DNA from: Comamonadaceae bacterium
GTDB taxonomy: Bacteria > Pseudomonadota > Gammaproteobacteria > Burkholderiales > Burkholderiaceae_C
DNA: 64,000 nt
Direction: 5' to 3'
NCBI GenBank assembly: GCA_013297875.1
Contig: JAAFIW010000003.1
Coordinates: 186,001-250,000, forward strand
Below are positions 1-64,000 of the stretch, piece by piece. Each line of letters begins with the position of its first letter. The stretch's first letter is position 1. The position numbers and the translations under genes were made by a program. A model generated the notes under the pieces. The model made no database searches and was not told the origin of the DNA. It saw only the letters and a list, made by a program, of their open reading frames with translations.

Positions 1-556
1 CGGCAGGTTGCAAATGGGCCAGCACAATCGTGACCACCGGGTAGGGGCTGACCACGCAGGCGGCACCCGGGCTCAACTGCAGGAAAACGCCCGCCGGGTC
101 GCGCTCGGCCAGCAGCGACAGCGATGCCAGATCCAGCACGGCATCTGCCGCGCTACTGGCCAGGTGCAGCGCCCACTCCACGCGCGCCACATCGCTCAAA
201 TAAGGCTCCTGCTCCAGCAAACCTGGCAGCATGGCCATGTGGTCTGCCAACTGCCCGCCCCACTGCGCCAAATCGCCGCGCACCGGCGGGTGGTCGTGCC
301 AGTGTTGGCGGGCCATGGCTTCAAAATTGTCTTCGCCCACCAACTGATGCACCACCGGATAAGCGCCGGCCAGCGCACGTGGTGCCAGCGCCTGCGCATT
401 GGCGCGGTAGGCGCTGAGGCCGCGCTCCATGAGTTTTTCGCCTCTAGCCCCTTCAGATAGAGCTCGGGTAGCTATTGAATGAATAGCATCTACCTGTCTG
501 GGTGCCCACAAAGCCGCCAGCAGGGCGTGCTGGTCATCCACCAAGCCTTGGCTCAT
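1..556 (-). CDS. HvfC/BufC-like DUF2063 protein (3' end outside window)
   Basis: The reading frame begins at an ATG on the minus strand and runs off the left edge, so only about 185 N-terminal residues are seen. Residues around 45-90 (ERGLSAYRAN, then VVHQLVGEDNFEAMARQHW) match the N-terminal part of DUF2063 (HvfC/BufC) proteins, the usual partner of DUF692/MNIO enzymes. Its ATG overlaps the TGA of the upstream MNIO gene by 4 bp, which implies translational coupling. In characterised systems the partner helps the iron enzyme recognise or modify a small cysteine-containing precursor peptide; that role here is inferred from family and context. A degenerate copy of repeat R1 (about 466-510) lies inside the frame and encodes residues around DAIHSIATRA. 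Confidence 0.8.
   Translation of the reverse strand, partial: MSQGLVDDQHALLAALWAPRQVDAIHSIATRALSEGARGEKLMERGLSAYRANAQALAPRALAGAYPVVHQLVGEDNFEAMARQHWHDHPPVRGDLAQWGGQLADHMAMLPGLLEQEPYLSDVARVEWALHLASSAADAVLDLASLSLLAERDPAGVFLQLSPGAACVVSPYPVVTIVLAHLQPA
466..510 (+). repeat. R1 interspersed repeat, degenerate copy inside hvfC-like gene
   Basis: The stretch has the R1 left part (GCTATTGAATGAATAGC) and a decayed right part ending CTGGGTGCCC. It is read through in frame by the minus-strand gene. It matches the consensus less well than the copies at 5961 or 33299. Confidence 0.5.
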
Positions 557-1506
557 GCAGACACCTGCGTCCAGTTTTGCAGCGCAATGCTGGCGTGCTC
601 GCGCGCCAGATCGGCCTGCCCCAGCAGCACGTCCAGCGCGGGAATGTCGGTGTCCCATTCCACCAGGGTGGGCACCGGGCCAAAGCGGGAGATGGCATGG
701 CGGTAGATCAGCCAGACCGGGTCGGCCACCGTGCGGCTGTGGTCGTCCACCACGATGTCGTCCATCGCGCAGTGGCCCGCCACATGAATCTGCCCGACCG
801 CCGCAGGGGCCAGTTGGTCCAGCCAGGCACAGCAGCTTCGCACCGGGTCGTCGGTAGCACCGGCCAGGCGGGCATTCAAGGCATTCACATACAGGTTGTT
901 CACGTCCACCAGCAGCTGGCCACCGGTGCGCTGCACCAGAGAGGACAAAAACTCGGTCTCTGGCATGTCGCTGGAAGCAAACCCGACGTAGGCCGACAGG
1001 TTTTCAATCAGCAGCGCGCGCTCCAGCCGCTCCTGCACGCGGTGCACATTGCTACACAACACGTCCAGCGCTTCGCGGTTGAATGGCAGGGGCAACAGGT
1101 CGGCCGCATGCACCGTAGCGGGCTCGGCGGTGTCACGCACATGCGCGGCCAGCACGCCGCGCGCAAAACAGGCGTGGTCGCTCACGCGCACGGGTTGAAT
1201 CTGCTTGACCAGGCGCGCCAATTGCGTGAGGTGCCAATCGTCCACACCGCAGGCGGAACCCAGGCCCAAACCCACGCCGTGCAGACTCACCGGCCACTGC
1301 TCGCGCGCTTGTTTCAGCACCGACAAGGCCGCGCCACCCTGGCCGAAAAAATTCTCGGAATGCACCTCAATGAAGTCGAGGTACGGAAACTCCGGTGAGC
1401 CCACCGGCGCGTGCGCGCGCTGCATCAGCTCTCCGTAATGCGGATGCCGCCAGCCAATGCCGGTCTGGTTGGCGCGAACATGAGGGGCAGGTACACGTCG
1501 GTTCAT
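553..1506 (-). CDS. DUF692 / MNIO family multinuclear non-heme iron oxidase (HvfB/BufB-like)
   Basis: The protein has 317 residues, about normal for the family. The family hallmark FIEVHSENFFG lies near residues 44-55, followed by SLHGVGLGLGS; these carry His/Glu metal ligands of the TIM-barrel iron site. MNIO enzymes modify cysteine residues of small precursor peptides (for example to oxazolone/thioamide or thiooxazole groups), often in copper or metal-stress operons. The next gene downstream is the DUF2063 partner, with a 4-bp ATGA overlap. The usual order puts a small DUF2282/BufA-type precursor gene first, but the 157 bp upstream (1507-1663) hold no such frame, so the substrate must be encoded elsewhere or lost. 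Family assignment is secure; substrate is unknown. Confidence 0.9.
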   Translation of the reverse strand: MNRRVPAPHVRANQTGIGWRHPHYGELMQRAHAPVGSPEFPYLDFIEVHSENFFGQGGAALSVLKQAREQWPVSLHGVGLGLGSACGVDDWHLTQLARLVKQIQPVRVSDHACFARGVLAAHVRDTAEPATVHAADLLPLPFNREALDVLCSNVHRVQERLERALLIENLSAYVGFASSDMPETEFLSSLVQRTGGQLLVDVNNLYVNALNARLAGATDDPVRSCCAWLDQLAPAAVGQIHVAGHCAMDDIVVDDHSRTVADPVWLIYRHAISRFGPVPTLVEWDTDIPALDVLLGQADLAREHASIALQNWTQVSA

Positions 1507-1663
1507 GAGCGCCTAGCCATTTTCGTTCGCAGAAGCAGCGAGCACATTTGCATCTATTTGAAACTCATGAAAAATACGGTAAAACTCCGCGAATGACGGG
1601 GTAGTTTACAAAACGGCGATGGCGTGCATGTGTTGGCACCGATCAGAGTGACCACAGGTCTCT

Positions 1664-2188
1664 TTAAATCAGCTCGGCAATCTTGTCCCACGCCTCGGCC
1701 GGGATGCGGCCCATGAAGCGCTCGACCACCTTGCCGGTTTTGTCAATCAGCAGGGCAGTGGGCAGTTGTGCGGGAACACCGACGTTGTCCGCGTAGCGCG
1801 GTTCGCCCGCCCACAGCTGAACAAAGCGCTGCTTGATCGGAACTGTGCTGGAGATAATTTTTTCGTAGTCATCCAGGTCTTTAACGCGCTTGTCGTGGCT
1901 GACCAGCACCAGTTCAAACGGCTTGCCGGCCCAGCCTTCGTAGTTTTGCCGCAACTCCGGCATTTTGTCGCGGCACACCGCGCAGTTGGTGGACCAAAAC
2001 ATCACTAACACCACTTTTCCCTTCAGCGCACTCAAGGCAAAAGGCTTGCCATCCACAGTGCGGCCCTCAATGGACAGCTGAACAACGGTGGCTGCATTGG
2101 ACGGCACCGCAGCTGTGGCGGGCGCAGCGGGCTGGGCATTGACCGCCAGCGCGGCCAACAGCAAGAGGAGAGGCAACAGATTTTTCAT
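1664..2188 (-). CDS. TlpA-like periplasmic thiol-disulfide (redoxin) protein
   Basis: The protein has 174 residues when started at the ATG in front of the signal peptide (MKNLLPLLLLLAALAVNAQ). Longer upstream starts would bury the signal peptide and were rejected. After an Ala/Pro-rich linker comes a thioredoxin fold with WSTNCAVC: C69 and C72 form the CxxC redox centre, with AV between the cysteines instead of the more usual GP or PP. TlpA/ResA-type proteins reduce or oxidise cysteines in the periplasm, for instance during cytochrome c or copper-centre maturation. It stands alone on the minus strand, followed by the MNIO gene after 157 bp. The precise partner cannot be told from the sequence. 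Confidence 0.85.
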   Translation of the reverse strand: MKNLLPLLLLLAALAVNAQPAAPATAAVPSNAATVVQLSIEGRTVDGKPFALSALKGKVVLVMFWSTNCAVCRDKMPELRQNYEGWAGKPFELVLVSHDKRVKDLDDYEKIISSTVPIKQRFVQLWAGEPRYADNVGVPAQLPTALLIDKTGKVVERFMGRIPAEAWDKIAELI

Positions 2189-2429
2189 AACTGGCAATAC
2201 GGATGGGGTGGACAAAAGGTTTCTTACATTTTGAATAAATTTAATCGCATTGGTTCGCGTTTCAGGTCCTTTTTGTGGGCTATTTAAACGACACATATGA
2301 AACCATGTGCACTATCTCGGTATGCAAAACACAAAAATGAACCATAATGCGCAGTGATTTTTTAAAAGTCACATGGTTTGCGGTGAATGGTCAGTTTCGC
2401 GTCTTTGATACTTTTGTGGTTTGTCAGGC

Positions 2430-2481
2430 GGCGTTTTGCGGGCTCCATCGCTTGTTAGCGTTTTTTTTCGAGGAGTCCGTG
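2430..2481 (+). promoter_or_regulatory. SD-sequestering stem in 5' leader of first RRM gene
   Basis: GGGCTCC at 2440-2446 can pair with GGAGTCC at 2472-2478 (one G-U pair), covering part of the ribosome site GAGGAG (2470-2475) just before the ATG at 2482. A nested hairpin CGCT-TGTT-AGCG lies between (2449-2460). The same arrangement recurs upstream of the second RRM gene, and the leaders also share further upstream blocks (TTTGCGGTGAA, GCGTCTT). This suggests an RNA thermometer or an autoregulatory binding site. The pairing is visible; the function is inferred. Confidence 0.55.
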
Positions 2482-2892
2482 ATGGGCAACAAACTTTATG
2501 TGGGCAACCTGCCCTATTCGTACCGTGACAACGACATGGAGCAGGCATTCAGCCAGTACGGCACCGTGTCTAGCGCCAAAGTCATGATGGAGCGCGATAC
2601 CGGTCGCTCCAAAGGCTTCGGTTTCGTGGAAATGGGCAGCGATGCCGAGGCACAAGCTGCCATTGCCGGCATGAATGGCCAGCAAATCGGTGGCCGCGGT
2701 CTGGTCGTTAACGAAGCCCGTCCGATGGAAGCCCGCCCACCCCGCACAGGTGGCGGTGGTTTTGGTGGCGGCGGTGGCGGCTACGGTGGTGGCGGCGGCG
2801 GCGGTGGTGGTTACGGCGGTGGCGGTGGTGGCCGTAGTGGCGGCGGCGGCGGTGGTTATGGCGGTGGCGGCGGAAATCGCGGCGGCTACTAA
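2482..2892 (+). CDS. Glycine-rich RNA-binding protein (RRM), paralogue 1
   Basis: The protein has 136 residues. One RNA recognition motif occupies residues about 1-80, with RNP2 (LYVGNL, residues 5-10) and RNP1 (KGFGFVEM, about residues 44-51). A low-complexity Gly/Tyr/Arg tail follows. The ATG at 2482 was chosen because it follows a strong GAGGAG and sits at the start of the RRM; the frame is open further upstream, but that part is the mRNA leader. Small RRM proteins of this type in bacteria, best known from cyanobacteria, are often cold-induced and bind single-stranded RNA. A terminator follows directly, so it is probably monocistronic. A second copy with a longer tail follows. Confidence 0.92.
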   Translation: MGNKLYVGNLPYSYRDNDMEQAFSQYGTVSSAKVMMERDTGRSKGFGFVEMGSDAEAQAAIAGMNGQQIGGRGLVVNEARPMEARPPRTGGGGFGGGGGGYGGGGGGGGGYGGGGGGRSGGGGGGYGGGGGNRGGY

Positions 2893-2933
2893 GCACAAAA
2901 CAACTACCAGGCGCTTGCGTCTGATAAAAAAAC

Positions 2934-2955
2934 AGGGCCTTCGGGCCCTTTTTTG
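2934..2955 (+). terminator. Rho-independent terminator after first RRM gene
   Basis: AGGGCC-TTCG-GGCCCT is a perfect 6-bp stem with a stable UUCG tetraloop, followed by a T-rich run. Confidence 0.9.
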
Positions 2956-3057
2956 TTTTTTGCCACGATTTTCTGGTGCGTTTTGGCGCTGCGCCGCTTG
3001 CATAGTCGCTAACTATTTGGCTAACATTGCAAAGCCTTGGCAAAAAAACGCCAAGCA

Positions 3058-3159
3058 TCCAAGTTTGCGGTGAACAGGTCACTTTGCGTCTTACGGCTCG
3101 CTGAATGCGTTTTCGGGACTCCATCGCTATCGGTTTATGTCATTTTGAGGAGTCCCTTC
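3058..3159 (+). promoter_or_regulatory. Conserved 5' leader of second RRM gene with SD-sequestering stem
   Basis: GGGACTCC (3115-3122) is perfectly complementary to GGAGTCCC (3149-3156), which contains the end of the ribosome site GAGGAG (3147-3152) before the ATG at 3160. Upstream blocks TTTGCGGTGAA and GCGTCTT match the leader of paralogue 1. Where the two leaders differ (GGGACTCC against GGGCTCC), pairing is kept through a G-U pair, which suggests selection for structure. Confidence 0.55.
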
Positions 3160-3717
3160 ATGGGAAATAAGTTGTACGTGGGCAACTTGCCCTATTCGGT
3201 GCGCGACAGTGATCTGGAGCAGGCTTTTGGTCAGTTTGGTGCGGTAACCAGCGCCAAGGTGATGATGGAGCGTGACACGGGTCGGTCAAAAGGTTTTGGT
3301 TTTGTGGAGATGGGCAGCGACGCTGATGCCCAGGCCGCGATCAGCGGTATGAACGGCCAGCCCCTGGGTGGTCGCAGTGTGGTCGTCAACGAGGCCCGTC
3401 CGATGGAAGCGCGCCCACCCCGCAGCGGTGGTTTTGGCGGCGGTGGTGGTTATGGTGGCGGCGGCGGTGGGGGCGGATACGGTGGTGGTGGCGGTGGTCG
3501 CCGTGAAGGCGGTGGCGGCGGCTATGGAGGTGGTGGTTCCGGTGGCGGCGGCTACGGCGGCGGCGGCTCTGGTGGTGGTTATGGCGGCGGTGGTGGCGGC
3601 GGTGGTGGTCGGCGCGACAGCGGCGGCGGTGGTGGCGACGGCGGATTCCGCAGCCCCTACGGCACTGGCCCACGTGGTGGTGGCCGACGCGACAGCGGCG
3701 GCGGCAACGACTATTGA
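3160..3717 (+). CDS. Glycine-rich RNA-binding protein (RRM), paralogue 2
   Basis: The protein has 185 residues. The RRM (residues about 1-80) is close to that of the preceding gene: LYVGNLPYS, KVMMERDTGRSKGFGFVEM, NEARPMEARPP. The tail is longer and richer in Arg, with GGGGYGGG-type blocks and RRDSGGG repeats, and may drive RNA binding or condensation. The ATG follows GAGGAG at 7-nt spacing. It has its own leader and terminator, so the two paralogues are separate transcription units or a duplicated unit. The Gly codon run creates long false reading frames on the other strand. Confidence 0.92.
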   Translation: MGNKLYVGNLPYSVRDSDLEQAFGQFGAVTSAKVMMERDTGRSKGFGFVEMGSDADAQAAISGMNGQPLGGRSVVVNEARPMEARPPRSGGFGGGGGYGGGGGGGGYGGGGGGRREGGGGGYGGGGSGGGGYGGGGSGGGYGGGGGGGGGRRDSGGGGGDGGFRSPYGTGPRGGGRRDSGGGNDY

Positions 3718-3739
3718 TTCCGCGCTCACTCAACTGAAA

Positions 3740-3764
3740 AAGGCTCCTGATGGAGCCTTTTTTG
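3740..3764 (+). terminator. Rho-independent terminator after second RRM gene
   Basis: AAGGCTCC-TGAT-GGAGCCTT is a perfect 8-bp stem followed by a short T run. Confidence 0.9.
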
Positions 3765-4025
3765 TTGGGTTCACCCACGCGGGCAGCGAGCCCGCATATT
3801 TCATCGGGGCAGCGTGGGCCGCGCGTTTTAGCGGGATGCAGGGGCGCGCAAGGTGACGACCCAATAGCACTTGCTATTGGGAAGGAGGCTTGTGCGTTCC
3901 TGCGCCCGCCAAAACGATGCGGCACGCGCTGAGCCGTTTTGATGGAATCCAATTTGGATTGGAGGTCATTGCAGATTTCGCCAATGAAAACGCTTCAAAA
4001 CGGCGGTCCCGGTGAAATATGCGGG
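3765..4025. other. Intergenic stretch with two perfect palindromes
   Basis: No convincing gene was found between the converging RRM and SDR genes. It holds a 10-bp inverted repeat, CCCAATAGCA-CT-TGCTATTGGG (3860-3881), and a palindrome AATCCAA-T-TTGGATT (3946-3960). Neither has a T tract on the plus strand. They could be remnants of small mobile repeats or regulator sites. Confidence 0.5.
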
Positions 4026-4802
4026 CTACTGCTCACCCTGGCGATGCTTGCGTGGCCGACCGGCCATCAGCTTGTCAAACACCGCATTGGGCAAGGCGCG
4101 CAGCAGTTTGGCTACCACGCCCATTTGCCAGGGAATGACGCGGTAGCTGCTACCGGCAGCGATTGCATCCAATGCACGCGCGGCAAAGTCTTGTGGCTGC
4201 ATCAAAAACGGCATGCTGTAGCGGTTTTGTTTGGTCAGTGGCGTGTCGATGTAGCCAGGGCAAATCGTCACCACTTTCACGCCACTGGCGCGCAACTCGC
4301 CACGCAGGCTTTCGCAGTAGGCCACCACGGCGGCCTTGCTGGCGCAGTAGGCCCCGTGGCCCGGCAGGCCCCGGATGGCGGCCACGCTGGCAATGCCCAC
4401 CAGGGCCCCGCTGCCGCGCTTTTCCATCGCAGCCATGAAGGGGTGAAACGTGGCAGCCAGACCAGTGTTGTTGGTGGCAAAGGTGCGGGCCATCACGTCA
4501 ATATCGCTGCGCTGCGCGGTGTCCATGCCGATGCTGATGCCAGCGTTGGCAATCACCACGTCGGGCAGGCCCTGGCTTGCGATGCAGGCGGCACCGGCGG
4601 CCACGATGCTGTCAGTGTCGGCCACGTCAGCGCTATAAATAGCGTAGCTGCTTGAGCTGATCTGGTGTGCACTAGCCCATGATTGAACCTCGGAAACCCG
4701 GCGTGCAGCCAGCGCCAGCCGCCAGCCGGCCTGGTGGTAGCGCAGCGCCAGGGCCTGGCCGATGCCGCTGGAGGCGCCGGTGATGAAAACCAGGGGGGTC
4801 AT
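4026..4802 (-). CDS. SDR family NAD(P)-dependent oxidoreductase
   Basis: The protein has 258 residues with a classical short-chain dehydrogenase plan: TGASSGIG cofactor motif (residues 8-15), NAG (86-88), catalytic Ser near 139, and YCASK with Y152 and K156. The substrate is unknown. It lies 26 bp downstream of lptC on the same strand, where lptA/lptB would be expected in many proteobacteria, so it may be co-transcribed with the KDO/LPS genes. An R1-related repeat is embedded in frame and encodes about residues 42-59 (around SWASAHQISSSS), in the variable loop after the second beta strand, where an insertion is likely tolerated. Confidence 0.9.
   Translation of the reverse strand: MTPLVFITGASSGIGQALALRYHQAGWRLALAARRVSEVQSWASAHQISSSSYAIYSADVADTDSIVAAGAACIASQGLPDVVIANAGISIGMDTAQRSDIDVMARTFATNNTGLAATFHPFMAAMEKRGSGALVGIASVAAIRGLPGHGAYCASKAAVVAYCESLRGELRASGVKVVTICPGYIDTPLTKQNRYSMPFLMQPQDFAARALDAIAAGSSYRVIPWQMGVVAKLLRALPNAVFDKLMAGRPRKHRQGEQ
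4622..4682 (+). repeat. R1-related repeat inside SDR gene
   Basis: It carries the R1 core AGCTGCTTGAGC preceded by GCTATAAATAGCG and ends in a reversed AGCCCATG block, so it is a rearranged variant. The minus-strand gene reads it without a stop. Confidence 0.55.
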
Positions 4803-4828
4803 GTGTGCTCCTAGGATTGTGGGATGGG

Positions 4829-5443
4829 TTAACGCGGCACCGGCACCAGGGTGCCACGCACCCGGCCCTGGAGCTGCAGCACCTGCTCCAGGTCGTCGTA
4901 TTCCAGGCTATCGCCCGAAAACCGGTCTTGCCCGCGAATCAGCACCACGGGTTTGTGCGATTTGAGGCGTTCGGTGTTGGCAAACACGTGCAAAAACTCG
5001 CCGCGAAATTCGATGGGCTGCTGCGCCCGGCCATTGTTTTGGGGTCGCCCGTCGCGTACCACCACCGCATTGCCGATCAGTTGCACCTCGGAGCCGTCGC
5101 CGTTGCTCAGGGCTTTTTTGGCACTGGCCACGGTGCGCTGCCCCTGGGCGTTGTAGACCAGGATGCGCGGTTGTTCGATGTCCAGCGTGTCGGTATCGGG
5201 GTAGTGGTGGGCCTGTTCGCCACGCATTTCGCTTTTCATTCGGCCTTGGGCGTCAAAACTCTTGACCCCAAAGCGGCGCATGAAGTAGTCGGGCTCGCTG
5301 GACACGGGTGCGGCGGCACCCGGCGGTGTCAGCGAGGGTGTGCTGCGGGCCAGCCAGTAGGTGGCTAGAGCCATCAAGGCCATCAGCAGGATGGGCAGGT
5401 ACACCGCAACGCCGTCCCAGGCGCGCCACAAAAGACGCTTCAT
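4829..5443 (-). CDS. lptC: LPS export ABC transporter periplasmic protein LptC
   Basis: The protein has 204 residues. A single N-terminal membrane anchor (about residues 12-32, VAVYLPILLMALMALATYWL) is followed by a periplasmic LptC domain, with the family segments DYFMRRFGVKSFDAQGRM and LVYNAQGQRTVASAKKAL. LptC passes lipopolysaccharide from LptBFG to LptA. The ATG overlaps the kdsC stop by 4 bp, so translation is coupled. A longer frame upstream is the kdsC region and was rejected. The usual next genes lptA and lptB are not here; an SDR gene follows instead. Confidence 0.93.
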   Translation of the reverse strand: MKRLLWRAWDGVAVYLPILLMALMALATYWLARSTPSLTPPGAAAPVSSEPDYFMRRFGVKSFDAQGRMKSEMRGEQAHHYPDTDTLDIEQPRILVYNAQGQRTVASAKKALSNGDGSEVQLIGNAVVVRDGRPQNNGRAQQPIEFRGEFLHVFANTERLKSHKPVVLIRGQDRFSGDSLEYDDLEQVLQLQGRVRGTLVPVPR

Positions 5444-6015
5444 GAATACGCGTCCAGCAGGCGGGCGTAATGGCCGGTGGCCACCAGCAGCAGGTCGCAA
5501 AACTCGCGGGCCGCGCCGTCGCCGCCGCGCCGTTGGGTGATGTAGTGAACTTCCGCGCACACCTGGGCATGGGCGTTGGCCGGCGCGCAGGCCAGCGCGC
5601 TAGCGCGCAGCACGGGCAAGTCGGGCCAGTCGTCGCCCATGGCAGCCGCCTGCTGCCAGTCCAGGCCCAATTCGGCCAGCACGCTTTGCGCGGCGGGCAG
5701 TTTGTCTTCAGTGCCAAAGTGGGCGTGGGCAATGCCCAGGGCTTGCAGACGCAAACGCAAGGCGGGCGAGTCACGCCCGGTGATCACGGCGGGCGTGATG
5801 CCTGCTTGCTGCAGCAACTTGATGCCCTGGCCGTCCAGCGTGTTGAAGCGTTTCAGCGCCTCGCCTTCGGCCGAAAAATACAGACCACCGTCGGTCAACA
5901 CACCGTCTACGTCAAAGAAAGCCACGCGTACAGCCTGTGCCTTGAGCAGCAGTGACGCTTCAAAATTGATAGCTACTTGAGCAGTATTTACATGGGCTGG
6001 AGCGTGATTTGGCAC
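5440..6015 (-). CDS. kdsC: 3-deoxy-D-manno-octulosonate 8-phosphate phosphatase KdsC
   Basis: The protein has 191 residues and belongs to the HAD superfamily, with the nucleophile motif FDVDGVLTDG (D35, D37), VITGRDS, and MGDDWPDLP as the Mg-binding end. It removes phosphate from KDO-8-P in KDO synthesis. The likely start is a GTG (6013-6015) directly abutting the kdsD stop codon; no ATG lies in frame before the HAD motif. An R1 repeat (5961-6013) encodes the first roughly 18 residues (AHVNTAQVAINFEA), so the natural N-terminus seems to have been replaced or extended by the repeat. Downstream it overlaps lptC. Confidence 0.93.
   Translation of the reverse strand: MPNHAPAHVNTAQVAINFEASLLLKAQAVRVAFFDVDGVLTDGGLYFSAEGEALKRFNTLDGQGIKLLQQAGITPAVITGRDSPALRLRLQALGIAHAHFGTEDKLPAAQSVLAELGLDWQQAAAMGDDWPDLPVLRASALACAPANAHAQVCAEVHYITQRRGGDGAAREFCDLLLVATGHYARLLDAYS
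5961..6013 (+). repeat. R1 repeat forming the N-terminus of kdsC
   Basis: This is one of the best R1 copies: CAAAATTGATAGCTACTTG, then AGCAGTATTTACATGGGCTG and GATTTGGC. It starts right at the kdsC GTG and is read on the opposite strand. Confidence 0.75.
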
Positions 6016-7002
6016 TTAAATCACCTTGGCACGCAGCAAATCGTGGGTGTTGATGGCACCGCACAGCAGACCTTGTGCATCGACCACCAGCAAGCGGGTG
6101 ATGCCGTGCAATTCCATGAGCTGCGCCGCATCCACCGCCAGCGCGTCGTCGCGCACAGTGCGGGGGTTGCGACACATCACCTGCTCCGCAGTGATAGCGC
6201 GCAGATCCAGACCTTTTTCAACCAGTCGGCGCAGGTCACCGTCTGTGAAGATGCCCAGCAAGCGACCCGCTTCGTCAGCAACCGCCGAAGCGCCCAGTCC
6301 CTTGGCGCTCATCTCGCGCATTAACTGGCTGAAACTGGCCCCCGGCAGCACGCGGGGCACGGCGTCGCCGGCACGCATCAGGTCGCGCACATGGGTAAGC
6401 AGCTTGCGGCCCAACGCGCCACCGGGGTGGGAGCGCGCAAAGTCCTGCTCGCCAAAACCGCGTGCGTCCAGCAAGGCCACGGCCAGCGCGTCGCCCAGGG
6501 CCATTTGTGCGGTGGTGCTGGCGGTGGGTGCCAGGCTCAAGGGGCAGGCTTCTTTTTCCACGCCACTGTCCAGCACCACATCGGCCTGGCTGGCCAAGGT
6601 GGACTTCAGCCCTCCCGTCATGGCAATCAGTTTTACACCCAGGCGCTTGATGGCGGGCAGCAGAGCGGTCAGCTCATCGACTTCGCCGCTATTGGAAACA
6701 GCCAGCACCAGGTCGTCGCCCGTCACCATGCCCAGGTCGCCGTGGCTGGCCTCGGCCGGGTGCACAAACAGCGCCGGCGTCCCGGTGGAGGCCAGCGTGG
6801 CAGCAATTTTGCGGCCTACATGGCCGCTTTTGCCCATGCCCATCACGGCCACGCGGCCACGCTTGGCCTGCAGCTGCAGAATGATCTCCACCGCCCTTGC
6901 AAACGCATCGCCGGTACGCGCCTTCAGCCCTAAAACGGCGGCCGCTTCAATGTCAAAGGTTTGGTGGGCCAGGCGCAGGGCCTGTTGGGGATCGAAAGGC
7001 AT
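6016..7002 (-). CDS. kdsD: Arabinose-5-phosphate isomerase KdsD
   Basis: The protein has 328 residues. A SIS sugar-isomerase domain (residues about 35-175, with MGMGKSGHVGRKIAATLAS and EASHGDLGM) is followed by two CBS domains (about 205-328). It converts ribulose-5-phosphate to arabinose-5-phosphate, the first step to KDO for LPS. It is the first gene of the kdsD-kdsC-lptC run and is divergent from a CPA2 antiporter gene; the 135-bp gap holds a long inverted repeat. Confidence 0.95.
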   Translation of the reverse strand: MPFDPQQALRLAHQTFDIEAAAVLGLKARTGDAFARAVEIILQLQAKRGRVAVMGMGKSGHVGRKIAATLASTGTPALFVHPAEASHGDLGMVTGDDLVLAVSNSGEVDELTALLPAIKRLGVKLIAMTGGLKSTLASQADVVLDSGVEKEACPLSLAPTASTTAQMALGDALAVALLDARGFGEQDFARSHPGGALGRKLLTHVRDLMRAGDAVPRVLPGASFSQLMREMSAKGLGASAVADEAGRLLGIFTDGDLRRLVEKGLDLRAITAEQVMCRNPRTVRDDALAVDAAQLMELHGITRLLVVDAQGLLCGAINTHDLLRAKVI

Positions 7003-7046
7003 GCGGGCATTCTAAGGATGACCAGATGACCGCTGCCTGCGGCGAG

Positions 7047-7112
7047 CGATGACAGATGAGTGGACTGTCTCCACGCAGGCCGCCTGCAAAGCAGCCGGGT
7101 CATCTGTCATCG
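7047..7112. promoter_or_regulatory. Long inverted repeat between kdsD and the antiporter
   Basis: CGATGACAGATGA (7047-7059) and TCATCTGTCATCG (7100-7112) are perfect 13-bp arms. The 40-bp interior contains smaller hairpins (GTGGA-CTGTC-TCCAC and GCAGGC-C-GCCTGC). A related direct copy (GATGACCAGATGACC) lies just upstream. It could be a cruciform, a regulator site shared by the divergent genes, or a leader RNA structure. Confidence 0.6.
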
Positions 7113-7137
7113 GCCTGAGAGTTGCTAGCATCGCCCC

Positions 7138-9120
7138 ATGACCTCGCTCGAGTTGACTCTGCTGTACTTGCTGGCCGCCGTGCTGGGCGTGGTGGCGTGT
7201 CGCAGTTTGAAGCTGCCGCCCATGCTGGGCTATCTGGCGGTGGGCGTGGTGATTGGCCCGAATGCGTTGGCGCTGGCGCAAAACTCCGAGGGTGTGCGCC
7301 ATCTGGGTGAGTTTGGCGTGGTGTTTTTGATGTTTGTGATCGGGTTGGAATTCAACCTGCCCAAGCTGCGTGCCATGCGGGCCCATGTGTTCGGGCTGGG
7401 GCTGTTTCAGGTGGTGCTGACCATTGTGCTGGCCATGGCCGCGTCGCTGGCGCTGGGCCTGCTGGCCCCCCAGCTGTGGGGCATGGACTGGAAGACGGCG
7501 CTGGCGCTCTCAGGCGCGCTGGCCATGAGCAGCACCGCCATTGTGGTCAAGCTGATGGCTGAGCGGCTGGAAATGGAGTCGGAGCACGGCAAGCGGGTGA
7601 TGGGCGTGCTGCTGTTTCAAGACTTGGCCGTGGTGCCGCTGCTGGTGCTGATTCCGGCCTTGGGTTCGAGCCCGGAAAAGTTGTTTATGGCCCTGGCGCT
7701 GGCGGGGTTGAAGGCCGCTGTGCTGATTACTGTTCTGCTGGTGGGCGGCCAGTGGGTGATGCGGCGCTGGCTGACGCTGGTGGCGCGGCGCAAAAGCGAA
7801 GAGCTGTTTGTGCTGAACCTGCTGCTGATCACGCTGGGCCTGGCCTGGCTCACCGAGCTGGCGGGCTTGAGCCTGGCGCTGGGCGCATTTTTAGCGGGCA
7901 TGCTGATCTCGGAGACCGAATACAAGCACCAGGTAGAAACCGACATCCGCCCGTTTCACGACGTGTTGCTGGGCCTGTTTTTCATCACCATCGGCATGAT
8001 GCTGGACTGGCGTTTGGTGCTGGCGCGCTGGGAAATGGTGCTGGTGCTGGTGACCCTGCCGGTGCTGTTCAAGCTGGTGCTGGTGGCGGTGCTGGCGCGT
8101 GGCCTGGGTGCGTCCAACGGCACGGCGCTGCGCACCGGCTTGTACCTGGCGCAGGCGGGTGAGTTCGGCTTTGTGCTGCTCACGCTGGCGCAAGACAACA
8201 AGCTGGTGCCGCCCGAGCTGCTGAACCCGATTCTGGCCAGCATGGTGCTGTCGATGCTGGCCACGCCCTTCATCATTTTGTATAGCAACCCGCTGGTGAT
8301 GTGGCTGGTGGCCAGCGAGTGGCTACAGCAGTCGCTGCAAATGACCACGATTGCCCGCAAGTCGATCAATGCCAACAAGCACGTGATCATTTGCGGCTAT
8401 GGCCGCTGCGGGCAAAACCTGGCCCGCATGCTCGAGCGCGAAGGCATTCCCTACATGGCGCTGGATCTGGACATTGACCGCGTGCGCCAGGCCGCTGCCG
8501 CGGGCGATTCGGTCGTCTATGGCGACGCCGCCCGCTTGCAAGCGCTGATGGCCGCCGGCCTGTCGCGCGCCAGCGCCGTGGTGTGCACCTACCTGGATGT
8601 GCCCGGCGCGCTCAAGGTGCTGGCCAACACCCGCGCCCACGCCCCCACGGTGCCGGTGATCGTGCGCACGCAAGACGACCATGACCTGGAGCGCCTGACC
8701 GCCGCCGGTGCCACCGAGGTGGTGCCCGAAGCCATCGAAGGCAGCCTGATGCTGGCCAGCCATGCACTGGCCCTGGTGGGCGTGCCCATGCGCCGCGTGA
8801 TCCGCATCGTGCAAGACCAGCGCGACGCCCGCTACAACCTCTTGCGCGGCTACTTTCACGGTGCCGATGACGACACCGTGGACGAGCTGCAACACGAGCG
8901 CCTGCAAACCTTCACCGTGCCCCTGAGCGCCCGCAGCGTGGGCCAGCCGCTGGGCGATCTGGCGCTGCACGCGATTGGCGTGCGGGCGATGAGCCTGCTG
9001 CGCGCAGGCAAGGCGGCGGTGTTGACCGATGAAACCGTGCTGATGGGGGGCGACACGCTGGTGCTGTCAGGCAAGCCCGAGGCGCTGGCGCTGGGTGAAG
9101 TGAAGATCTTGCGGGGTTGA
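7138..9120 (+). CDS. CPA2 family monovalent cation:proton antiporter (KefB/KefC-like)
   Basis: The protein has 660 residues. An N-terminal Na+/H+ exchanger domain of about 12 membrane segments (residues about 1-385) is followed by an RCK/TrkA-N Rossmann domain starting at HVIICGYGRCGQNLA (about residue 415) and a TrkA-C domain near the end (about 585-660). This is the plan of glutathione-gated K+ efflux systems and related CPA2 antiporters in the inner membrane. No KefF/KefG ancillary gene is adjacent. It is divergent from kdsD. The exact ion cannot be fixed from sequence. Confidence 0.93.
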   Translation: MTSLELTLLYLLAAVLGVVACRSLKLPPMLGYLAVGVVIGPNALALAQNSEGVRHLGEFGVVFLMFVIGLEFNLPKLRAMRAHVFGLGLFQVVLTIVLAMAASLALGLLAPQLWGMDWKTALALSGALAMSSTAIVVKLMAERLEMESEHGKRVMGVLLFQDLAVVPLLVLIPALGSSPEKLFMALALAGLKAAVLITVLLVGGQWVMRRWLTLVARRKSEELFVLNLLLITLGLAWLTELAGLSLALGAFLAGMLISETEYKHQVETDIRPFHDVLLGLFFITIGMMLDWRLVLARWEMVLVLVTLPVLFKLVLVAVLARGLGASNGTALRTGLYLAQAGEFGFVLLTLAQDNKLVPPELLNPILASMVLSMLATPFIILYSNPLVMWLVASEWLQQSLQMTTIARKSINANKHVIICGYGRCGQNLARMLEREGIPYMALDLDIDRVRQAAAAGDSVVYGDAARLQALMAAGLSRASAVVCTYLDVPGALKVLANTRAHAPTVPVIVRTQDDHDLERLTAAGATEVVPEAIEGSLMLASHALALVGVPMRRVIRIVQDQRDARYNLLRGYFHGADDDTVDELQHERLQTFTVPLSARSVGQPLGDLALHAIGVRAMSLLRAGKAAVLTDETVLMGGDTLVLSGKPEALALGEVKILRG

Positions 9121-9132
9121 CAGCTCAATCGG

Positions 9133-9176
9133 CCAGCCGCCCTTGTATTTATTGCTCAAGCAGCTATAGATTTAGG
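9133..9176 (-). repeat. R1 repeat, intergenic
   Basis: It reads TATTTATTGCTCAAGCAGC then TATAGATTT, an R1 copy in reverse orientation with a decayed ATGGGCT end (GCCCTTG). It lies between the antiporter and the SPFH gene. Confidence 0.65.
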
Positions 9177-9302
9177 AGTATTCAGGGCAAACAGGCAGTT
9201 GAACGCAAAGCAAAGCCAAAACACGCAAGAAACGCACTTGCCACGCCACAAGCCGCGGGTATCATTCTTTTTCGTTAACTTTTCCACCACCTGGAGGTTG
9301 CT

Positions 9303-10346
9303 ATGGGCCTGATGGACTTCATCAAGAAACAGTTTATTGACGTTATTCAATGGACCGAGGAGGGTGACGGCGTGCTGGCCTGGCGCTTTCCGATGTCGGG
9401 CATGGAGATTCAAAACGGTGGCACGCTCACCGTGCGCGAATCGCAGGTGGCGGTTTTCGTCAACGAAGGCAAGGTGGCCGACGTGTTTGGCCCCGGCATG
9501 CACAAGCTGACCACGCAGACCCTGCCGGTGCTGACCTATCTGAAAAACTGGGACAAGCTGTTTGAGTCCCCGTTCAAAAGCGATGTGTATTTTTTCAGCA
9601 CACGCCAGCAGGTCGATCAGCGCTGGGGCACCTCGCAGCCCATCACCATTCGCGACAAAGACTTTGGCATGGTGCGCCTGCGTGCCTTTGGCAACTACAG
9701 CTTCCGCATTGCCGACCCCAAGCTGTTTCACACCGAAATTTCGGGCACGCGTGAGACTTACACCGCTGCTGATCTGGACGGCCAGCTGCGCGGCCTGGTG
9801 CTGCAACACCTGTCGGACGCGATTGCTAAAAGCGGCATTCCCTTCCTGGATCTGGCGGCCAACCAGCTGGAATTTGCCAAGGCCCTTTCCACCGAGCTGA
9901 CCCCCGCGTTTGAAAAAATCGGCCTGAAGGTCGAGGGCATGACGGTGCAAAACGTCTCGCTGCCCGAAGAGCTGCAAAAAATCCTCGACCAGAAGATTGG
10001 TATGGGCATGATCGGCAACGACATGGGCAAATTCATGCAGTACCAGACCGGCCAGGCCATTCCCGGCATGGTCAATTCCGGTGGTGGCGGCAGCGGCATT
10101 GCTGGAGACGCGATGGGATTAGGAGCAGGTGTGGCCTTGGGCCAGGTGCTGGCGCAAAACCTGGCGCAGGGCTTGAGTGGTGCCAACCAGCCTGCCGCAG
10201 TTCAAGCCGTGGCTGCACCCGCTGCTGCCAGTGCAGACGACATCATGGCCATGCTGGAAAAGCTGGGTGACCTGAAGACCAAAGGCATCCTGACGCAGGA
10301 AGAATTTGACGGGAAGAAGGCGGAGTTGTTGAAGAAATTGGTCTGA
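9303..10346 (+). CDS. SPFH domain protein with C-terminal SHOCT-like module
   Basis: The protein has 347 residues. An SPFH/band-7-like domain fills residues about 1-240 (ESQVAVFVNEGKVADVFGPG near the start), followed by a Gly-rich linker and a C-terminal helical hairpin (LEKLGDLKTKGILTQEEF) typical of SHOCT-like oligomerisation modules. It resembles the YdjI/virion-core-like SPFH group. A strong GGAGG lies 6 nt before the ATG. It heads a same-strand set with DUF4178, DUF350 and aminopropyltransferase genes, a combination linked by comparative genomics to membrane stress. The function is not established. Confidence 0.88.
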   Translation: MGLMDFIKKQFIDVIQWTEEGDGVLAWRFPMSGMEIQNGGTLTVRESQVAVFVNEGKVADVFGPGMHKLTTQTLPVLTYLKNWDKLFESPFKSDVYFFSTRQQVDQRWGTSQPITIRDKDFGMVRLRAFGNYSFRIADPKLFHTEISGTRETYTAADLDGQLRGLVLQHLSDAIAKSGIPFLDLAANQLEFAKALSTELTPAFEKIGLKVEGMTVQNVSLPEELQKILDQKIGMGMIGNDMGKFMQYQTGQAIPGMVNSGGGGSGIAGDAMGLGAGVALGQVLAQNLAQGLSGANQPAAVQAVAAPAAASADDIMAMLEKLGDLKTKGILTQEEFDGKKAELLKKLV

Positions 10347-10365
10347 ACGTACGGGAGCGGGTACC

Positions 10366-10495
10366 GGACGCGAAGGACGCGAAAGCGCGCGAAGGACGCG
10401 AAATGAAGACAAAAACAATGAGGAGTATCCAAATGCATTCGTCCAAATTTGGTTTTCTTTTGCGTCCTTCGCGCACCTTCGCGACCTTCGCGTCC
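10366..10495 (+). repeat. R2 hairpin repeat, copy a
   Basis: GGACGCGAAGGACGCGAAAG and a further GAAGGACGCGAAA unit on the left are complementary to GCGTCCTTCGCGCACC and CTTCGCGTCC on the right, giving a roughly 130-bp imperfect hairpin with a central AT-rich loop. Related copies lie at 12316 and 26876. It separates the SPFH and DUF4178 genes. Confidence 0.85.
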
Positions 10496-10531
10496 TATCC
10501 CCGGTTTTTAAGCCTCAGCTAAGCACAAGCC

Positions 10532-12028
10532 GTGGCCCAACCAACCCCCCAACGCGCTTACCGGGCACCGTGCCCCGGTTGCGGTGCGCCGGTTGATTTT
10601 TTAAGTGCCCAATCGACCCACGCGGTCTGCGGCTATTGCAGCAGCACGGTGGTGCGCGATGGCGAGAAGCTCTCGCGTATCGGCAAGATGGCCGAGCTGT
10701 TTGATGACCACAGCCCGCTGCAACTGCAAACCCGCGGTACCTACGACAAAGTAGGTTTTGTGTTGGTGGGGCGGTTGCAATACCGCTCGGGCAGCGGCAC
10801 CTGGACCGAGTGGAACGCGTTTTTTGACGATGGCCGCACCGGCACCCTGGGTGAAGACAACGGCTCTTACGTTTTCTGCTTTCCCTCCAGCGCACAGCGC
10901 GAGGTGCCCCCGGCCGACCGCTTTCGCGTGGGTGCCACCACCGCGATTGGCGGCAAGCCCTTCAGCGTAGCGGCCAGCGAGCAGGTGGCGCTGATTTCGG
11001 CGCAGGGCGAGCTGCCCAAGTTGCCGCCGCTGGGGCAGACCTTTGCGATGGTGGAGCTGCGTAGTGCCGAGGGCGAGGTCATCAGCATCGACTACTTCGC
11101 CACACCGCCGTTGCTGTCGCGTGGCGTGGCGGTGTTGCTGGAAGGTTTGAACCTGTCGGGCCTGCGCGAGGACAACGTCAAGGACGAAAAAGGGCGGCAC
11201 TTTGAATGCCCCAACTGCGGCGCGCCGGTTGAAGTGCATCTGGCCAACAGCAAAAGCATCACCTGCCGCTCCTGCAACAGCCTGATTGACCTGAGCAAAG
11301 GCATCGGCAGCGAGCTGTCGCATGCGGTTCAAGACGAGCCGGTGCAATTGCTCATTCCGTTGGGTGCCACCGGCCAGTTGCAGGGCGTGCACTGGCAGGT
11401 GGTGGGTTTCCAGCACCGCATGGGCCGCGACCCGCAAGACGACGAGGAAGAGCATTTCGGTTGGAACGAATACCTGCTGTTCAACCAGAAACGCGGCTTT
11501 GTGTTTTTGGTCGACTCCGAAGACGGTTGGAGCGTGGTCAAACCGACCACCGGCGCGCCCACGATGACCGGCAACGGCCAGAGCGCCTCCTACCTGGGCA
11601 CCAGCTACAAGCTGCTTTACAGCTACAACGCCGAAACCACCTACGTGGCGGGCGAGTTTTACTGGCCGGTGGTGCGTGGCCAGAAAACCAGCAACCGCGA
11701 CTTTGGCAGCGGCACCAGCCTGCTGTCCATGGAGCAGACGCCCACCGAGTTGACCTGGTCCAGTGGTAGCAAAATCGACAGTGCGGCGGTGGCCAAAGCC
11801 TTCAAGATAGAAGACAAAAAAGAGCTATTCAAGCGCGCCGACGCCGCGCCCACGGCAAGCAAAGGCATGGGCTGCATCACCATCATTGTGGTGTTTGTGA
11901 TTATTCTGATTTTGCTGTCGCTGATGCGCAGCTGCAGTTGCGATCCGCAACGCGAGAACTGCAGCAGTTCCAACCGCAGTTCGGGCGGCTCGTATGGCGG
12001 TTTTTCTGGTGGTGGCGGGCACAAATGA
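10532..12028 (+). CDS. DUF4178 domain protein with two zinc ribbons
   Basis: The protein has 498 residues and starts at a GTG just before an N-terminal zinc ribbon (CPGCGAPVDF with a later CGYC). A second ribbon occurs around residue 225 (CPNCGAPVEV, CRSC). Two DUF4178-like beta-rich modules follow the ribbons (about 60-200 and 265-420). A membrane segment near residues 450-470 (ITIIVVFVIILILLSLM) leads into a Cys-, Ser- and Gly-rich tail. DUF4178 genes commonly sit beside DUF350, SPFH and aminopropyltransferase genes, as here. Its biochemical role is unknown. Confidence 0.88.
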   Translation: MAQPTPQRAYRAPCPGCGAPVDFLSAQSTHAVCGYCSSTVVRDGEKLSRIGKMAELFDDHSPLQLQTRGTYDKVGFVLVGRLQYRSGSGTWTEWNAFFDDGRTGTLGEDNGSYVFCFPSSAQREVPPADRFRVGATTAIGGKPFSVAASEQVALISAQGELPKLPPLGQTFAMVELRSAEGEVISIDYFATPPLLSRGVAVLLEGLNLSGLREDNVKDEKGRHFECPNCGAPVEVHLANSKSITCRSCNSLIDLSKGIGSELSHAVQDEPVQLLIPLGATGQLQGVHWQVVGFQHRMGRDPQDDEEEHFGWNEYLLFNQKRGFVFLVDSEDGWSVVKPTTGAPTMTGNGQSASYLGTSYKLLYSYNAETTYVAGEFYWPVVRGQKTSNRDFGSGTSLLSMEQTPTELTWSSGSKIDSAAVAKAFKIEDKKELFKRADAAPTASKGMGCITIIVVFVIILILLSLMRSCSCDPQRENCSSSNRSSGGSYGGFSGGGGHK

Positions 12029-12072
12029 TGTGCTTGTGCCGGTCTTCAACGTATTTGTGAAGGAAAAGCGAG

Positions 12073-12291
12073 ATGACATTTGAATGGCTCAAACCCGTGG
12101 CTGTTTTTGGTTCGGTGATCTACGCGCTGATCGGCGTGATCATCTTCTGGCTCAGCTTCATCATCATCGACAAAATCACGCCCTACAACCTGTGGGAAGA
12201 GATCGTCGAAAAACAAAACATGGCGCTGGGCATGGTGGTGGCAGCGATGTGCCTGGGCATCAGCGTGATCGTGGCAGCCGCGATTCATTGA
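12073..12291 (+). CDS. DUF350 small membrane protein
   Basis: The protein has 72 residues with two membrane segments (about residues 8-32 and 50-72) joined by a short loop (DKITPYNLWEEIVEKQN). It is a single DUF350 repeat; YjfL-type relatives carry several. An AAGGA element precedes the ATG. It is 44 bp downstream of the DUF4178 gene and probably acts with it at the membrane; the role is unknown. Confidence 0.85.
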   Translation: MTFEWLKPVAVFGSVIYALIGVIIFWLSFIIIDKITPYNLWEEIVEKQNMALGMVVAAMCLGISVIVAAAIH

Positions 12292-12315
12292 TTTCCTGCT
12301 GCAGCAGTCGGGTCT

Positions 12316-12434
12316 AAGGACGCAGAGGTCGCGAAGGATTCGCGAAGGACGCGAAAGAACGGCCAAAATAAATCTGTCATTTTGGTTTCTTTTTCGCGTC
12401 CTTCGCGTAGTTTTCGCGACCTCTGCGTCTTTGC
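12316..12434 (+). repeat. R2 hairpin repeat, copy b
   Basis: AAGGACGCAGAGGTCGCGAA (left) is nearly perfectly complementary to TTCGCGACCTCTGCGTCTT (right). After it comes CGAATTCAATCCC and then the start codon of the next gene, the same 3' flank as at copy c. Confidence 0.85.
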
Positions 12435-12452
12435 CTTCGAATTCAATCCCGC

Positions 12453-13997
12453 GTGACATCTTCCAAATCCCCCCTTGAAGTCGCCCTGCTGGCCAGCGTC
12501 TTCGTGGTCGCTGCCTGCGGCCTGGTTTACGAGTTGGCGGCGGCGGCGCTGGCTTCGTATGTGCTGGGTGATTCGGTGTTGCAGTTCTCCACCATCATCG
12601 GCACCTACCTGTTTGCCATGGGCATTGGCTCGTACCTGTCGCGCTTCTTCGAGCGGCAGCTGCCAGCCCACTTTTTACGCATAGAACTGCTGGTAGCCCT
12701 TATAGGTGGTGCTCTGCCAGCTATTCTTTTTATAGTGAATGCCGTCGCGCCCGGCAGCTTTCGGTTGATGTTGTACGCACTGGTGGTACTGGTGGGCACC
12801 TTGGTGGGGCTGGAGATTCCGCTGGTCATGCGCATCTTGAAGCGGCACGCCGCCTTGAAAGAACTGGTCTCGCAGGTACTCACCTTTGACTACCTGGGCG
12901 CGTTGGCCGTGTCGGTGGCGTTTCCGCTGCTGCTGGTGCCGCAACTGGGCCTGGTGCGCACCGGCCTGCTGTTTGGCCTGATGAACGCCGCGGTCGCGGT
13001 GTGGGCGCTGTGGCTGTTTCGCGATGAGTTGCGGCAATTTTGGGCCCACGCTGCGGCCTGCGTGCTCACCCTGGCGGCGCTGGGCGCGGGCTTTGCCGGG
13101 GCCGACCACATCACCACCCTGGCCGAAGACAAGCTCTACCAGGACCGCGTGATTTTTGCCACCACTTCGCCCTACCAGCGCATTGTGGTCACGCATTCAG
13201 CCGGTGCCACCAATGCAGGCACGCGCCACGGCCACCGCCTGTTTTTGAACGGCAACCTACAGTTTTCCGAAAAAGACGAGTACCGCTACCACGAGGCTCT
13301 GGTACACCCCGCGATGGCCGCGCACGGCGGTGCGCGCAAGGTGGCCGTGCTGGGTGGCGGCGACGGCATGGCCGTGCGCGAGGTGCTGCGCTACCCGCAA
13401 GTGGAAAGCGTGACCCTGGTGGAGCTGGACCCGGCCATGACGCGCCTGTTTTCCACGCAACCCGCCTTGGTCAAACTCAACGGCGGCGCGCTGCAGTCGC
13501 CCAAGCTCCAGGTGGTGAACACCGACGCCTTCAAGTGGCTGGAAGATACGCGGGAACAGTTCGACGTGATCGTGGTCGACTTCCCTGACCCCACCAATTT
13601 TTCGATCGGCAAGCTCTACACCACCTCGTTTTACGCCCTGCTGGAGCAACGTCTCTCGGCTAGCGGCTATGCCACCATCCAGACCACCTCGCCCCTGGTC
13701 GCCCGCGAGAGCTTCTGGACGGTGGCCACCACCCTGGAAGCCGTGGGCCTGCGCACCGCGCCGTACCACGCTAATGTGCCCAGCTTCGGCGAATGGGGCT
13801 TCATCATCGCCAGCCGCAGGCCGTTTGCGTTGCCGCAAAAACCCGAGCAACTGCCCCCGGGCTTGCGGTTTTTAACCGTGCCCACCCTGGCCCTGATGTT
13901 CGACTTCCCCGCCGACATGGCCCGCGTGCCCGCGCAAGTGAACCGCCTGAGCAACCAGAGCCTGGTGACGACGTATGAGCGGGAATGGGGCAAGTAG
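12453..13997 (+). CDS. Membrane-anchored polyamine aminopropyltransferase (spermidine synthase-like)
   Basis: The protein has 514 residues. It starts at a GTG 19 nt after repeat R2b; no ATG lies before the first membrane helix. About seven membrane segments fill residues 8-220, followed by a spermidine-synthase fold with the SAM-type glycine motif LGGGDGMAVREVLRYP and acidic VTLVELDPAM. Family members transfer an aminopropyl group from decarboxylated SAM to a polyamine or a related acceptor. Linkage with DUF350/DUF4178/SPFH genes suggests a membrane-related polyamine modification. No SAM decarboxylase gene is next to it. Confidence 0.9.
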   Translation: MTSSKSPLEVALLASVFVVAACGLVYELAAAALASYVLGDSVLQFSTIIGTYLFAMGIGSYLSRFFERQLPAHFLRIELLVALIGGALPAILFIVNAVAPGSFRLMLYALVVLVGTLVGLEIPLVMRILKRHAALKELVSQVLTFDYLGALAVSVAFPLLLVPQLGLVRTGLLFGLMNAAVAVWALWLFRDELRQFWAHAAACVLTLAALGAGFAGADHITTLAEDKLYQDRVIFATTSPYQRIVVTHSAGATNAGTRHGHRLFLNGNLQFSEKDEYRYHEALVHPAMAAHGGARKVAVLGGGDGMAVREVLRYPQVESVTLVELDPAMTRLFSTQPALVKLNGGALQSPKLQVVNTDAFKWLEDTREQFDVIVVDFPDPTNFSIGKLYTTSFYALLEQRLSASGYATIQTTSPLVARESFWTVATTLEAVGLRTAPYHANVPSFGEWGFIIASRRPFALPQKPEQLPPGLRFLTVPTLALMFDFPADMARVPAQVNRLSNQSLVTTYEREWGK

Positions 13998-14019
13998 AGC
14001 AGCGTTTTTAAGTAAAAGC

Positions 14020-14076
14020 AGCAGATAGCCCAGGTGAATATTGCTCAAGCAGCTATCAATTTCGTATCAATTGATT
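14020..14076 (-). repeat. R1 repeat, intergenic between convergent genes
   Basis: TAGCCCAGGTGAATATTGCT then CAAGCAGCTATCAATTT is a clear R1 copy in reverse orientation, between the aminopropyltransferase gene and the convergent cNMP-binding gene. Confidence 0.75.
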
Positions 14077-14132
14077 GCCAAATCCGACCGGTTTGCACAT
14101 GCCGCCGCTGCGGGTCCGGTGAATGACAGTCC

Positions 14133-14765
14133 TCACGTCGGCATCAACTTATTAATCTCCTCCTGCATCGCCTGTGTCAGCTGCGCGTACATCTTCAATT
14201 TGTCGCTGGAGTCGCGCATGCGTTGGGCCAGACGCAGGCTGATGGCCATCATCAGTTTGGCGGCGGTGCGGGGGTCGTCGTCTAGCAGCTGGTTCAGTTC
14301 GGTGCGGGTCAACACAGCGCAACGCACGGTGGTCAGCGCGGTGCAGGAGGCGCTGCGGGGTTCGCCATCGACCAGGCCCATCTCGCCAATCAGGTTGCCT
14401 GCGCCCAGCACGGTGACCGTGATGGGCTCGACGCGGCTGACCACGATGGACTCGATCGTCACGTCGCCGTCGAGCACCAGCAGCATGAAGTCGGTTTCCT
14501 TGCGGTCACCCTGGCGGATGAAGGTGGTGCCGGCTTCAATCTTTTTGGGCTGCATGTAGCTGACCACCATACGAGCTTCGTCGTGCGTCAGCTGCATCAG
14601 GGCGCTAGGGGCGCACAGCATGCGGGCGGCCTGGTCTGCGCTGGCTGAGCCTTTGATGGCGGCCATGCGCTGGGCAGGCGTTTTGGCGGTCACGCCAGCG
14701 AAGGTGTCGCTGTGCCGCTCAATCGGTACGGCAATGAATGGTTCGGGATCGGTTGGCTTCGTCAT
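14133..14765 (-). CDS. Cyclic nucleotide-binding domain protein
   Basis: The protein has 210 residues. A CRP/FNR-type cNMP-binding beta-barrel covers residues about 65-175, with the phosphate-binding cassette-like segment GNLIGEMGLVDGEPRSAS. No helix-turn-helix domain follows; the C-terminal helices (QRMRDSSDKLKMYAQLTQAM) look like a short coiled coil. So it is a stand-alone nucleotide sensor or regulatory subunit rather than a transcription factor. It is divergent from metH, which may be chance. Confidence 0.88.
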   Translation of the reverse strand: MTKPTDPEPFIAVPIERHSDTFAGVTAKTPAQRMAAIKGSASADQAARMLCAPSALMQLTHDEARMVVSYMQPKKIEAGTTFIRQGDRKETDFMLLVLDGDVTIESIVVSRVEPITVTVLGAGNLIGEMGLVDGEPRSASCTALTTVRCAVLTRTELNQLLDDDPRTAAKLMMAISLRLAQRMRDSSDKLKMYAQLTQAMQEEINKLMPT

Positions 14766-14898
14766 GGCGGCTTAAAATCAAGTTGTCTTCAAGGAGCGTT
14801 GCAGCAAGATACAGCGAAAGTTGATCTTGTCAGGCTTGAAGGCCAGCAGAATTTTTCAAACCGCGCTCACCTGAATCCTTTTGTATGCAGGTGAGTCC

Positions 14899-17742
14899 AT
14901 GTTGAACGCAATCCCGTCCCCCGCCTCCACCACTGTTCCCGCCATGAAGTTGTCCGGCCTGGAGCCCATCCAGGTCGCCAATGGCTCGTTGTTCGTCAAC
15001 ATCGGTGAACGCACCAATGTGACGGGCTCCAAGGCCTTCGCCCGGATGATTTTGAACGGCGAGTTTGACCAGGCCTTGTCGGTGGCCCGCCAACAGGTGG
15101 AAAACGGCGCGCAAATCATCGACATCAACATGGACGAGGCCATGCTGGACAGCCAGGCCGCCATGGTGCGCTTTTTGAACCTGATCGCCAGCGAGCCCGA
15201 CATTGCGCGTGTGCCCATCATGGTGGACAGCTCCAAGTGGAGCGTGATCGAGGCCGGGCTGCGCTGCGTGCAGGGCAAGGGCATCGTCAACTCCATCAGC
15301 ATGAAAGAAGGCGTAGACGAGTTCAAGCGCCAGGCCCGCCTGGTGCGCCGCTATGGCGCAGCGGCGGTGGTGATGGCGTTTGACGAAAAAGGCCAGGCCG
15401 ACACCTTTGCGCGCAAGACCGAGATTTGCGAGCGGGCTTACCGCATCTTGGTTGATGAAGTGGGCTTCCCGCCGGAAGACATTATTTTTGACCCCAATAT
15501 TTTTGCCATCGCCACCGGCATTGAAGAGCACAACAACTACGCGGTTGACTTCATCGAAGCCACCCGCTGGATCAAGCAAAACCTGCCCGGTGCCAAGGTG
15601 TCTGGCGGGGTGAGCAATGTGAGCTTTTCGTTTCGGGGCAACGACCCGGTGCGCGAGGCGATTCACACCGTGTTTCTGTACCACGCGATCAAAGCCGGTA
15701 TGGACATGGGCATCGTGAACGCCGGCATGGTGGGCGTGTATGACGACCTGGAGCCCACCTTGCGCGAGCGGGTGGAAGACGTGGTGTTGAACCGTCAGCC
15801 CGTGTACCGGCCGGGCGAGCCGGCCTTGGACGCAGGCGAGCGCCTGGTCGAAGTGGCCGAAAACGCCAAAGGTGCCGCCAAAGACGACAGCAAAAAGCTC
15901 GAATGGCGGGGCACACCTGAGCAGCCGCGCACGGTAGCGCAGCGCCTCTCGCACGCGCTGGTGCACGGCCTCACCGACTTCATCACGGTGGACACGGAAG
16001 AGGCTTACCAAGATGTGCTGGCCAAAGGCGGCAGGCCGCTGCACGTGATTGAAGGGCCGCTGATGGACGGCATGAATGTGGTGGGCGACTTGTTTGGCCA
16101 GGGCAAGATGTTTTTGCCGCAGGTGGTGAAAAGCGCGCGGGTGATGAAGCAGGCTGTGGCGCACTTGCTGCCGTACATCGAAGAAGAAAAAAAACAGCAA
16201 TTCGCCGCAGGCGAAGACGTGAAGGCCAAGGGAAAAATCATCATTGCCACGGTGAAAGGCGATGTGCACGACATTGGCAAAAACATCGTGACCGTGGTGC
16301 TTCAGTGCAATAACTTTGAAGTGGTGAACATGGGCGTGATGGTGCCTTGCCATGAAATTCTGGCGCGCGCCAAGGTGGAAGGGGCCGACATCGTGGGCTT
16401 GAGCGGCCTGATCACGCCCAGCCTGGAAGAGATGCAATACGTGGCCGCCGAAATGCAAAAAGACGATCATTTCCGCATCAAGAAAATTCCGCTGCTGATT
16501 GGCGGTGCCACCACCAGCCGCGTGCACACGGCGGTGAAAATTGCGCCGCATTACGAAGGCCCGGTGGTCTACGTGCCCGATGCCTCGCGTAGCGTGGGCG
16601 TGGCGCAAAGCCTGCTGTCCGATCAAGCTGCCAAGTACATCGACGAGCTGAACACCGACTACGACAAGGTGCGCCTGCAGCATGCCAACAAAAAGCAGAC
16701 GCCACTGTGGCCTTTGGCCAAGGCACGGGCGAACAGAACACCGATCGACTGGGTGGGCTACCAGCCGCCCGTGCCGAAGTTTCTGGGCCGCCGCGTGTTC
16801 AAAAACTTCGACCTGGGCGAGCTGGCCAAGTACATCGACTGGGGCCCGTTTTTCCAGACCTGGGACCTGGCCGGGCCCTTCCCGGCCATCTTGAAAGACG
16901 AAGTGGTGGGCACCGAGGCCGTGCGCGTGTATGCCGACGGCCAGCGCATGCTCAAGCGCTTGGTGGAAGGCCGCTGGCTCACGGCCAATGCGGTGTTGGG
17001 GTTTTACCCGGCCAATGCAGTGGGTGACGACATCGTGCTGTACACCGACGAGTCGCGCAGCGAAATTGCGCTGACCTGGCACGGCCTGCGCCAGCAGACG
17101 GAAAAGCAGGCCATTGACGGCGTGATGCGGCCCAGCCGCTGCCTGGCCGACTTCATTGCACCGTCACCAAACGCTCCTGAATTGATAGCTGCTGCAGCAG
17201 TATCTACATGGGCTGATGGCTCAAAAGGCTTAAAAATACCCGATTACATCGGCCTGTTTGCCGTCACAGCCGGCATTGGAGTCGACAAGAAGGAGCAGTA
17301 CTTTCTGGCCGACCACGACGACTACAGCGCCATCATGCTCAAAGCCCTGGCCGACCGTCTGGCCGAGGCGTTTGCCGAGTGCCTGCACGAACGCGTGCGG
17401 CGCGACCTGTGGGGCTATGCGCCGCAAGAAGCGCTGGGCATTGAAGACCTGGTGGGCGAAAAATACCAGGGCATTCGCCCCGCGCCGGGCTACCCGGCGT
17501 GCCCCGACCACAGCGTGAAGGCCGAGATGTTCCGTCTGCTGCAATGCGAAGACATTGGCATGGGCGTGACGGAAAGCCTGGCGATGACCCCCGCAGCCAG
17601 TGTGAGCGGCTTTTACTTCAGCCACCCGGCCAGCAGCTATTTCAGCGTGGGAAAAATTGGCGAGGATCAGCTGCAAGACTTGGCCCAGCGCCGCGCCATG
17701 CCGCAGGCCGAGGTGCAGCGGCTGCTGGCCCCCAATTTGTAA
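14899..17742 (+). CDS. metH: Cobalamin-dependent methionine synthase, large polypeptide (lacks homocysteine-binding domain)
   Basis: The protein has 947 residues. In order it has a pterin-binding domain (about 15-300, [15 protein letters not shown]), the B12 cap and Rossmann domains (about 340-570, with [10 protein letters not shown]457 being the cobalt ligand), and the SAM-binding activation domain (about 590-947). The N-terminal zinc homocysteine-methyltransferase module of E. coli MetH is missing; in many Burkholderiales it is a separate gene, but that gene is not upstream here. The ATG at 14899 was preferred to a TTG at 14881. No cobalamin riboswitch was recognised in the short upstream region. 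An R1 repeat lies in frame inside the activation domain (about residues 759-776). Confidence 0.95.
17173..17226 (+). repeat. R1 repeat in frame inside metH
   Basis: GAATTGATAGCTGCTGCAGC then AGTATCTACATGGGCTGATG follows the R1 consensus, except that TGA at 17194-17196 is GCA, which keeps the frame open (…[12 protein letters not shown]…). Confidence 0.85.
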
Positions 17743-17757
17743 ACTGATTTGTCACTT

Positions 17758-17782
17758 GGGGTAACGGTTGAATCTGTTACCC
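17758..17782 (+). terminator. Inverted repeat downstream of metH, possible weak terminator
   Basis: GGGTAAC and GTTACCC (17758-17764 and 17776-17782) are 7-bp arms around an 11-nt loop. No T tract follows, so termination is uncertain. A third GGTTACC lies near 17833, so a regulator site is also possible. Confidence 0.4.
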
Positions 17783-17903
17783 GAAAGTGTGCGGTTTGTG
17801 GCAGCCGGTGGCTTGCTCCACGCCAGAGCGGGGGGTTACCATGCGCCGCGCAATGCATGTGTAACGTCCGTCGTCCCGACCTATCTTTTGGAGGATCCTC
17901 CCT

Positions 17904-18503
17904 ATGAATACCACCCGTCTACTGGCTCTGTCCTTGGCACTGGCTGCCGCAAGCTCCGCTGCCCTGGCCCAAACCACGGTCATCACCACCACCCCGGCAC
18001 CGGCACCCATTCCCGCACCCGCGCCAGCGCCTGCTCCAGCGCCTGCCGTGGTTGTGCCCGCACCTGCACCCGTGGTGATCGTGCCCGCCCCACAGCCCGT
18101 GCCGCCACCTGCGGCAGTCGTCCCTGCACCGGCGCCCGTTCCGGTGGCTGTTGCAGCCCCCGTGGTGGTGTGCGATTTGTGTGGCACGGTCACCGAATTG
18201 AAAACCGAAGAGCGCAAAGGCAAGGGCGGCGCGGCCGGTATCGTCGGGGGTGCCCTGGTGGGCGGCTTGCTGGGTAACCAGATTGGCAAGGGCGATGGCA
18301 ACAAAGTGGCCACCGTCGGCGGCGCGGTCGGTGGAGCCGTCGTAGGCAACGAGATTCAAAAGAATGTGACGGGCAAGAAAGTCTGGCTGTCCAGCGTGAA
18401 AATGAAAGACGGCAGCGTCAAAACCGTGGAACAAGACGCGCAACCTGCATGGGTGGTCGGCGATGTGGTCAAGATTGACGGCAACTCCGTCAGCAAGCAG
18501 TAA
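17904..18503 (+). CDS. Glycine-zipper (17 kDa antigen/SlyB-like) surface protein
   Basis: The protein has 199 residues: a signal peptide (residues 1-22, ending ALAQ), a Pro/Ala/Val-rich linker (about 28-92), a short segment with CDLCG, and a glycine-zipper 2TM domain (about 110-155, GIVGGALVGGLLGNQIG). A small beta domain ends the protein (VWLSSVKMKDGSVKTVEQD). Unlike SlyB/Pal relatives it has no lipobox cysteine after the signal peptide, so it is probably periplasmic or membrane-inserted. GGAGG lies before the ATG. Function unknown beyond envelope association. Confidence 0.85.
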   Translation: MNTTRLLALSLALAAASSAALAQTTVITTTPAPAPIPAPAPAPAPAPAVVVPAPAPVVIVPAPQPVPPPAAVVPAPAPVPVAVAAPVVVCDLCGTVTELKTEERKGKGGAAGIVGGALVGGLLGNQIGKGDGNKVATVGGAVGGAVVGNEIQKNVTGKKVWLSSVKMKDGSVKTVEQDAQPAWVVGDVVKIDGNSVSKQ

Positions 18504-18507
18504 ACCG

Positions 18508-18573
18508 GCGTTTTTAAGCCAAATCGGGCAGCAGCCCATTCAAATACTGCTCAAACAGCTATCTATTTGATAG
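18508..18573 (-). repeat. R1 repeat, long intergenic copy
   Basis: It extends from GCGTTTTTAAGCCAAATCGG through AGCAGCCCATT to TACTGCTCAAACAGC and TATCTATTTGATAG. It defines the longer form of R1 (about 65 bp) and abuts a terminator. Confidence 0.8.
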
Positions 18574-18602
18574 TAAAAAAGGACTCCTCGGAGTCCTTTT
18601 TT
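18574..18602. terminator. Bidirectional rho-independent terminator
   Basis: AAAAAAGGACTCC-TC-GGAGTCCTTTTTT is symmetric, with A and T tracts on either side. It serves both the glycine-zipper gene and the convergent Roadblock/GTPase operon. Confidence 0.92.
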
Positions 18603-18623
18603 ACGTTGATGCGAGGGGAAAAA

Positions 18624-18983
18624 TCAGACCGCCAGGTCTTTCTCCACGTCTTGCACCTTGCGGCGCGCCATGGCCAGGTTGCTCTTGGCTTTGTCCAGCA
18701 CGATGTAGATGAACAAGCCTTCTTTGCGTGCCATCGGGCGAATGATGTGGTATTGCTTACCCAGCGTGATCAGAATGTCTTCGATCACGTCGTTCAGGCC
18801 CAGCGCGCGCATGGTTTTCATTTTTGCGCGTACCACTTCGGTGTTGCCCGCAGCCGCGACTTCCATGTCGACACCTGAGCCGATCTGGCCCAGGATCATG
18901 CCGCTGGACGAATCCACCAGCATGGCGCACATGGCGCCGTCCAGCGTGAGCAGCTCCTGCATGGATTGGTTAATGGTTGCCAC
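18624..18983 (-). CDS. Roadblock/LC7 domain protein (third of the operon)
   Basis: The protein has 119 residues. The start is taken as a GTG because AAGGAG lies 7 nt before it and the Roadblock fold begins directly after (ATINQSMQELL); an ATG further up lacks a ribosome site. The domain segment AMLVDSSSGMILGQIG is typical of Roadblock/LC7 proteins, which dimerise and act as GTPase activators or scaffolds for small Ras-like GTPases (as MglB does for MglA). It lies 92 bp after the previous gene of the GTPase operon and ends at the shared terminator, so it is probably the last gene of that operon. Confidence 0.85.
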   Translation of the reverse strand: MATINQSMQELLTLDGAMCAMLVDSSSGMILGQIGSGVDMEVAAAGNTEVVRAKMKTMRALGLNDVIEDILITLGKQYHIIRPMARKEGLFIYIVLDKAKSNLAMARRKVQDVEKDLAV

Positions 18984-19075
18984 GAATCTTCTCCTTGAAT
19001 CGTCACCGTTTACAGATTCCAGTAGCTGTCGCGGCGACATATTCGGCTGCTGCTGGTTGAGGAACTACATACTAG

Positions 19076-19465
19076 CTAGCTTGCAATAACCTTTTGTAAC
19101 GATTCCGTTTCAATCAGGGCTTTGCGAAGTGCCAACACCTGCATGCCCCAATCAGCCCACGCCACACCAGACTTGGCCGCCACGCATATCAACACCCGCG
19201 CAGGTGCATCACCGCAAGGAAACAGCGCCACCACGTGGTCTGCAAAAGAATAGGCCGCCGATTTGAGGCCACCCAAGCTGACCAGCTGCACCGACAGGCG
19301 CTGGTGCACCCGCCAGAACTCCACCGCTGCCTCGCCAATGTGTTCAATATCGGGCAACTGGCCCGCGTGGTGCCAGACCATGCCGCTTTCGGCCTCCACC
19401 AGCGCGCAGCCCTGCACGCCGGGAAACCGGGCCAGTTTTTCAAGATGGGCAGCAATCAAAGGCAT
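19076..19465 (-). CDS. Roadblock-like protein (second of the operon)
   Basis: The protein has 129 residues. Its pattern (LARFPGVQGCALVEAESGMVW, then a VVALFPCGDAPARVLICVA strand pair) suggests a diverged Roadblock/LC7-type fold. The ATG overlaps the stop of the preceding Roadblock gene by one base (TGATG). It is probably a partner or regulator of the MglA-like GTPase encoded two genes upstream. The fold assignment is by pattern and context only. Confidence 0.7.
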   Translation of the reverse strand: MPLIAAHLEKLARFPGVQGCALVEAESGMVWHHAGQLPDIEHIGEAAVEFWRVHQRLSVQLVSLGGLKSAAYSFADHVVALFPCGDAPARVLICVAAKSGVAWADWGMQVLALRKALIETESLQKVIAS

Positions 19466-19854
19466 CAGGCTTGCTCCAGCGCGCGAGCGGCTTTTTTGGC
19501 GTAGTAAATGGCCTGCCCCATGATGGCGTCGCGCCCCGTCACCACGCTCAAGATCAGCGACACATCGGCCCGGCGGGCTTGCAGCATCACGATGTGGCCT
19601 TCCCTGGCCTCTATCACCAAGCTGTCGCACGCCCCCAGGTTGCTTTCTTCGCCAGCAATCGCACCCAAGGCCGCCAGCGAGCTGGCCATCGCCGACAAAC
19701 GGGCCACCTGGGCGGTGTTTTCGGTGCGGGCGGCGACCTCAAAGCCGTCTTCGGTGGAGATCACCACAGCTTTTGCGCCCTTGATGTCGTCCATCACGGT
19801 TTGCACCGCGGCGTCAGCGGCGCGCTGCAAGTTGAAATCAATCTTGGTCGTCAT
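19465..19854 (-). CDS. Roadblock/LC7 domain protein (first of the operon)
   Basis: The protein has 129 residues with a clear Roadblock/LC7 core: AVVISTEDGFEVAART, then ARLSAMASSLAALGAIAGEE and ILSVVTGRDAIMGQAIYYAK. This is the form paired with MglA-like GTPases and with the CvnB/CvnD pair of actinobacterial conservons. It starts 2 bp after the GTPase stop codon, so the two are translated together. Confidence 0.9.
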   Translation of the reverse strand: MTTKIDFNLQRAADAAVQTVMDDIKGAKAVVISTEDGFEVAARTENTAQVARLSAMASSLAALGAIAGEESNLGACDSLVIEAREGHIVMLQARRADVSLILSVVTGRDAIMGQAIYYAKKAARALEQA

Positions 19855-19856
19855 GG

Positions 19857-20393
19857 CTAATCGTTTTCCGTTTTGCTTTCCAGCTGCAACAGCAGCAATT
19901 CCAGAATTTGCACCACCTGCTCACGCTCGCGTACATCGGCGGGCAGCACCGGGCACAGTACACCACGTGATTCCAGGTGCGCCACAAACTTCTCGATGCC
20001 AGGCTGCGGGTGCGTCTCCAGCCGACCCACCGCCACCACGCAGGCGGTGTCTTCTATCAGCTTGGCAAAGCCTTTCAAGTAGCGGTCCAGATCGTCCAGC
20101 GGGTCGCTCCGGCTGTTGTCGATCAGGATGATCAGGCCCAGCGCACCATTGCTCAAAATCTTCCACATGAAGTCAAACCGCTGCTGGCCCGGCGTGCCAT
20201 ACAGGCGCAGCTTTTCGCCGTTGTCCAGTGTCAGCTCGCCATAGTCCATGCCCACCGTGGTCATGGCCTTGGACAGGTTGACGTCGGTGTTGCGCACGTC
20301 GGTGGACAGCGGCGGAATCTCGCTGACCGCGCCAATGGCAGTGGTTTTGCCAGCACCGGTGACGCCGGTGAAAAGAATTTTGTGTTCGATCAC
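19857..20393 (-). CDS. MglA-like small Ras-superfamily GTPase
   Basis: The protein has 178 residues. The P-loop GVTGAGKTT is at residues 10-18, switch II has TPGQQRF (67-73) with Gln where Ras has the catalytic residue, and the base-recognition motif NKxD is replaced by VGRLE (about 122-126), a known deviation in the ARF-like/conservon GTPase group. It cycles between GTP and GDP states and is expected to be controlled by the Roadblock proteins encoded downstream. The gene overlaps the upstream unknown gene by 4 bp. Confidence 0.9.
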   Translation of the reverse strand: MIEHKILFTGVTGAGKTTAIGAVSEIPPLSTDVRNTDVNLSKAMTTVGMDYGELTLDNGEKLRLYGTPGQQRFDFMWKILSNGALGLIILIDNSRSDPLDDLDRYLKGFAKLIEDTACVVAVGRLETHPQPGIEKFVAHLESRGVLCPVLPADVREREQVVQILELLLLQLESKTEND

Positions 20394-21082
20394 GATTTAC
20401 CCAGAGTGAACAGACTCAGCCGGTTGCGAATGCGCGATAGCAAGCCCGTGGGTGCCACGGCTGGGGTGTCCGGTTTTTCCATGGCGGGTGCGGCGCTGGC
20501 AGCGGCGGGCACCGCCGCCCCAGCCAGCAGACCGGCGCGAAGCAGCTCGTTCAAAAAAGCGCCGCATTCGGCCTCTGGCTGGCCGGAGCGACGGTGCAGC
20601 TGGTTCAGTGTCAGTGGTTTGCCGGTCAGCAAGGTGGCCAGCCGCATGCGCTGGGGCGTGGCCACCAGGTCGGCGGGCGGCCAGCGCAGCAGGCGGGCCG
20701 GTGCCTCAGCGTTCCAGTTCACACCGTTTTCAGCCCCTGCAGGGCGCGCTTCAACGATCAGCGCACCCAGACGGTCGAGCTCGTGCTGCAGTTCATCGGC
20801 CCGCAGCGGCATGCACAGGTAGCCGGGGCGCGGGTTGGGCAAGCTGCCCAGCACCAGGGCTTGCTGCTGCTGGCCGCTATTAGCCACCAGGTTTTTCGAC
20901 AGCACGCCCTCGGCCACCATGCGCAAATCAGCGGGTTGGGCCTGGTACAGCCACTCATGCGCGGTGCGGTGTTTGAGCAGGCGCACAAAGCTCTTGACCA
21001 GCAGCTCGTCGCGCGCAGGCAGCCCCTCCACGCTAAACGTCAACACGGCGGCCCGAGCGGGCCTGTTGAGCACCTCGGTCAT
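20390..21082 (-). CDS. Unknown protein of the LOV-GTPase operon, possible C-terminal winged helix
   Basis: The protein has 230 residues and was not recognised as a known family. The N-terminal part (about 10-130) looks alpha/beta. Residues about 140-190 (RMRLATLLTGKPLTLNQLH, then ECGAFLNELLRAGLL) have the spacing of a winged helix-turn-helix. An Ala/Pro-rich linker and a basic C-terminus (GLLSRIRNRLSLFTLGKS) follow. In position it matches DUF742/CvnC of conservons, which is also winged-helix-like, but homology is not shown. It overlaps both neighbours by 4 bp (ATGA), so it is coupled to the photoreceptor and the GTPase. Confidence 0.7.
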   Translation of the reverse strand: MTEVLNRPARAAVLTFSVEGLPARDELLVKSFVRLLKHRTAHEWLYQAQPADLRMVAEGVLSKNLVANSGQQQQALVLGSLPNPRPGYLCMPLRADELQHELDRLGALIVEARPAGAENGVNWNAEAPARLLRWPPADLVATPQRMRLATLLTGKPLTLNQLHRRSGQPEAECGAFLNELLRAGLLAGAAVPAAASAAPAMEKPDTPAVAPTGLLSRIRNRLSLFTLGKS

Positions 21083-21852
21083 GGCGCTCTATCCAACGCT
21101 GCCGCGCTGCCACGCGGGTGCTGCACACCCACAAAATGCGTCACCACACCGGCCGCGTCTCGCACCGGGGAGACGAACAACTCATTTAAAAACATGCTGC
21201 CGTCTTTGCGGTAGTTGCGCAGGATGGCGTGGCCATTGGTTTCGTCGTGGATGGCTTGGCGAATGGTGTCCAGCGCCGGTTGGTGCCGGTCTGTGCCCTG
21301 CAAAAACCGGCAGTTCCGGCCCATGATTTCGGCTGCGGAGTAGCCACTCATGCGCTCAAACATGGGGTTGACGTAGATGATGGGCATGTCAGGGGCGCGT
21401 GCGTCGGAGATCACCACGCCTGCATTCAGTGCCTCCCATTGGCGCTTCATGAAATCCAGGGCTTGTTGGGCTTGCAGCGTGGCGGTGATATTGTTGATGG
21501 CTATCACCTTGAAGCGTTCACCCGCCGGGTTTTTTACACCGCGCGTTTTCAGCAGCAAGTGCACCGCGCCCTCGGCACCTGCGCGCCGGACGGTGCGCTC
21601 GCCGTCCTGTCCGGGCGAACCCAACCATTGCGCCAGGGTCACGTCAGCATCGATTTTTTCCGTCAGGCGGGTCACCGGCATGTTCAGCACGTTCAGGGCC
21701 TCAATGTTCATCATGCGGGCACCGGCTGCGTTGAGCATGACCACGCGGGCCGTGTCGTCCAGCACGCAAATGCCCACATCGGCTTCGTCCAGCCAGGTGG
21801 ACAGCAGGGTTTGCTCAAACAGGTCGTTGGCGCGGGGCGTAGGGTGTGACAT
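21079..21852 (-). CDS. PAS-LOV blue-light photoreceptor protein
   Basis: The protein has 257 residues. A PAS domain (about 15-125) is followed by a LOV domain (about 138-247) carrying the flavin-adduct motif GRNCRFLQG with C181, and the FMN-binding residues R182, Q185, N213 (in NYRKDG), N223 and Q244 (FVGVQ). These mark a photoactive LOV domain. No kinase, cyclase or DNA-binding output domain is present; the chain ends about 10 residues after LOV. The output is therefore probably by contact with the next gene products: it is the first gene of a coupled operon with an MglA-like GTPase and Roadblock proteins. The ATG at 21852 was chosen; longer frames add unrelated residues. Confidence 0.92.
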   Translation of the reverse strand: MSHPTPRANDLFEQTLLSTWLDEADVGICVLDDTARVVMLNAAGARMMNIEALNVLNMPVTRLTEKIDADVTLAQWLGSPGQDGERTVRRAGAEGAVHLLLKTRGVKNPAGERFKVIAINNITATLQAQQALDFMKRQWEALNAGVVISDARAPDMPIIYVNPMFERMSGYSAAEIMGRNCRFLQGTDRHQPALDTIRQAIHDETNGHAILRNYRKDGSMFLNELFVSPVRDAAGVVTHFVGVQHPRGSAAALDRAP

Positions 21853-22028
21853 AGATGAGCGAAATGGGGTTGGGCATCCATTCTTGCACCACCGCGCCCG
21901 CTTTGGGTGCATCGCCAGGTGCGATGGGTCGTCTGTACGACATGGGTGCAACAGCTTTGTTAATTTCTATCTGGTTTGGTGTGTGTTCAAGCCTTTTGGG
22001 CTCAACGTGAAGGTTCGGAGAGCACGAG

Positions 22029-22050
22029 TAGCTATTTATTCGATAGCAAA
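22029..22050. repeat. R1 half-copy at the 3' end of comM
   Basis: TAGCTATTTATTCGATAGC is the palindromic end of R1 without the ATGGGCT arm. It lies 4 bp from the comM stop codon, between comM and the LOV operon start. Confidence 0.5.
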
Positions 22051-22053
22051 AAA

Positions 22054-23583
22054 TCAGCCGAGCATCTTCAACGCCCGCCGGTACTGCACGGCTTCGGCCA
22101 CATGGGTGACTTGCGTGTGCTGGGCACCGGCCAGGTCGGCAATCGTGCGGGCCACCTTCAAGGCGCGGTGGGTGCTGCGGGCGCTCCAGCCCAAGCGGGC
22201 GGCAGCGGTGTTCAGAAACTTGCCAGCGGGCGGATCCAGCAGTACATACAGATCAATTTCTTTGCCCTGCAACGCCTGGTTGGCCTTGCCCTGGCGTGCC
22301 ACCGAGCGCTCGCGGGCTGCGGCGCAGCGCGCGCGGATGCTGGCGGTGGTCTCGCCTGAAGGTGCACCCAGCAATTCGTCGGGCGAAATGGCGGGCACTT
22401 CAATGTGTAAATCCAGCCGGTCCAGCAGCGGGCCGCTGATGCGACCCTGGTAGCGCGAGACCTGGTCGGGCGTGCAGCGGCAGGCTTTGAGCGTGGAGCC
22501 GAGATACCCGCAAGGGCAGGGGTTCATGGCGGCTATCAGCTGAAAGCGCGCCGGAAACTCCGCCTGCCGCGCAGCGCGCGAGATGCGGATGTGGCCCGTT
22601 TCCAGCGGCTCGCGCAGCGCCTCCAGCGCGGCGCGGGGAAACTCGGGCAGTTCATCCAGAAACAGCACACCCTCGTGCGCCAGCGAAATTTCGCCTGGCT
22701 TGGGCGGCGAACCACCCCCCACCAGGGCCACCGCGCTGGCGGTGTGGTGAGGGGCCAGGGTTGGCCGCTGGCCAAACTGCTCCAGCCGGAAGCGCCCGGC
22801 CAGGCTGGCCACCGCCGCGCTTTCCAGCGCCTGCGTGGTGGTCATGGTGGGCAGCAGCCCGGCAAAGCGCTGGGCCAACATCGACTTGCCCGAACCCGGC
22901 GGCCCCACCAGCAGCAGGCTGTGGCCACCGGCTGCTGCAATTTCCAGCGCACGTTTGGGGCCCGCCTGGCCTTTCACGTCGGCCAGGTCGGCATAGGTGG
23001 CTTGGGCTGCAAATGGCACGGGCTGCACGCGGGCCCAGCCGGTGGCTTGCGGGTTGTCGGGTGCTTTTGGTAAAAACTGCTGCACCACATCCAGCAAATG
23101 CGCCGCGCGAAAAACCAGGGTATCGGGCACCAGTGCGGCCTCTTCGGCGCTGCCGGGCGGCAGCACCAGGGTGGACTGAGCCGCTTGCGCGTGCAGCGCC
23201 AGGCTCATGGCCAGCGCACCGCGGACCGGCCGCAACTCACCCGACAGCGACAACTCGCCGGCAAACTCGTGGCCGGCCAGCTTGTTGCCATCAATCTGCC
23301 CACTGGCCGCCAGAATGCCCAGCGCAATTGGCAAATCAAACCGGCCCGAGTCTTTGGGCAGGTCGGCCGGGGCCAGGTTCACGGTGATGCGCTTGTTGCT
23401 GGGAAACTCCAGCCCACTGTTTTGCAAGGCCGAGCGCACCCGCTCCCGCGCCTCTTTCACCTCGGTTTCGGCCAGACCGACCAAGGTGAAACTGGGTAGG
23501 CCATTGGCCAGATGCACCTCGACGGTGACTTGAGCGGCCGTCAAACCCACCAGCGCCCGGCTGCGCACCAAAGACAAGCTCAT
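22054..23583 (-). CDS. comM: ComM/YifB family Mg-chelatase-like AAA+ ATPase
   Basis: The protein has 509 residues, the normal length. An N-terminal ChlI/Lon-like domain (MSLSLVRSRALVGLTAAQV) is followed by an AAA+ module with Walker A GPPGSGKSML and Walker B-type VLFLDELPEF, and a C-terminal Mg-chelatase domain with a zinc-like cluster (CPCGYLG). ComM is a hexameric helicase that drives branch migration during natural transformation, so the host may be or have been competent. The ATG at 23583 fits the family N-terminus. Confidence 0.94.
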   Translation of the reverse strand: MSLSLVRSRALVGLTAAQVTVEVHLANGLPSFTLVGLAETEVKEARERVRSALQNSGLEFPSNKRITVNLAPADLPKDSGRFDLPIALGILAASGQIDGNKLAGHEFAGELSLSGELRPVRGALAMSLALHAQAAQSTLVLPPGSAEEAALVPDTLVFRAAHLLDVVQQFLPKAPDNPQATGWARVQPVPFAAQATYADLADVKGQAGPKRALEIAAAGGHSLLLVGPPGSGKSMLAQRFAGLLPTMTTTQALESAAVASLAGRFRLEQFGQRPTLAPHHTASAVALVGGGSPPKPGEISLAHEGVLFLDELPEFPRAALEALREPLETGHIRISRAARQAEFPARFQLIAAMNPCPCGYLGSTLKACRCTPDQVSRYQGRISGPLLDRLDLHIEVPAISPDELLGAPSGETTASIRARCAAARERSVARQGKANQALQGKEIDLYVLLDPPAGKFLNTAAARLGWSARSTHRALKVARTIADLAGAQHTQVTHVAEAVQYRRALKMLG

Positions 23584-23622
23584 CTTGCGTTTACTCCCTC
23601 TTGCAGTGCTTATGTGAAAAAT

Positions 23623-23658
23623 TGCACCAAATTTGTGCGCATGCTGATAATTGGTGCG
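23623..23658 (+). promoter_or_regulatory. NtrC-like binding sites
   Basis: TGCACCAAATTTGTGCG (23623-23639) fits the NtrC dyad TGCACC-N5-GGTGCA with two mismatches in the right half. A further half-site GGTGCG lies at 23653-23658. They are about 100 bp upstream of a sigma-54 promoter in front of torF-glnK-amtB, the expected arrangement for nitrogen control. Confidence 0.6.
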
Positions 23659-23735
23659 TCCATGGTCTTGTGATACACCCATGCGTCCGTCGTCATGGAT
23701 GTGTCATTTGACGACAGGATTTGCAGATGTGCAAT

Positions 23736-23752
23736 TTGGCACAGTCCCTGCT
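23736..23752 (+). promoter_or_regulatory. Sigma-54 (-24/-12) promoter of torF-glnK-amtB
   Basis: TTGGCACAGTCCCTGCT matches the consensus YTGGCACGRNNNTTGCW at 15 of 17 positions, with GG and GC separated by 10 bp. Transcription would start near 23764, 26 bp before the torF ATG. Confidence 0.8.
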
Positions 23753-23789
23753 TAGTCTCACAACCTTTGTCTATAACCCGGAGCCCCTC

Positions 23790-24928
<1,139 letters not shown>

Positions 24929-24954
24929 CAACAGCCCCATCAGAAAGACACGAC

Positions 24955-26772
24955 ATGAAAAAACTACTTTCCCTGCTGGTGCTGGCGGTCAGCTTGTTCG
25001 CAGGCTGGGCGCATGCCGCCGAGTTCCCCACCGTCAACGTGATGTTTGAAACCGGCAAGAACACGCTGGCCAAAGACGCAGATGCGACGATCAAGATTGC
25101 GGCTGATTTCCTGAAAGCCAACCCGGCCGAGAAGCTCACGCTCTCTGGTTTTGTGGACGGCACGGGTGATCCGGCAGCCAACAAAGAAATTGCCAAGAAG
25201 CGCGCCTTTGCGGTGCGCGATGCCTTGGTGGCAGCCGGTGCATCAGCTGACAGCGTGATGCTGCAAAAGCCGGACGACATCAACGCAGGCAAGGGCGAAG
25301 AAGCCCGTCGCGTTGATATTTCGCTGTTCAAACCGGTTGCTGCGCCGGCCGCTGCCGCAGCACCTGCGGCTGCTCCCGCTGCAACGGCTGCTGCAGCCCC
25401 TGCCGCACCCGCTTCAGCGCCCGCAGCCCCAGCCCCCGTACCCAACAAAGGCGACACCGCCTGGATGATGGTGGCTACCCTGCTGGTGATCTTGATGACC
25501 TTGCCGGGCCTGGCCCTGTTCTATGGCGGCTTGGTGCGCAGCAAAAACATGCTGTCGGTGCTCATGCAGGTGATGGTCACTTTCAGCCTGATCGTGGTGC
25601 TGTGGGTGATCTATGGCTACAGCTTTGCATTCACCGAAGGCAACCAGTTCATTGGCGGCACAGACCGGCTGTTCCTCAAAGGTATTTGGGATAACGTGGG
25701 TGGCACGTTTGCCAATGCAGCCACCTTCAGCAAGGGCGTGGTCATTCCTGAAATCGTGTTCGCTGCCTTCCAGGCCACGTTTGCCGGCATCACCTGCTGC
25801 CTGATCGTGGGCGCGTTTGCCGAGCGCATCAAGTTCAGCGCCGTGCTGGCCTTTATGGTGCTGTGGTTCACTTTCGCCTACCTGCCGATTGCCCACATGG
25901 TGTGGTTCTGGATGGGCCCTGACGCCTACACCGCCAAAGAAGTCGCCGATGCGATGAACGCCAAGGCCGGCATGATCTGGCAGTGGGGCGCGCTGGACTT
26001 TGCAGGCGGCACCGTGGTGCACATCAACGCCGGCGTGGCTGGATTGGTCGGCGCTTATGTGATTGGCAAACGCATTGGTTACGGCAAAGAGTCCATGACC
26101 CCGCACAGCCTGACCCTGACCATGGTGGGCGCTGCCTTGCTGTGGGTGGGCTGGTTTGGTTTTAACGCCGGCTCGGCTCTGGAAGCCAACGGTTTTGCCG
26201 CATTGGCCTTCATCAACACCTTTGCGGCAACCGCTGCGGCGGTGCTGGCTTGGTGCATTGGCGAGGCGCTGGCCAAAGGCAAGGCTTCGATGCTGGGCGC
26301 TGCCTCTGGTGCCGTAGCTGGTTTGGTCGCTATCACCCCAGCGGCTGGCAACGTCGGCCCCGGCGGTGCCCTGATCATTGGCCTGCTGGCTGGCTTTGTC
26401 TGCTTGTGGGGTGTCAATGGCCTGAAACGCATGCTGGGTGCCGACGACTCGCTGGACGTGTTTGGCGTGCACGGCATCGGCGGTATTTTGGGTGCCCTGC
26501 TGACCGGTGTGTTCGCATCGCCCAGCCTGGGTGGCCCCAGCGCCATGGGCGACTGGGTCACGGCCACCATGATCAAGCCCGAGGACTACAGCATTGCAGG
26601 CCAGGTGTGGATTCAGGCCAAAGCGGTGCTGGTCACCGTGGTCTGGTCAGCAGTCGTCTCACTCATCGCCTTCAAGCTGGTTGATCTGGTGATCGGTCTG
26701 CGTGTGAGCGAAGAAGAAGAGCGCGAAGGCCTGGATATTTCCAGCCACGGCGAAACGGCCTACCACCGTTGA
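24955..26772 (+). CDS. amtB: Ammonium transporter AmtB with N-terminal OmpA-like domain
   Basis: The protein has 605 residues, about 180 more than usual. After a signal peptide (1-22) comes an OmpA-like domain (about 23-128; NVMFETGKNTL, NKEIAKKRAFAVRDAL, EEARRVDISL). An Ala/Pro-rich linker of about 40 residues leads into an 11-helix ammonium channel starting near residue 165 (WMMVATLLVILMTLPGLALF). The pore histidine pair is present (GGTVVHINAG and GVHGIGG). The Amt N-terminus faces the periplasm, so the OmpA-like part would reach peptidoglycan. It is co-transcribed with glnK. The channel call is certain; the role of the extra domain is not. Confidence 0.95.
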   Translation: MKKLLSLLVLAVSLFAGWAHAAEFPTVNVMFETGKNTLAKDADATIKIAADFLKANPAEKLTLSGFVDGTGDPAANKEIAKKRAFAVRDALVAAGASADSVMLQKPDDINAGKGEEARRVDISLFKPVAAPAAAAAPAAAPAATAAAAPAAPASAPAAPAPVPNKGDTAWMMVATLLVILMTLPGLALFYGGLVRSKNMLSVLMQVMVTFSLIVVLWVIYGYSFAFTEGNQFIGGTDRLFLKGIWDNVGGTFANAATFSKGVVIPEIVFAAFQATFAGITCCLIVGAFAERIKFSAVLAFMVLWFTFAYLPIAHMVWFWMGPDAYTAKEVADAMNAKAGMIWQWGALDFAGGTVVHINAGVAGLVGAYVIGKRIGYGKESMTPHSLTLTMVGAALLWVGWFGFNAGSALEANGFAALAFINTFAATAAAVLAWCIGEALAKGKASMLGAASGAVAGLVAITPAAGNVGPGGALIIGLLAGFVCLWGVNGLKRMLGADDSLDVFGVHGIGGILGALLTGVFASPSLGGPSAMGDWVTATMIKPEDYSIAGQVWIQAKAVLVTVVWSAVVSLIAFKLVDLVIGLRVSEEEEREGLDISSHGETAYHR

Positions 26773-26828
26773 GCTGTACAAATTTCTAGAGGGGTTAGAT
26801 AGAACGTAAGCAGTCTCCAAAGGTTATT

Positions 26829-26857
26829 GAGCCCGCCGCGTGCGGGCTCTTTTTTTG
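26829..26857 (+). terminator. Rho-independent terminator after amtB
   Basis: GAGCCCGC-CGCGT-GCGGGCTC is a perfect 8-bp stem followed by eight T residues. Confidence 0.95.
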
Positions 26858-26875
26858 GGAGGTTCGGGATCGGGG

Positions 26876-27037
26876 GCAAGGACGCAGAGGGCGCGAAGGG
26901 GCGCGAAGGACGCGAAATGAAGAAAAAATTCATGATCGACGGCAATGATCAATGCCCAGTGACAAGCTCAGAGTTTCTGCCTTTCTTTCGCGCACTTCGC
27001 GTAATCTTCGCGTCCTCTGCGTCCTCTGCGTCCTTGT
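26876..27037 (+). repeat. R2 hairpin repeat, copy c
   Basis: CAAGGACGCAGAGGGCGCGA on the left and CGTCCTCTGCGTCCTCTGCG on the right form long complementary arms around an AT-richer loop. The 3' flank CGAATTCAAAATCCC leads directly to the ATG of the SMP-30 gene, like copy b before its gene. Confidence 0.85.
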
Positions 27038-27055
27038 CTCCGAATTCAAAATCCC

Positions 27056-27955
27056 ATGACCTGGCACCCCCTCACCCCCGAACGTTTTGGCCTGGGCGAA
27101 TCACCGTTTTGGCATCCGCAGGAGCAAACGCTTTACTGGCTGGACATTGCGGCCAACACGGTGTTGCGCGCCAATGTTGACCGGGGCACCACCGAGCGCT
27201 GGCAGCTGCCGCAAACGCCCGGCTGCATGGCACCCGCGGCCCGTGGCGGTTTGGTCATTGCACTGCGTGACGGCATTTACCGGGCACGCACATGGGGCGG
27301 TGCACTGGAACGGATGGCACCCGCTTTGCACGACCCGACCACGACCCGGTTTAACGACGGCAAGGCCGATGCCCTGGGCCGCTTCTGGGCCGGCACCATT
27401 TACGAGCCGCGCACCAGCCCAGCGGCGCAACTGTTTTGCCTGGACGGCGCAAGCCTGCAAGCCAAAGCCAGCCACGCCACCGTGGCCAACGGCCTGGCCT
27501 TCTCGCCCGACGCCAGCACGCTGTACTGGGCCGACACCACCGCCCATGTGATTCGCGCCTGGGACTGGGATGCACAGGCCAACGTACTGTCAGGCGAGCG
27601 CGTGTTGCGGCAGTTTCCTCTCAAGCCGCCGGGCTGGTTGCCGGGTGACGCAGGTTACGGCGGCCGGCCCGATGGCGCAGCGGTTGACAGCCAGGGCAAC
27701 TACTGGTGCGCCCTGTACGAAGGCGCGCGCCTGCTCAAGCTGTCTCCCACGGGCGAGGTTTTGGCCGACATGCCGGTGCCCGCGCAATGCCCCACCATGC
27801 CCTGCTTTGGCGGTGACGACTTGCAGACGCTGTACCTGACCACTGCCAGTGAAAAACGCCCCGCCGCTGAGTTGCAAGCGCTGCCGCTGTCGGGTTGTGT
27901 GCTGTCCATGCGGGTGGAGGTGCCCGGGTTGCCCGTCAACTTTTTCATCGACTGA
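27056..27955 (+). CDS. SMP-30/gluconolactonase (LRE) family protein
   Basis: The protein has 299 residues with a six-bladed beta-propeller pattern. Family marks include GESPFWHPQEQTLYWLDI at the start, TRFNDGKADALGRFWAGT with the metal-binding Asn/Asp, and NGLAFSPDASTLYWADT. Such enzymes hydrolyse sugar lactones using one divalent metal ion. The substrate is not predictable. The ATG lies 18 bp after repeat R2c. It is 50 bp upstream of glcE, where glcD would often be, so it may share the transcript with the glycolate oxidase genes. Confidence 0.92.
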   Translation: MTWHPLTPERFGLGESPFWHPQEQTLYWLDIAANTVLRANVDRGTTERWQLPQTPGCMAPAARGGLVIALRDGIYRARTWGGALERMAPALHDPTTTRFNDGKADALGRFWAGTIYEPRTSPAAQLFCLDGASLQAKASHATVANGLAFSPDASTLYWADTTAHVIRAWDWDAQANVLSGERVLRQFPLKPPGWLPGDAGYGGRPDGAAVDSQGNYWCALYEGARLLKLSPTGEVLADMPVPAQCPTMPCFGGDDLQTLYLTTASEKRPAAELQALPLSGCVLSMRVEVPGLPVNFFID

Positions 27956-28005
27956 CTGCAAAAACATCATGTGCTTCGCATACAGGGCAGGCTTACTATG
28001 TGCGG

Positions 28006-29193
28006 ATGCAAGCCGTACTCCAATCCTTCATCGCCCGCATTCAGGCGGCTGCTGCCAATAAAACCCCGCTGCACATTCGCGGTGGCGGCAGCAAAGACTT
28101 TTACGGCGAGCCCGCCGCGGGCGAACTGCTCGACACCCGCGCCTACACGGGCATCACCGCCTACGAACCCAGCGAGCTGTACATCACCGCCCGCGCAGGC
28201 ACGCCGCTGGTCGAACTGGAAGCCACGCTGGCCGAACAGGGTCAGTGCCTGCCTTTCGAGCCGCCGCACTTAGTGAATAACTCCCTCCCCCCCTGGGGAA
28301 GGGCGGGGGTGGGGGCCAGCGTGCCAACCATCCGTGAAGCTTCGAAACCAATCAGCCCAGCCACCCTTGGCGGCATGGTCGCCGCCGGCCTCTCAGGCCC
28401 CGCCCGCGCCAGCGTGGGCTCGGTGCGCGACTATGTGCTGGGCTTGCAACTCATCAATGGCCGCGCCGAGCACCTGACTTTCGGCGGCCAGGTGATGAAA
28501 AACGTGGCCGGTTACGACGTTTCCCGCATGCTGGCGGGCTCGCTGGGCAGCTTGGGTTTGATCACCGACATCAGCCTGAAAATCATGCCGGTGGCCCCTG
28601 CAGAAACCACGCTGAAGTTTGAAATGAGCCAGACGCAAGCCCTGCAAAAACTCAACGAATGGGGTGGCTTGCCGCTGCCGTTAAACGCAAGTTGCTGGGT
28701 GCATGACAGGGGCGTGGACACCTTATACCTGCGCCTGCGCGGTGCGGTGGCGGCTGTGGAGGCGGCCTGCAAAACCCTGGGCGGCGAGCGGCAACACACC
28801 GCCCAAACCGCGGCCGACTGGGCCCTGTGCCGCGACCAGCAATTGCCCTGGTTCACCGCGCGCACCGACGCGCAAAACCTGTGGCGGCTGTCGGTGCCAC
28901 AAACCGCACCGGTGCTCGATTTGCCTGAGCCGCCGCTGATCGAATGGCACGGCGGCCAGCGCTGGCTGCGGGTGCACGCCAGTGACCCAAGCCAAGCCCA
29001 GCGTCTGCGCGCAGTGGCTGCGAAGGCGGGCGGACACGCTACTTTATTTATAGCTGCTCCAGCAATGAATACATGGGCGGACGGCCGATTCGATTCAATT
29101 TCAGCGCCTTTGCTGCACATTCACCAGCAACTGAAAAAAGAGTTCGATCCGCACGGCATCTTCAACCCCGGCAGGCTTTACCGAGACTTGTAG
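28006..29193 (+). CDS. glcE: Glycolate oxidase FAD-binding subunit GlcE
   Basis: The protein has 395 residues. The FAD-binding (PCMH-type) domain shows LHIRGGGSKDFYG, then ATLGGMVAAGLSGPARA, VGSVRDYVLG and NVAGYDVSRMLAGSLG. It works with GlcD and GlcF to oxidise glycolate to glyoxylate. Two in-frame insertions were seen: a roughly 30-residue stretch (about 89-118, LVNNSLPPWGRAGVG onward) that splits the normally continuous EPPH…ATLGG region, and an R1 repeat near the C-terminus (about residues 346-364). Both lie between conserved blocks, so the protein may still work. GlcD is not encoded in this window. Confidence 0.92.
   Translation: MQAVLQSFIARIQAAAANKTPLHIRGGGSKDFYGEPAAGELLDTRAYTGITAYEPSELYITARAGTPLVELEATLAEQGQCLPFEPPHLVNNSLPPWGRAGVGASVPTIREASKPISPATLGGMVAAGLSGPARASVGSVRDYVLGLQLINGRAEHLTFGGQVMKNVAGYDVSRMLAGSLGSLGLITDISLKIMPVAPAETTLKFEMSQTQALQKLNEWGGLPLPLNASCWVHDRGVDTLYLRLRGAVAAVEAACKTLGGERQHTAQTAADWALCRDQQLPWFTARTDAQNLWRLSVPQTAPVLDLPEPPLIEWHGGQRWLRVHASDPSQAQRLRAVAAKAGGHATLFIAAPAMNTWADGRFDSISAPLLHIHQQLKKEFDPHGIFNPGRLYRDL
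28270..28359 (+). repeat. In-frame G/C-tract insertion in glcE (separate from R1)
   Basis: A 90-bp segment with CTCCCTCCCCCCCTGGGG and GGGCGGGGGTGGGGG tracts adds 30 codons between two blocks that are adjacent in typical GlcE proteins. Self-complementary C- and G-runs suggest a small hairpin-forming repeat. That it is an insertion is inferred from knowledge of the family. Confidence 0.55.
29043..29097 (+). repeat. R1 repeat in frame inside glcE
   Basis: TTTATTTATAGCTGCTCCAG then CAATGAATACATGGGCGGA follows R1. The consensus TGA is CCA (29059-29061), giving the peptide IAAPAMNTWADG. Confidence 0.8.
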
Positions 29194-29198
29194 ACATC

Positions 29199-30449
29199 AT
29201 GCAAACCCAGCTTTCCCCCGAATACCAAAACACCGCCGACGGCCTGGCTGCGCAAGACATCTTGCGCAAATGCGTGCACTGCGGCTTTTGTACCGCCACC
29301 TGCCCCACCTACCAGCTCCTGGGCGACGAGCTGGACGGCCCGCGTGGCCGCATCTACCTCATCAAGCAGGTGCTCGAAGGCCAGGCACCCACCCGCAAAA
29401 CGCAGATGCACCTGGACCGTTGCCTGACCTGCCGCAATTGCGAAACCACCTGCCCCAGTGGCGTGCAATACGGCCACCTGGTGGACATTGGCCGCAAACT
29501 GGTTGATGAAAAAGTACCCCGCCCACTAGCCGAAAAAACCGTGCGTTGGGCCTTGAAAGAAGGCCTGCCGTCGCCCCTGTTTGGCCCGGCGATGAAGATG
29601 GGTCAGGCGGTGCGCGGCCTGTTGCCCGAGTCGCTGAAAAACAAGGTGCCTGCCGCCCAACCCGCGGGCATTTGGCCCACTACCCAGCACCTACGCAAGG
29701 TGCTCATGCTGGCCGGTTGCGTGCAGCCAGCCATGATGCCCGGCATCAACACCGCCACCGCCCGCGTACTCGATGCGGCAGGCATTCAAACCCTGGTGAC
29801 ACCCGCCGCCGGTTGCTGCGGCGCGGTGAAATTCCACCTGAACGACCAAGAGGGCGGCAAAGCCCAGATGCGCGCCAACATCGACGCCTGGTGGCCTTAT
29901 GTGGACCAGGTAGAGGCCATCGTGATGAACGCCTCGGGCTGCGGCGTCACCGTCAAGGAATACGGCTACACCTTCAAATACGAACCCGCCTACGCCGCCA
30001 AAGCCCAGCGCATCAGCGAGCTGACCAAAGACTTAAGCGAGCTGCTGCCCGACCTGGTGCCCGCGCTGAAAAGCAAGCTCACATCGGCAGGTACCCCCAG
30101 CCTCGCCTTCCACCCGCCCTGCACCCTGCAGCACGGCCAGCAGCTCAAAGGCGGCGTGGAAAAGCACCTGAGCGCGCTGGGCTTCAACATCAAAACCGCC
30201 ACCTGCGAAGCCCACCTGTGCTGCGGCTCCGCCGGCACCTACAGCGTGCTGCAACCCGAGTTGGCCTACCAGCTGCGCGACCGCAAACTGGGTCATCTGA
30301 GCGAGCTGCAGCCGCAGGTCATAGCCAGCGCCAACATCGGCTGCATCACCCACCTGCAAAGCGGCACGGCCACGCCGGTCAGGCATTGGGTGCAGGTGCT
30401 GGACGAGGCTTTGGTATCGAAAAAAATAGAGACTTATATCTCGACTTAA
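29199..30449 (+). CDS. glcF: Glycolate oxidase iron-sulfur subunit GlcF
   Basis: The protein has 416 residues. Two 4Fe-4S motifs (CVHCGFCTATCPTY near residue 25 and CLTCRNCETTCPSG near 78) are followed by two cysteine-rich CCG domains (CCGAVKFHL, CCGSAGTYSVL). It passes electrons from the flavin subunits to the membrane chain. It begins 5 bp after glcE. The 3' end and following 80 bp are markedly AT-rich compared with the region. Confidence 0.95.
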   Translation: MQTQLSPEYQNTADGLAAQDILRKCVHCGFCTATCPTYQLLGDELDGPRGRIYLIKQVLEGQAPTRKTQMHLDRCLTCRNCETTCPSGVQYGHLVDIGRKLVDEKVPRPLAEKTVRWALKEGLPSPLFGPAMKMGQAVRGLLPESLKNKVPAAQPAGIWPTTQHLRKVLMLAGCVQPAMMPGINTATARVLDAAGIQTLVTPAAGCCGAVKFHLNDQEGGKAQMRANIDAWWPYVDQVEAIVMNASGCGVTVKEYGYTFKYEPAYAAKAQRISELTKDLSELLPDLVPALKSKLTSAGTPSLAFHPPCTLQHGQQLKGGVEKHLSALGFNIKTATCEAHLCCGSAGTYSVLQPELAYQLRDRKLGHLSELQPQVIASANIGCITHLQSGTATPVRHWVQVLDEALVSKKIETYIST

Positions 30450-30500
30450 TAAAATCTACATCACTTACAAATCATTGTTAAAAAAGAATAATTAAGCATA

Positions 30501-30526
30501 ATATGTCGACATAAATCTCGACATAT
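30501..30526 (+). promoter_or_regulatory. Operator-like palindrome in front of the HipA-like gene
   Basis: ATATGTCG and CGACATAT form a perfect 8-bp inverted repeat ending 4 bp before the GTG start. A related TATCTCGACTTA lies at 30437-30448, inside the end of glcF. The position would block translation or transcription start, as expected of an autoregulated toxin-like gene. Confidence 0.6.
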
Positions 30527-30530
30527 TGCC

Positions 30531-31934
30531 GTGCGAACACCCAACACCGAAGCCCATGCCGCCCTCTGGGCAGCCCTGTCGCTCGGGGTGTGCAGCGCCC
30601 CACAGCTGGCTGAAGCGGCTGGCTTGACCAACCGCCAGGTGCTGCGCATTTTGGAAACCCGCCCAGCCGATGTGCTCAGTGCCGGACTGGCCAGCCGCCG
30701 CCGGTACGCCCTGCGAAAACCCCTGCGCGGCGACAGCACACCGCACCCGGTTTACGCCCTCAACGCGCAAGGCCAGGCCAGCCAGATCGCCAGCATCAAC
30801 CTGATTCAGCCCCAGGGCAGCCACTGCGACTTATCGGCCCACTGGCCGTGCGAGAGCGAATCGCAAGACGGCTGGTGGCACGGCCTGCCTTACCCGCTGT
30901 ATGACATGCAGCCCCAGGGTTTTCTGGGCCGCGCCTTTGCCCGCCAGGAGCACCAGGTGCTGGAAGTGCCACCCAACCCCAAGGAATGGCAAGACCACCA
31001 TGTGCTCTACGTGCTCAGCCGCCGCGCGTTTGACACCAGCGGCAACCTGATCGTGGGCGACGCGGCCTTGCGCCTGTACCAGGCCAGCCGGCAGGCCCCG
31101 CCCGTCATGGATGATGAAGTTGACCTGGTTCAGCAGTACAACCACCAAGCCCAACAAGCTGCCAGCCTGGGCCTGGCGGGCAGCAGCGCGGCGGGCGAGT
31201 TCCCCAAATTCACCACGCAGCGACAGCTGCCGGGCATGGCAACGCCCCACGTCATCGTGAAATTCTCCGGTGTGGTGGACGGCTCACCGGCCGTGCAGCG
31301 CTGGGCCGACCTGCTGGTGTGCGAGCACCTGGCCATTGCGCAAAGCGCCAGCCTGCCGGGCATCACCCCCGCCGCCACCCGCGTACTGCAAGGCCAGGGC
31401 CGCACGTTTTTGGAATCCGAGCGCTTTGACCGCATCGGCTCCCACGGCCGCCGCGCCCTGGTAAGCCTTGCGAGCTTGGCGGGTGTCAGGCAGGCCAGTC
31501 ATCACCTCTTGGGCATGGCAGACGACTGGCCTAGCCATGCCCAGGCCTTGGCTGCGCGCAAGTTGCTCCCGCTGTCCGACGCCCAAGCGGTGGCCCACCT
31601 GTGGTGGTTTGGCCGCCTGATTGCCAACGCCGACATGCATTGGGGCAACCTGGCCCTGTTCTGCCACGCTGCCCCGCGGCCCCACTTCAATCTAGCCCCG
31701 GTCTACGACATGCTCCCCATGGCCTACGCCCCGCTCCCCGGAGCCGAAGTGCCCCCTGTGCAGTGGCAACCGCCCTTGCCACTACCGCAAGAAGCAGCGG
31801 TGTGGCAAACCGCCTGCACGGCAGCGCTGGCGTTTTGGAGCCGGGCAGCCGCAGATGGGCGGGTGTCTGAGGTGTTTCGTGCGATTTGCGCAGGCAATGT
31901 GCAGCGGCTGGAGCGGGCGCGGCAATTGGTTTGA
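30531..31934 (+). CDS. yjjJ: HipA family Ser/Thr kinase-like protein, YjjJ type
   Basis: The protein has 467 residues and a GTG start. The N-terminus (about 8-55, LGVCSAPQLAEAAGLTNRQV) looks like a helix-turn-helix, so the antitoxin-like DNA-binding part is fused to the kinase. The HipA core includes HVIVKFSG (nucleotide-binding lysine), the catalytic loop NADMHWGNLAL and YDMLPMAY in place of the metal-binding DFG. HipA toxins phosphorylate tRNA synthetases or related targets and cause growth arrest; YjjJ proteins lack a separate HipB. No separate antitoxin gene is seen here. The palindrome at the start suggests autoregulation. Confidence 0.85.
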   Translation: MRTPNTEAHAALWAALSLGVCSAPQLAEAAGLTNRQVLRILETRPADVLSAGLASRRRYALRKPLRGDSTPHPVYALNAQGQASQIASINLIQPQGSHCDLSAHWPCESESQDGWWHGLPYPLYDMQPQGFLGRAFARQEHQVLEVPPNPKEWQDHHVLYVLSRRAFDTSGNLIVGDAALRLYQASRQAPPVMDDEVDLVQQYNHQAQQAASLGLAGSSAAGEFPKFTTQRQLPGMATPHVIVKFSGVVDGSPAVQRWADLLVCEHLAIAQSASLPGITPAATRVLQGQGRTFLESERFDRIGSHGRRALVSLASLAGVRQASHHLLGMADDWPSHAQALAARKLLPLSDAQAVAHLWWFGRLIANADMHWGNLALFCHAAPRPHFNLAPVYDMLPMAYAPLPGAEVPPVQWQPPLPLPQEAAVWQTACTAALAFWSRAAADGRVSEVFRAICAGNVQRLERARQLV

Positions 31935-31937
31935 TGA

Positions 31938-33221
31938 CTAGTCCTGAGCGCCTGGTTTCCCCCGCGCCGTCCCCTTGACCATCTCAAACCGAAACATCCG
32001 GCATTCAATCGGCCCGTTCCACATCGGCACGCGGCGGGACTCTTTCAGGCGCATTTTGGTGGGGAGTTTCAGGTCGGGGGTGAGAACCCAGGCGGTCCAG
32101 TTGGGGTAGTTTTTCTTCCAGTGGGTGGCCAGTTGGCTGAAGAATTCGTTGCCGCTGGATTCGTTGATCGCTTCGCCGTGCTCGGTTTGGGCCACCTGGC
32201 GGCCACCGCTGCGGGTGGGGCGCGGTGGCGAAGTGCCCTCGCCCGCCACACCAGCTACCTCAATGCGCTCGCCATACGGCGGGTTCACCAGCATCACACC
32301 GGGCTGCTCGCAGGGGGGCATGCGTTGCAGGGCGTCGCCGCCTCTGAATTCGATGTAATCGGCCACGCCGGCGCGCTCGGCGTTGCGGGTGGCGAAATCG
32401 ACCATGCGGAAGGACACATCACTACCAAAAATAGTGCTGTTTGTGCCACCCGCCCTTGTAGATACTGCTGAAGCAGCTTCTTTTTTGATAGCGTCCCAAA
32501 CATGGGCCTGATAGGGCAAAAGCTTTTCAAAACCAAAGCGACGCAGTGAACCGGGCGCAATGCCGCAGGCGATTTGCGCGGCTTCGATGGCAATCGTCCC
32601 GCTGCCGCAGCAGGGGTCGTACAGGGGCAGGCCTTGTGCTGCCACCTCAGCCGTCCAGCCGCTGGCGGCCAGCATGGCGGCGGCCAGGGTTTCTTTCAAG
32701 GGGGCGTCGCCCTTGTCTTCGCGCCAGCCGCGCTTGAACAGGGGCTCGCCCGAGGTGTCGATGTACAGCGTGGCGTGGTCGGTGGTCAGGTGGGCGTAAA
32801 TGCGCACGTCGGGCCATTGGGTGTTCACGTCGGGGCGCTCGCCGCGTTTGGCGCGAAAGCGGTCGGCCACGGCGTCTTTGATGCGCAGGGCGGCGAAGTT
32901 CAGGCTGGTCAGCGGGCTGTGCTGGGCGGTCACGTCGATCTTGAAGCTTTGTTTGGGCGTGAACCAGATTTCCCAGGCGACGGCGCTGGCGGCTTCGTAC
33001 AGGTCGTTTTCGCTGCGGTAGGGTGTGTGCGACAGCTGCACCAGCACGCGCTGGGCCAGGCGGCTATGCAGGTTCAGGCGCATGGCCTCGTGCCAGCTGG
33101 CCTGCACGCGCACGCCGCCGCGAAACACCAGCAGATCCTGGCCCACCAGACCCGTCAGGGCATGGACTTCTTCGGCCAGATAGTCTTCAACGCCAGCGGC
33201 GCAGGGGAGAAAGAGTTCCAC
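31938..33221 (-). CDS. rlmL: THUMP-domain class I SAM-dependent RNA methyltransferase (RlmL N-terminal type)
   Basis: The protein has 427 residues. An N-terminal THUMP/ferredoxin-like domain (about 1-160) is followed by the methyltransferase core: YDPCCGSGTIAIEA (SAM motif I) and the catalytic LVNPPYGERI. It matches the m2G2445 half of E. coli RlmL without the RlmK half, the common form in Burkholderiales. An R1 repeat is read in frame at about residues 244-259 (AIKKEAASAVSTRAG). A Ser/Pro/Arg-rich loop follows NPPYGERI and may also be an insertion. It is convergent with yjjJ (3-bp gap). Confidence 0.9.
   Translation of the reverse strand: MELFLPCAAGVEDYLAEEVHALTGLVGQDLLVFRGGVRVQASWHEAMRLNLHSRLAQRVLVQLSHTPYRSENDLYEAASAVAWEIWFTPKQSFKIDVTAQHSPLTSLNFAALRIKDAVADRFRAKRGERPDVNTQWPDVRIYAHLTTDHATLYIDTSGEPLFKRGWREDKGDAPLKETLAAAMLAASGWTAEVAAQGLPLYDPCCGSGTIAIEAAQIACGIAPGSLRRFGFEKLLPYQAHVWDAIKKEAASAVSTRAGGTNSTIFGSDVSFRMVDFATRNAERAGVADYIEFRGGDALQRMPPCEQPGVMLVNPPYGERIEVAGVAGEGTSPPRPTRSGGRQVAQTEHGEAINESSGNEFFSQLATHWKKNYPNWTAWVLTPDLKLPTKMRLKESRRVPMWNGPIECRMFRFEMVKGTARGKPGAQD
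32445..32492 (-). repeat. R1 repeat in frame inside rlmL
   Basis: On the minus strand it reads GCTATCAAAAAAGAAGCTGC then TTCAGCAGTATCTACAAGG. The consensus TGA is TCA here (32469-32471 on the plus strand), keeping the frame open. Confidence 0.8.
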
Positions 33222-33296
33222 GGGGTGTGTACGGGGGTTGTGTTGGGGGTTGGCAGTATGGCCCAGTTGGGTGCATGCTCGCGGATACGCTGCATT

Positions 33297-33360
33297 TGCT
33301 ATTAAATAAATAGCTGTTTGAGCAGTATCGACATGGGCTGCCGGGCGATTTGGCTCAAAC
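33297..33360 (+). repeat. R1 repeat, near-consensus intergenic copy
   Basis: GCTATTAAATAAATAGCTG, then TTTGAGCAGTATCGACATGG and GCGATTTGGCTCAAA is the most complete R1 copy. It lies upstream of rlmL and at the 3' end of the T6SS minus-strand block. Confidence 0.85.
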
Positions 33361-33396
33361 CCAGAATTTCCGACCAGACAGGAGGCGGCTAATTCT

Positions 33397-34086
33397 TCAG
33401 CGCTGGCACAGGCTCAAAAAATGCATGGCCTTCAGCGCGCCCAGCTGGGTGCGCGACTGAAAGCCGGTGCTGGCCGGTGGCACGCTCCACCAGTGGCTTT
33501 CGGAGCCGTGCAAATCAAAGGTCTGGCCCAGTTGGGGCCAGGGCAAGGACGACGGGTTCATGCCGCGCGGCAGCGTGGTTTCGCCATCGTCGTCTTGCAC
33601 CGGCTCGGTGGCCAGGGTCTGGGTCAGGGCGGTGTGCAGGCCGTGGTCAACGGCGTCGATGCTCAGGCGCGACTCCTGGGCCTGCCCCACCACCTGGCCC
33701 CAGGCCAGCCCGAGCAGGGCCGCGCGGCTGAGCAACAGGTCTCGCTGGTCGGGCACCACGGGCACGGTGACGATGAAGGGAAAAATGCGGCCCACGCGGT
33801 CGCACGAGGGGGCCACCACCCCCATTTGCCCGGTGGGCACACCGGGCTGGGCTGGCAGCACAAAGGCCCAGCGGGGGGTGCTGCCCCACACATCCAGCCC
33901 GGTGGCCTGGGTGCTGGCTTTCAGCATGTCCATGCCGTCGGCGCACCAGCGATCCCAGAACTGTTGCACCGCATAAGGCATGTGGCGCGACACAAAGTCG
34001 CCTGCGCTGGGCAGCTTGCCAAACCAGGCCAGGCTGGAGGCCAGATCGCCGGGCAGGTCACTGTCGGGGGCTTGGTGGGGGTCCAT
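33397..34086 (-). CDS. tagF: T6SS-associated protein TagF
   Basis: The protein has 229 residues and is recognised by the TagF (DUF2094) N-terminal block WFGKLPSAGDFVSRHMP, followed by FWDRWCADGMD and the RIFPFIV segment. In Pseudomonas TagF is a post-translational repressor of T6SS assembly that works in parallel with, or through, the threonine-phosphorylation pathway encoded here at 55.8-62.1 kb. It is the last gene of the minus-strand block, 3 bp after tssM. Confidence 0.92.
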   Translation of the reverse strand: MDPHQAPDSDLPGDLASSLAWFGKLPSAGDFVSRHMPYAVQQFWDRWCADGMDMLKASTQATGLDVWGSTPRWAFVLPAQPGVPTGQMGVVAPSCDRVGRIFPFIVTVPVVPDQRDLLLSRAALLGLAWGQVVGQAQESRLSIDAVDHGLHTALTQTLATEPVQDDDGETTLPRGMNPSSLPWPQLGQTFDLHGSESHWWSVPPASTGFQSRTQLGALKAMHFLSLCQR

Positions 34087-34089
34087 GGT

Positions 34090-37000
34090 TCAACCTCGTC
34101 CTGGGCAGGCAAAACTCTCCAGCTGCGGCAGGCGCAGCGGGTTGCGCACCGACTGGGCGGTGAACTCAATGCCCACGGTCTTGCCGTCCAGGCTGTAGTT
34201 CACCAGCACCCGCTCGGGCGGCGTGCCGCCCTGCACCTGGCCTTTGTCAATCAGGCGGTGCAGCGCCCAGGCTCCGGTGGTGTCCAGCGGCGGGGCTTTG
34301 CCCACCGTGAGGCGAACCTGGTTGGTGCCGCGCGTGCCAGGCCAACTGATGCGCTTGGAGCCGTCGTTGGTGGCGCTGGCGTTGATGCCCTGGCCGTCGA
34401 TGTCGATGTCCACTTTGTCGGCACCGCCCAGCGACACCACACGCACGATCAAGTCAAACTTCATGGCGCGGCTGCCGGGCGCAAAAAAGGCATCGCGAAT
34501 GACCGATGCACGCTGAAACTGCGCCAGATCGCCGGCCGAGCCTGCCGCCGCACCTTCGGGGCCGGGGCGCGGTGCCCAGGTGGCTTTGGAGGTGTCGACA
34601 AACGGGGCCAGGTTTTTCTGGAAGGTTTCGTCCATCAGGCCGCCGGGCGCAAACACCTGGGCAAAGTCGTTGGTTTGAATGTCTTGCGCAGACCCGCGGG
34701 CAACCGGGTAGCGCCCCGCAATCACCGCGCCGCAGGTCTGGCCCACACCGCCCTTGACACCCGCCGCCGCGCTGGCACGGGTGCCGCCCGACACCTGCAC
34801 GGTGGCCTGGCTGAGCAGGGCTTCCAGCACATTGCGCACCGGTTGCGGCATGCGTGCCGCTTCTGACTTGAGGCGGTTTTCAGCATCTTGCGTGCGCGGA
34901 ATCGTGCCGCCGCGAATGGCACTTTCGGCGGCCACCAGGTTGGCCAGGTACTCATCAAGCACCTTGGCTAAACCGTCGATGGGTGCGGTGCCCGGCGCGC
35001 CTTTGGTTACGGCATGCAGGCTGGAAAACGGGCCTTGCACAATCATTTCGGGCTTGTCGTCCAGGCCGGTGCTGGCATTCAAGCCGCCCGCCAGGCCGAT
35101 GGCGGCCGTGACCTCCTGCTTGGCCCTTTCCAATGAGTTCAATGCCTGATCAACCTTGGTGGAGCCACCGGAGTCGGTGCGGATCAAGGTGGTTTCTTTG
35201 GCGGCCGCACGGGTGAGCAGCAGCAGGGGCGATTCCACACTGGCCAGCAGGCGGGTCACGGCAATGGTGTCCGACAGGCTGTTGCGTCCAATCAGGCGCA
35301 CATCGTTCAAATATTCCTGCCACAGCTTGGCGTATTCGGTCAGGTACAGGCGGGTGACTTGCTGGGTTTGCTGCGCCAGCTCCAGCGGGTTGGGTACCAC
35401 GGGTTTGGTGGTGGGGGCCACACGGCCCAGCACCCAGGCGTCTTCCAGGCCCATGTCGGCCATGGCAGCGGCCAGCTCTTTCTGGAACTTGGGGTAACCC
35501 GCAGCGGTGAACAGGCCGGGAATGCCCGCGTTCAGCGGTTGCTTGCTGGCCCGCACCAGCACGTTGGGCGCTTCCAGCCCGGCCACACGCGCGATGGTGA
35601 ATTCGGGCGGCTCGCTGCCTGCCAGCAGGCGCGACTTGATGCGGCTGTAGGTGCGGTTGGCCGGGGGCTGCTGGTTCAAGACTTCGCGCGCGTTTTTCAC
35701 CAGGTCTTTGTCCAGCGCAAAGGGCGAGATGACCACTTTGCCCTGCATCAGCGCGTCCAGGTGTTCATCGAGTTGCTTGCGCTGCTCCACCGTGGCGGTG
35801 GGCATGCTGCGGTTCCAGTCGGCCTGTATCCAGATCTTCAGCGCGTCAGCACTGAAGGGGCCTGCGCCGCCCAGCATCAAATAAGCCTTCAGGGCCTGGT
35901 ACAGGTAGTCGGAGTTGCCGGGCGGCGAGGCGCGCAGCAGGGCTTCCAGCCGCGTAGCGATGCGCGGCAAAAAGGCTTCTTCCAGCAAGCGGTTGTAGGC
36001 AATCTGGCCTGCGGTGTCCAGCTTGTCGCCCTGGTACAGGCCGTAGCGGTAGCCCCAGGGCACGTTGTTGAAATCAAACTTGTCGATCACCGCCACGCTA
36101 CGCGCCTGGTTAAGCACGGGCAGCAGCGCCGGTGCGTCTTCAGTGACGGCTGCGGGAATGGCCTCTACCGTGGTGCGCAGGGCCTGCGCCTTGGTGCCCA
36201 CCTCGGTGATGTAGGTGCTGTTGTTGCCGTAGCTGACCAGTGGCGACCAGGCCACATTGGCTCCGACAAACAGCAGCGCACAGGCGGCCAGGCCGCCCAG
36301 CAGGATGAAGCGCAGGCGGCGCTCGGCGGCAATGTTGCGCCCGGCAATAAAGTGCTCAGGGAACACCACTTTTTGCAACACGTCGGCCAGAAAGAAACTC
36401 TTGCCCGTGCCCGCCATGGCCTCTACACCGGCCACCTTGCTGGGCACGCGGAAGGTGCGCTGCATGGCACCCAGCACGCGGTCAAACGGCGTGCCTTCTT
36501 GCGTGGCCGAGGTGAAATACACGCCACGCAACAGCGGCTGCTCGTTGAACTTGGACTCGGCGAACACCGATGCCAGCAGCCGGCCAATCACATCACGCAG
36601 GCCCGACAGCTGCTGCGGCAGCGCATAGGCCAGCGCCCGGCGCGACAGGTCGGGCTCGGCCAGCAGGCGCTCGTGCATGCCGGCATTCAGGCGCTGGTAG
36701 AGCAGGTCAAATTCCTGGTTGAAGTGCTCGCGCACCGCAATGGTGGTGTTGTTTTTGGGGTTGTAGGGCAAGGTAAAGCCCCACACCTGGGCACGCTCTT
36801 CGCGCGAGCAGTTCAGGAAATACTCAGAAAAGCCCGACAGCAAGTCGGCCTTGGTCACCAGCACATACACCGGAAACTGCACGCCCAGGCCATCGCGCAG
36901 CTCGGCCAGACGCGCCTTGAGCGTGGCCGCGTGCACCTCGCGCTCTTGGGCCGACATTTGCAAGAGGTCGGATACCGACAGCGTGAGCATCACGCCGTTC

Positions 37001-37710
37001 AGCGGCTGACGCGGACGAAACTTTTTGAGCAAGCCCATGAAGCCGGCCCACTCGGCCTTGTCGACCGACTGGTTGCTTTCCTGGGTGGTGTAGCGGCCTG
37101 CGGTGTCGATCAACACCGCTTCATTGGTAAACCACCAGTCGCAGTTGCGCGTGCCGCCCACACCGCGAATGGCGGCTTTGCCAAATTGCTCGGCCAGCGG
37201 AAAGGTCAGGCCGGCATTGACCAGCGCCGTGGTTTTGCCGGAACCGGGTGCACCAATGAAGGCATACCAGGGCAACTGGTACACATACTGATTCGACAGG
37301 CTGGACAGCATGCCGCCTTTTTCGTTGGCTGAAAAACGCGTCTTCTTCAGCACATCGGCGGCTTCCTTGAAGCGACGTCCCAACTCGGCCACTTCCTCGC
37401 TGCCAGCGGCTGTTTGGCCTTCGCCGGGCTTGCTCTGCATCTTGGCCAACTGACTGAGAAGCGCGTCGTTCATGTTGCGCTGGCGCCACCAGCGAATCAG
37501 TACCTTGACCAGGTACAGCAGCCAGATGACGGCAATCACCGTCCAGCGAATCCACTCGGGGCCCAGAGGTGCCATCTTGGCATTGGAGACCGAGATCGCA
37601 ACCAGCGGCCCGACGTACCAGATGAGCAGCGACAGCAGCAGCAGGAAAAAAATGGTCAGTGTGGTCCGGTTGATGAAGTAACCGAAAAACCGGCGGATGG
37701 ATGAAAACAT
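34090..37710 (-). CDS. tssM: T6SS membrane complex subunit TssM (IcmF)
   Basis: The protein has 1206 residues. Two N-terminal membrane helices (about 12-32 and 50-70) precede a cytoplasmic P-loop domain (GAPGSGKTTALVNAG, about 158-172), a third helix near residue 460 and a large periplasmic part. TssM spans the inner membrane and joins TssL to the outer-membrane lipoprotein of the trans-envelope complex. The Walker A lysine is intact, so ATP binding is likely. AAGGA precedes the ATG. It follows tssL after 24 bp. Confidence 0.96.
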   Translation of the reverse strand: MFSSIRRFFGYFINRTTLTIFFLLLLSLLIWYVGPLVAISVSNAKMAPLGPEWIRWTVIAVIWLLYLVKVLIRWWRQRNMNDALLSQLAKMQSKPGEGQTAAGSEEVAELGRRFKEAADVLKKTRFSANEKGGMLSSLSNQYVYQLPWYAFIGAPGSGKTTALVNAGLTFPLAEQFGKAAIRGVGGTRNCDWWFTNEAVLIDTAGRYTTQESNQSVDKAEWAGFMGLLKKFRPRQPLNGVMLTLSVSDLLQMSAQEREVHAATLKARLAELRDGLGVQFPVYVLVTKADLLSGFSEYFLNCSREERAQVWGFTLPYNPKNNTTIAVREHFNQEFDLLYQRLNAGMHERLLAEPDLSRRALAYALPQQLSGLRDVIGRLLASVFAESKFNEQPLLRGVYFTSATQEGTPFDRVLGAMQRTFRVPSKVAGVEAMAGTGKSFFLADVLQKVVFPEHFIAGRNIAAERRLRFILLGGLAACALLFVGANVAWSPLVSYGNNSTYITEVGTKAQALRTTVEAIPAAVTEDAPALLPVLNQARSVAVIDKFDFNNVPWGYRYGLYQGDKLDTAGQIAYNRLLEEAFLPRIATRLEALLRASPPGNSDYLYQALKAYLMLGGAGPFSADALKIWIQADWNRSMPTATVEQRKQLDEHLDALMQGKVVISPFALDKDLVKNAREVLNQQPPANRTYSRIKSRLLAGSEPPEFTIARVAGLEAPNVLVRASKQPLNAGIPGLFTAAGYPKFQKELAAAMADMGLEDAWVLGRVAPTTKPVVPNPLELAQQTQQVTRLYLTEYAKLWQEYLNDVRLIGRNSLSDTIAVTRLLASVESPLLLLTRAAAKETTLIRTDSGGSTKVDQALNSLERAKQEVTAAIGLAGGLNASTGLDDKPEMIVQGPFSSLHAVTKGAPGTAPIDGLAKVLDEYLANLVAAESAIRGGTIPRTQDAENRLKSEAARMPQPVRNVLEALLSQATVQVSGGTRASAAAGVKGGVGQTCGAVIAGRYPVARGSAQDIQTNDFAQVFAPGGLMDETFQKNLAPFVDTSKATWAPRPGPEGAAAGSAGDLAQFQRASVIRDAFFAPGSRAMKFDLIVRVVSLGGADKVDIDIDGQGINASATNDGSKRISWPGTRGTNQVRLTVGKAPPLDTTGAWALHRLIDKGQVQGGTPPERVLVNYSLDGKTVGIEFTAQSVRNPLRLPQLESFACPGRG

Positions 37711-37734
37711 GGCCCGTTGTCCTTTTCCGTGGTT

Positions 37735-39075
37735 TTATTGTTTGACGGGCGTTGCCGTGATTTCGCGGTCGCGCTCTTGCGGAGACAGCAGCAAGGTGAC
37801 CTCGACCCGCCGGTTGCGCGAGCGGTTTTCGGCGGTGTCGTTGGCGGCCACCGGGTCGCTGTCGGCGCGGCCTTGTGCACGGGTGCGGTTTTTGGCGGTA
37901 AGGCGCTGCTCCACGATGCCGCGCACCACGTCGGCACGGGCCTGCGACAGCTCGTAGTTGGAGGGGAAGCGCCCGGAGCGAATGGGCACGTTGTCGGTGT
38001 AGCCCGTGACCAGCACCGAGCCACTCACCGTGTTGAGCGCATCGGCCACGCGTGAGAGCACCGGCAGGTAGCGCGACTTCACGTCAGTGGAGCCGGAGTC
38101 AAACAAACCATCGCCGCGCAAAATCACCACGCTGCGGTCGGCTTCATCGCGCACCGTCACCAGGCCTTCGCGCACCTCGGGTTCCAGAAACTGTGCAAAG
38201 CGTTTGACCGGTGCCGGTTGCACCACTGCCGCTTGCGCTTTGGCCAGGCGTATGCCCGCAATGGTGCTGAACACCTCGCTGGATTTGCCCGCCAGCAGGA
38301 ACGAATACAAAAAGTAGATGGCGGCCAGCAGCAGCAAGGTGGCACCGGCAGCAATCCACATCGGCAAAAAGCCCCATTTGGCCTTGCCGTCGGAGGTGGC
38401 ACCCTGCCAGTGCAGCGACAGGGGTTTGGCAAACTCGCCGCGTGCGCCGTGAATGATTTCCACCAGGCGGCGGCGCAGCGCTTCCAGCTGGGTGCGGCCG
38501 TTGTCCACCACGCCAAAGCGGCCCTCAAACCCCAAGGCAATGCACACGGCCATCATCTCGATCAGGTCGATGTGTTTTTTGGGGTCTTGCACCAGGCGCG
38601 CCAGTACCTGAAAGAACTTTTCACCGCCCCAGGTTTCGTTGTGAAAGGTCACCAGCAGGCTGTGGCGTGACCAGGCACCGCCACCGCCCCAGGGGGTTTT
38701 GGCGGCGGTTTCGTCGAGTGCGGTGCACAGCGCGTAGCGCGCACCAATCACGGTTTCGGGTGGCACCAGCGCCTCGCGGGCGCGGCGCTCAAACAGCTGA
38801 ACCTGATCGACCAGGTAGTTGCGCAGCTGGCCCGGGTCGGGGTGGTGCGCCATCACGCGCATTTGCGGAATCAGGTTGAGCAGCGGATTGGCGGCTACGG
38901 CCAGCGGGTTGGAGCCGCTTTGAATCTCTGGCAGATCCGCCGCCAGCGCCGGGCCGGCCAACACCGAGGCCAGAGGTTTGGCTGCCGCCGCCGCAGCCGC
39001 CGGGGGCGGGGGGGCGGCCAGAAGCGCAAATGGGTCGAGGTTTGCCGCAGAGGGGGGATTGACGGGTGTGTTCAT
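37735..39075 (-). CDS. tssL: T6SS membrane complex subunit TssL (DotU) with OmpA-like C-terminus
   Basis: The protein has 446 residues. An Ala/Pro-rich start is followed by the DotU domain (about 60-235), a membrane helix (about 250-272, LPMWIAAGATLLLLAAIYFL) and an OmpA-like peptidoglycan-binding domain (about 310-435; GYTDNVPIRSGRFPSNYELS, RSRNRRVEVTL). It is therefore an extended, cell-wall-anchored TssL. The ATG at 39075 fits the family; the longer frame adds a non-conserved stretch. Confidence 0.95.
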   Translation of the reverse strand: MNTPVNPPSAANLDPFALLAAPPPPAAAAAAAKPLASVLAGPALAADLPEIQSGSNPLAVAANPLLNLIPQMRVMAHHPDPGQLRNYLVDQVQLFERRAREALVPPETVIGARYALCTALDETAAKTPWGGGGAWSRHSLLVTFHNETWGGEKFFQVLARLVQDPKKHIDLIEMMAVCIALGFEGRFGVVDNGRTQLEALRRRLVEIIHGARGEFAKPLSLHWQGATSDGKAKWGFLPMWIAAGATLLLLAAIYFLYSFLLAGKSSEVFSTIAGIRLAKAQAAVVQPAPVKRFAQFLEPEVREGLVTVRDEADRSVVILRGDGLFDSGSTDVKSRYLPVLSRVADALNTVSGSVLVTGYTDNVPIRSGRFPSNYELSQARADVVRGIVEQRLTAKNRTRAQGRADSDPVAANDTAENRSRNRRVEVTLLLSPQERDREITATPVKQ

Positions 39076-39112
39076 GTTCTGCCTGTCTGTGTTTTTGTCC
39101 CGATGCTCGGGT

Positions 39113-40447
39113 TCAAGCGCGAATGGCCCAGAACTCAAGTTTCAAGCCCGGAAAATCGCCCGCGATGTGCATGGCCAGGCCGCCTGAGCGCTCCAGGCCG
39201 CGCCAGAATTCGCTGCTGGTGTCCAGCTCGAAATAGTTGTTGCCCGCGTGATACGGAATCTGCCGTGGTGCCACCGGCAAGGGGCGCAGGCCCACGCCGG
39301 GCAGGTGCAGGTTGACCAGGTCGCGGATTTTTTCGACGGGGCCGATCTTGACTTGCGAGGGAAACTGTTTGCGCACGGTCTCGCCCGGCAAATCGGCCGC
39401 CACGGCCAGCACAAAGGTGGCGGTTTTGATGAGTTCGGGGTTGGCAATCACGGCCACGCGCACCCCGTAGGCGCGCTCCAGCAACTCGATCTGGAAAGCG
39501 TTTTGCTCCAGCACCATGGACAGCGAGCGGCGCAAATCAGCCATCAGCGGCGTGAAGCACGAGGCCAGATCGTCGTGGTGGTAGGCTGGGTAGTCACCGG
39601 GGCGACGCGTGTCGCGGGTGAAGGTGGTGATGTCGCCGGCCAGGGCCAGCAGGTCGGCATACAGGCGCTCGGGGTGCAGGGTGCGCAGTTTGGACAGGTG
39701 CACGATCAAGGGCTCGTAGCGGTTGACCAGTTGCAGCATCAAAAAGTCAGCCACCTCGGACACGCCACCGCGTCCGGGGGCCGACAGGCGCGCGGCCAGC
39801 GCCTCGCCCCGGTGGTGCAGCAGCCCGGCCAATTCGCGCAAAAAGCCCGACAGCACGCGGCTTTCGTGGGCCACCACGATGGGGGGAATATGGCCCTCGT
39901 CCAGCGAGACCGACAGGTCATTGCGCCGCTCGGTGACCAGGCACACGCCCACCGTCATCCAGCCTTCGGGCACTTCGTCTTCGGGCAACAGGCGCAGGCG
40001 CAAATGGGCAGTTTGGATGGGGGCCGGGTCGCCGCCGACCGAGTTCTGGTCGGGCGCGTCTTCTTCCAGCACCTTGTAGCGCGCCAGCGAGCGGGCGTCG
40101 TCGTCAAACGAAACCTCTTCGCTGCCGGTGCGAAACACCGGCAGGCACAGCATGATGCGTTTGGCTTTGACGGTCTCGGAAATCGTGATGCCGCTGGGTG
40201 GCTCGTTGACCTGTGGAAACGAGAACACCGTGCCATCGGGCATGACGCCGGTGGCGCTGGCGATGGCGACTTTGCCGATGGCCAGGCTGGCGGTGTCCAG
40301 CACCAGCGAATGAAAGCCCCAGAAGTGACCTTGCGCGCTGATCAGCAACTGGTGCTGGGCATATTCCTGAAAGCGTTGCGCCTGCTGAAAGTGCTGCGGG
40401 CGCAGGAACATGCCCTCCGACCAGACGACGCGGCTGCGATCACCCAT
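39113..40447 (-). CDS. tssK: T6SS baseplate subunit TssK
   Basis: The protein has 444 residues from the second possible ATG, preceded by GAGG; the N-terminal block VVWSEGMFLRPQHFQQ is the TssK signature. TssK trimers connect the baseplate wedge to the TssLM membrane complex. It lies 37 bp before tssL. Upstream, 35 bp away, is an unknown coiled-coil gene. Confidence 0.95.
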   Translation of the reverse strand: MGDRSRVVWSEGMFLRPQHFQQAQRFQEYAQHQLLISAQGHFWGFHSLVLDTASLAIGKVAIASATGVMPDGTVFSFPQVNEPPSGITISETVKAKRIMLCLPVFRTGSEEVSFDDDARSLARYKVLEEDAPDQNSVGGDPAPIQTAHLRLRLLPEDEVPEGWMTVGVCLVTERRNDLSVSLDEGHIPPIVVAHESRVLSGFLRELAGLLHHRGEALAARLSAPGRGGVSEVADFLMLQLVNRYEPLIVHLSKLRTLHPERLYADLLALAGDITTFTRDTRRPGDYPAYHHDDLASCFTPLMADLRRSLSMVLEQNAFQIELLERAYGVRVAVIANPELIKTATFVLAVAADLPGETVRKQFPSQVKIGPVEKIRDLVNLHLPGVGLRPLPVAPRQIPYHAGNNYFELDTSSEFWRGLERSGGLAMHIAGDFPGLKLEFWAIRA

Positions 40448-40482
40448 TGCTTGCCTCACAAATAGTCAATATCGCTTGCACT

Positions 40483-40941
40483 TTAAAACGTCTCAATGAC
40501 TTGCACATTGTGTTCAACCGCTTTCTTGTAATTTTCGAATTTTTCTTTCAGATCCTTGAACACCTTGGCGTAGCGCGTCACGGCATCAGTGATCTGCGCA
40601 ACGCCCTTGACCACGGTGCCCGCCAGTGCGATGACGTTGCCATCGGCCGCCTGATCCACGCCATCGCTCAGGGTTTCGACGGCGGCTGTCAGGTCGTTCT
40701 TGGCGGTCTCCAGCAGAGCCTTGATTTCTTCGTAGTCTTTCAGCGCGCCTTTGACCAGCTTCACGTCCTCGTCCAGCAGCTTGGACGCCTTGTCCATTTT
40801 TTCCTTGGCTTTGTCGGCAAAGGCTTTGGTTTCTTCAATCGACTTGAGCAAGGTGAGTGCCTGACCCACCGCATCGGTGGCGGTGTCGGCTTTCGACTTG
40901 GCATCGTCGATGGACTTGGCTGCTGCGTCGGTATCGGCCAT
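40483..40941 (-). CDS. Unknown coiled-coil protein within the T6SS locus
   Basis: The protein has 152 residues, Ala/Lys/Asp-rich and almost wholly helical (KADTATDAVGQALTLLKS, AKEKMDKASKLLDEDVKLV, DLKEKFENYKKAVEHNVQV). There is no signal peptide, no clear membrane helix and no known domain. A glycine/valine stretch in the middle (ALAGTVVKGVAQITDAV) could be a short hydrophobic segment. It is placed between the HEAT-like gene and tssK, separated from the former by an R1 copy. It could be an accessory factor, adaptor or effector-related protein; the function is unknown. Confidence 0.7.
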   Translation of the reverse strand: MADTDAAAKSIDDAKSKADTATDAVGQALTLLKSIEETKAFADKAKEKMDKASKLLDEDVKLVKGALKDYEEIKALLETAKNDLTAAVETLSDGVDQAADGNVIALAGTVVKGVAQITDAVTRYAKVFKDLKEKFENYKKAVEHNVQVIETF

Positions 40942-40974
40942 TGGGTTGTCCTTGTGTGCAAAGGGTTCGGTTTA

Positions 40975-41030
40975 AATTACTATAAATTTGATAGCTGCTT
41001 GAGCAGGCAAATCATGGGCTGGTGGCACTT
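40975..41030 (+). repeat. R1 repeat at the 3' end of the HEAT-like gene
   Basis: TACTATAAATTTGATAGC, TGCTTGAGCAGG and ATCATGGGCTGGTGGCAC follow R1. Read on the minus strand, the repeat supplies the last codons and the TGA stop of the upstream gene. Confidence 0.75.
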
Positions 41031-42118
41031 TTCGCTTCTATTTCCGTCAATTCCGTGCCCACCAGCGTCTTGTGCACCTGTGAAAGGACTTTTTGCAGTG
41101 CGGAACTGGCCAGGGCATGCCGCTTGCGCACCACCACCGCAGCCGGCGCGAAGTCTTTGGGGTGCAGGCACAGCAGCATGCAATGCGCCGCACAGGCCCG
41201 GTCAGGCGCGCTTTCCACCCGCTGCAGCACGTGGGCCATGGGCAGGTCTTTGGGCCCTGGTTTCAGGCGCAGCAAAGTGCGGCACAGCTTTTCTTCGCGC
41301 GCGGGATCGTCGGTGGCCGACAACATCTGGGCAACGGCGTTGGCCTGGGGCTGGGCCGCTTCACCCAGTTCACCCAAAGCATCCAGCGCGGCAAACGCCT
41401 TGTCGTTGTCGCGGGTGTCAGCGGCCACCTGAACCAGCGCGCCAATGGCAGCCCCTTGAGGATTGAGTTGCGCCAGCGCGCCGTAGCCCGCAATGCCGGT
41501 GGGCATCAGCGGCGCACCGGCCAGACTGCGCATGACAAAAGCTTCCAGCTTGCTGCGCAGGTCGTTGTCTTTACCGGCGCTGCGGGCCAGTGCATGCAGG
41601 GCCTCGGAAGTCCAGCGTTCGGCGCTGACGCCAGAGACGTGCCTGGCAATGCTGGCCGCCGCTTCGCGGGCGAAGGGGGTAATGGCCAACAAGGCCACTT
41701 TGCGGGCGTTGCCATCGGCATCCAGCAGCATGGCGCACACTGGGTCGTGCGCAGCCGCAGGCAGGCAAGCCAGGCGAAACAGCGCATGGGCAGCCGCGAT
41801 TCGTGCTGGCATGCTGTTGCCTTCGGCCACAAATTGGCACACGCAGTCCAGCACGGCAGGGCTTGCACCTTTGGGTGAGAGACTGCCCAGCGCCGTAGCG
41901 GCCAGCTGCGAGGCCAGGGGATCACCCCCGCAGCGCTGGGCGCAGGTCACCAAAGCCTCCATGCACGCGTCCAATGGGGCACCCGGTTGCAAGGCCATGC
42001 CCAGCGCCGTGGTTCGCACTGCGGCGTCCTCAGACACCAGGTGCCGGGCCAACACATCCGCTGGCCACAGCGTGATCCTGGCCACAGTTGGGGCGTCTCC
42101 AGAGGGCGTGTCGGCCAT
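41012..42118 (-). CDS. HEAT-repeat-like protein in T6SS locus
   Basis: The protein has 368 residues, almost all helical, with repeated pairs such as AAVRTTALGMAL, PARIAAAHALFRLA and NARKVALLAITPFA, resembling HEAT/ARM units (about 7-9). It resembles the HEAT-like conserved proteins sometimes found near T6SS genes. It starts 8 bp after vgrG on the same strand, which suggests it assists VgrG or its cargo, but no effector is visible. Its C-terminus and stop codon lie within repeat R1, so the natural end may have been changed. Confidence 0.7.
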   Translation of the reverse strand: MADTPSGDAPTVARITLWPADVLARHLVSEDAAVRTTALGMALQPGAPLDACMEALVTCAQRCGGDPLASQLAATALGSLSPKGASPAVLDCVCQFVAEGNSMPARIAAAHALFRLACLPAAAHDPVCAMLLDADGNARKVALLAITPFAREAAASIARHVSGVSAERWTSEALHALARSAGKDNDLRSKLEAFVMRSLAGAPLMPTGIAGYGALAQLNPQGAAIGALVQVAADTRDNDKAFAALDALGELGEAAQPQANAVAQMLSATDDPAREEKLCRTLLRLKPGPKDLPMAHVLQRVESAPDRACAAHCMLLCLHPKDFAPAAVVVRKRHALASSALQKVLSQVHKTLVGTELTEIEAKSATSP

Positions 42119-42126
42119 GGTGATCG

Positions 42127-44502
42127 CTAGATAAAGTTGCCGATACCCGGCGAGTACAGCGGAGACACGATGCTGGTGGTGGTGATAACACCCGCCACAT
42201 TGAGCATGCCCACCACATTGACAATGCCCACCAGGTTAATGGTGGCGGCGGTGACCGTGACCGTTGCGCCCTGTACAGTGACGGCCGCGCCGCCAGTGAT
42301 AGACATGGCACCGAGCGCGGTCACACTGACGACCGCAGCCGTCAGCGAACTGGCCGCGCCGACGGTGGTGGTCTGCACACCAGCGATCGTGTTTGTCTGG
42401 GCTGCGGCTACGTTCAATTTGTCGGCACCCAGCACGGTGGTGTCACGCATGGCACCGACCTTCAGGGTTTGCATACCGATCACTTCAGTCTTGTCCGTAG
42501 CCAAAACCATGGCTTCGCGCGTCATGCATTGCAAGGAGTACTTCAGCGGTGTACTCACGCTGTAACCCATGGCAGCAAAATGACTGATCTTGGCGGTGGC
42601 CGTTACCACCTCTTTGCCGACAACGGTGGAGCGACGCCCGCCTTGAACAAAGTTACTCTGCTTGCCACTGATGTTGTTCTTTTGATCGCCCGATACGGTG
42701 CAGGTGTGATCGCCACCCACGCTTTCCTGGTGGTCGCCGTCCACAGACTCCTTGAGTTTTCCGCCCACGCTTTGCGTGAGGCTTCCGGCAACCATATTGC
42801 TTTGGTTGCCCTTGACGCTGTTGTCCTGGTCCTTGGTCACAGCCACTGACTGGGCACCTTGCACCTGCACGGCCTGGTTGGCCTTGATCACATGCTTGTC
42901 GTCATTGACCACAAAGCGGCTGTCGTCGTGACCAATACGGGTTTGCCGGTCATGGCCGACCACACGCGATTCATTGGCCTCCACCACCGTATCCAGGTTG
43001 CGCTGCGCATGCACATACAGCTGCTCTTTGCCCTTCTTGTCTTCCATGCGGATTTCATTGAAATCGGTTTGCCCGCCTTCCTTGGTGGAGCGCGATTTGA
43101 TGCCGCTGGCGGTTTTGTTGTCGGGCAACGCATACGGCGGCATCTGGTCTGCGTTGTAGACGCGGCCGGTGATGATGGGACAGTCGGGGTCGCCGCCGAG
43201 AAAATCAACGATGACCTCTTGCCCAATGCGCGGGATGTGGATGAAGCCCCATTTTTCGCCTGCCCAGGGCTGGCTTACGCGAAGCCAGCAACTGCTGTTT
43301 TCATTTTTCTTGCCGTAGCGGTCCCAGAAAAACTGCACTTTCACGCAACCAAATTTGTCGGTGTAAATTTCTTCACCAGCAGGCCCCACGACCACGGCGG
43401 TCTGTGGGCCGTGGGTCAGCGGCTTGGGTGTGATTTGTTGGGGTCGGTAAGGCAGTGACGTGGGGTGCGACGTCACGATGATCTCCCATTTGGAATCACC
43501 TGCACCGCCGCCGCCCGCCGACATGCGGGTGTTGTCCCGAAAGTAGTAACTCACGCCCACCGACAGGTATTCGCGGTTCTGATCTGCGCGCGGGCAGCGC
43601 TCCAGTTTGAACAAGTAACCCGCTGCCATGGTTCGCACTGTGGTGGGGCCCTGGGTGCGCTCATGCTCGGCTTCCAGTGACTCCAGCCGCACACCGGTAT
43701 AGGTTTCGCCGTCGCCCACGTTCACATACCCGCCCGGCCACATGTAGCGCTCCCAGCTGTCGTTGGTGTGGCCTAAGGGGTTTTTGCGCTTGGTTTTCAG
43801 GTCGGCACGGGGATTGATGAAATCGTAGTCATCGGTGATGTATTCACCCGAGCTCACATCCTCAAGTACCTGCCAGCCAAAAAAATGCTCTTCGTCGGCC
43901 ACAGTTGCAGCGTCAACACCCAGGTATTTGATGCTGGGTTTACCGGGCAACGGTGAATGGCAGCTGATATCGTCTGCAATCACCAGTGTGTGCATGCCCT
44001 CGCTGTGCTCGAAATAAAAATACATTCCCTCATGCTCCATCAGCCGCATGACGAAATTCAGATCAGTTTCCTGATACTGAACACAGTACTCCCATTCCCG
44101 GTAGGATTTTTTGTTCTTGATGGATATTGGAAACCCATACTTGCCGAGCACTTCCGAAATAATATCGGGCACCTTTTTAAACTGGAAAATCTTGCAATCA
44201 CTGCGTTTTCCGGCCAACCATAACCAGGGGCGCATGGTTGCGTTGTAAACCAGATGCTCACCCTCGCGCCCGCCGCCACCAAATCGGGTGCAGATGCCGT
44301 TGAAGTGGCGAACCCCGCCGCCAAAGGTTTCCACCTTCAGCGTGATGTCTTTTCCCAGAATGGCCTTGGCACTCAAGCCCGATTGTTTGCTGTGGAATTG
44401 AACATCAAACTGAAACAGGCTGGACAGCGCTTCTGAACCACGCATTTCGCGAAACCAAAGCGCCGCGCCCAAAGGGGTTGTTGAATCAACTAATCGTTCC
44501 AT
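42127..44502 (-). CDS. vgrG: T6SS spike protein VgrG (TssI) with long beta-helical C-terminus
   Basis: The protein has 791 residues. The gp27-like part (about 1-370) and the gp5-like OB-fold (GPAGEEIYTDKFGCVKVQFF) are standard, and WLRVSQPWAGEKWGFIHIPR is a family block. From about residue 500 on there is a DUF2345-like region of short repeats (GDHQESVGGDHTCTVSGDQK), then a Val/Thr/Ala-rich repetitive stretch to the end that should continue the triangular beta-helix. No separate enzymatic domain is recognised. No PAAR gene follows, so the tip is provided elsewhere or by the tail itself. Confidence 0.94.
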   Translation of the reverse strand: MERLVDSTTPLGAALWFREMRGSEALSSLFQFDVQFHSKQSGLSAKAILGKDITLKVETFGGGVRHFNGICTRFGGGGREGEHLVYNATMRPWLWLAGKRSDCKIFQFKKVPDIISEVLGKYGFPISIKNKKSYREWEYCVQYQETDLNFVMRLMEHEGMYFYFEHSEGMHTLVIADDISCHSPLPGKPSIKYLGVDAATVADEEHFFGWQVLEDVSSGEYITDDYDFINPRADLKTKRKNPLGHTNDSWERYMWPGGYVNVGDGETYTGVRLESLEAEHERTQGPTTVRTMAAGYLFKLERCPRADQNREYLSVGVSYYFRDNTRMSAGGGGAGDSKWEIIVTSHPTSLPYRPQQITPKPLTHGPQTAVVVGPAGEEIYTDKFGCVKVQFFWDRYGKKNENSSCWLRVSQPWAGEKWGFIHIPRIGQEVIVDFLGGDPDCPIITGRVYNADQMPPYALPDNKTASGIKSRSTKEGGQTDFNEIRMEDKKGKEQLYVHAQRNLDTVVEANESRVVGHDRQTRIGHDDSRFVVNDDKHVIKANQAVQVQGAQSVAVTKDQDNSVKGNQSNMVAGSLTQSVGGKLKESVDGDHQESVGGDHTCTVSGDQKNNISGKQSNFVQGGRRSTVVGKEVVTATAKISHFAAMGYSVSTPLKYSLQCMTREAMVLATDKTEVIGMQTLKVGAMRDTTVLGADKLNVAAAQTNTIAGVQTTTVGAASSLTAAVVSVTALGAMSITGGAAVTVQGATVTVTAATINLVGIVNVVGMLNVAGVITTTSIVSPLYSPGIGNFI

Positions 44503-44544
44503 GGTGTGGGCCTTTGGCTGACATTAGAGTTGGATGATGATCAA

Positions 44545-44600
44545 AACGGGCTGCTGCCCATGCATTGATTAAACTTATTGCTATAAATTAAATAGCTATG
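44545..44600 (-). repeat. R1 repeat between vgrG and tssH
   Basis: TGCCCATGCATTGATTAAAC then TTATTGCTATAAATTAAATAGC is a degenerate R1. Its end overlaps the TAG stop codon of tssH (44596-44598). Confidence 0.6.
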
Positions 44601-47277
44601 CAATCTCATAGGCAAACTCACCCGCCGCCACATCGATCTTGACCTCATGCAGCACCTGCCCTGCAATTGTGCGTTTGAGGTATTCCTCTGAAATGCGGGG
44701 CAAAATAGTGTTGGTCAAAATGGCGTCAATCATGCGGCCGCCGCTTTCAATTTCTGTACACCGCGACGCAATGAGTTTGACCACTTCTTCCGAATAGTCA
44801 AATACCGCTTTGTGATTTTCGGCGATGCGCTTCTTGATGCGATTGAGTTGCAGGCGAATGATATTGCCCAGCATTTCGTCGCTCAGGGGGAAATACGGAA
44901 TCACCTGCAAGCGTCCCAGCAAGGCAGCGGGAAATACTTTGAGCAAAGGCTCCCGCAGTGCTTTGGCAATCTGCTCGGGCTCTGGCATCAACTCAGGGTC
45001 ACGGGTCATGCTCATCACCAGCTCGCTACCGGCATTGCTGGTCAAAATAATCACGGTATTTTTAAAGTCAATCAAACGGCCTTCGCCGTCTTCCATGATG
45101 CCTTTGTCAAACACCTGAAAAAATATCTCGTGCACGTCGGTATGGGCTTTTTCCACTTCGTCCAGCAGCACCACGCTATAGGGTTTGCGGCGCACGGCCT
45201 CGGTCAACACACCACCTTCACCATAGCCCACATAGCCGGGTGGCGCGCCCTTGAGCGTGGAGACGGTGTGCGCCTCCTGAAATTCGCTCATATTGATGGT
45301 GATCATGTTCTGCTCACCGCCGTACAGGGTTTCGGCCAGGGTGAGTGCCGTTTCGGTTTTGCCCACGCCTGACGGGCCACACAGCATGAACACGCCAATC
45401 GGTTTGTTGGGGTTGTCCAGCCGCGCCCGGCTGGTTTGAATGCGTTTGGCAATCATGTCCAGGCCGTGGCGTTGACCAATCACGCGCTGGTTCAGCGTGT
45501 CGGCGATTTTCAGTATGGCTTCCACCTCGTTTTTCACCATGCGCCCGACGGGGATCCCGGTCCAGTCAGCCACCACGGAAGCCACAGCCTGCGCATCAAC
45601 TGCCGGCAAGATCAGCGGCGTGTCGCCCTGCATCGCTGCCAGTTTGGCTTGCAACTCGTGCAGTTGCGCGAGCAAGGCGGCGCGCGCTGCGTCATCTAAA
45701 GGCACTGCGGCGGTATCCACCTTGCCGTCACCCGTGCCGCGCAGCTTGCCGCGCAAATCCAGAACCTGGGCGACCAGCTCTTTCTCTTCTTTCCAGCGCG
45801 CGTCCAGCACGGCCAGTTTGTCGGTTTCCGTGGTTTTCTTGGCCCTGGCTTCGTTCAGGCGCTCACCAATGCTGATGCCCACGGCCACCTCACGCTCAAT
45901 GATGCCGATCTCGACGTCGAGCATTTCAATGCGGCGCTGCACGTCTTCGACTTCCGGCGGCGTGGCGTGCTGGCTCACCGCGACGCGCGCGCAACTGGTG
46001 TCCAGCAGGCTGACGGCCTTGTCGGGCAACTGGCGGGCTGGAATGTAGCGGTGCGACAGGTTCACCGCTGCGGTGATTGCCTCGTCGAGCAACAACACCT
46101 TGTGGTGTTTTTCCAGCACGGTGGCTACACCGCGCAGCATGGCCACGGCCTTGGCTTCGTCGGGCTCGGGCACTTGCACCACCTGGAAGCGGCGGGTCAG
46201 CGCTGGGTCTTTTTCAATGTACTTTTTGTACTCGGCCCAGGTGGTGGCACCGATGGTGCGCAAGGTGCCGCGCGCCAGCGCAGGCTTGAGCAGGTTGGCG
46301 GCATCGCCTGTGCCGGCCGCACCGCCAGCGCCCACCAGCGTGTGCACCTCGTCCACAAACAAAATCACGGGTTTAGGGCTGGCCTGCACCTCGTCAATCA
46401 CCTGGCGCAGGCGCTGCTCGAATTCGCCTTTCATGCTGGCACCGGCTTGCAGCAGGCCGACATCCAGCGTGAGCAGGGAAACCTCTTTCAATTGCGGCGG
46501 CACATCGCCCTTGGCCAGGCGCAAGGCAAAACCCTCGACGACCGCTGTTTTACCCACGCCTGCTTCACCGGTGAGGATGGGGTTGTTCTGGCGCCGACGC
46601 ATCAGGATGTCCACGATCTGGCGAATCTCTTCGTCGCGACCGGTCACGGGATCAATCTCGCCATTGCGGGCTTTTTCAGTCAGGTCAACCGCGTACTTTT
46701 TCAGCGCCTCCTGTTTGCCCATTTGCGCTGGAGCCATCGCACCACTGGCTTCGCCCGGCTCGCCACTCAAGCCGCTGCCATCGCTGGCAGACAAATCGGC
46801 CTCGGGCGAACCTTTGACGATGTCGGCCAGTTTGTCGGCCAGGGCATCCACGCCCAGCTTTTCAAATTCGCGCGAGATGCCGTACAGGATGTTGCGCAGG
46901 CCGGTGGTTTTGACCAGGCCGACCATGATGTAGGCGCTGCGCACCTGGTCGTCGCCGTACTTCAACGTGCCATAAACCCAGGCGCGCTCCACGGCATTTT
47001 CAATGTGCTCGGACAGATCAGAAATGGCGCTGGCACCGCGCGGCAGCTTGTCCAGTGCCCGCGTCAGGTCAGCGGCGAGTTTGGAGGCGTCTACTTCGAA
47101 ATGCCGCACGATTCGGTGCAGATCGCTGTCGTTGGTGCTCAAAATCTGGTGCAGCCAATGGATGAGTTCCACATAGGGGTTGCCGCGCAACTTGCAAAAA
47201 ACGGTGGCACCCTCGATGGCTTTGTAGAGCAGCGGGTTGAGCTTGCCAAACAAGGCGGAACGGCTGATTTCAGACAT
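44596..47277 (-). CDS. tssH: T6SS disassembly ATPase TssH (ClpV)
   Basis: The protein has 893 residues, normal for ClpV. An N-terminal Clp-N domain (about 1-150) precedes AAA1 with GEAGVGKTAVVEG (Walker A), a middle coiled-coil domain and AAA2 with GPSGVGKTETALTLAE. ClpV pulls apart the contracted TssBC sheath for reuse. TagJ, encoded in the same block, binds ClpV in characterised systems. The start overlaps the end of tssG by 8 bp. The stop lies within an R1 copy. Confidence 0.96.
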   Translation of the reverse strand: MSEISRSALFGKLNPLLYKAIEGATVFCKLRGNPYVELIHWLHQILSTNDSDLHRIVRHFEVDASKLAADLTRALDKLPRGASAISDLSEHIENAVERAWVYGTLKYGDDQVRSAYIMVGLVKTTGLRNILYGISREFEKLGVDALADKLADIVKGSPEADLSASDGSGLSGEPGEASGAMAPAQMGKQEALKKYAVDLTEKARNGEIDPVTGRDEEIRQIVDILMRRRQNNPILTGEAGVGKTAVVEGFALRLAKGDVPPQLKEVSLLTLDVGLLQAGASMKGEFEQRLRQVIDEVQASPKPVILFVDEVHTLVGAGGAAGTGDAANLLKPALARGTLRTIGATTWAEYKKYIEKDPALTRRFQVVQVPEPDEAKAVAMLRGVATVLEKHHKVLLLDEAITAAVNLSHRYIPARQLPDKAVSLLDTSCARVAVSQHATPPEVEDVQRRIEMLDVEIGIIEREVAVGISIGERLNEARAKKTTETDKLAVLDARWKEEKELVAQVLDLRGKLRGTGDGKVDTAAVPLDDAARAALLAQLHELQAKLAAMQGDTPLILPAVDAQAVASVVADWTGIPVGRMVKNEVEAILKIADTLNQRVIGQRHGLDMIAKRIQTSRARLDNPNKPIGVFMLCGPSGVGKTETALTLAETLYGGEQNMITINMSEFQEAHTVSTLKGAPPGYVGYGEGGVLTEAVRRKPYSVVLLDEVEKAHTDVHEIFFQVFDKGIMEDGEGRLIDFKNTVIILTSNAGSELVMSMTRDPELMPEPEQIAKALREPLLKVFPAALLGRLQVIPYFPLSDEMLGNIIRLQLNRIKKRIAENHKAVFDYSEEVVKLIASRCTEIESGGRMIDAILTNTILPRISEEYLKRTIAGQVLHEVKIDVAAGEFAYEIA

Positions 47278-48433
47278 ACGACGCTTTCAGTGGTTGAGGT
47301 TGTTGATGGGGATGGCTTGCTGTTCGCGGCTGCAGACGGCTCAGACGCTCGATGTCCAGCAGCACGTCATCGGCGTCATGTGTGCGCCGCTGTGCGGGCA
47401 TGCCCAGCCAGCTGGTCCAGCCCAGCTGACCGTACTGGCCCAAGCGGGTGGAGGGCACCTGGTCGCGCGCCAGCACCAATCGCGCGTCCCATGCCAGCTC
47501 CAGGCCCAGGTAGTTGCGCACCCAGTCTCGGACCTGAAAGAAACGCACACCACCGGGCAGGTAGCGTTCGAATTCTTCCAGCGACATGGTGCCTAGTTGC
47601 AGCCGAAACTTGTGCTGGACATCAGGCACTTTGACGCCGGCAATTGCGCCCTGGCCCAGGCGGGACGAGGCGGCACCCACCTCCATGCGGTGCCTGGACT
47701 TCGCACCAGCCAACGCCACGGACGTCAACCGCGTGCGGTCTGCTGGTGCCAAGCTGAGCCACTGCAAGCAATACTCTTTGAGCGCGACCGGAACCCGAAG
47801 CAATGCGGCCAAGGGACGCACCAGCCCTTCGGGGTTGCGGGTCGGGCGAGCCAGGTGACCCGCATGGTGCAGCTTCAAATGATCGGGAACCGTGTCACGG
47901 CTTTTCAAACTGGCTTGTCCCAGGCCGACCAGGCTGGCAGCGTAGCGGCTGAAGTGATCGCGGTCTGGCTGATCCAGGCTGGTTACGGCCTGGCAATCGG
48001 CCCAAGCCCGATAGAACAGCAAAATCATGCGGTGCTGAAAGATGTCGCAAAACCGGGCAATGGTCTCGTCTTTGGCGTGTATCAAGCGCTCTTGCACATA
48101 TTCGGTGATGTGCTGTGGCAACGCGCCGTTAGGGCCAAAAAGGCCGAAGTGATAGACGGACAAACGACCCAACCCATGGGCTGCCACGCCGGGCTGGAAC
48201 TTGTACAACGAGGTGGGCGCAAAAATCAGCGACGGGTACTGGCTCAGCCGCAAGGGCTCGTCGCGCGACCGCGGTGCGCGGCCCAGCGGCACCGAGCCGG
48301 AAATGGCCGCATCGACATGGCGCATGGCGTAATAAAAATCAAACTGCGTCGCATCTGCCTCCAGACCCAGAAACAGTTTTTCCAGCCTTGCAGAGGGTGG
48401 CTGGGTGATTTGAGGTTTGATGATGTCGGTCAT
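47270..48433 (-). CDS. tssG: T6SS baseplate subunit TssG
   Basis: The protein has 387 residues from the ATG that overlaps the tssF stop (ATGA). Blocks DATQFDFYYAMRHVDA, GRAPRSRDEPLRLSQYPSL and PSTRLGQYGQLGWTSWLG are typical of TssG. With TssF, TssE and TssK it forms the baseplate wedge. The overlap with tssF suggests the two are made in fixed ratio. Confidence 0.94.
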   Translation of the reverse strand: MTDIIKPQITQPPSARLEKLFLGLEADATQFDFYYAMRHVDAAISGSVPLGRAPRSRDEPLRLSQYPSLIFAPTSLYKFQPGVAAHGLGRLSVYHFGLFGPNGALPQHITEYVQERLIHAKDETIARFCDIFQHRMILLFYRAWADCQAVTSLDQPDRDHFSRYAASLVGLGQASLKSRDTVPDHLKLHHAGHLARPTRNPEGLVRPLAALLRVPVALKEYCLQWLSLAPADRTRLTSVALAGAKSRHRMEVGAASSRLGQGAIAGVKVPDVQHKFRLQLGTMSLEEFERYLPGGVRFFQVRDWVRNYLGLELAWDARLVLARDQVPSTRLGQYGQLGWTSWLGMPAQRRTHDADDVLLDIERLSRLQPRTASHPHQQPQPLKASYV

Positions 48434-50304
48434 ACCGAGGGCCGCTGGCCGATATGGGGTTGCCAACTGGCGATCTGGCCGCGCTGCGTGCTGCGAATCA
48501 CAAATTCGGTAAACGCGTTCACACTCACGTGTCGGGCAAAAAACTGCTCCAGCACGGCTCCCAAAAGCCAGGGGCTGACGCCCGCCAAAGGGATCTCATC
48601 GACCAGCAAATCCAGTTGAACGCCCCGCCCGAACACGATGGGACCCCGGCCTGGTACCCGGCGATTGACCTCGCTTACCGACATCTTTTGGACAGCACCA
48701 ATCTGTGCATCGGCACCGGCAGCACCCAGGCGGGCATACAAGCCCAGCAGCTCCCGCAACGATGCAGCGCCCTGCTCGGCATTTAAATCGGTCAGGGTCA
48801 GGTAGTTCAGGCTCAGGTGAGAGATCAAGCGCCAGGTGACTTCCCGCTCGGCCAACGCGGGTGTGGGCCGTGTGGGGCCTGCCACAAAGCGAATGCTGTC
48901 AATCGGCGCAGAGGCCAGCAAAGACAGATCGGAGCCGCCTGCACCGATGGGCGTCAGCAGCGACAGATCGCGATTGGTACACAGCGCGTCGACGGTGACT
49001 TGGCGCAATTCGGCTGCATAGGGTGCCTCGTTGGCATCCACCAGGGACAAAAAGCATTCGCTGCCCACGTAACCTGTGCGTGGCCCGTGGCGACGGGATT
49101 TTTCGGATAACAAGCGGGGTTCGCGCCGCATGGAAAAATAAGCGCCGGAGCCACGTCTGTCGGTGTCGGCAGCCGCGTAAAAAGGCTGAAAAACCAGTTC
49201 CCGATCCGCCTCGCTGTGGTGACCTGTCACTTTGGAAATGCTGTGAATTTCAAAATCCAGCGGGCGGCCCCGATCCACCACGGCGTGATATTCAAACCGA
49301 TTGGCACCGACCGGAATGCGATCCGACGTACGGTTGAACAGGTTGATCACCGGGGCGCAATGCAGCAGAAAATTGCTTGCATCAACCACCTGCTCCAGCG
49401 CGACCTGGCTGGCTTTGAGCAGAATGACCACTTCAAAGCGGCTGCCCGCGATCAGCGGCAGGGCCCGCTGAAGCCCGTTCACCGAGAAAAAGCGGTAGCG
49501 CTCGGGAAAAGCAAAGTACTCGTGCAGCAAGCGGTAACCATCGAACGCCCGGGAGTTGTTGGGCAACATGGCCTGGTCCGTGGCGAAACCCTCGCATTTC
49601 AAGGCGTCGGCTGGGTAGGGCACCAGCTCTTTAATGGGCAGGCCACCTGCATGCACCAGCAGGCCCAGGCACTGGGTGTGTATCAACTCCTGCAGCTTGG
49701 AAGCGATGTCGGGCGTACCGGTGATGAAAAGCGGCAAGTTGTCCAGCTTCAGGGACGTTACTTCCAGCTGTGCCGTGGTTTCAAACACCAGCCGCAAGGC
49801 ACCGCGCACTGGCGCGCCCCAGCGATAGCCGGCAATCGGTAAATCGGGTGGTGCAGCGGTTAATCGCGCTTCCGCCAGACGCAATGGCCAAAGCGTCAGG
49901 TCGTGGGCGGTACGAAATTCGCAGGCTGTTTGTTCATGCGCGGACAAACGGGCACGCAGGCGGGCGTGCCGGGGCAATACATAGCCATCAGGCGATCCGC
50001 CTTCGGACTTTGAGGGTTCAAACTGCGCCACACCCATGGCCGGGGTCGGCGACAGGTAGCCGGGGTAAACCAAATCCAGTAGCCGCTGAGAAAAACGCGG
50101 AAATTCCGCATCCATCTTGAGCTGTACGCGCGCGGACATGAAGGCAAAGCCTTCCAGCAAACGCTCAACATAAGGGTCAGCAACCTCAATGCCCCGCATG
50201 CCCAGGCGCCCGGCAACTTTGGGGAATTGCTGCGCAAACTCTGCGCCCTGCTCGCGCACGTAGGCCAACTCGCGGTTGTAGTAGTCAAGAAAGCGCGGAT
50301 CCAC
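48430..50304 (-). CDS. tssF: T6SS baseplate subunit TssF
   Basis: The protein has 624 residues. The start DPRFLDYYNRELAYVREQG and segment RLGMRGIEVADPYVERLLEG are the TssF signature, and the length is usual. It lies 1 bp after tssE and overlaps tssG by 4 bp. Confidence 0.95.
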   Translation of the reverse strand: MDPRFLDYYNRELAYVREQGAEFAQQFPKVAGRLGMRGIEVADPYVERLLEGFAFMSARVQLKMDAEFPRFSQRLLDLVYPGYLSPTPAMGVAQFEPSKSEGGSPDGYVLPRHARLRARLSAHEQTACEFRTAHDLTLWPLRLAEARLTAAPPDLPIAGYRWGAPVRGALRLVFETTAQLEVTSLKLDNLPLFITGTPDIASKLQELIHTQCLGLLVHAGGLPIKELVPYPADALKCEGFATDQAMLPNNSRAFDGYRLLHEYFAFPERYRFFSVNGLQRALPLIAGSRFEVVILLKASQVALEQVVDASNFLLHCAPVINLFNRTSDRIPVGANRFEYHAVVDRGRPLDFEIHSISKVTGHHSEADRELVFQPFYAAADTDRRGSGAYFSMRREPRLLSEKSRRHGPRTGYVGSECFLSLVDANEAPYAAELRQVTVDALCTNRDLSLLTPIGAGGSDLSLLASAPIDSIRFVAGPTRPTPALAEREVTWRLISHLSLNYLTLTDLNAEQGAASLRELLGLYARLGAAGADAQIGAVQKMSVSEVNRRVPGRGPIVFGRGVQLDLLVDEIPLAGVSPWLLGAVLEQFFARHVSVNAFTEFVIRSTQRGQIASWQPHIGQRPSV

Positions 50305-50305
50305 G

Positions 50306-50833
50306 TCAGCTGCCCCCCGTTGCCAGTTGGTCTGTCAACTTCATGTAACCCGTTTCCAAATCCAACTCCGAGCGCAGCAGCAGCTCGATGGGAAACGGCA
50401 TGGACCACAAATCGCCACGCAATTCAAATTGCAGTAAGTTGTGATGCCCCAGCATGTCAGTGGGCGCAACCGCTTTCACGACCAGCGAGTCGGGCAGTAT
50501 GCGGGGCTCAAAAATAAGAATTGCCTCGCGAATTTGTTGCTCCAATTCGCGCCAGTCCACCCCGGAGAAATTTTTCCCCGACAGCACGGGAATGCCGAAA
50601 TTCACAACCGACTTGCGCACCTCTGGGTAATTGTCCAGTTGATCGTCGGTATGGTGCGACGTTGTGTTGAACAGCCAGATCAAGTCTCTCAACACCGTTC
50701 GTTTGAGCCGCCCTTTGGACACCACGGCCTGTTGGGATGTTTCGGTGCGTTGGCTGGGTTCGTCGTCGGTCAACCGATCCAGCAAGGCAGGCTGCAGGCG
50801 GTCACCCTCGGAGCGTTTGCTGACTTCTTCCAT
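50306..50833 (-). CDS. tssE: T6SS baseplate subunit TssE (gp25-like)
   Basis: The protein has 175 residues. PALLDRLTDDEP near the N-terminus and the gp25-like block LRDLIWLFNTTS with SVVNFGIPVLSG are diagnostic. It starts sheath polymerisation on the baseplate. It lies 47 bp after tagJ. Confidence 0.94.
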   Translation of the reverse strand: MEEVSKRSEGDRLQPALLDRLTDDEPSQRTETSQQAVVSKGRLKRTVLRDLIWLFNTTSHHTDDQLDNYPEVRKSVVNFGIPVLSGKNFSGVDWRELEQQIREAILIFEPRILPDSLVVKAVAPTDMLGHHNLLQFELRGDLWSMPFPIELLLRSELDLETGYMKLTDQLATGGS

Positions 50834-50880
50834 GGATGGCCGCGCTGTCGTGGGTGGGTTAAGCGCAGCGACAGGTGCGC

Positions 50881-51699
50881 TCAGGCTGCTGCTACATCGC
50901 CGTCAGTGGCCGCAGCAACTGACCAGGTGAGTGCCCGCGTATCCAGAATCGGGTGTTCGCCGACATCGCTGACCCACATGCGCTGCCCCAAACCAAACCA
51001 CATGTCGGCACCATTCTCAATCCAGTGTGTGGCTTTGCTTTGGGCCAACTGATCGGCGTTTGGCAGCGTGGTTTGTGGCGTATCCGGGTACCGGGTGGGG
51101 ATGAGCGCCACAACGCGCCCCTCGTTGGGTAGCATCAATTCAGCAGACGACCAGACCAGGTCACGCATGTCGGCTGGTGCGTCGATGTGAATGCCGGAGC
51201 ACGACTCAAACGGCAACCAGTAATACTGACCATTGGTGAAAATTTCGCAGACAGGGCCCAACCGTGCGTCGCCATCTGCCAGCCATTCACAGGCTTGGGC
51301 ATCGACGTTGCACGGTATGGCTTGCGCCGCATCCATCGCCTGGGTACGCAAATCAATCGCGGCCGCACCGTGCCCGGCCGCATCTTGTTTCAAAGCCTCA
51401 ATCAACAAGCCGATCCAGGACGGTGGCTTGCCCATGACCTGGGGTGTGCGCTTGCCCGCAAATACGTCACTGCGAAACAACTCGCAACGTATGGCTTCAC
51501 GGTACATCTGCGCCATAGGTAAGGCGCTTGCATCTAGCTGCGCGCACAGCTGCAACTGCTCAAGCGCCCGCTGCCATCGTCCCATCACACATAAAAGCTG
51601 AAAAAGATGAATGCGAAGCTTCGCAGAGCTGGCGTCGCGCTTGATCTGCGATTGAAGCTCTGTCAGCTGATTTGCAAGCGTAGTTGCATCTTGGTTCAT
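50881..51699 (-). CDS. tagJ: T6SS accessory protein TagJ (ImpE family)
   Basis: The protein has 272 residues. An N-terminal TPR-like helical part (QIKRDASSAKLRIHLFQLLC) is followed by the ImpE domain (ACEWLADGDARLGPVCEIFT, NGQYYWLPFESC). TagJ joins the sheath protein TssB to ClpV in some T6SS branches. GAGGAA lies 6 nt before the ATG. A strong hairpin separates it from hcp. Confidence 0.92.
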   Translation of the reverse strand: MNQDATTLANQLTELQSQIKRDASSAKLRIHLFQLLCVMGRWQRALEQLQLCAQLDASALPMAQMYREAIRCELFRSDVFAGKRTPQVMGKPPSWIGLLIEALKQDAAGHGAAAIDLRTQAMDAAQAIPCNVDAQACEWLADGDARLGPVCEIFTNGQYYWLPFESCSGIHIDAPADMRDLVWSSAELMLPNEGRVVALIPTRYPDTPQTTLPNADQLAQSKATHWIENGADMWFGLGQRMWVSDVGEHPILDTRALTWSVAAATDGDVAAA

Positions 51700-51730
51700 A
51701 TCGTTTCCTCATGCGACACATCTGCAACGC

Positions 51731-51761
51731 CGAGGGCGGCCGTCAAACACAGGCCCCCTCG
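51731..51761 (-). promoter_or_regulatory. Stem-loop directly downstream of hcp
   Basis: CGAGGGCGGCC (51731-51741) and GGCCCCCTCG (51752-51761) are complementary apart from a small bulge. No T tract follows, so it more likely protects the 3' end of hcp mRNA or reduces read-through into tagJ. Confidence 0.5.
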
Positions 51762-51784
51762 ACCAACCAACAGCATGAGGTGTA

Positions 51785-52267
51785 TTAAGCCTTCTTGTTC
51801 TCTTTTTGATCCCACTCGGCAACGGTTCCAGCGCCTTTGCCGCCTTCTTTGGTCTGCTGGAAGTATTCCGTTTTGATTTTCGAGAATGCCAGCGAAACAC
51901 TGACATGAGGCATTGCATTGGGCTGGCCAGAAAATGAAACACCTGTTACAACGACGTCAGTCAGCGTGATTTCCAGGTAATTCCAGCTGCTATTGCCTTC
52001 CATTTTGGTTGCATGCAATGTCGCTTTTGGGTAGTGCTTATTACCAGCGCAACCCGCCATCAGGGTAGGAATGGCTTTTTCCAATTGGCATGTAACCACC
52101 ATGTCTGAGTAAGACACGGAACCCAAACCCGCACCGCCGCCAAAGCCTGCGCTGCTGGTTGAGTGCAGACCTTCTTGATACGACTCGACATCGATCCATC
52201 CTTTGTGGTTGGATTCAACGCACTCGCCACCAACACCCTCAATTTGTAAAAACAGATTTCCAGCCAT
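51785..52267 (-). CDS. hcp: T6SS tube protein Hcp (TssD)
   Basis: The protein has 160 residues. FLQIEGVGGECVESNHKGW at the start and the PHVSVSLAFSKIKTEYF end match Hcp. Hexamers stack into the inner tube and carry small effectors. AGGAG precedes the ATG. The gene is flanked by a terminator-like hairpin upstream and a stem-loop downstream, consistent with expression at a higher level than its neighbours. Confidence 0.95.
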   Translation of the reverse strand: MAGNLFLQIEGVGGECVESNHKGWIDVESYQEGLHSTSSAGFGGGAGLGSVSYSDMVVTCQLEKAIPTLMAGCAGNKHYPKATLHATKMEGNSSWNYLEITLTDVVVTGVSFSGQPNAMPHVSVSLAFSKIKTEYFQQTKEGGKGAGTVAEWDQKENKKA

Positions 52268-52299
52268 GATTTGCTCCTAAGGATTACTAGCACTGACAG

Positions 52300-52326
52300 T
52301 TAAAAATCCCTTCCCGAAAGAAGGGT
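52300..52326 (-). terminator. Terminator-like attenuator between tssC and hcp
   Basis: On the minus strand CCCTTC-TTTCGG-GAAGGG is followed by ATTTTTA. The 6-bp stem plus short T run would give partial termination after tssC or act as an RNA processing site. Confidence 0.55.
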
Positions 52327-52359
52327 GCAAAAACTTCCGGATCAATATGCCCAGATCTA

Positions 52360-53856
52360 TTACGAAGCAGCCTTTGTAGACGGCAGTTTCGATACCAGAC
52401 GCAACGAAACAGTCAATCCCTCTAATTGATAATGTGGCCGCAGGAAAAACTTTGAGGTGTAGTAGCCTGGGTTACCCTCAACTTCTTCAACAACCACCTC
52501 GGCAGCAGCCAGGGGCTTGCGTGCTTTGGTTTCTTGTGAAGAACTGGCCGGGTCACCGTCTACATAATTCAAAATCCATCCGTTCAACCACTTTTGCATA
52601 TCCTCACGTTCGCGGAAAGAGCCAATTTTGTCGCGCACAATACATTTCAAAAAATGGGCAAAGCGACAACATGCAAACATATAAGGTAAACGTGCCGCAA
52701 GGTTTGCATTTGCTGTCGCGTCAGCATCATAATATTCCGCTGGCTTATTGAGCGACTGCGCGCCAATGAAGGCCGCAATATCGGTATTTTTTCTGTGAAC
52801 AAGTGGCATAAAGCCGTTCTTTGCCAATTCGGCTTCCCGGCGATCACTAATAGCAATTTCAGTAGGGCATTTCAAATCAACGCCACCATCATCTGAAGGG
52901 AATGTGTGCGCGGGCAAATCGGTGACGGCACCGCCAGATTCAACGCCCCGGATGGAGGTGCACCAGCCATACTCTTTGAAAGACCGGTTGATATTGGTCG
53001 CCATTGCGTAGGCCGAATTGGACCATGTGTACTTGGCGTGCGAGCCACCTTCGGTGTCCTCTTCAAAGGCAAACTCATCGACCGGGTTGGTCGTAGCGCC
53101 GTACGGCAAGCGCGACAGGTAGCGTGGCATGGCCAGGCCCACATATTTGGAGTCATCAGACTCACGCAGACCATTCCAGGCCGCGTATTCCGTATTCGAG
53201 AAGATTTTTGTCAAATCACGTGGATTTGACAACTCCTGCCAGGAAGTCATCTGCATCAGATTGGGCGAAGCGCCGGCAATGAAGGGTGCGTGCGCGGCGG
53301 CCGCGACACGGGCCATTTCGCCCAACAGTTCGACATCGGGTGCGCTGTGATCAAAAAAGTAGTCGCCTACCAGGCAGCCATAGGGCTCGCCACCAAACTG
53401 GCCATACTCCTCTTCATACAGCTTCTTGAAGATGGGGCTTTGATCCCAGCCTGTTCCCTTGTAGCGGCGCATGGTCTTGCGCAAATCATTTTTTGAAATG
53501 TTCAAAACCCGGATTTTGAGCATCTCGTCTGGGTCTGAGTTGTCGACCAGGTACTTCAAGCCGCGCCAGGAGCCTTCCAGCTTCTGGAAATCCTCATGGT
53601 GAAGGATCAAATTCATTTGCTCCGACAGTTTTTTGTCCAGCGCGGCGATTAGTGCTTCGATCGTGCGATAGGCGTCGGTGGAAATGGTTTTGCTGTGCAC
53701 CAGGGCTTGTTGGGCCAGCGTCTGTACGGCAGATTCGATCGCGCCACGGGCCTCGTCGGTCTTGGGTTTGAATTCTTTGTTCAGCAGTGATGCGAACTCA
53801 TGGCCTTGGAATTCGACTTGTCCTAGGGCTGATGATGATTGGGTTTCTGTTGCCAT
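52360..53856 (-). CDS. tssC: T6SS contractile sheath large subunit TssC
   Basis: The protein has 498 residues. Blocks EGSWRGLKYLVDNSD, FKKLYEEEYGQFGGEPYG and RLPYGATTNPVDEFAFEE are the TssC signature. With TssB it forms the contractile sheath. GGAGT precedes the ATG, 15 bp after tssB. The gap to hcp (92 bp) is AT-rich and holds a hairpin. Confidence 0.96.
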   Translation of the reverse strand: MATETQSSSALGQVEFQGHEFASLLNKEFKPKTDEARGAIESAVQTLAQQALVHSKTISTDAYRTIEALIAALDKKLSEQMNLILHHEDFQKLEGSWRGLKYLVDNSDPDEMLKIRVLNISKNDLRKTMRRYKGTGWDQSPIFKKLYEEEYGQFGGEPYGCLVGDYFFDHSAPDVELLGEMARVAAAAHAPFIAGASPNLMQMTSWQELSNPRDLTKIFSNTEYAAWNGLRESDDSKYVGLAMPRYLSRLPYGATTNPVDEFAFEEDTEGGSHAKYTWSNSAYAMATNINRSFKEYGWCTSIRGVESGGAVTDLPAHTFPSDDGGVDLKCPTEIAISDRREAELAKNGFMPLVHRKNTDIAAFIGAQSLNKPAEYYDADATANANLAARLPYMFACCRFAHFLKCIVRDKIGSFREREDMQKWLNGWILNYVDGDPASSSQETKARKPLAAAEVVVEEVEGNPGYYTSKFFLRPHYQLEGLTVSLRLVSKLPSTKAAS

Positions 53857-53871
53857 TTTTTACTCCGTCCT

Positions 53872-54393
53872 TCAAGTGGCGCTCGGCGCGGAATCACCCG
53901 GCTTGGCGGATGCTGACAACGAGGCCATCAGTGCGGGATCCTGCAAGACTTTGGCCAGCAACTCCTCGGCACCGGATTTGCCGTCCATGTAGGAGAGCAA
54001 GTTGTGTAGTTGGGTGCGCGCTTCCAGCAGTTGGTTGAGCGCGCCGATTTTTCTGGCCACATTGGCAGGCGAAAAGTCATCCATGCTTTCAAAGCTCACA
54101 TCTACCGACAGATAGCCTTCGCCGGTCAGCGTGTTCGGTACGTTAAACGCAGCGCGGGGTTTGATGGCCTTCATGCGGGCATCAAAGTTATCGAAGTCAA
54201 TTTCGGTGAACTTGCGATCGGCAATGTCGGGCAAGGGCACTTCCGACTTGCCGGACAGATCGGCCATCACACCCATGACGAATGGAATCTGAATCTTTTT
54301 CTCTGATCCATAGACCTCGACGTCGTACTCAATCTGAACGCGCGGGGCGCGATTTTTAGATATCCACTTCTGACCGCTTTTCCTTGCTGACAT
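53872..54393 (-). CDS. tssB: T6SS contractile sheath small subunit TssB
   Basis: The protein has 173 residues. RVQIEYDVEVYGSEKKIQIP and VMGVMADLSGKSE are diagnostic. It is longer at the C-terminus than many TssB proteins by a few Ser/Ala-rich residues. AGGAG precedes the ATG; it is 65 bp after tssA. Confidence 0.95.
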   Translation of the reverse strand: MSARKSGQKWISKNRAPRVQIEYDVEVYGSEKKIQIPFVMGVMADLSGKSEVPLPDIADRKFTEIDFDNFDARMKAIKPRAAFNVPNTLTGEGYLSVDVSFESMDDFSPANVARKIGALNQLLEARTQLHNLLSYMDGKSGAEELLAKVLQDPALMASLSASAKPGDSAPSAT

Positions 54394-54458
54394 GGCTCGA
54401 TTCTCCTGTTGAAGTTAGTTCCAAAGACCCATCATTTTGTTGTAACCAGATTTGAGTG

Positions 54459-55502
54459 TCACTCGTCTGACGACTTTGCGCCAGTAAGCATTTGTATATG
54501 CTGCATCGAATCCGGTGACAACTCGCGCACGATGTCCATGAAGTCCATGCCCAGCAGGCGCTCGGCCCTTCGCGCAAACAAAGAGGCTGGGTTGCTGGGT
54601 TCGTTTTTTTCCAGATAGGCACAAACCCGTTGCAGCGCCCGCCGCGCGTCGTCGCGCGACTTGACTTCACCCAAGCCCGCGCCCCGCGTCGGTGCGCCGG
54701 CGGATGCCACTTCAGCACCATCGACTGGAGCGTCGGCAGAGTCAGCTGGAGGTGTATCGTCGCCCTCTGGCGTCTTGGCGCGCCCAATCGCAGCGCTCAC
54801 TAGCTTGAGCAGGGTCTTCAGTGCGGAAAAGTCGGGTTGCTCGCCGCCGGCCATACGGGCTTCGACCAAAGCGGCCAGCGCGCCAGCTGACACCGTCGCT
54901 TGCTCAAGCGCCAATACCGATGGCGAACCCTCGTCAATGGCGTCTTTCAGAATGGAGACGATTTGCGCGTCGGAGTAACTGGCGGCGGCATCGTGCCTGG
55001 CGGCCATTTCCACATCGCGAACCTTGATGGGCAAGGCCCGATTGGCCAGCAGCGCATCGCGCAGTGCCCGCATGATGGGCGAACCATCGGCATAGCTGCC
55101 ACCGCTGCTGGACAGTGACGCCAGTGCGCCAATACGCAGGAAGGGGTCGTTGTCGCCATCAATGATCAGACGGGGGTGAACGTCGTCCCAATACTGCTCG
55201 CACAGCAGGTTCATCAGTTGCACGCCGGCTGCAAAACCGGGCACGCCATGCAGCCGGGTTGCCGCCTCGGTCAACCAGGCCACCACACGCAGGTCTTTGG
55301 TTTTGCCCAGCATCTCGGTGGCCAGCCGCTCCACCAGCCTCCAGTCGGGCTCGACTGCGGGAATCACGGTGTCGCCAAACTGTTGCTCGGGTTTGCCTGA
55401 CGCAGCCTGAGACAGTGCCAAAAAACTGCCGTCGTACTCCAGGTCAGGCCCGCAGGGCTGCTGTGCATCAATGGGTTGCGCGTGCTGACTCAGGTCGTAC
55501 AA
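54459..55502 (-). CDS. tssA: T6SS baseplate/tail protein TssA (ImpA family)
   Basis: The protein has 347 residues. The start is taken as TTG because AGGAG lies 6 nt before it; no ATG lies between that site and the conserved QPCGPDLEYDGSF block. The ImpA N-terminal domain (about 8-130) is followed by helices and a linker rich in Ala/Asp/Pro, and a short C-terminal domain (RRALQRVCAYLEKNEPSNPA). TssA helps start and cap the growing sheath. It is the first gene of the minus-strand T6SS block. Confidence 0.92.
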   Translation of the reverse strand: MYDLSQHAQPIDAQQPCGPDLEYDGSFLALSQAASGKPEQQFGDTVIPAVEPDWRLVERLATEMLGKTKDLRVVAWLTEAATRLHGVPGFAAGVQLMNLLCEQYWDDVHPRLIIDGDNDPFLRIGALASLSSSGGSYADGSPIMRALRDALLANRALPIKVRDVEMAARHDAAASYSDAQIVSILKDAIDEGSPSVLALEQATVSAGALAALVEARMAGGEQPDFSALKTLLKLVSAAIGRAKTPEGDDTPPADSADAPVDGAEVASAGAPTRGAGLGEVKSRDDARRALQRVCAYLEKNEPSNPASLFARRAERLLGMDFMDIVRELSPDSMQHIQMLTGAKSSDE

Positions 55503-55819
55503 GTGGTTCTCCTGTGGCGTGCTGGAAGCGTTTGAGAAGTGATTTGCAAACGGTGCGCAGTACATCAGTTTGCACACATATTTGCAAGGTGACGAAGGTC
55601 ACATGCTTGGACAAATCCCAGGCCTTCGCGCAATTTTTGACAGATTCAAACATAAAATTGAAGACATACGTATGACATTCTGGAACCTTAAATGCTCTCG
55701 TTTTTATAGCATCTAGTGCGCTCTGGATGTGCACCCAAGCCCGATTTGGCTTATATTTATGTGGCAGGATGAAAAATTTCCCGCCGACGTCCCGAGTTCC
55801 ACCCCCACTGAGGATTTAC
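55503..55819. promoter_or_regulatory. Divergent promoter region of the two T6SS blocks
   Basis: The roughly 320 bp between tssA and the first kinase are AT-richer than the surroundings and hold no gene. They contain a perfect palindrome CATACGTATG (55665-55674) and three TTTGCA-type repeats (55543-55587), as well as a possible decayed R1 (about 55690-55735). No clear sigma-54 motif was found on either strand. The palindrome is a candidate site for a regulator of both blocks. Confidence 0.5.
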
Positions 55820-56908
55820 GTGTTGCCCCAACCTGCCTTGCACGCGCATCCCAACTGCTTGCCGCTGGGTAGCCGGATTGCTGAATTCGAGGTCACTGGG
55901 CTGGTCGGTGAAGGCGGCTTTGGCATCGTCTATCTGGCGCGCGACACGGCCTTGCTGCGCAATGTTGCGCTCAAGGAATTCATGCCCAGCGCGTTGGCTG
56001 GCAGGGTGGGCGGTACCCGCGTGGCGGTGCGCAGCGCCGACAACCAGGCCAAGTTTGACGCTGGCCTGAAAGGCTTCATCAAGGAAGCACGGTTGCTGGC
56101 GCGGTTCAGCCACCCCGCTTTGGTCAAGGTTTACCAGTTGCTGGAGGGCAACGCTACAGCTTACATGGCCATGCGCCTGTATGAAGGCCAAACGCTGGCC
56201 CAACGCATGTCGCGCCGCGGGGCTGCAGCGTTTGATGAAGCGGCCATTGCGCAAATCATGCTGCCCATCTTCAGTGCGCTGGAAATGCTGCACCAGGCCC
56301 AGGTTTTTCACCGCGACATCGCGCCGGACAACATCATGTTGTCCGAATCCGGCTCGGTGCTGCTGGACTTCGGCTCCGCCCGACACATCATCGGCGACGG
56401 GATCCAGGCTTTGACAGCCGTACTCAAGCCGACCTACTCGCCGGTCGAACAATATGTGACCGACGGCAGCATGCGCCAGGGTGCCTGGACCGATGTCTAT
56501 GCGCTGGGTGCCGTGATGTACCACATGGCCACTGGCAGGCCACCGGTGCAGGCGGTGTCCCGGATGATGACGGACGCCATGCCCACTGTTGGCCAGGTCA
56601 CGGGCAATGCCTTTTCGGCGCGCTTTTCCAACACCATTGCGCAAGCAATGGCGGTTGCGGTTGAAAACCGCGTGCAAACCGTTCAAGCCCTGCGCGAGGC
56701 GCTGGGATGGCAGATGGCTGCTGCGCAACCGGTGCCGCCGATCGCTGTCAAACCATTGACCGCTCATTCGGCTGTACCGACGCCGAACCAGGCTGTCAGG
56801 CATGTGCCGCCGTCGGCCCCGCCGGCTGCGTCCTCGCACAACTGGCTATGGGGTGCTGTGGTCGGCGTCGTGGTCTTCGCTTTGGTTCTGGCTTACTTGA
56901 TGATGTAG
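55820..56908 (+). CDS. T6SS-linked Ser/Thr protein kinase 1 (PpkA-like)
   Basis: The protein has 362 residues from a GTG with GAGGA 5 nt before it; an ATG at 55769 in the same frame is possible. The kinase domain has GEGGFGIVY (30-38), the ATP lysine K52 (ALKEF), HRDIAPDN (D166) and DFG (183-185). A Pro/Ala linker and a single C-terminal membrane helix (about 340-362) place the kinase in the cytoplasm. Next to an FHA protein and a PP2C phosphatase it should act as the activator of T6SS assembly, like PpkA, although it lacks the large periplasmic part of P. aeruginosa PpkA. Confidence 0.9.
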   Translation: MLPQPALHAHPNCLPLGSRIAEFEVTGLVGEGGFGIVYLARDTALLRNVALKEFMPSALAGRVGGTRVAVRSADNQAKFDAGLKGFIKEARLLARFSHPALVKVYQLLEGNATAYMAMRLYEGQTLAQRMSRRGAAAFDEAAIAQIMLPIFSALEMLHQAQVFHRDIAPDNIMLSESGSVLLDFGSARHIIGDGIQALTAVLKPTYSPVEQYVTDGSMRQGAWTDVYALGAVMYHMATGRPPVQAVSRMMTDAMPTVGQVTGNAFSARFSNTIAQAMAVAVENRVQTVQALREALGWQMAAAQPVPPIAVKPLTAHSAVPTPNQAVRHVPPSAPPAASSHNWLWGAVVGVVVFALVLAYLMM

Positions 56909-57057
56909 CCCACCCCTACGCCTTGCCCAAACACCGCATTGCGTTCAGAATTTGTCGCATTGCAAACCCATAATCAGGTCCTTTCGGGTTGGTTGCCAGC
57001 ACGCGTCACGACACGTTTTCAACCGAGCCCAACCCCCAACGCGTTGACCACCTATTC

Positions 57058-58821
57058 ATGACCTCCAGCTTGCCGCCGCCCGCCACTGCCTCCAGTGCCC
57101 TGCCCGTTGGCACACGGCTGGGCGAGTTTGAAATCACCGGCGTATTGGGCGAAGGTGGTTTTGGCATCGTCTACAGCGCGCACGATGCCAGCCTTGACCG
57201 CAAAGTGGCGATCAAGGAGTATCTGCCCTCGGCTTTGTCGTTTCGCGACAGTCGGGCGACGGTGCAGATCAAGTCGGCTGAGCACAAACAGACCTTTGCT
57301 GCAGGCCTAGCCAGTTTTGTCAATGAAGCCCGCCTGCTCGCCGGTTTTTCGAACCCCGCATTGGTCGAGGTGTTTCGTTTTTGGGAAGCCAACGGAACCG
57401 CCTACATGGCCATGCGCTACTACCCCGGCGCAACCCTTCAGGCGATGTTGCAAGCCACACCGCAAGTGGCCACCGAAGCCTGGTTGCGCCGCACGCTGGA
57501 TCCGGTCTTGCTGGCTTTGGGCGAACTACATCAGCAGCAGTACTACCACCGCGACATTTCACCCGACAACATCATGGTGCTGCCCGACGGACGTTCGGTG
57601 CTGATGGATTTTGGCGCTGCGCGGCGAATTATTGGAGGCATGAGCCAAGCCGTGACGGCGGTACTCAAACCGGGCTATGCGCCGATCGAGCAATACGCCC
57701 ACGACGGCACCATGCACCAGGGTGCCTGGACGGACGTGTATGCGGTGGGCGGCGTGCTATACCAGGCAATGACCGGGCAGACGCCGGTGCAGGCGATTGC
57801 GCGCATGGCGACCGATCCACTCGTCGCTGTGGAGCAACTGTCCCGTCTGGCCTATTCCGACCAACTGTGCGGCTGCGTCATGAAAAGCATGGCAGTGCTT
57901 CCCGCCAACCGCTTTCAGAGCATCCAGGCTTTGCGCGCTGCGCTGGGCTGGGCCCAGGCATTTGCGCCCGCCAGCGGCACGCCGCCAGCATTCGATGCCC
58001 AGGCCACCGCGATGTCAGGTCGGGCCGTCAGTGCCAGGCCGGCGGCCGCCAGCACCTTTGACCCGCTGGCCACGGTGGTTCCGGCGCGCCCTGCGCCAAA
58101 GGCTGCGCCCGGTGTGGGTGCTGGCAGCCAACCGGCCGCCCCGGCATCTGCTGGCCCTGATGTGGGTGCCGTGTCCAAGCCCAACGCCGCGCTGTGGGCG
58201 GGACTTGCCGCTGCCGGATTGACTTTGGCAGCTGGGCTGACATATTTTCTCGGACAACCGTCAGGTCCTCCTTCCGACCCATCCAGCCCACTGGCATCAG
58301 CACCCCGAGCGCCGCCCGTGCCAGCACCCATTGAGCCGGTCACGCCGGCAGTGGTGCCGACCGTGACTGCTCCACCTGCTGCGCCGCCCACCATCACGCC
58401 CACACCGGCAGAACCAACGGCAGCCGCAACAGCGCCCAGCACGCCACCATCTGTGATCGCACCGGCCTCTGTTGTCCCGCCCAGCGGCAATCCTGAAGCC
58501 CAGGCGCTTGCCAACCCAGCCAGCCCCGCCGCCAGCGAGCCGCCCGCGCTGCCCACCACCGGTGTGCTGCGTTTTGAGCTGAAAGACGGCTGGGCGACGG
58601 TGTTTGTCAATGGCGACGAAAAAGGCGTTGCACCGCCGGTGGTCAGTCTGAAACTGCCACCCGGCAGCTACGAGGTCGAACTGCGCAACCCGGCGCTGCC
58701 CACCGTCAAACGGGCCATCAAAGTGGTGGCCGGCAAAACTGCCATCGTGCGGCATTCGTTTGCCAAAGAACCCTCCGTCGCACCCTCACCTACGTCGGCA
58801 AAACCTGTTACCACCTACTGA
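57058..58821 (+). CDS. T6SS-linked Ser/Thr protein kinase 2 with PEGA domain
   Basis: The protein has 587 residues. The kinase domain has GEGGFGIVYS (31-40), K53, HRDISPDN (D166) and DFG (184-186), and is clearly a paralogue of the preceding kinase. A long Ala/Pro linker contains one membrane helix (about 382-400, LWAGLAAAGLTLAAGLTYF), and the extracytoplasmic end forms a PEGA-like domain (about 500-580, VFVNGDEKGVAPPVVSLKLP). The kinase may thus sense envelope state. An intergenic gap of 149 bp separates it from kinase 1; no strong ribosome site was seen before the ATG. Confidence 0.92.
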   Translation: MTSSLPPPATASSALPVGTRLGEFEITGVLGEGGFGIVYSAHDASLDRKVAIKEYLPSALSFRDSRATVQIKSAEHKQTFAAGLASFVNEARLLAGFSNPALVEVFRFWEANGTAYMAMRYYPGATLQAMLQATPQVATEAWLRRTLDPVLLALGELHQQQYYHRDISPDNIMVLPDGRSVLMDFGAARRIIGGMSQAVTAVLKPGYAPIEQYAHDGTMHQGAWTDVYAVGGVLYQAMTGQTPVQAIARMATDPLVAVEQLSRLAYSDQLCGCVMKSMAVLPANRFQSIQALRAALGWAQAFAPASGTPPAFDAQATAMSGRAVSARPAAASTFDPLATVVPARPAPKAAPGVGAGSQPAAPASAGPDVGAVSKPNAALWAGLAAAGLTLAAGLTYFLGQPSGPPSDPSSPLASAPRAPPVPAPIEPVTPAVVPTVTAPPAAPPTITPTPAEPTAAATAPSTPPSVIAPASVVPPSGNPEAQALANPASPAASEPPALPTTGVLRFELKDGWATVFVNGDEKGVAPPVVSLKLPPGSYEVELRNPALPTVKRAIKVVAGKTAIVRHSFAKEPSVAPSPTSAKPVTTY

Positions 58822-58827
58822 AACACC

Positions 58828-59325
58828 ATGCATACCGTGCCACGTTTTTCTCTCTGTATCTTTGTGGTCACCCTCCTGGCCGGTTGCGCCACCCCACCGC
58901 CCGGCAGGCCTGCGTCTGCACCGGTGGCTACCCAACCTGCGCCCGCGCCGCGGCCAGTGGAGCCGGCACCGGCACCTGCACCGGTGCCTGCGCCGCCGCC
59001 GGTAGCGCCCGCACCCGCCGAGCCCTCGGCCAGTGAGAAGGCACTGATGGTTGCACTGGCCAGTTATGAGCGGGGCGACTACCCCGCTGCGATGCGCCAG
59101 CTCACTGCGTTGACCAGCGACACAACGCTGGATACGGCTAACCAGTTGCGCGCCCTGAAAACCCTGGCCTTTGCCCAATGCCTGACGCGCGCAGCCGTGC
59201 CCTGCCGTCAGACCTTTGAACGCGCTTTCCGTTTGGACAACAAGTTTGACCTGGCACCCGCTGAGCGCGGGCACCCCGTGTGGGGGCCCCAGTTTGAACA
59301 GGCGCGTAAAGCCGTCAACCGATAA
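58828..59325 (+). CDS. T6SS-associated lipoprotein with TPR-like domain (TssQ-like)
   Basis: The protein has 165 residues. A lipoprotein signal peptide ends in the lipobox LLAGC (C20), followed by a Pro/Ala linker (about 24-70) and a short helical TPR-like domain (ASEKALMVALASYERGDYPA onward). It resembles T6SS-associated lipoproteins annotated as TssQ in Burkholderiales. It lacks the TssJ beta-sandwich. As the only lipoprotein in the locus, it may be the outer-membrane partner of TssM or an accessory. Confidence 0.75.
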   Translation: MHTVPRFSLCIFVVTLLAGCATPPPGRPASAPVATQPAPAPRPVEPAPAPAPVPAPPPVAPAPAEPSASEKALMVALASYERGDYPAAMRQLTALTSDTTLDTANQLRALKTLAFAQCLTRAAVPCRQTFERAFRLDNKFDLAPAERGHPVWGPQFEQARKAVNR

Positions 59326-59370
59326 CCGCCCGCCATCTTCTCGTCGGCCTTTCTCGAAGGACCTCAGCGT

Positions 59371-61293
59371 ATGTCGCAAATTACCCTGGATCTGGTTTCT
59401 CTGGACGGCAAGCCCCTGGTCGGTTTGAGTCGCTGCTTTGAAGGCAGCGGCGGCACCATCGGACGCGACGAGGGCAACACCCTGGCCTTGCCCGACACCC
59501 ATCGGCGCGTCTCCCGCTTGCATGCGGCGGTCAGTTTTCCGGGTGGCGTGGCCACCATCACCAACTCCAGCGCCGCGCTGCCCATCACTGTCGGTGGCCT
59601 GCAGCTGGAGTGCGGCCAAGCCATGGCGCTGGTGCCGGGCATGGAGATGGAGATTGGCCCTTATGTATTGGTGGTGCGCCAAAATGTCGCGCCCGCTGCA
59701 ACTCCCGCGCCCGCCGCGACCTACCAACCGGTCAACCCGCCAGCGCCTGCTGTGCCAGCCCCGGTTTACGCGCCGCGGCCCACAGCCCCCGTGCCGATGC
59801 CTGCTGCGTACGGCTCCGCTGCCCTGCCCGACGCAAGTGCCGATCCGTTCGCGGATCTGCTGTCAGGGCTGGGGCCCGCGACGCCGCCACCCGCCTACCC
59901 GCCGCCTGCTGCGCCACCGGCCTACGCACCACCTCCCGCACCCCTTGCAGCGCCCGTACAAGCGCATCCACCCACATACCCTCCCGCATACCCCCCGCCT
60001 CCCATGCCAGGCGCGAGCAATCTCGGTTTTGATGACCCTCTGGCAGGTCTGCTGGCTCCCTCTGGCGCGCCGGCACCGTTGGGCGGCGGTGCGGATCCGT
60101 TTGCGGCTTTGGGCTTGGGCGCGGGTTCACCGGTGAATCCATCGCCTGCCGCGGCGTACTCGCCACCGGCCTATGCACCCGCTGCCAGCGTCATTCCTGA
60201 CGATTTCAATCCGTTTGACATGCCATCCGCGTCAGCGCGCAACAGCGCCGATCCACTGCTGTCGATGCTGGGCGGTGCAGATGCGGCCGGGGCTCATGCG
60301 CTGACCCAGGGCGAGCAGTCGATCGATGCCCTGTTTGGGCCATCGGGTGCGTCGTCTGGTGCTGATTTGTTGGGCGGTGGCGGATCGGGTGGCGGCGCGT
60401 TTGGTGCCAGCTATGCCCCTGCACCGTTTGGCTCGCCCGCTTCTTTGTTGCCCGCAGGCGACAACAGCGACCCGTTGGCGATGTTCGGCAGTGCCCCGCC
60501 CAGTACAGACGGCTTCATGAAGCCCATGCGCGACGACCTGGCCGAAGTCGGCGGGGCCTACCAGCCGCCCCGTGCGATGGATCCGGCCTTCTCGTTTGCC
60601 CCGGCTGCCACGCCGCCGATGCCGCAGCAGGTGTTTGCTCCGCCCGCGCCGGTTCAGGCGGTGGCCATGCCCAGCTACCCCGCAGATGCGCTCACGCAAG
60701 CGTTTTTGACCGGCTCCAAGTTGCCCGCCAGCGCCCTGCCCAATGGCTTGACGCCGGAGATCATGACCATCGTGGGCAGTCTGTTGCACAGCGCCACCGG
60801 CGGTGCCATCGAATTGCTGGCCATTCGCGCCAACATCAAGCGCGAGGTGCAGGCCAATGTCACCATCATCTCCAGCCAGGCCAACAACCCGCTGAAGTTT
60901 TTGCCCGATGCCGACTCGGCGCTGCAGCAGTTTCTAGGTAAAAAAATACCCGGTTTCATGCGCCCCGACGAGGCCATGCGCGATGCCTTCAACGACCTGC
61001 GCGCCCACGAGCTGGGCGTGATGGCGGGCACCCGCGCGGCGCTGGGCGAGGTACTGGGCAAGTTTGACCCGGCCATTCTGGAGGGGCGTCTGATTGGCGG
61101 CTCGCTGCTGGAGCGGGCGCTACCTGCCATGCGCAAAACCAAGCTGTGGGACTTGTATCTGGAGCGCTATGCGCTGATACGGCGCGAAGCAGAAGACGAT
61201 TTCCAGAGCATTTTTGGCGAGGCGTTCATGAAAGCCTATGAGCGCGAAACCGCCCGGATGAAGGCACAAGGCACGGGCCGTGGGGCACCATGA
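59371..61293 (+). CDS. tagH: T6SS-associated FHA-domain protein TagH
   Basis: The protein has 640 residues. The N-terminal FHA domain (about 10-100) contains the phosphothreonine-binding pattern GRDEGNTLALPD with RRVSRLHAAV. A long Pro/Ala-rich, low-complexity middle (about 115-440) follows, and a C-terminal VI_FHA domain (about 455-640, TPEIMTIVGSLLHSATGGAI). On phosphorylation by PpkA, Fha promotes T6SS assembly. It overlaps the phosphatase gene by 4 bp. Confidence 0.94.
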   Translation: MSQITLDLVSLDGKPLVGLSRCFEGSGGTIGRDEGNTLALPDTHRRVSRLHAAVSFPGGVATITNSSAALPITVGGLQLECGQAMALVPGMEMEIGPYVLVVRQNVAPAATPAPAATYQPVNPPAPAVPAPVYAPRPTAPVPMPAAYGSAALPDASADPFADLLSGLGPATPPPAYPPPAAPPAYAPPPAPLAAPVQAHPPTYPPAYPPPPMPGASNLGFDDPLAGLLAPSGAPAPLGGGADPFAALGLGAGSPVNPSPAAAYSPPAYAPAASVIPDDFNPFDMPSASARNSADPLLSMLGGADAAGAHALTQGEQSIDALFGPSGASSGADLLGGGGSGGGAFGASYAPAPFGSPASLLPAGDNSDPLAMFGSAPPSTDGFMKPMRDDLAEVGGAYQPPRAMDPAFSFAPAATPPMPQQVFAPPAPVQAVAMPSYPADALTQAFLTGSKLPASALPNGLTPEIMTIVGSLLHSATGGAIELLAIRANIKREVQANVTIISSQANNPLKFLPDADSALQQFLGKKIPGFMRPDEAMRDAFNDLRAHELGVMAGTRAALGEVLGKFDPAILEGRLIGGSLLERALPAMRKTKLWDLYLERYALIRREAEDDFQSIFGEAFMKAYERETARMKAQGTGRGAP

Positions 61294-62123
61294 ACGCCCC
61301 CCTTGCCATCCGCATTGAAGCGGCCCGTTTCTCGCACGAAGGCGGGCGCAGCTACAACGAGGACGCTTTAGGCGAATGCGAAGCGGTGGGTGCCCTGCGC
61401 CTGTTTGTGCTGGCCGACGGTGCGGGTGGCCAGGGCGGTGGCGATGTCGCATCGCAAACGGCGGTGGCGGCTGCTCAGGCGGCATTTGTCCAGCTACCGG
61501 CGTTTTCTACCGACACCCTGAGCCGCTGCATACAGCAGGCCGACCTGGCCGTGCTGGCCCGCCAATTTGGCGATGCACACCTGTCGCGCATGGCCTCCAC
61601 CCTGGTGGTGCTGCTCATCAGTTACCAACGCAGCCAGGCGCTGCTGGGCAACCTGGGCGACTCGCGCTGCTATGTGTTTCGCGGCAACCAGGTGGTGGCG
61701 CAGTCGCACGACCACAGCCTGGTGCAGCGCTTCATTGATGCCGGCCTGTACCCGGCCGACAAGCTGCGCGAGCACCCCAAACGCAATGTGCTGTATGCCA
61801 GCCTGGGTGCCAACCAGGATCAGGCCGAGCCTTTTCTGAGCACCGAACCCATCGCGCTGCAGCCCGGTGACGGCCTGCTGTTGTGCAGCGACGGGGTGTG
61901 GGAACTGCTGGAAGATGCGCAGCTGGCCCAGTTACACGCCGACAGCAGCAACGTACAGGTCTGGCGTGATGCTTTGCAAACAGCCGTGCAGGCCTGCATG
62001 CCCAGCGGCCACGACAACTTCAGCGCCTTTGTGCTGCGCTGCCTGCCCGCCGAGTCCAGCGACGACGACACCATTCCGCCCGGCGCGCGCCCGGCGTGGG
62101 TGACGGAAGCGTCGGCAATTTAG
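61290..62123 (+). CDS. PP2C-family Ser/Thr phosphatase (PppA/Stp1-like)
   Basis: The protein has 277 residues with PP2C motifs: ADGAGGQGGG (metal-binding Asp, with Ala for the usual Met), LLGNLGDSRCY and LLCSDGVWELL. It reverses the kinase action on the FHA protein and so resets the T6SS. Its ATG overlaps the tagH stop (ATGA). It is the last gene of the plus-strand block; an R1 copy follows. Confidence 0.94.
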   Translation: MNAPLAIRIEAARFSHEGGRSYNEDALGECEAVGALRLFVLADGAGGQGGGDVASQTAVAAAQAAFVQLPAFSTDTLSRCIQQADLAVLARQFGDAHLSRMASTLVVLLISYQRSQALLGNLGDSRCYVFRGNQVVAQSHDHSLVQRFIDAGLYPADKLREHPKRNVLYASLGANQDQAEPFLSTEPIALQPGDGLLLCSDGVWELLEDAQLAQLHADSSNVQVWRDALQTAVQACMPSGHDNFSAFVLRCLPAESSDDDTIPPGARPAWVTEASAI

Positions 62124-62139
62124 TTTTTGCTCGTAAAAA

Positions 62140-62206
62140 CAATCAAATTGGCCGCTAGCCCAGGTATATATTGCTCAAACAGCTATCTTTTAAATAGCAA
62201 TTGATA
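62140..62206 (-). repeat. R1 repeat, long intergenic copy
   Basis: CAAATTGG, TAGCCCAGGTATATATTGCT and CAAACAGCTATCTTTTAAAT are all recognisable. It lies between the convergent phosphatase and LysR genes at the end of the T6SS locus. Confidence 0.75.
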
Positions 62207-62208
62207 CC

Positions 62209-63117
62209 TCACGCCAACCACCCCGCCGCACGCGCCTGCACCAGCAGCCAGCTGCGAAAAGCGGCCACCGCCGGGTGATCCGCAGCCTCAGGCCGAAAGC
62301 ACATGTAGTGACCGTCGGGCAGCTTGACCTGCGCTTCGTGGGCCAGGCTCAGGCGGCCTTCGGCGATCAGGGCTTGCACCAGGCAAAACGGCACCACCGC
62401 CAGGCCCATGCCGGCCACCACGGCCTGGATGATTTGCGAATACTGGTTGAAGAAGATGCCGCCGCGCACATCCAGCCCTTGCGTGCCCGTGGCGGCGCAC
62501 CAGGCGGCCCAGGCTTCGGCGGTTTCCACGTGGTGCAGCAATGTGGCGCGCTGCAAAGCCTGGTCACCCGGCTGAAATTGCGGCGGAGCAATCACCACGC
62601 AGGCGCGACCCGCCACGTATTGCGCCGTATCACTGCCCCATTGGCCCAGGCCGTAGCGCACCGCCACGTCGACATGGGCAGGCATGGGGCTGCTGCCGCT
62701 TAAATGCTGAGCAAAACTGATGGTAATGCCGGGGTGTTGTTCACGGAATGAAGGCAGGCGCGGAATCAGGCAGTGCGTGGTGAAGGTGGGCACACTGGCC
62801 AGGCGCAGCAGGCCCGAGCCCTGAGGCGTGATGCGCAGCTCGATGGCCGCCGTTTGAATGGCGCACAGCGCCGGGGCCACGCTGGCATGAAAGCGCTGGC
62901 CCGCGTCGGTCAGGCTCACGCGACGGCCTGCGCGCTCAAACAACCTGGCCCCCAAATGCTGCTCCAGCGAGGCGATCTGGCGGCTCACCGCGCTTTGCGT
63001 CAGACCCAGTTCAGCAGCCGCGGCTGTGAAGCTGGCGTGGCGCACCGCAGCGTCAAACGCGACCAGGTCGTGCATGGCGGGGTGGCGGGGTGCAGCGGTG
63101 CGTAGATGCGTTTGCAT
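62209..63117 (-). CDS. LysR family transcriptional regulator
   Basis: The protein has 302 residues from the ATG at 63117 (an ATG at 63075 is possible; neither has a good ribosome site). The N-terminal helix-turn-helix reads FTAAAAELGLTQSAVSRQIA, followed by the LysR substrate-binding domain. It resembles the GcvA/AmpR-like group. It is divergent from an ABC transporter gene and probably regulates it; the ligand is unknown. The longer upstream frame overlaps the transporter start and was rejected. Confidence 0.92.
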   Translation of the reverse strand: MQTHLRTAAPRHPAMHDLVAFDAAVRHASFTAAAAELGLTQSAVSRQIASLEQHLGARLFERAGRRVSLTDAGQRFHASVAPALCAIQTAAIELRITPQGSGLLRLASVPTFTTHCLIPRLPSFREQHPGITISFAQHLSGSSPMPAHVDVAVRYGLGQWGSDTAQYVAGRACVVIAPPQFQPGDQALQRATLLHHVETAEAWAAWCAATGTQGLDVRGGIFFNQYSQIIQAVVAGMGLAVVPFCLVQALIAEGRLSLAHEAQVKLPDGHYMCFRPEAADHPAVAAFRSWLLVQARAAGWLA

Positions 63118-63195
63118 GCGGTTTAGGAATGTTTTCGTACTTGAAATGCTTGCAAGTGTCATGCAAATCGAATTCTCCATCGGCATGATGACGGC

Positions 63196-64000
63196 ATGAC
63201 GAAAGAACACTTCACCGCTCCTTTGAACGCTCCGAGCCCGGCCGGGCGCTGGGTGCTGTGGGCCTACAGCGTGTACCTGTTTTTGCCCATGCTGTTGGTG
63301 CTGGTGGGCACGTTTGGTGAGAACTGGAGCAATTCGCTGCTTCCCTCCGGCTTTACCTTCAAGTGGTTGCGCGAGCTGTGGGAAGACACCAGCTACCGCC
63401 AGGCGCTGGGCGTGAGCGTGGGCACGGCGGTGGCGGCTGCGGCGGTGAACCTGATGCTGGGGCTGCCACTGGCACTGGCACTGCGCAAGCCGCAAGGCGC
63501 ATGGGGCGTGGCCACGCGCTGGTTGCTAATTTCGCCGATTGCCGTGCCCGCCGTGACCCTGGGTTTTGGCTACGTGGTGCTGTTTTCCAGCGAGGGCTTG
63601 CCCTGGTTGGGATCGTGGTGGGTGCTGTTTGCCGGGCATGTGGTGCTGACCTTGCCCTACATGCTGAACGCACTGCTCAACGGCCTGCGCCACCAGAGCG
63701 TGGACTTATGGATGCAAGCCGCGCAAACCCTGGGTGCCACGCCCAGCCAGGCGCTGTGGCAAGTGGCGGTGCCGGCGCTGCGGGCACCGATGGCGTCGGG
63801 CGCGGTGCTGTGCTGCGCGCTGTCAGTGGGCGAATTCAATTTATCCAACCTGGTGGCTGGCTTTGAAAGCCGAACCTTCCCCGTGCTGATGCTGCAAGCC
63901 TTTTATGGCGCGACCGGTTTTGCCTGCGCTGCGACTCTGGTGCTGCTGCTGGTGGCGCTGATGGCGGCCGGCGCATCGGCCCGCACCAGCGCGCTGGGTT
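63196..64000 (+). CDS. ABC transporter permease, PotC/PhnV type (3' end outside window)
   Basis: The first roughly 268 residues are present and the frame runs off the right edge. There are about six membrane segments, the first at residues about 18-40 (VLWAYSVYLFLPMLLVLVG), and the EAA loop QAAQTLGATPSQALWQVAVP that contacts the ATPase. It resembles permeases for polyamines or 2-aminoethylphosphonate. The substrate is inferred weakly. It is divergent from a LysR regulator. Confidence 0.88.
   Translation, partial: MTKEHFTAPLNAPSPAGRWVLWAYSVYLFLPMLLVLVGTFGENWSNSLLPSGFTFKWLRELWEDTSYRQALGVSVGTAVAAAAVNLMLGLPLALALRKPQGAWGVATRWLLISPIAVPAVTLGFGYVVLFSSEGLPWLGSWWVLFAGHVVLTLPYMLNALLNGLRHQSVDLWMQAAQTLGATPSQALWQVAVPALRAPMASGAVLCCALSVGEFNLSNLVAGFESRTFPVLMLQAFYGATGFACAATLVLLLVALMAAGASARTSALG

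What the first reader, a model, noticed from the sequence alone, without database searches (positions are those of the whole stretch)
18624..21852. PAS-LOV photoreceptor in a coupled operon with an MglA-like GTPase and three Roadblock-type proteins: a possible light-gated conservon-like switch
The first gene has an intact LOV adduct motif (C181 in NCRFLQG, plus N213, N223 and Q244) and no output domain. It overlaps by 4 bp an unknown protein with a winged-helix-like segment, which overlaps an MglA-like GTPase by 4 bp, followed at once by Roadblock proteins. In actinobacterial conservons a sensor kinase, a Roadblock protein, a DUF742 winged-helix protein and a GTPase are encoded together; here the kinase is replaced by a blue-light sensor. 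Light could control a GTPase switch for polarity, motility or gene expression. I know of no described system with this composition.
Basis: partly seen in the sequence, partly recalled or inferred. Interest (0 to 1): 0.88.

Follow-up and report, generated by a model that had tools for sequence, protein, structure and literature searches.

The report
Blue-light sensor wired to bacterial G-protein
A blue-light sensing protein is encoded in one operon with a small Ras-like switch protein and its partners, in two genera of bacteria, which suggests a natural light-controlled GTPase whose partner system is known but whose light input is not.

Summary
A stand-alone PAS-LOV protein (21079-21852, -) with the full photoactive motif overlaps by 4 bp a protein B, which overlaps an MglA-like GTPase, followed by three Roadblock-type genes and a terminator-like hairpin. 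The five genes after LOV are not new in kind: their composition is that of 'Group 3 MglA systems' (Wuichet & Sogaard-Andersen 2014). Protein B is a pseudo-receiver plus winged helix, not a demonstrable DUF742 (conservon) protein. New is the input. A 47%-identical PAS-LOV gene ends 17 bp before the same five genes in another genus (G594), behind a different upstream gene, so the coupling is conserved; no LOV motif occurs in the other 113 GTPase loci opened. These two are also the only upstream genes within 100 bp of B among 25 same-strand cases. In a second type of such operons a short PAS-only protein sits beside the Roadblock gene (16 of 40), so a small PAS-type partner is a recurring part. 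Most likely mechanism (inferred): lit LOV binds B or a Roadblock regulator and changes the GTPase state, to control type IV pili (PilT present, no flagellin found) or transcription. Flavin photochemistry and any light effect are untested. New variant of a known kind.

The parts
21079..21852 (-). PAS-LOV protein, 257 aa; weakly PAS-like N-terminal region, LOV domain about aa 134-246 with adduct cysteine C181; no output domain
   Evidence: ortholog L153:5207-6058 (47% identity over 243 columns)
20390..21082 (-). Protein B, 230 aa: pseudo-receiver (about aa 12-112), winged helix (about aa 129-187), conserved basic C-terminal helix (about aa 213-225)
   Evidence: AlphaFold2 model pLDDT 83.9, pTM 0.65; receiver domains Z 10-11; SmtB winged helix E 4e-5; column counts
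19857..20393 (-). MglA-like small GTPase, 178 aa, GTG start; GVTGAGKT P-loop, GTPGQ, no [NT]KxD at G4, DVR at G5
19465..19854 (-). R1, MglB-type Roadblock protein, 129 aa
19076..19465 (-). R2, divergent Roadblock-like protein, 129 aa; membership weaker
18624..18983 (-). R3, Roadblock-fold protein, 119 aa, mean column identity 67% over 32 rows
   Evidence: (pLDDT 89.7)
18573..18604 (-). Terminator-like hairpin (14 bp stem ending in a U run) after R3; symmetrical, so it may serve both strands
   Evidence: -20.4 kcal/mol, z -7.8

Best explanation
A light-input version of a Group 3 MglA G-protein module. Shown by sequence and structure comparison: a LOV protein with the canonical photochemical residues, co-encoded with a GTPase, Roadblock (MglB-type) regulators and a pseudo-receiver/winged-helix protein. 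Inferred: blue light makes the C181-flavin adduct; the lit PAS-LOV protein changes its contacts with protein B (its overlapping neighbour gene) or with a Roadblock protein; as B lacks the phospho-aspartate and LOV lacks a kinase, the signal passes by protein-protein contact rather than phosphotransfer; this shifts GTP/GDP exchange or hydrolysis of the GTPase, in whose control the Roadblock proteins act as GAP/GEF; the GTPase, with B, acts on type IV pili/polarity or on transcription.
For: Canonical LOV residues. PAS-LOV ortholog 17 bp before the same five genes in another genus, behind a different upstream gene (a short-chain dehydrogenase instead of YifB). In 63 loci of this operon type, 25 with a detected B have a same-strand gene within 500 bp upstream of it; only the two LOV genes lie within 100 bp (-4 and 17 bp; the others 134-482 bp). 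Of 56 PAS-LOV/LOV matches listed in 399 family genomes (E<=1e-30) only these two lie in open frames under 500 aa. A second type of operon has a PAS-only protein beside the Roadblock gene in 16 of 40 loci; a Thermus MglA operon has a protoglobin protein. B as query in 100 family genomes: 9 of 10 places lie next to a GTPase match. Phospho-acceptor position of B is Ala in the window and Asp in 10 of 32 rows. Precedents: GAF protein CvnF8 binds and stimulates its kinase in a conservon (PMC13343842, abstract); a short LOV protein binds an adjacently encoded regulator when lit (PMC9758184, abstract). Own genome: PilT family over its cut-off at 3 of 7 places, no flagellin; in Snodgrassella an orphan Group 3 mglB mutation goes with altered spreading that its authors ascribe to type IV pili (PMC11112851, passages).
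Against: No experiment. Only 2 of 63 loci of this operon type carry LOV, so the core works without light. The two LOV loci are not shown to be sisters, so the coupling was gained twice, transferred, or lost repeatedly. Pfam found no sensor domain in 18 other upstream genes: this operon type does not generally have a sensor in front. No evidence which core protein LOV touches; the output is guessed from relatives.
Confidence: 0.6

Rival explanations
1. LOV regulates protein B as a light-responsive DNA-binding protein, as in PmSB-LOV/PmlR2; the GTPase and Roadblock proteins are a parallel or downstream branch and light acts on transcription only.
For: LOV and B overlap by 4 bp; B has a winged helix related to SmtB/ArsR; precedent PMC9758184 (abstract); transcription was proposed as Group 3 output in PMC4316618 (section 18).
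Against: B goes with the GTPase: 9 of 10 places found with B as query lie next to a GTPase match; DNA binding of B is untested.
Confidence: 0.2
2. The LOV domain works as a redox or flavin-status sensor rather than a light sensor; the relevant signal is not light.
For: The second operon type uses PAS-only proteins whose sequence resembles the FAD/redox PAS of Aer (resemblance recalled, not tested by a call).
Against: The adduct cysteine and the other LOV signature residues are kept in both orthologs at 47% overall identity.
Confidence: 0.08
3. Operon neighbours only: the LOV gene shares a transcript with the module but acts elsewhere.
For: LOV is absent from 113 of 115 opened GTPase loci.
Against: Same arrangement in a second genus behind another upstream gene, tighter than any other upstream gene seen; no other short-frame PAS-LOV in the list.
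Confidence: 0.1

Closest known systems
Group 3 MglA systems (Wuichet & Sogaard-Andersen 2014, PMC4316618)
   Same: MglA-family GTPase, protein with receiver-like N-half and winged-helix C-half, MglB proteins; G4 deviates from [NT]KxD, Arg in G5
   Different: Here three Roadblock-type genes, and a LOV photoreceptor gene overlapping the module; the paper's main text holds neither 'LOV' nor 'PAS'
Actinobacterial conservons / AGPS (Cvn systems), including the GAF protein CvnF8
   Same: Sensor, Roadblock protein, winged-helix protein and MglA-family GTPase in one operon; in some a stand-alone sensory accessory protein
   Different: No CvnA kinase, no DUF742 match, GTPase outside the CvnD clade; light input
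Short LOV proteins (PmSB-LOV with PmlR2, PMC9758184)
   Same: LOV protein without output domain next to its presumed partner gene
   Different: Additional N-terminal region; neighbours are a GTPase module
M. xanthus MglA/MglB polarity switch
   Same: Related GTPase (E 1e-4 at best in the PDB profile search, below Rab proteins) and Roadblock regulator fold
   Different: Input there is the Frz chemosensory system; no photoreceptor

Membership tests
Group 3 MglA system | Adjacent conserved protein with receiver-like N-terminal and winged-helix C-terminal regions | tested here: met
   VIA-align receiver domains Z 10-11 over aa 11-116; Foldseek alone had no match at E<=0.001, best NarL 2.5e-3; winged helix by profile and model
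Group 3 MglA system | MglA homolog with one or two MglB homologs next to it | tested here: met
   R1 and R3 (and probably R2) beside the GTPase
Group 3 MglA system | G4 deviating from [NT]KxD and Arg-bearing G5 (DAR type) | tested here: met
   VGRLETH and DVR; R155 invariant in 9 of 9 aligned. Five of nine rows of the other operon type do have TKxD
Group 3 MglA system | GTPase falls in one clade with Group 3 reference sequences | tested here: inconclusive
   Apart from CvnD (100/100) and Thermus/Deinococcus (96/100); joining with the other operon type unresolved, and no named reference sequence of the paper was in the tree
Group 3 MglA system | Beta/gamma-proteobacterial host | not tested
Conservon (Group 2 / AGPS) | CvnA histidine-kinase-like sensor | tested here: not met
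   LOV protein has only PAS-family domains
Conservon (Group 2 / AGPS) | CvnC protein with DUF742 | tested here: inconclusive
   No DUF742 match in Pfam for B (E<=1, 32 rows, E<=0.01); hhalign 42% over 43 columns
Conservon (Group 2 / AGPS) | GTPase in the CvnD clade | tested here: not met
   (four CvnD rows)
LOV photoreceptor | Adduct cysteine and conserved Asn/Asn/Gln/Arg in a LOV-type PAS domain | tested here: met
LOV photoreceptor | Flavin binding and blue-light photocycle | not testable with these tools
   needs purified protein
Roadblock/LC7 (R1) | Pfam Robl_LC7 / MglB profile | tested here: met
   24 of 24 rows at E<=0.01 (window copy under the curated cut-off); CvnB profile 98%
Roadblock/LC7 (R2) | Pfam Robl_LC7 / MglB profile | tested here: inconclusive
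   6 of 20 rows; CvnB profile 5%
Roadblock/LC7 (R3) | Roadblock fold | tested here: met
   97 Foldseek matches at E<=0.001; the 50 listed are MglB, MglC, Ragulator/MP1-p14 and Roadblock chains; no sequence match

The most novel reading that the evidence does not exclude
A natural light-gated bacterial Ras-like GTPase; and, more widely, MglA modules of this kind as G-protein cores into which small stand-alone sensors (LOV here, PAS-only proteins in the other operon type, protoglobin in Thermus) are plugged.
Probability: 0.5. Interest if true: 0.88.

Novelty: new variant of a known kind. Interest (0 to 1): 0.74.

Why it matters
In the papers I saw, Group 3 MglA systems have no known input signal, and the only phenotype is colonisation and spreading in Snodgrassella, although they occur in Neisseria, Stenotrophomonas and Xanthomonas (PMC4316618). 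A LOV input would give a stimulus that can be switched on and off quickly, so that the path from sensor to GTPase, still hypothetical for conservons too (PMC8510531, passages), becomes directly testable. It would also be a natural, compact light-controlled small G protein of use to optogenetics.

Tried and rejected
Conservon membership: tested with four Streptomycetaceae cvn loci by tree, Pfam and profile comparison; not supported.

Sensor exchange within the window's own operon type: L033 has a PAS histidine kinase 186 bp and L154 a GAF-PAS-GGDEF-EAL protein 185 bp upstream of B. I first took these as swapped inputs. The later check shows that genes at such distances (134-482 bp) are mostly unrelated (isocitrate dehydrogenase, DnaB, ABC transporters, LysR, transposase and others), so these two may be chance neighbours; they are not counted as evidence.

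Search of named genomes with protein B: one weak hit (41% over residues 78-136, Acrocarpospora), not used. This spent the only genome-contig scan, so no organism names are attached to the relatives.

Plasmid collection with LOV and GTPase as queries: the neighbourhoods of the LOV hits were not opened, so LOV next to MglA in those records is not tested.

LOV-GTPase pairs in other classes: 57 of 398 phylum genomes match at E<=1e-15; 20 further stretches opened, none with the LOV motif.

Single origin of the LOV coupling: not shown; LOV rows form one side of a branch in 22% of bootstrap trees, and a four-protein tree puts L153 at the base of an eight-locus clade (95 SH-aLRT / 76 bootstrap) away from the window, with a weak backbone.

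Promoter scan of 18450-22150: none found (0; shuffles 0.8). VIA-align covered aa 11-116 of B only.

Sampling limits: of the places other than the window, 15 of 15, 40 of 49 and 60 of 70 were opened; only 20. The first look scored at most 6-8 candidates per genome, so a LOV gene could be missed; LOV was recognised by a motif and a small profile. Gene calls in relatives come from my own codon-usage script, not from an annotation; B of L153 was below its score and was read from the open frame. Loci are not independent. The 63/40/12 split follows the rule (46 of the 63 have an R3 gene).
Full report
What is there. On the minus strand between 18573 and 21852 lie six genes in one direction: PAS-LOV, B, an MglA-like GTPase and three Roadblock-type genes R1, R2, R3. 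LOV/B and B/GTPase overlap by 4 bp, R1 follows after 2 bp, R1/R2 overlap by 1 bp, R3 follows after 92 bp. A 14-bp hairpin with a U run stands after R3. Upstream of LOV, 201 bp away on the same strand, is a YifB/ComM-type gene.

The LOV protein. Residues 137-245 match the YtvA family model (E 7e-36, not over its full-length cut-off) and LOV domains of solved photoreceptors (E about 1e-32). C181, R182, Q185, N213, N223 and Q244 are in place. The N-terminal part is PAS-like at best (PAS_7 E 0.017 in the window, 1.7e-4 in the ortholog, both under the cut-off). Pfam shows no kinase, cyclase or DNA-binding domain.

The core module is known. B, GTPase and Roadblock genes recur in the same order in relatives. 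This is the composition of Group 3 MglA systems, described from genome comparison in 2014 (PMC4316618; section 18 read whole, passages of other sections): a protein of unknown function with receiver-like and winged-helix halves, MglA, and one or two MglB, almost only in beta/gamma-proteobacteria. My tests agree: B's model is receiver-like over residues 11-116 (best Z 11.3; Foldseek alone had nothing at E<=0.001) and its second half has ArsR-type winged-helix similarity; the GTPase lacks [NT]KxD at G4 and keeps Arg in G5, though five of nine rows of the other operon type have TKxD. GTPase matches: 12 of 100 family genomes (E<=0.001) and, by profile, 50 of 399 family (E<=1e-20), 41 of 399 order (E<=1e-10) and 57 of 398 phylum genomes (E<=1e-15). 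The window's organism was not identified by any search.

Protein B is a pseudo-receiver. The position I read as phospho-acceptor (57) is Ala in the window and Asp in 10 of 32 rows; the position of the receiver Lys (91) is Met in the window, Arg in 17 and Leu in 8 of 32, before Pro92 (31 of 32); W134 is in 32 of 32; a C-terminal basic helix is conserved (R219 31 of 32, L222 30 of 32). The equation of these positions with receiver residues is my reading of alignment and model. A phosphorelay through B is therefore unlikely in this organism (inference).

Is the LOV coupling conserved? Of 116 stretches examined (window included), 115 hold the GTPase: 63 of the window's type, 40 of a second type with another Roadblock gene, 12 others, by the rule. 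The LOV motif occurs in 2: the window and L153, from a genome of another genus of the same family. In L153 a 283-aa PAS-LOV protein, 47% identical over 243 columns with the signature residues kept, ends 17 bp before B (258 aa, open, 33% identical to the window's B, with the conserved tail), followed by GTPase, R1, R2, R3. Its upstream gene is a short-chain dehydrogenase, not YifB. In 25 of the 63 loci a detected B has a same-strand gene within 500 bp upstream; only the two LOV genes lie within 100 bp. A search with the two PAS-LOV proteins in 399 family genomes lists 56 places at E<=1e-30 in 46 genomes; 54 lie in open frames of 500 aa or more, and the two in short frames are these. In the genus of L153, 1 of 3 genomes has the GTPase.

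Other inputs. In the second operon type, 16 of 40 loci have a PAS-only protein of about 158-166 aa directly beside the Roadblock gene, mostly with a phosphonate-binding-like protein (present in 22 of 40) (Pfam checked for L042 only); labels two more (L098, L179) that the rule did not count. A Thermus plasmid MglA operon has a protoglobin protein, and two of the four conservons opened have a GAF protein after the GTPase; for CvnF8 such a protein was shown to bind and stimulate its kinase (PMC13343842, abstract). Against a general rule for the window's own operon type: in 18 other upstream genes Pfam found no sensory domain at E<=1e-4, and the two that do have one (L033 kinase, L154 GGDEF-EAL) lie about 185 bp away, no nearer than unrelated genes; three of the 25 were not scanned (L084, L166, L171). 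L035 has a related PAS kinase with, by eye, a NarL-type regulator downstream of R3, and L113 a PAS-GAF-GGDEF-EAL gene 293 bp after R3.

How it most likely works. Light gives the flavin-cysteine adduct (established LOV chemistry; residues present). The lit protein changes contact with B or a Roadblock protein (inferred; precedent PmSB-LOV with PmlR2, PMC9758184, abstract). The GTP state changes (inferred from MglA/MglB, where MglB acts as GAP and GEF, PMC11016934 as seen in a search listing, and from Cvn models, PMC8510531, passages). Output: type IV pili are plausible because the genome has three PilT-family genes over the cut-off (7 matches in all) and no flagellin match, and because a Group 3 mglB mutation in Snodgrassella went with flares on soft agar (PMC11112851, passages); transcription through B's winged helix is the alternative that PMC4316618 proposed for Group 3.

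Evolution. In a GTPase tree the two LOV rows lie in one supported set of six with four rows lacking LOV (98/92) but form one side of a branch in only 22% of bootstrap trees; a four-protein tree puts L153 at the base of an eight-locus clade (95/76) with a weak backbone. Ancestral LOV with repeated loss, two gains, or transfer are all open.

Novelty. Full-text searches for LOV domain with roadblock, GTPase and MglA (no paper with all terms), LOV with small GTPase (54 papers, 20 listed), blue light with MglA and type IV pili (42 papers, 15 listed) and PAS with roadblock/MglB (2 papers) showed no title or abstract beginning that describes this pairing; apart from the papers named here the listed ones were not opened, and the library holds only open-licence papers. 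I file it as a new variant of a known kind: known core, new light input, conserved in two genera.

Change after checking. The claim that this operon type exchanges sensors in front of B was cut back; the odds of the bold reading are left at 0.5 because its statement was narrowed to small stand-alone sensors.

Noticed in passing
window 24955-26772 (+): An ammonium transporter (Ammonium_transp E 6e-118) carries an N-terminal OmpA-family domain (E 4e-11), which looks like an unusual fusion; the gene before it is by eye a PII protein.
   Followed up: partly
L034 (G098), 5959-12523: Two complete B-GTPase-R1-R2-R3 modules stand in tandem; the same genome holds a third (L033) with a PAS histidine kinase 186 bp upstream.
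   Followed up: partly
L042:3517-8702 and 15 similar loci: A second operon type pairs a PAS-only protein with a phosphonate-binding-like protein (PF12974 in L042), next to Roadblock, B-like and GTPase genes and two proteins without Pfam match.
   Followed up: partly
L257 (Thermus brockianus pTB1) 1483-3282: MglA-type GTPase followed by a stand-alone protoglobin protein and, one gene on, a Roadblock gene: a possible gas-sensing counterpart.
   Followed up: no
window 14133-14765 (-): Protein with a cyclic-nucleotide-binding domain (cNMP_binding E 3e-16) and no other domain found, about 4 kb from the operon.
   Followed up: no
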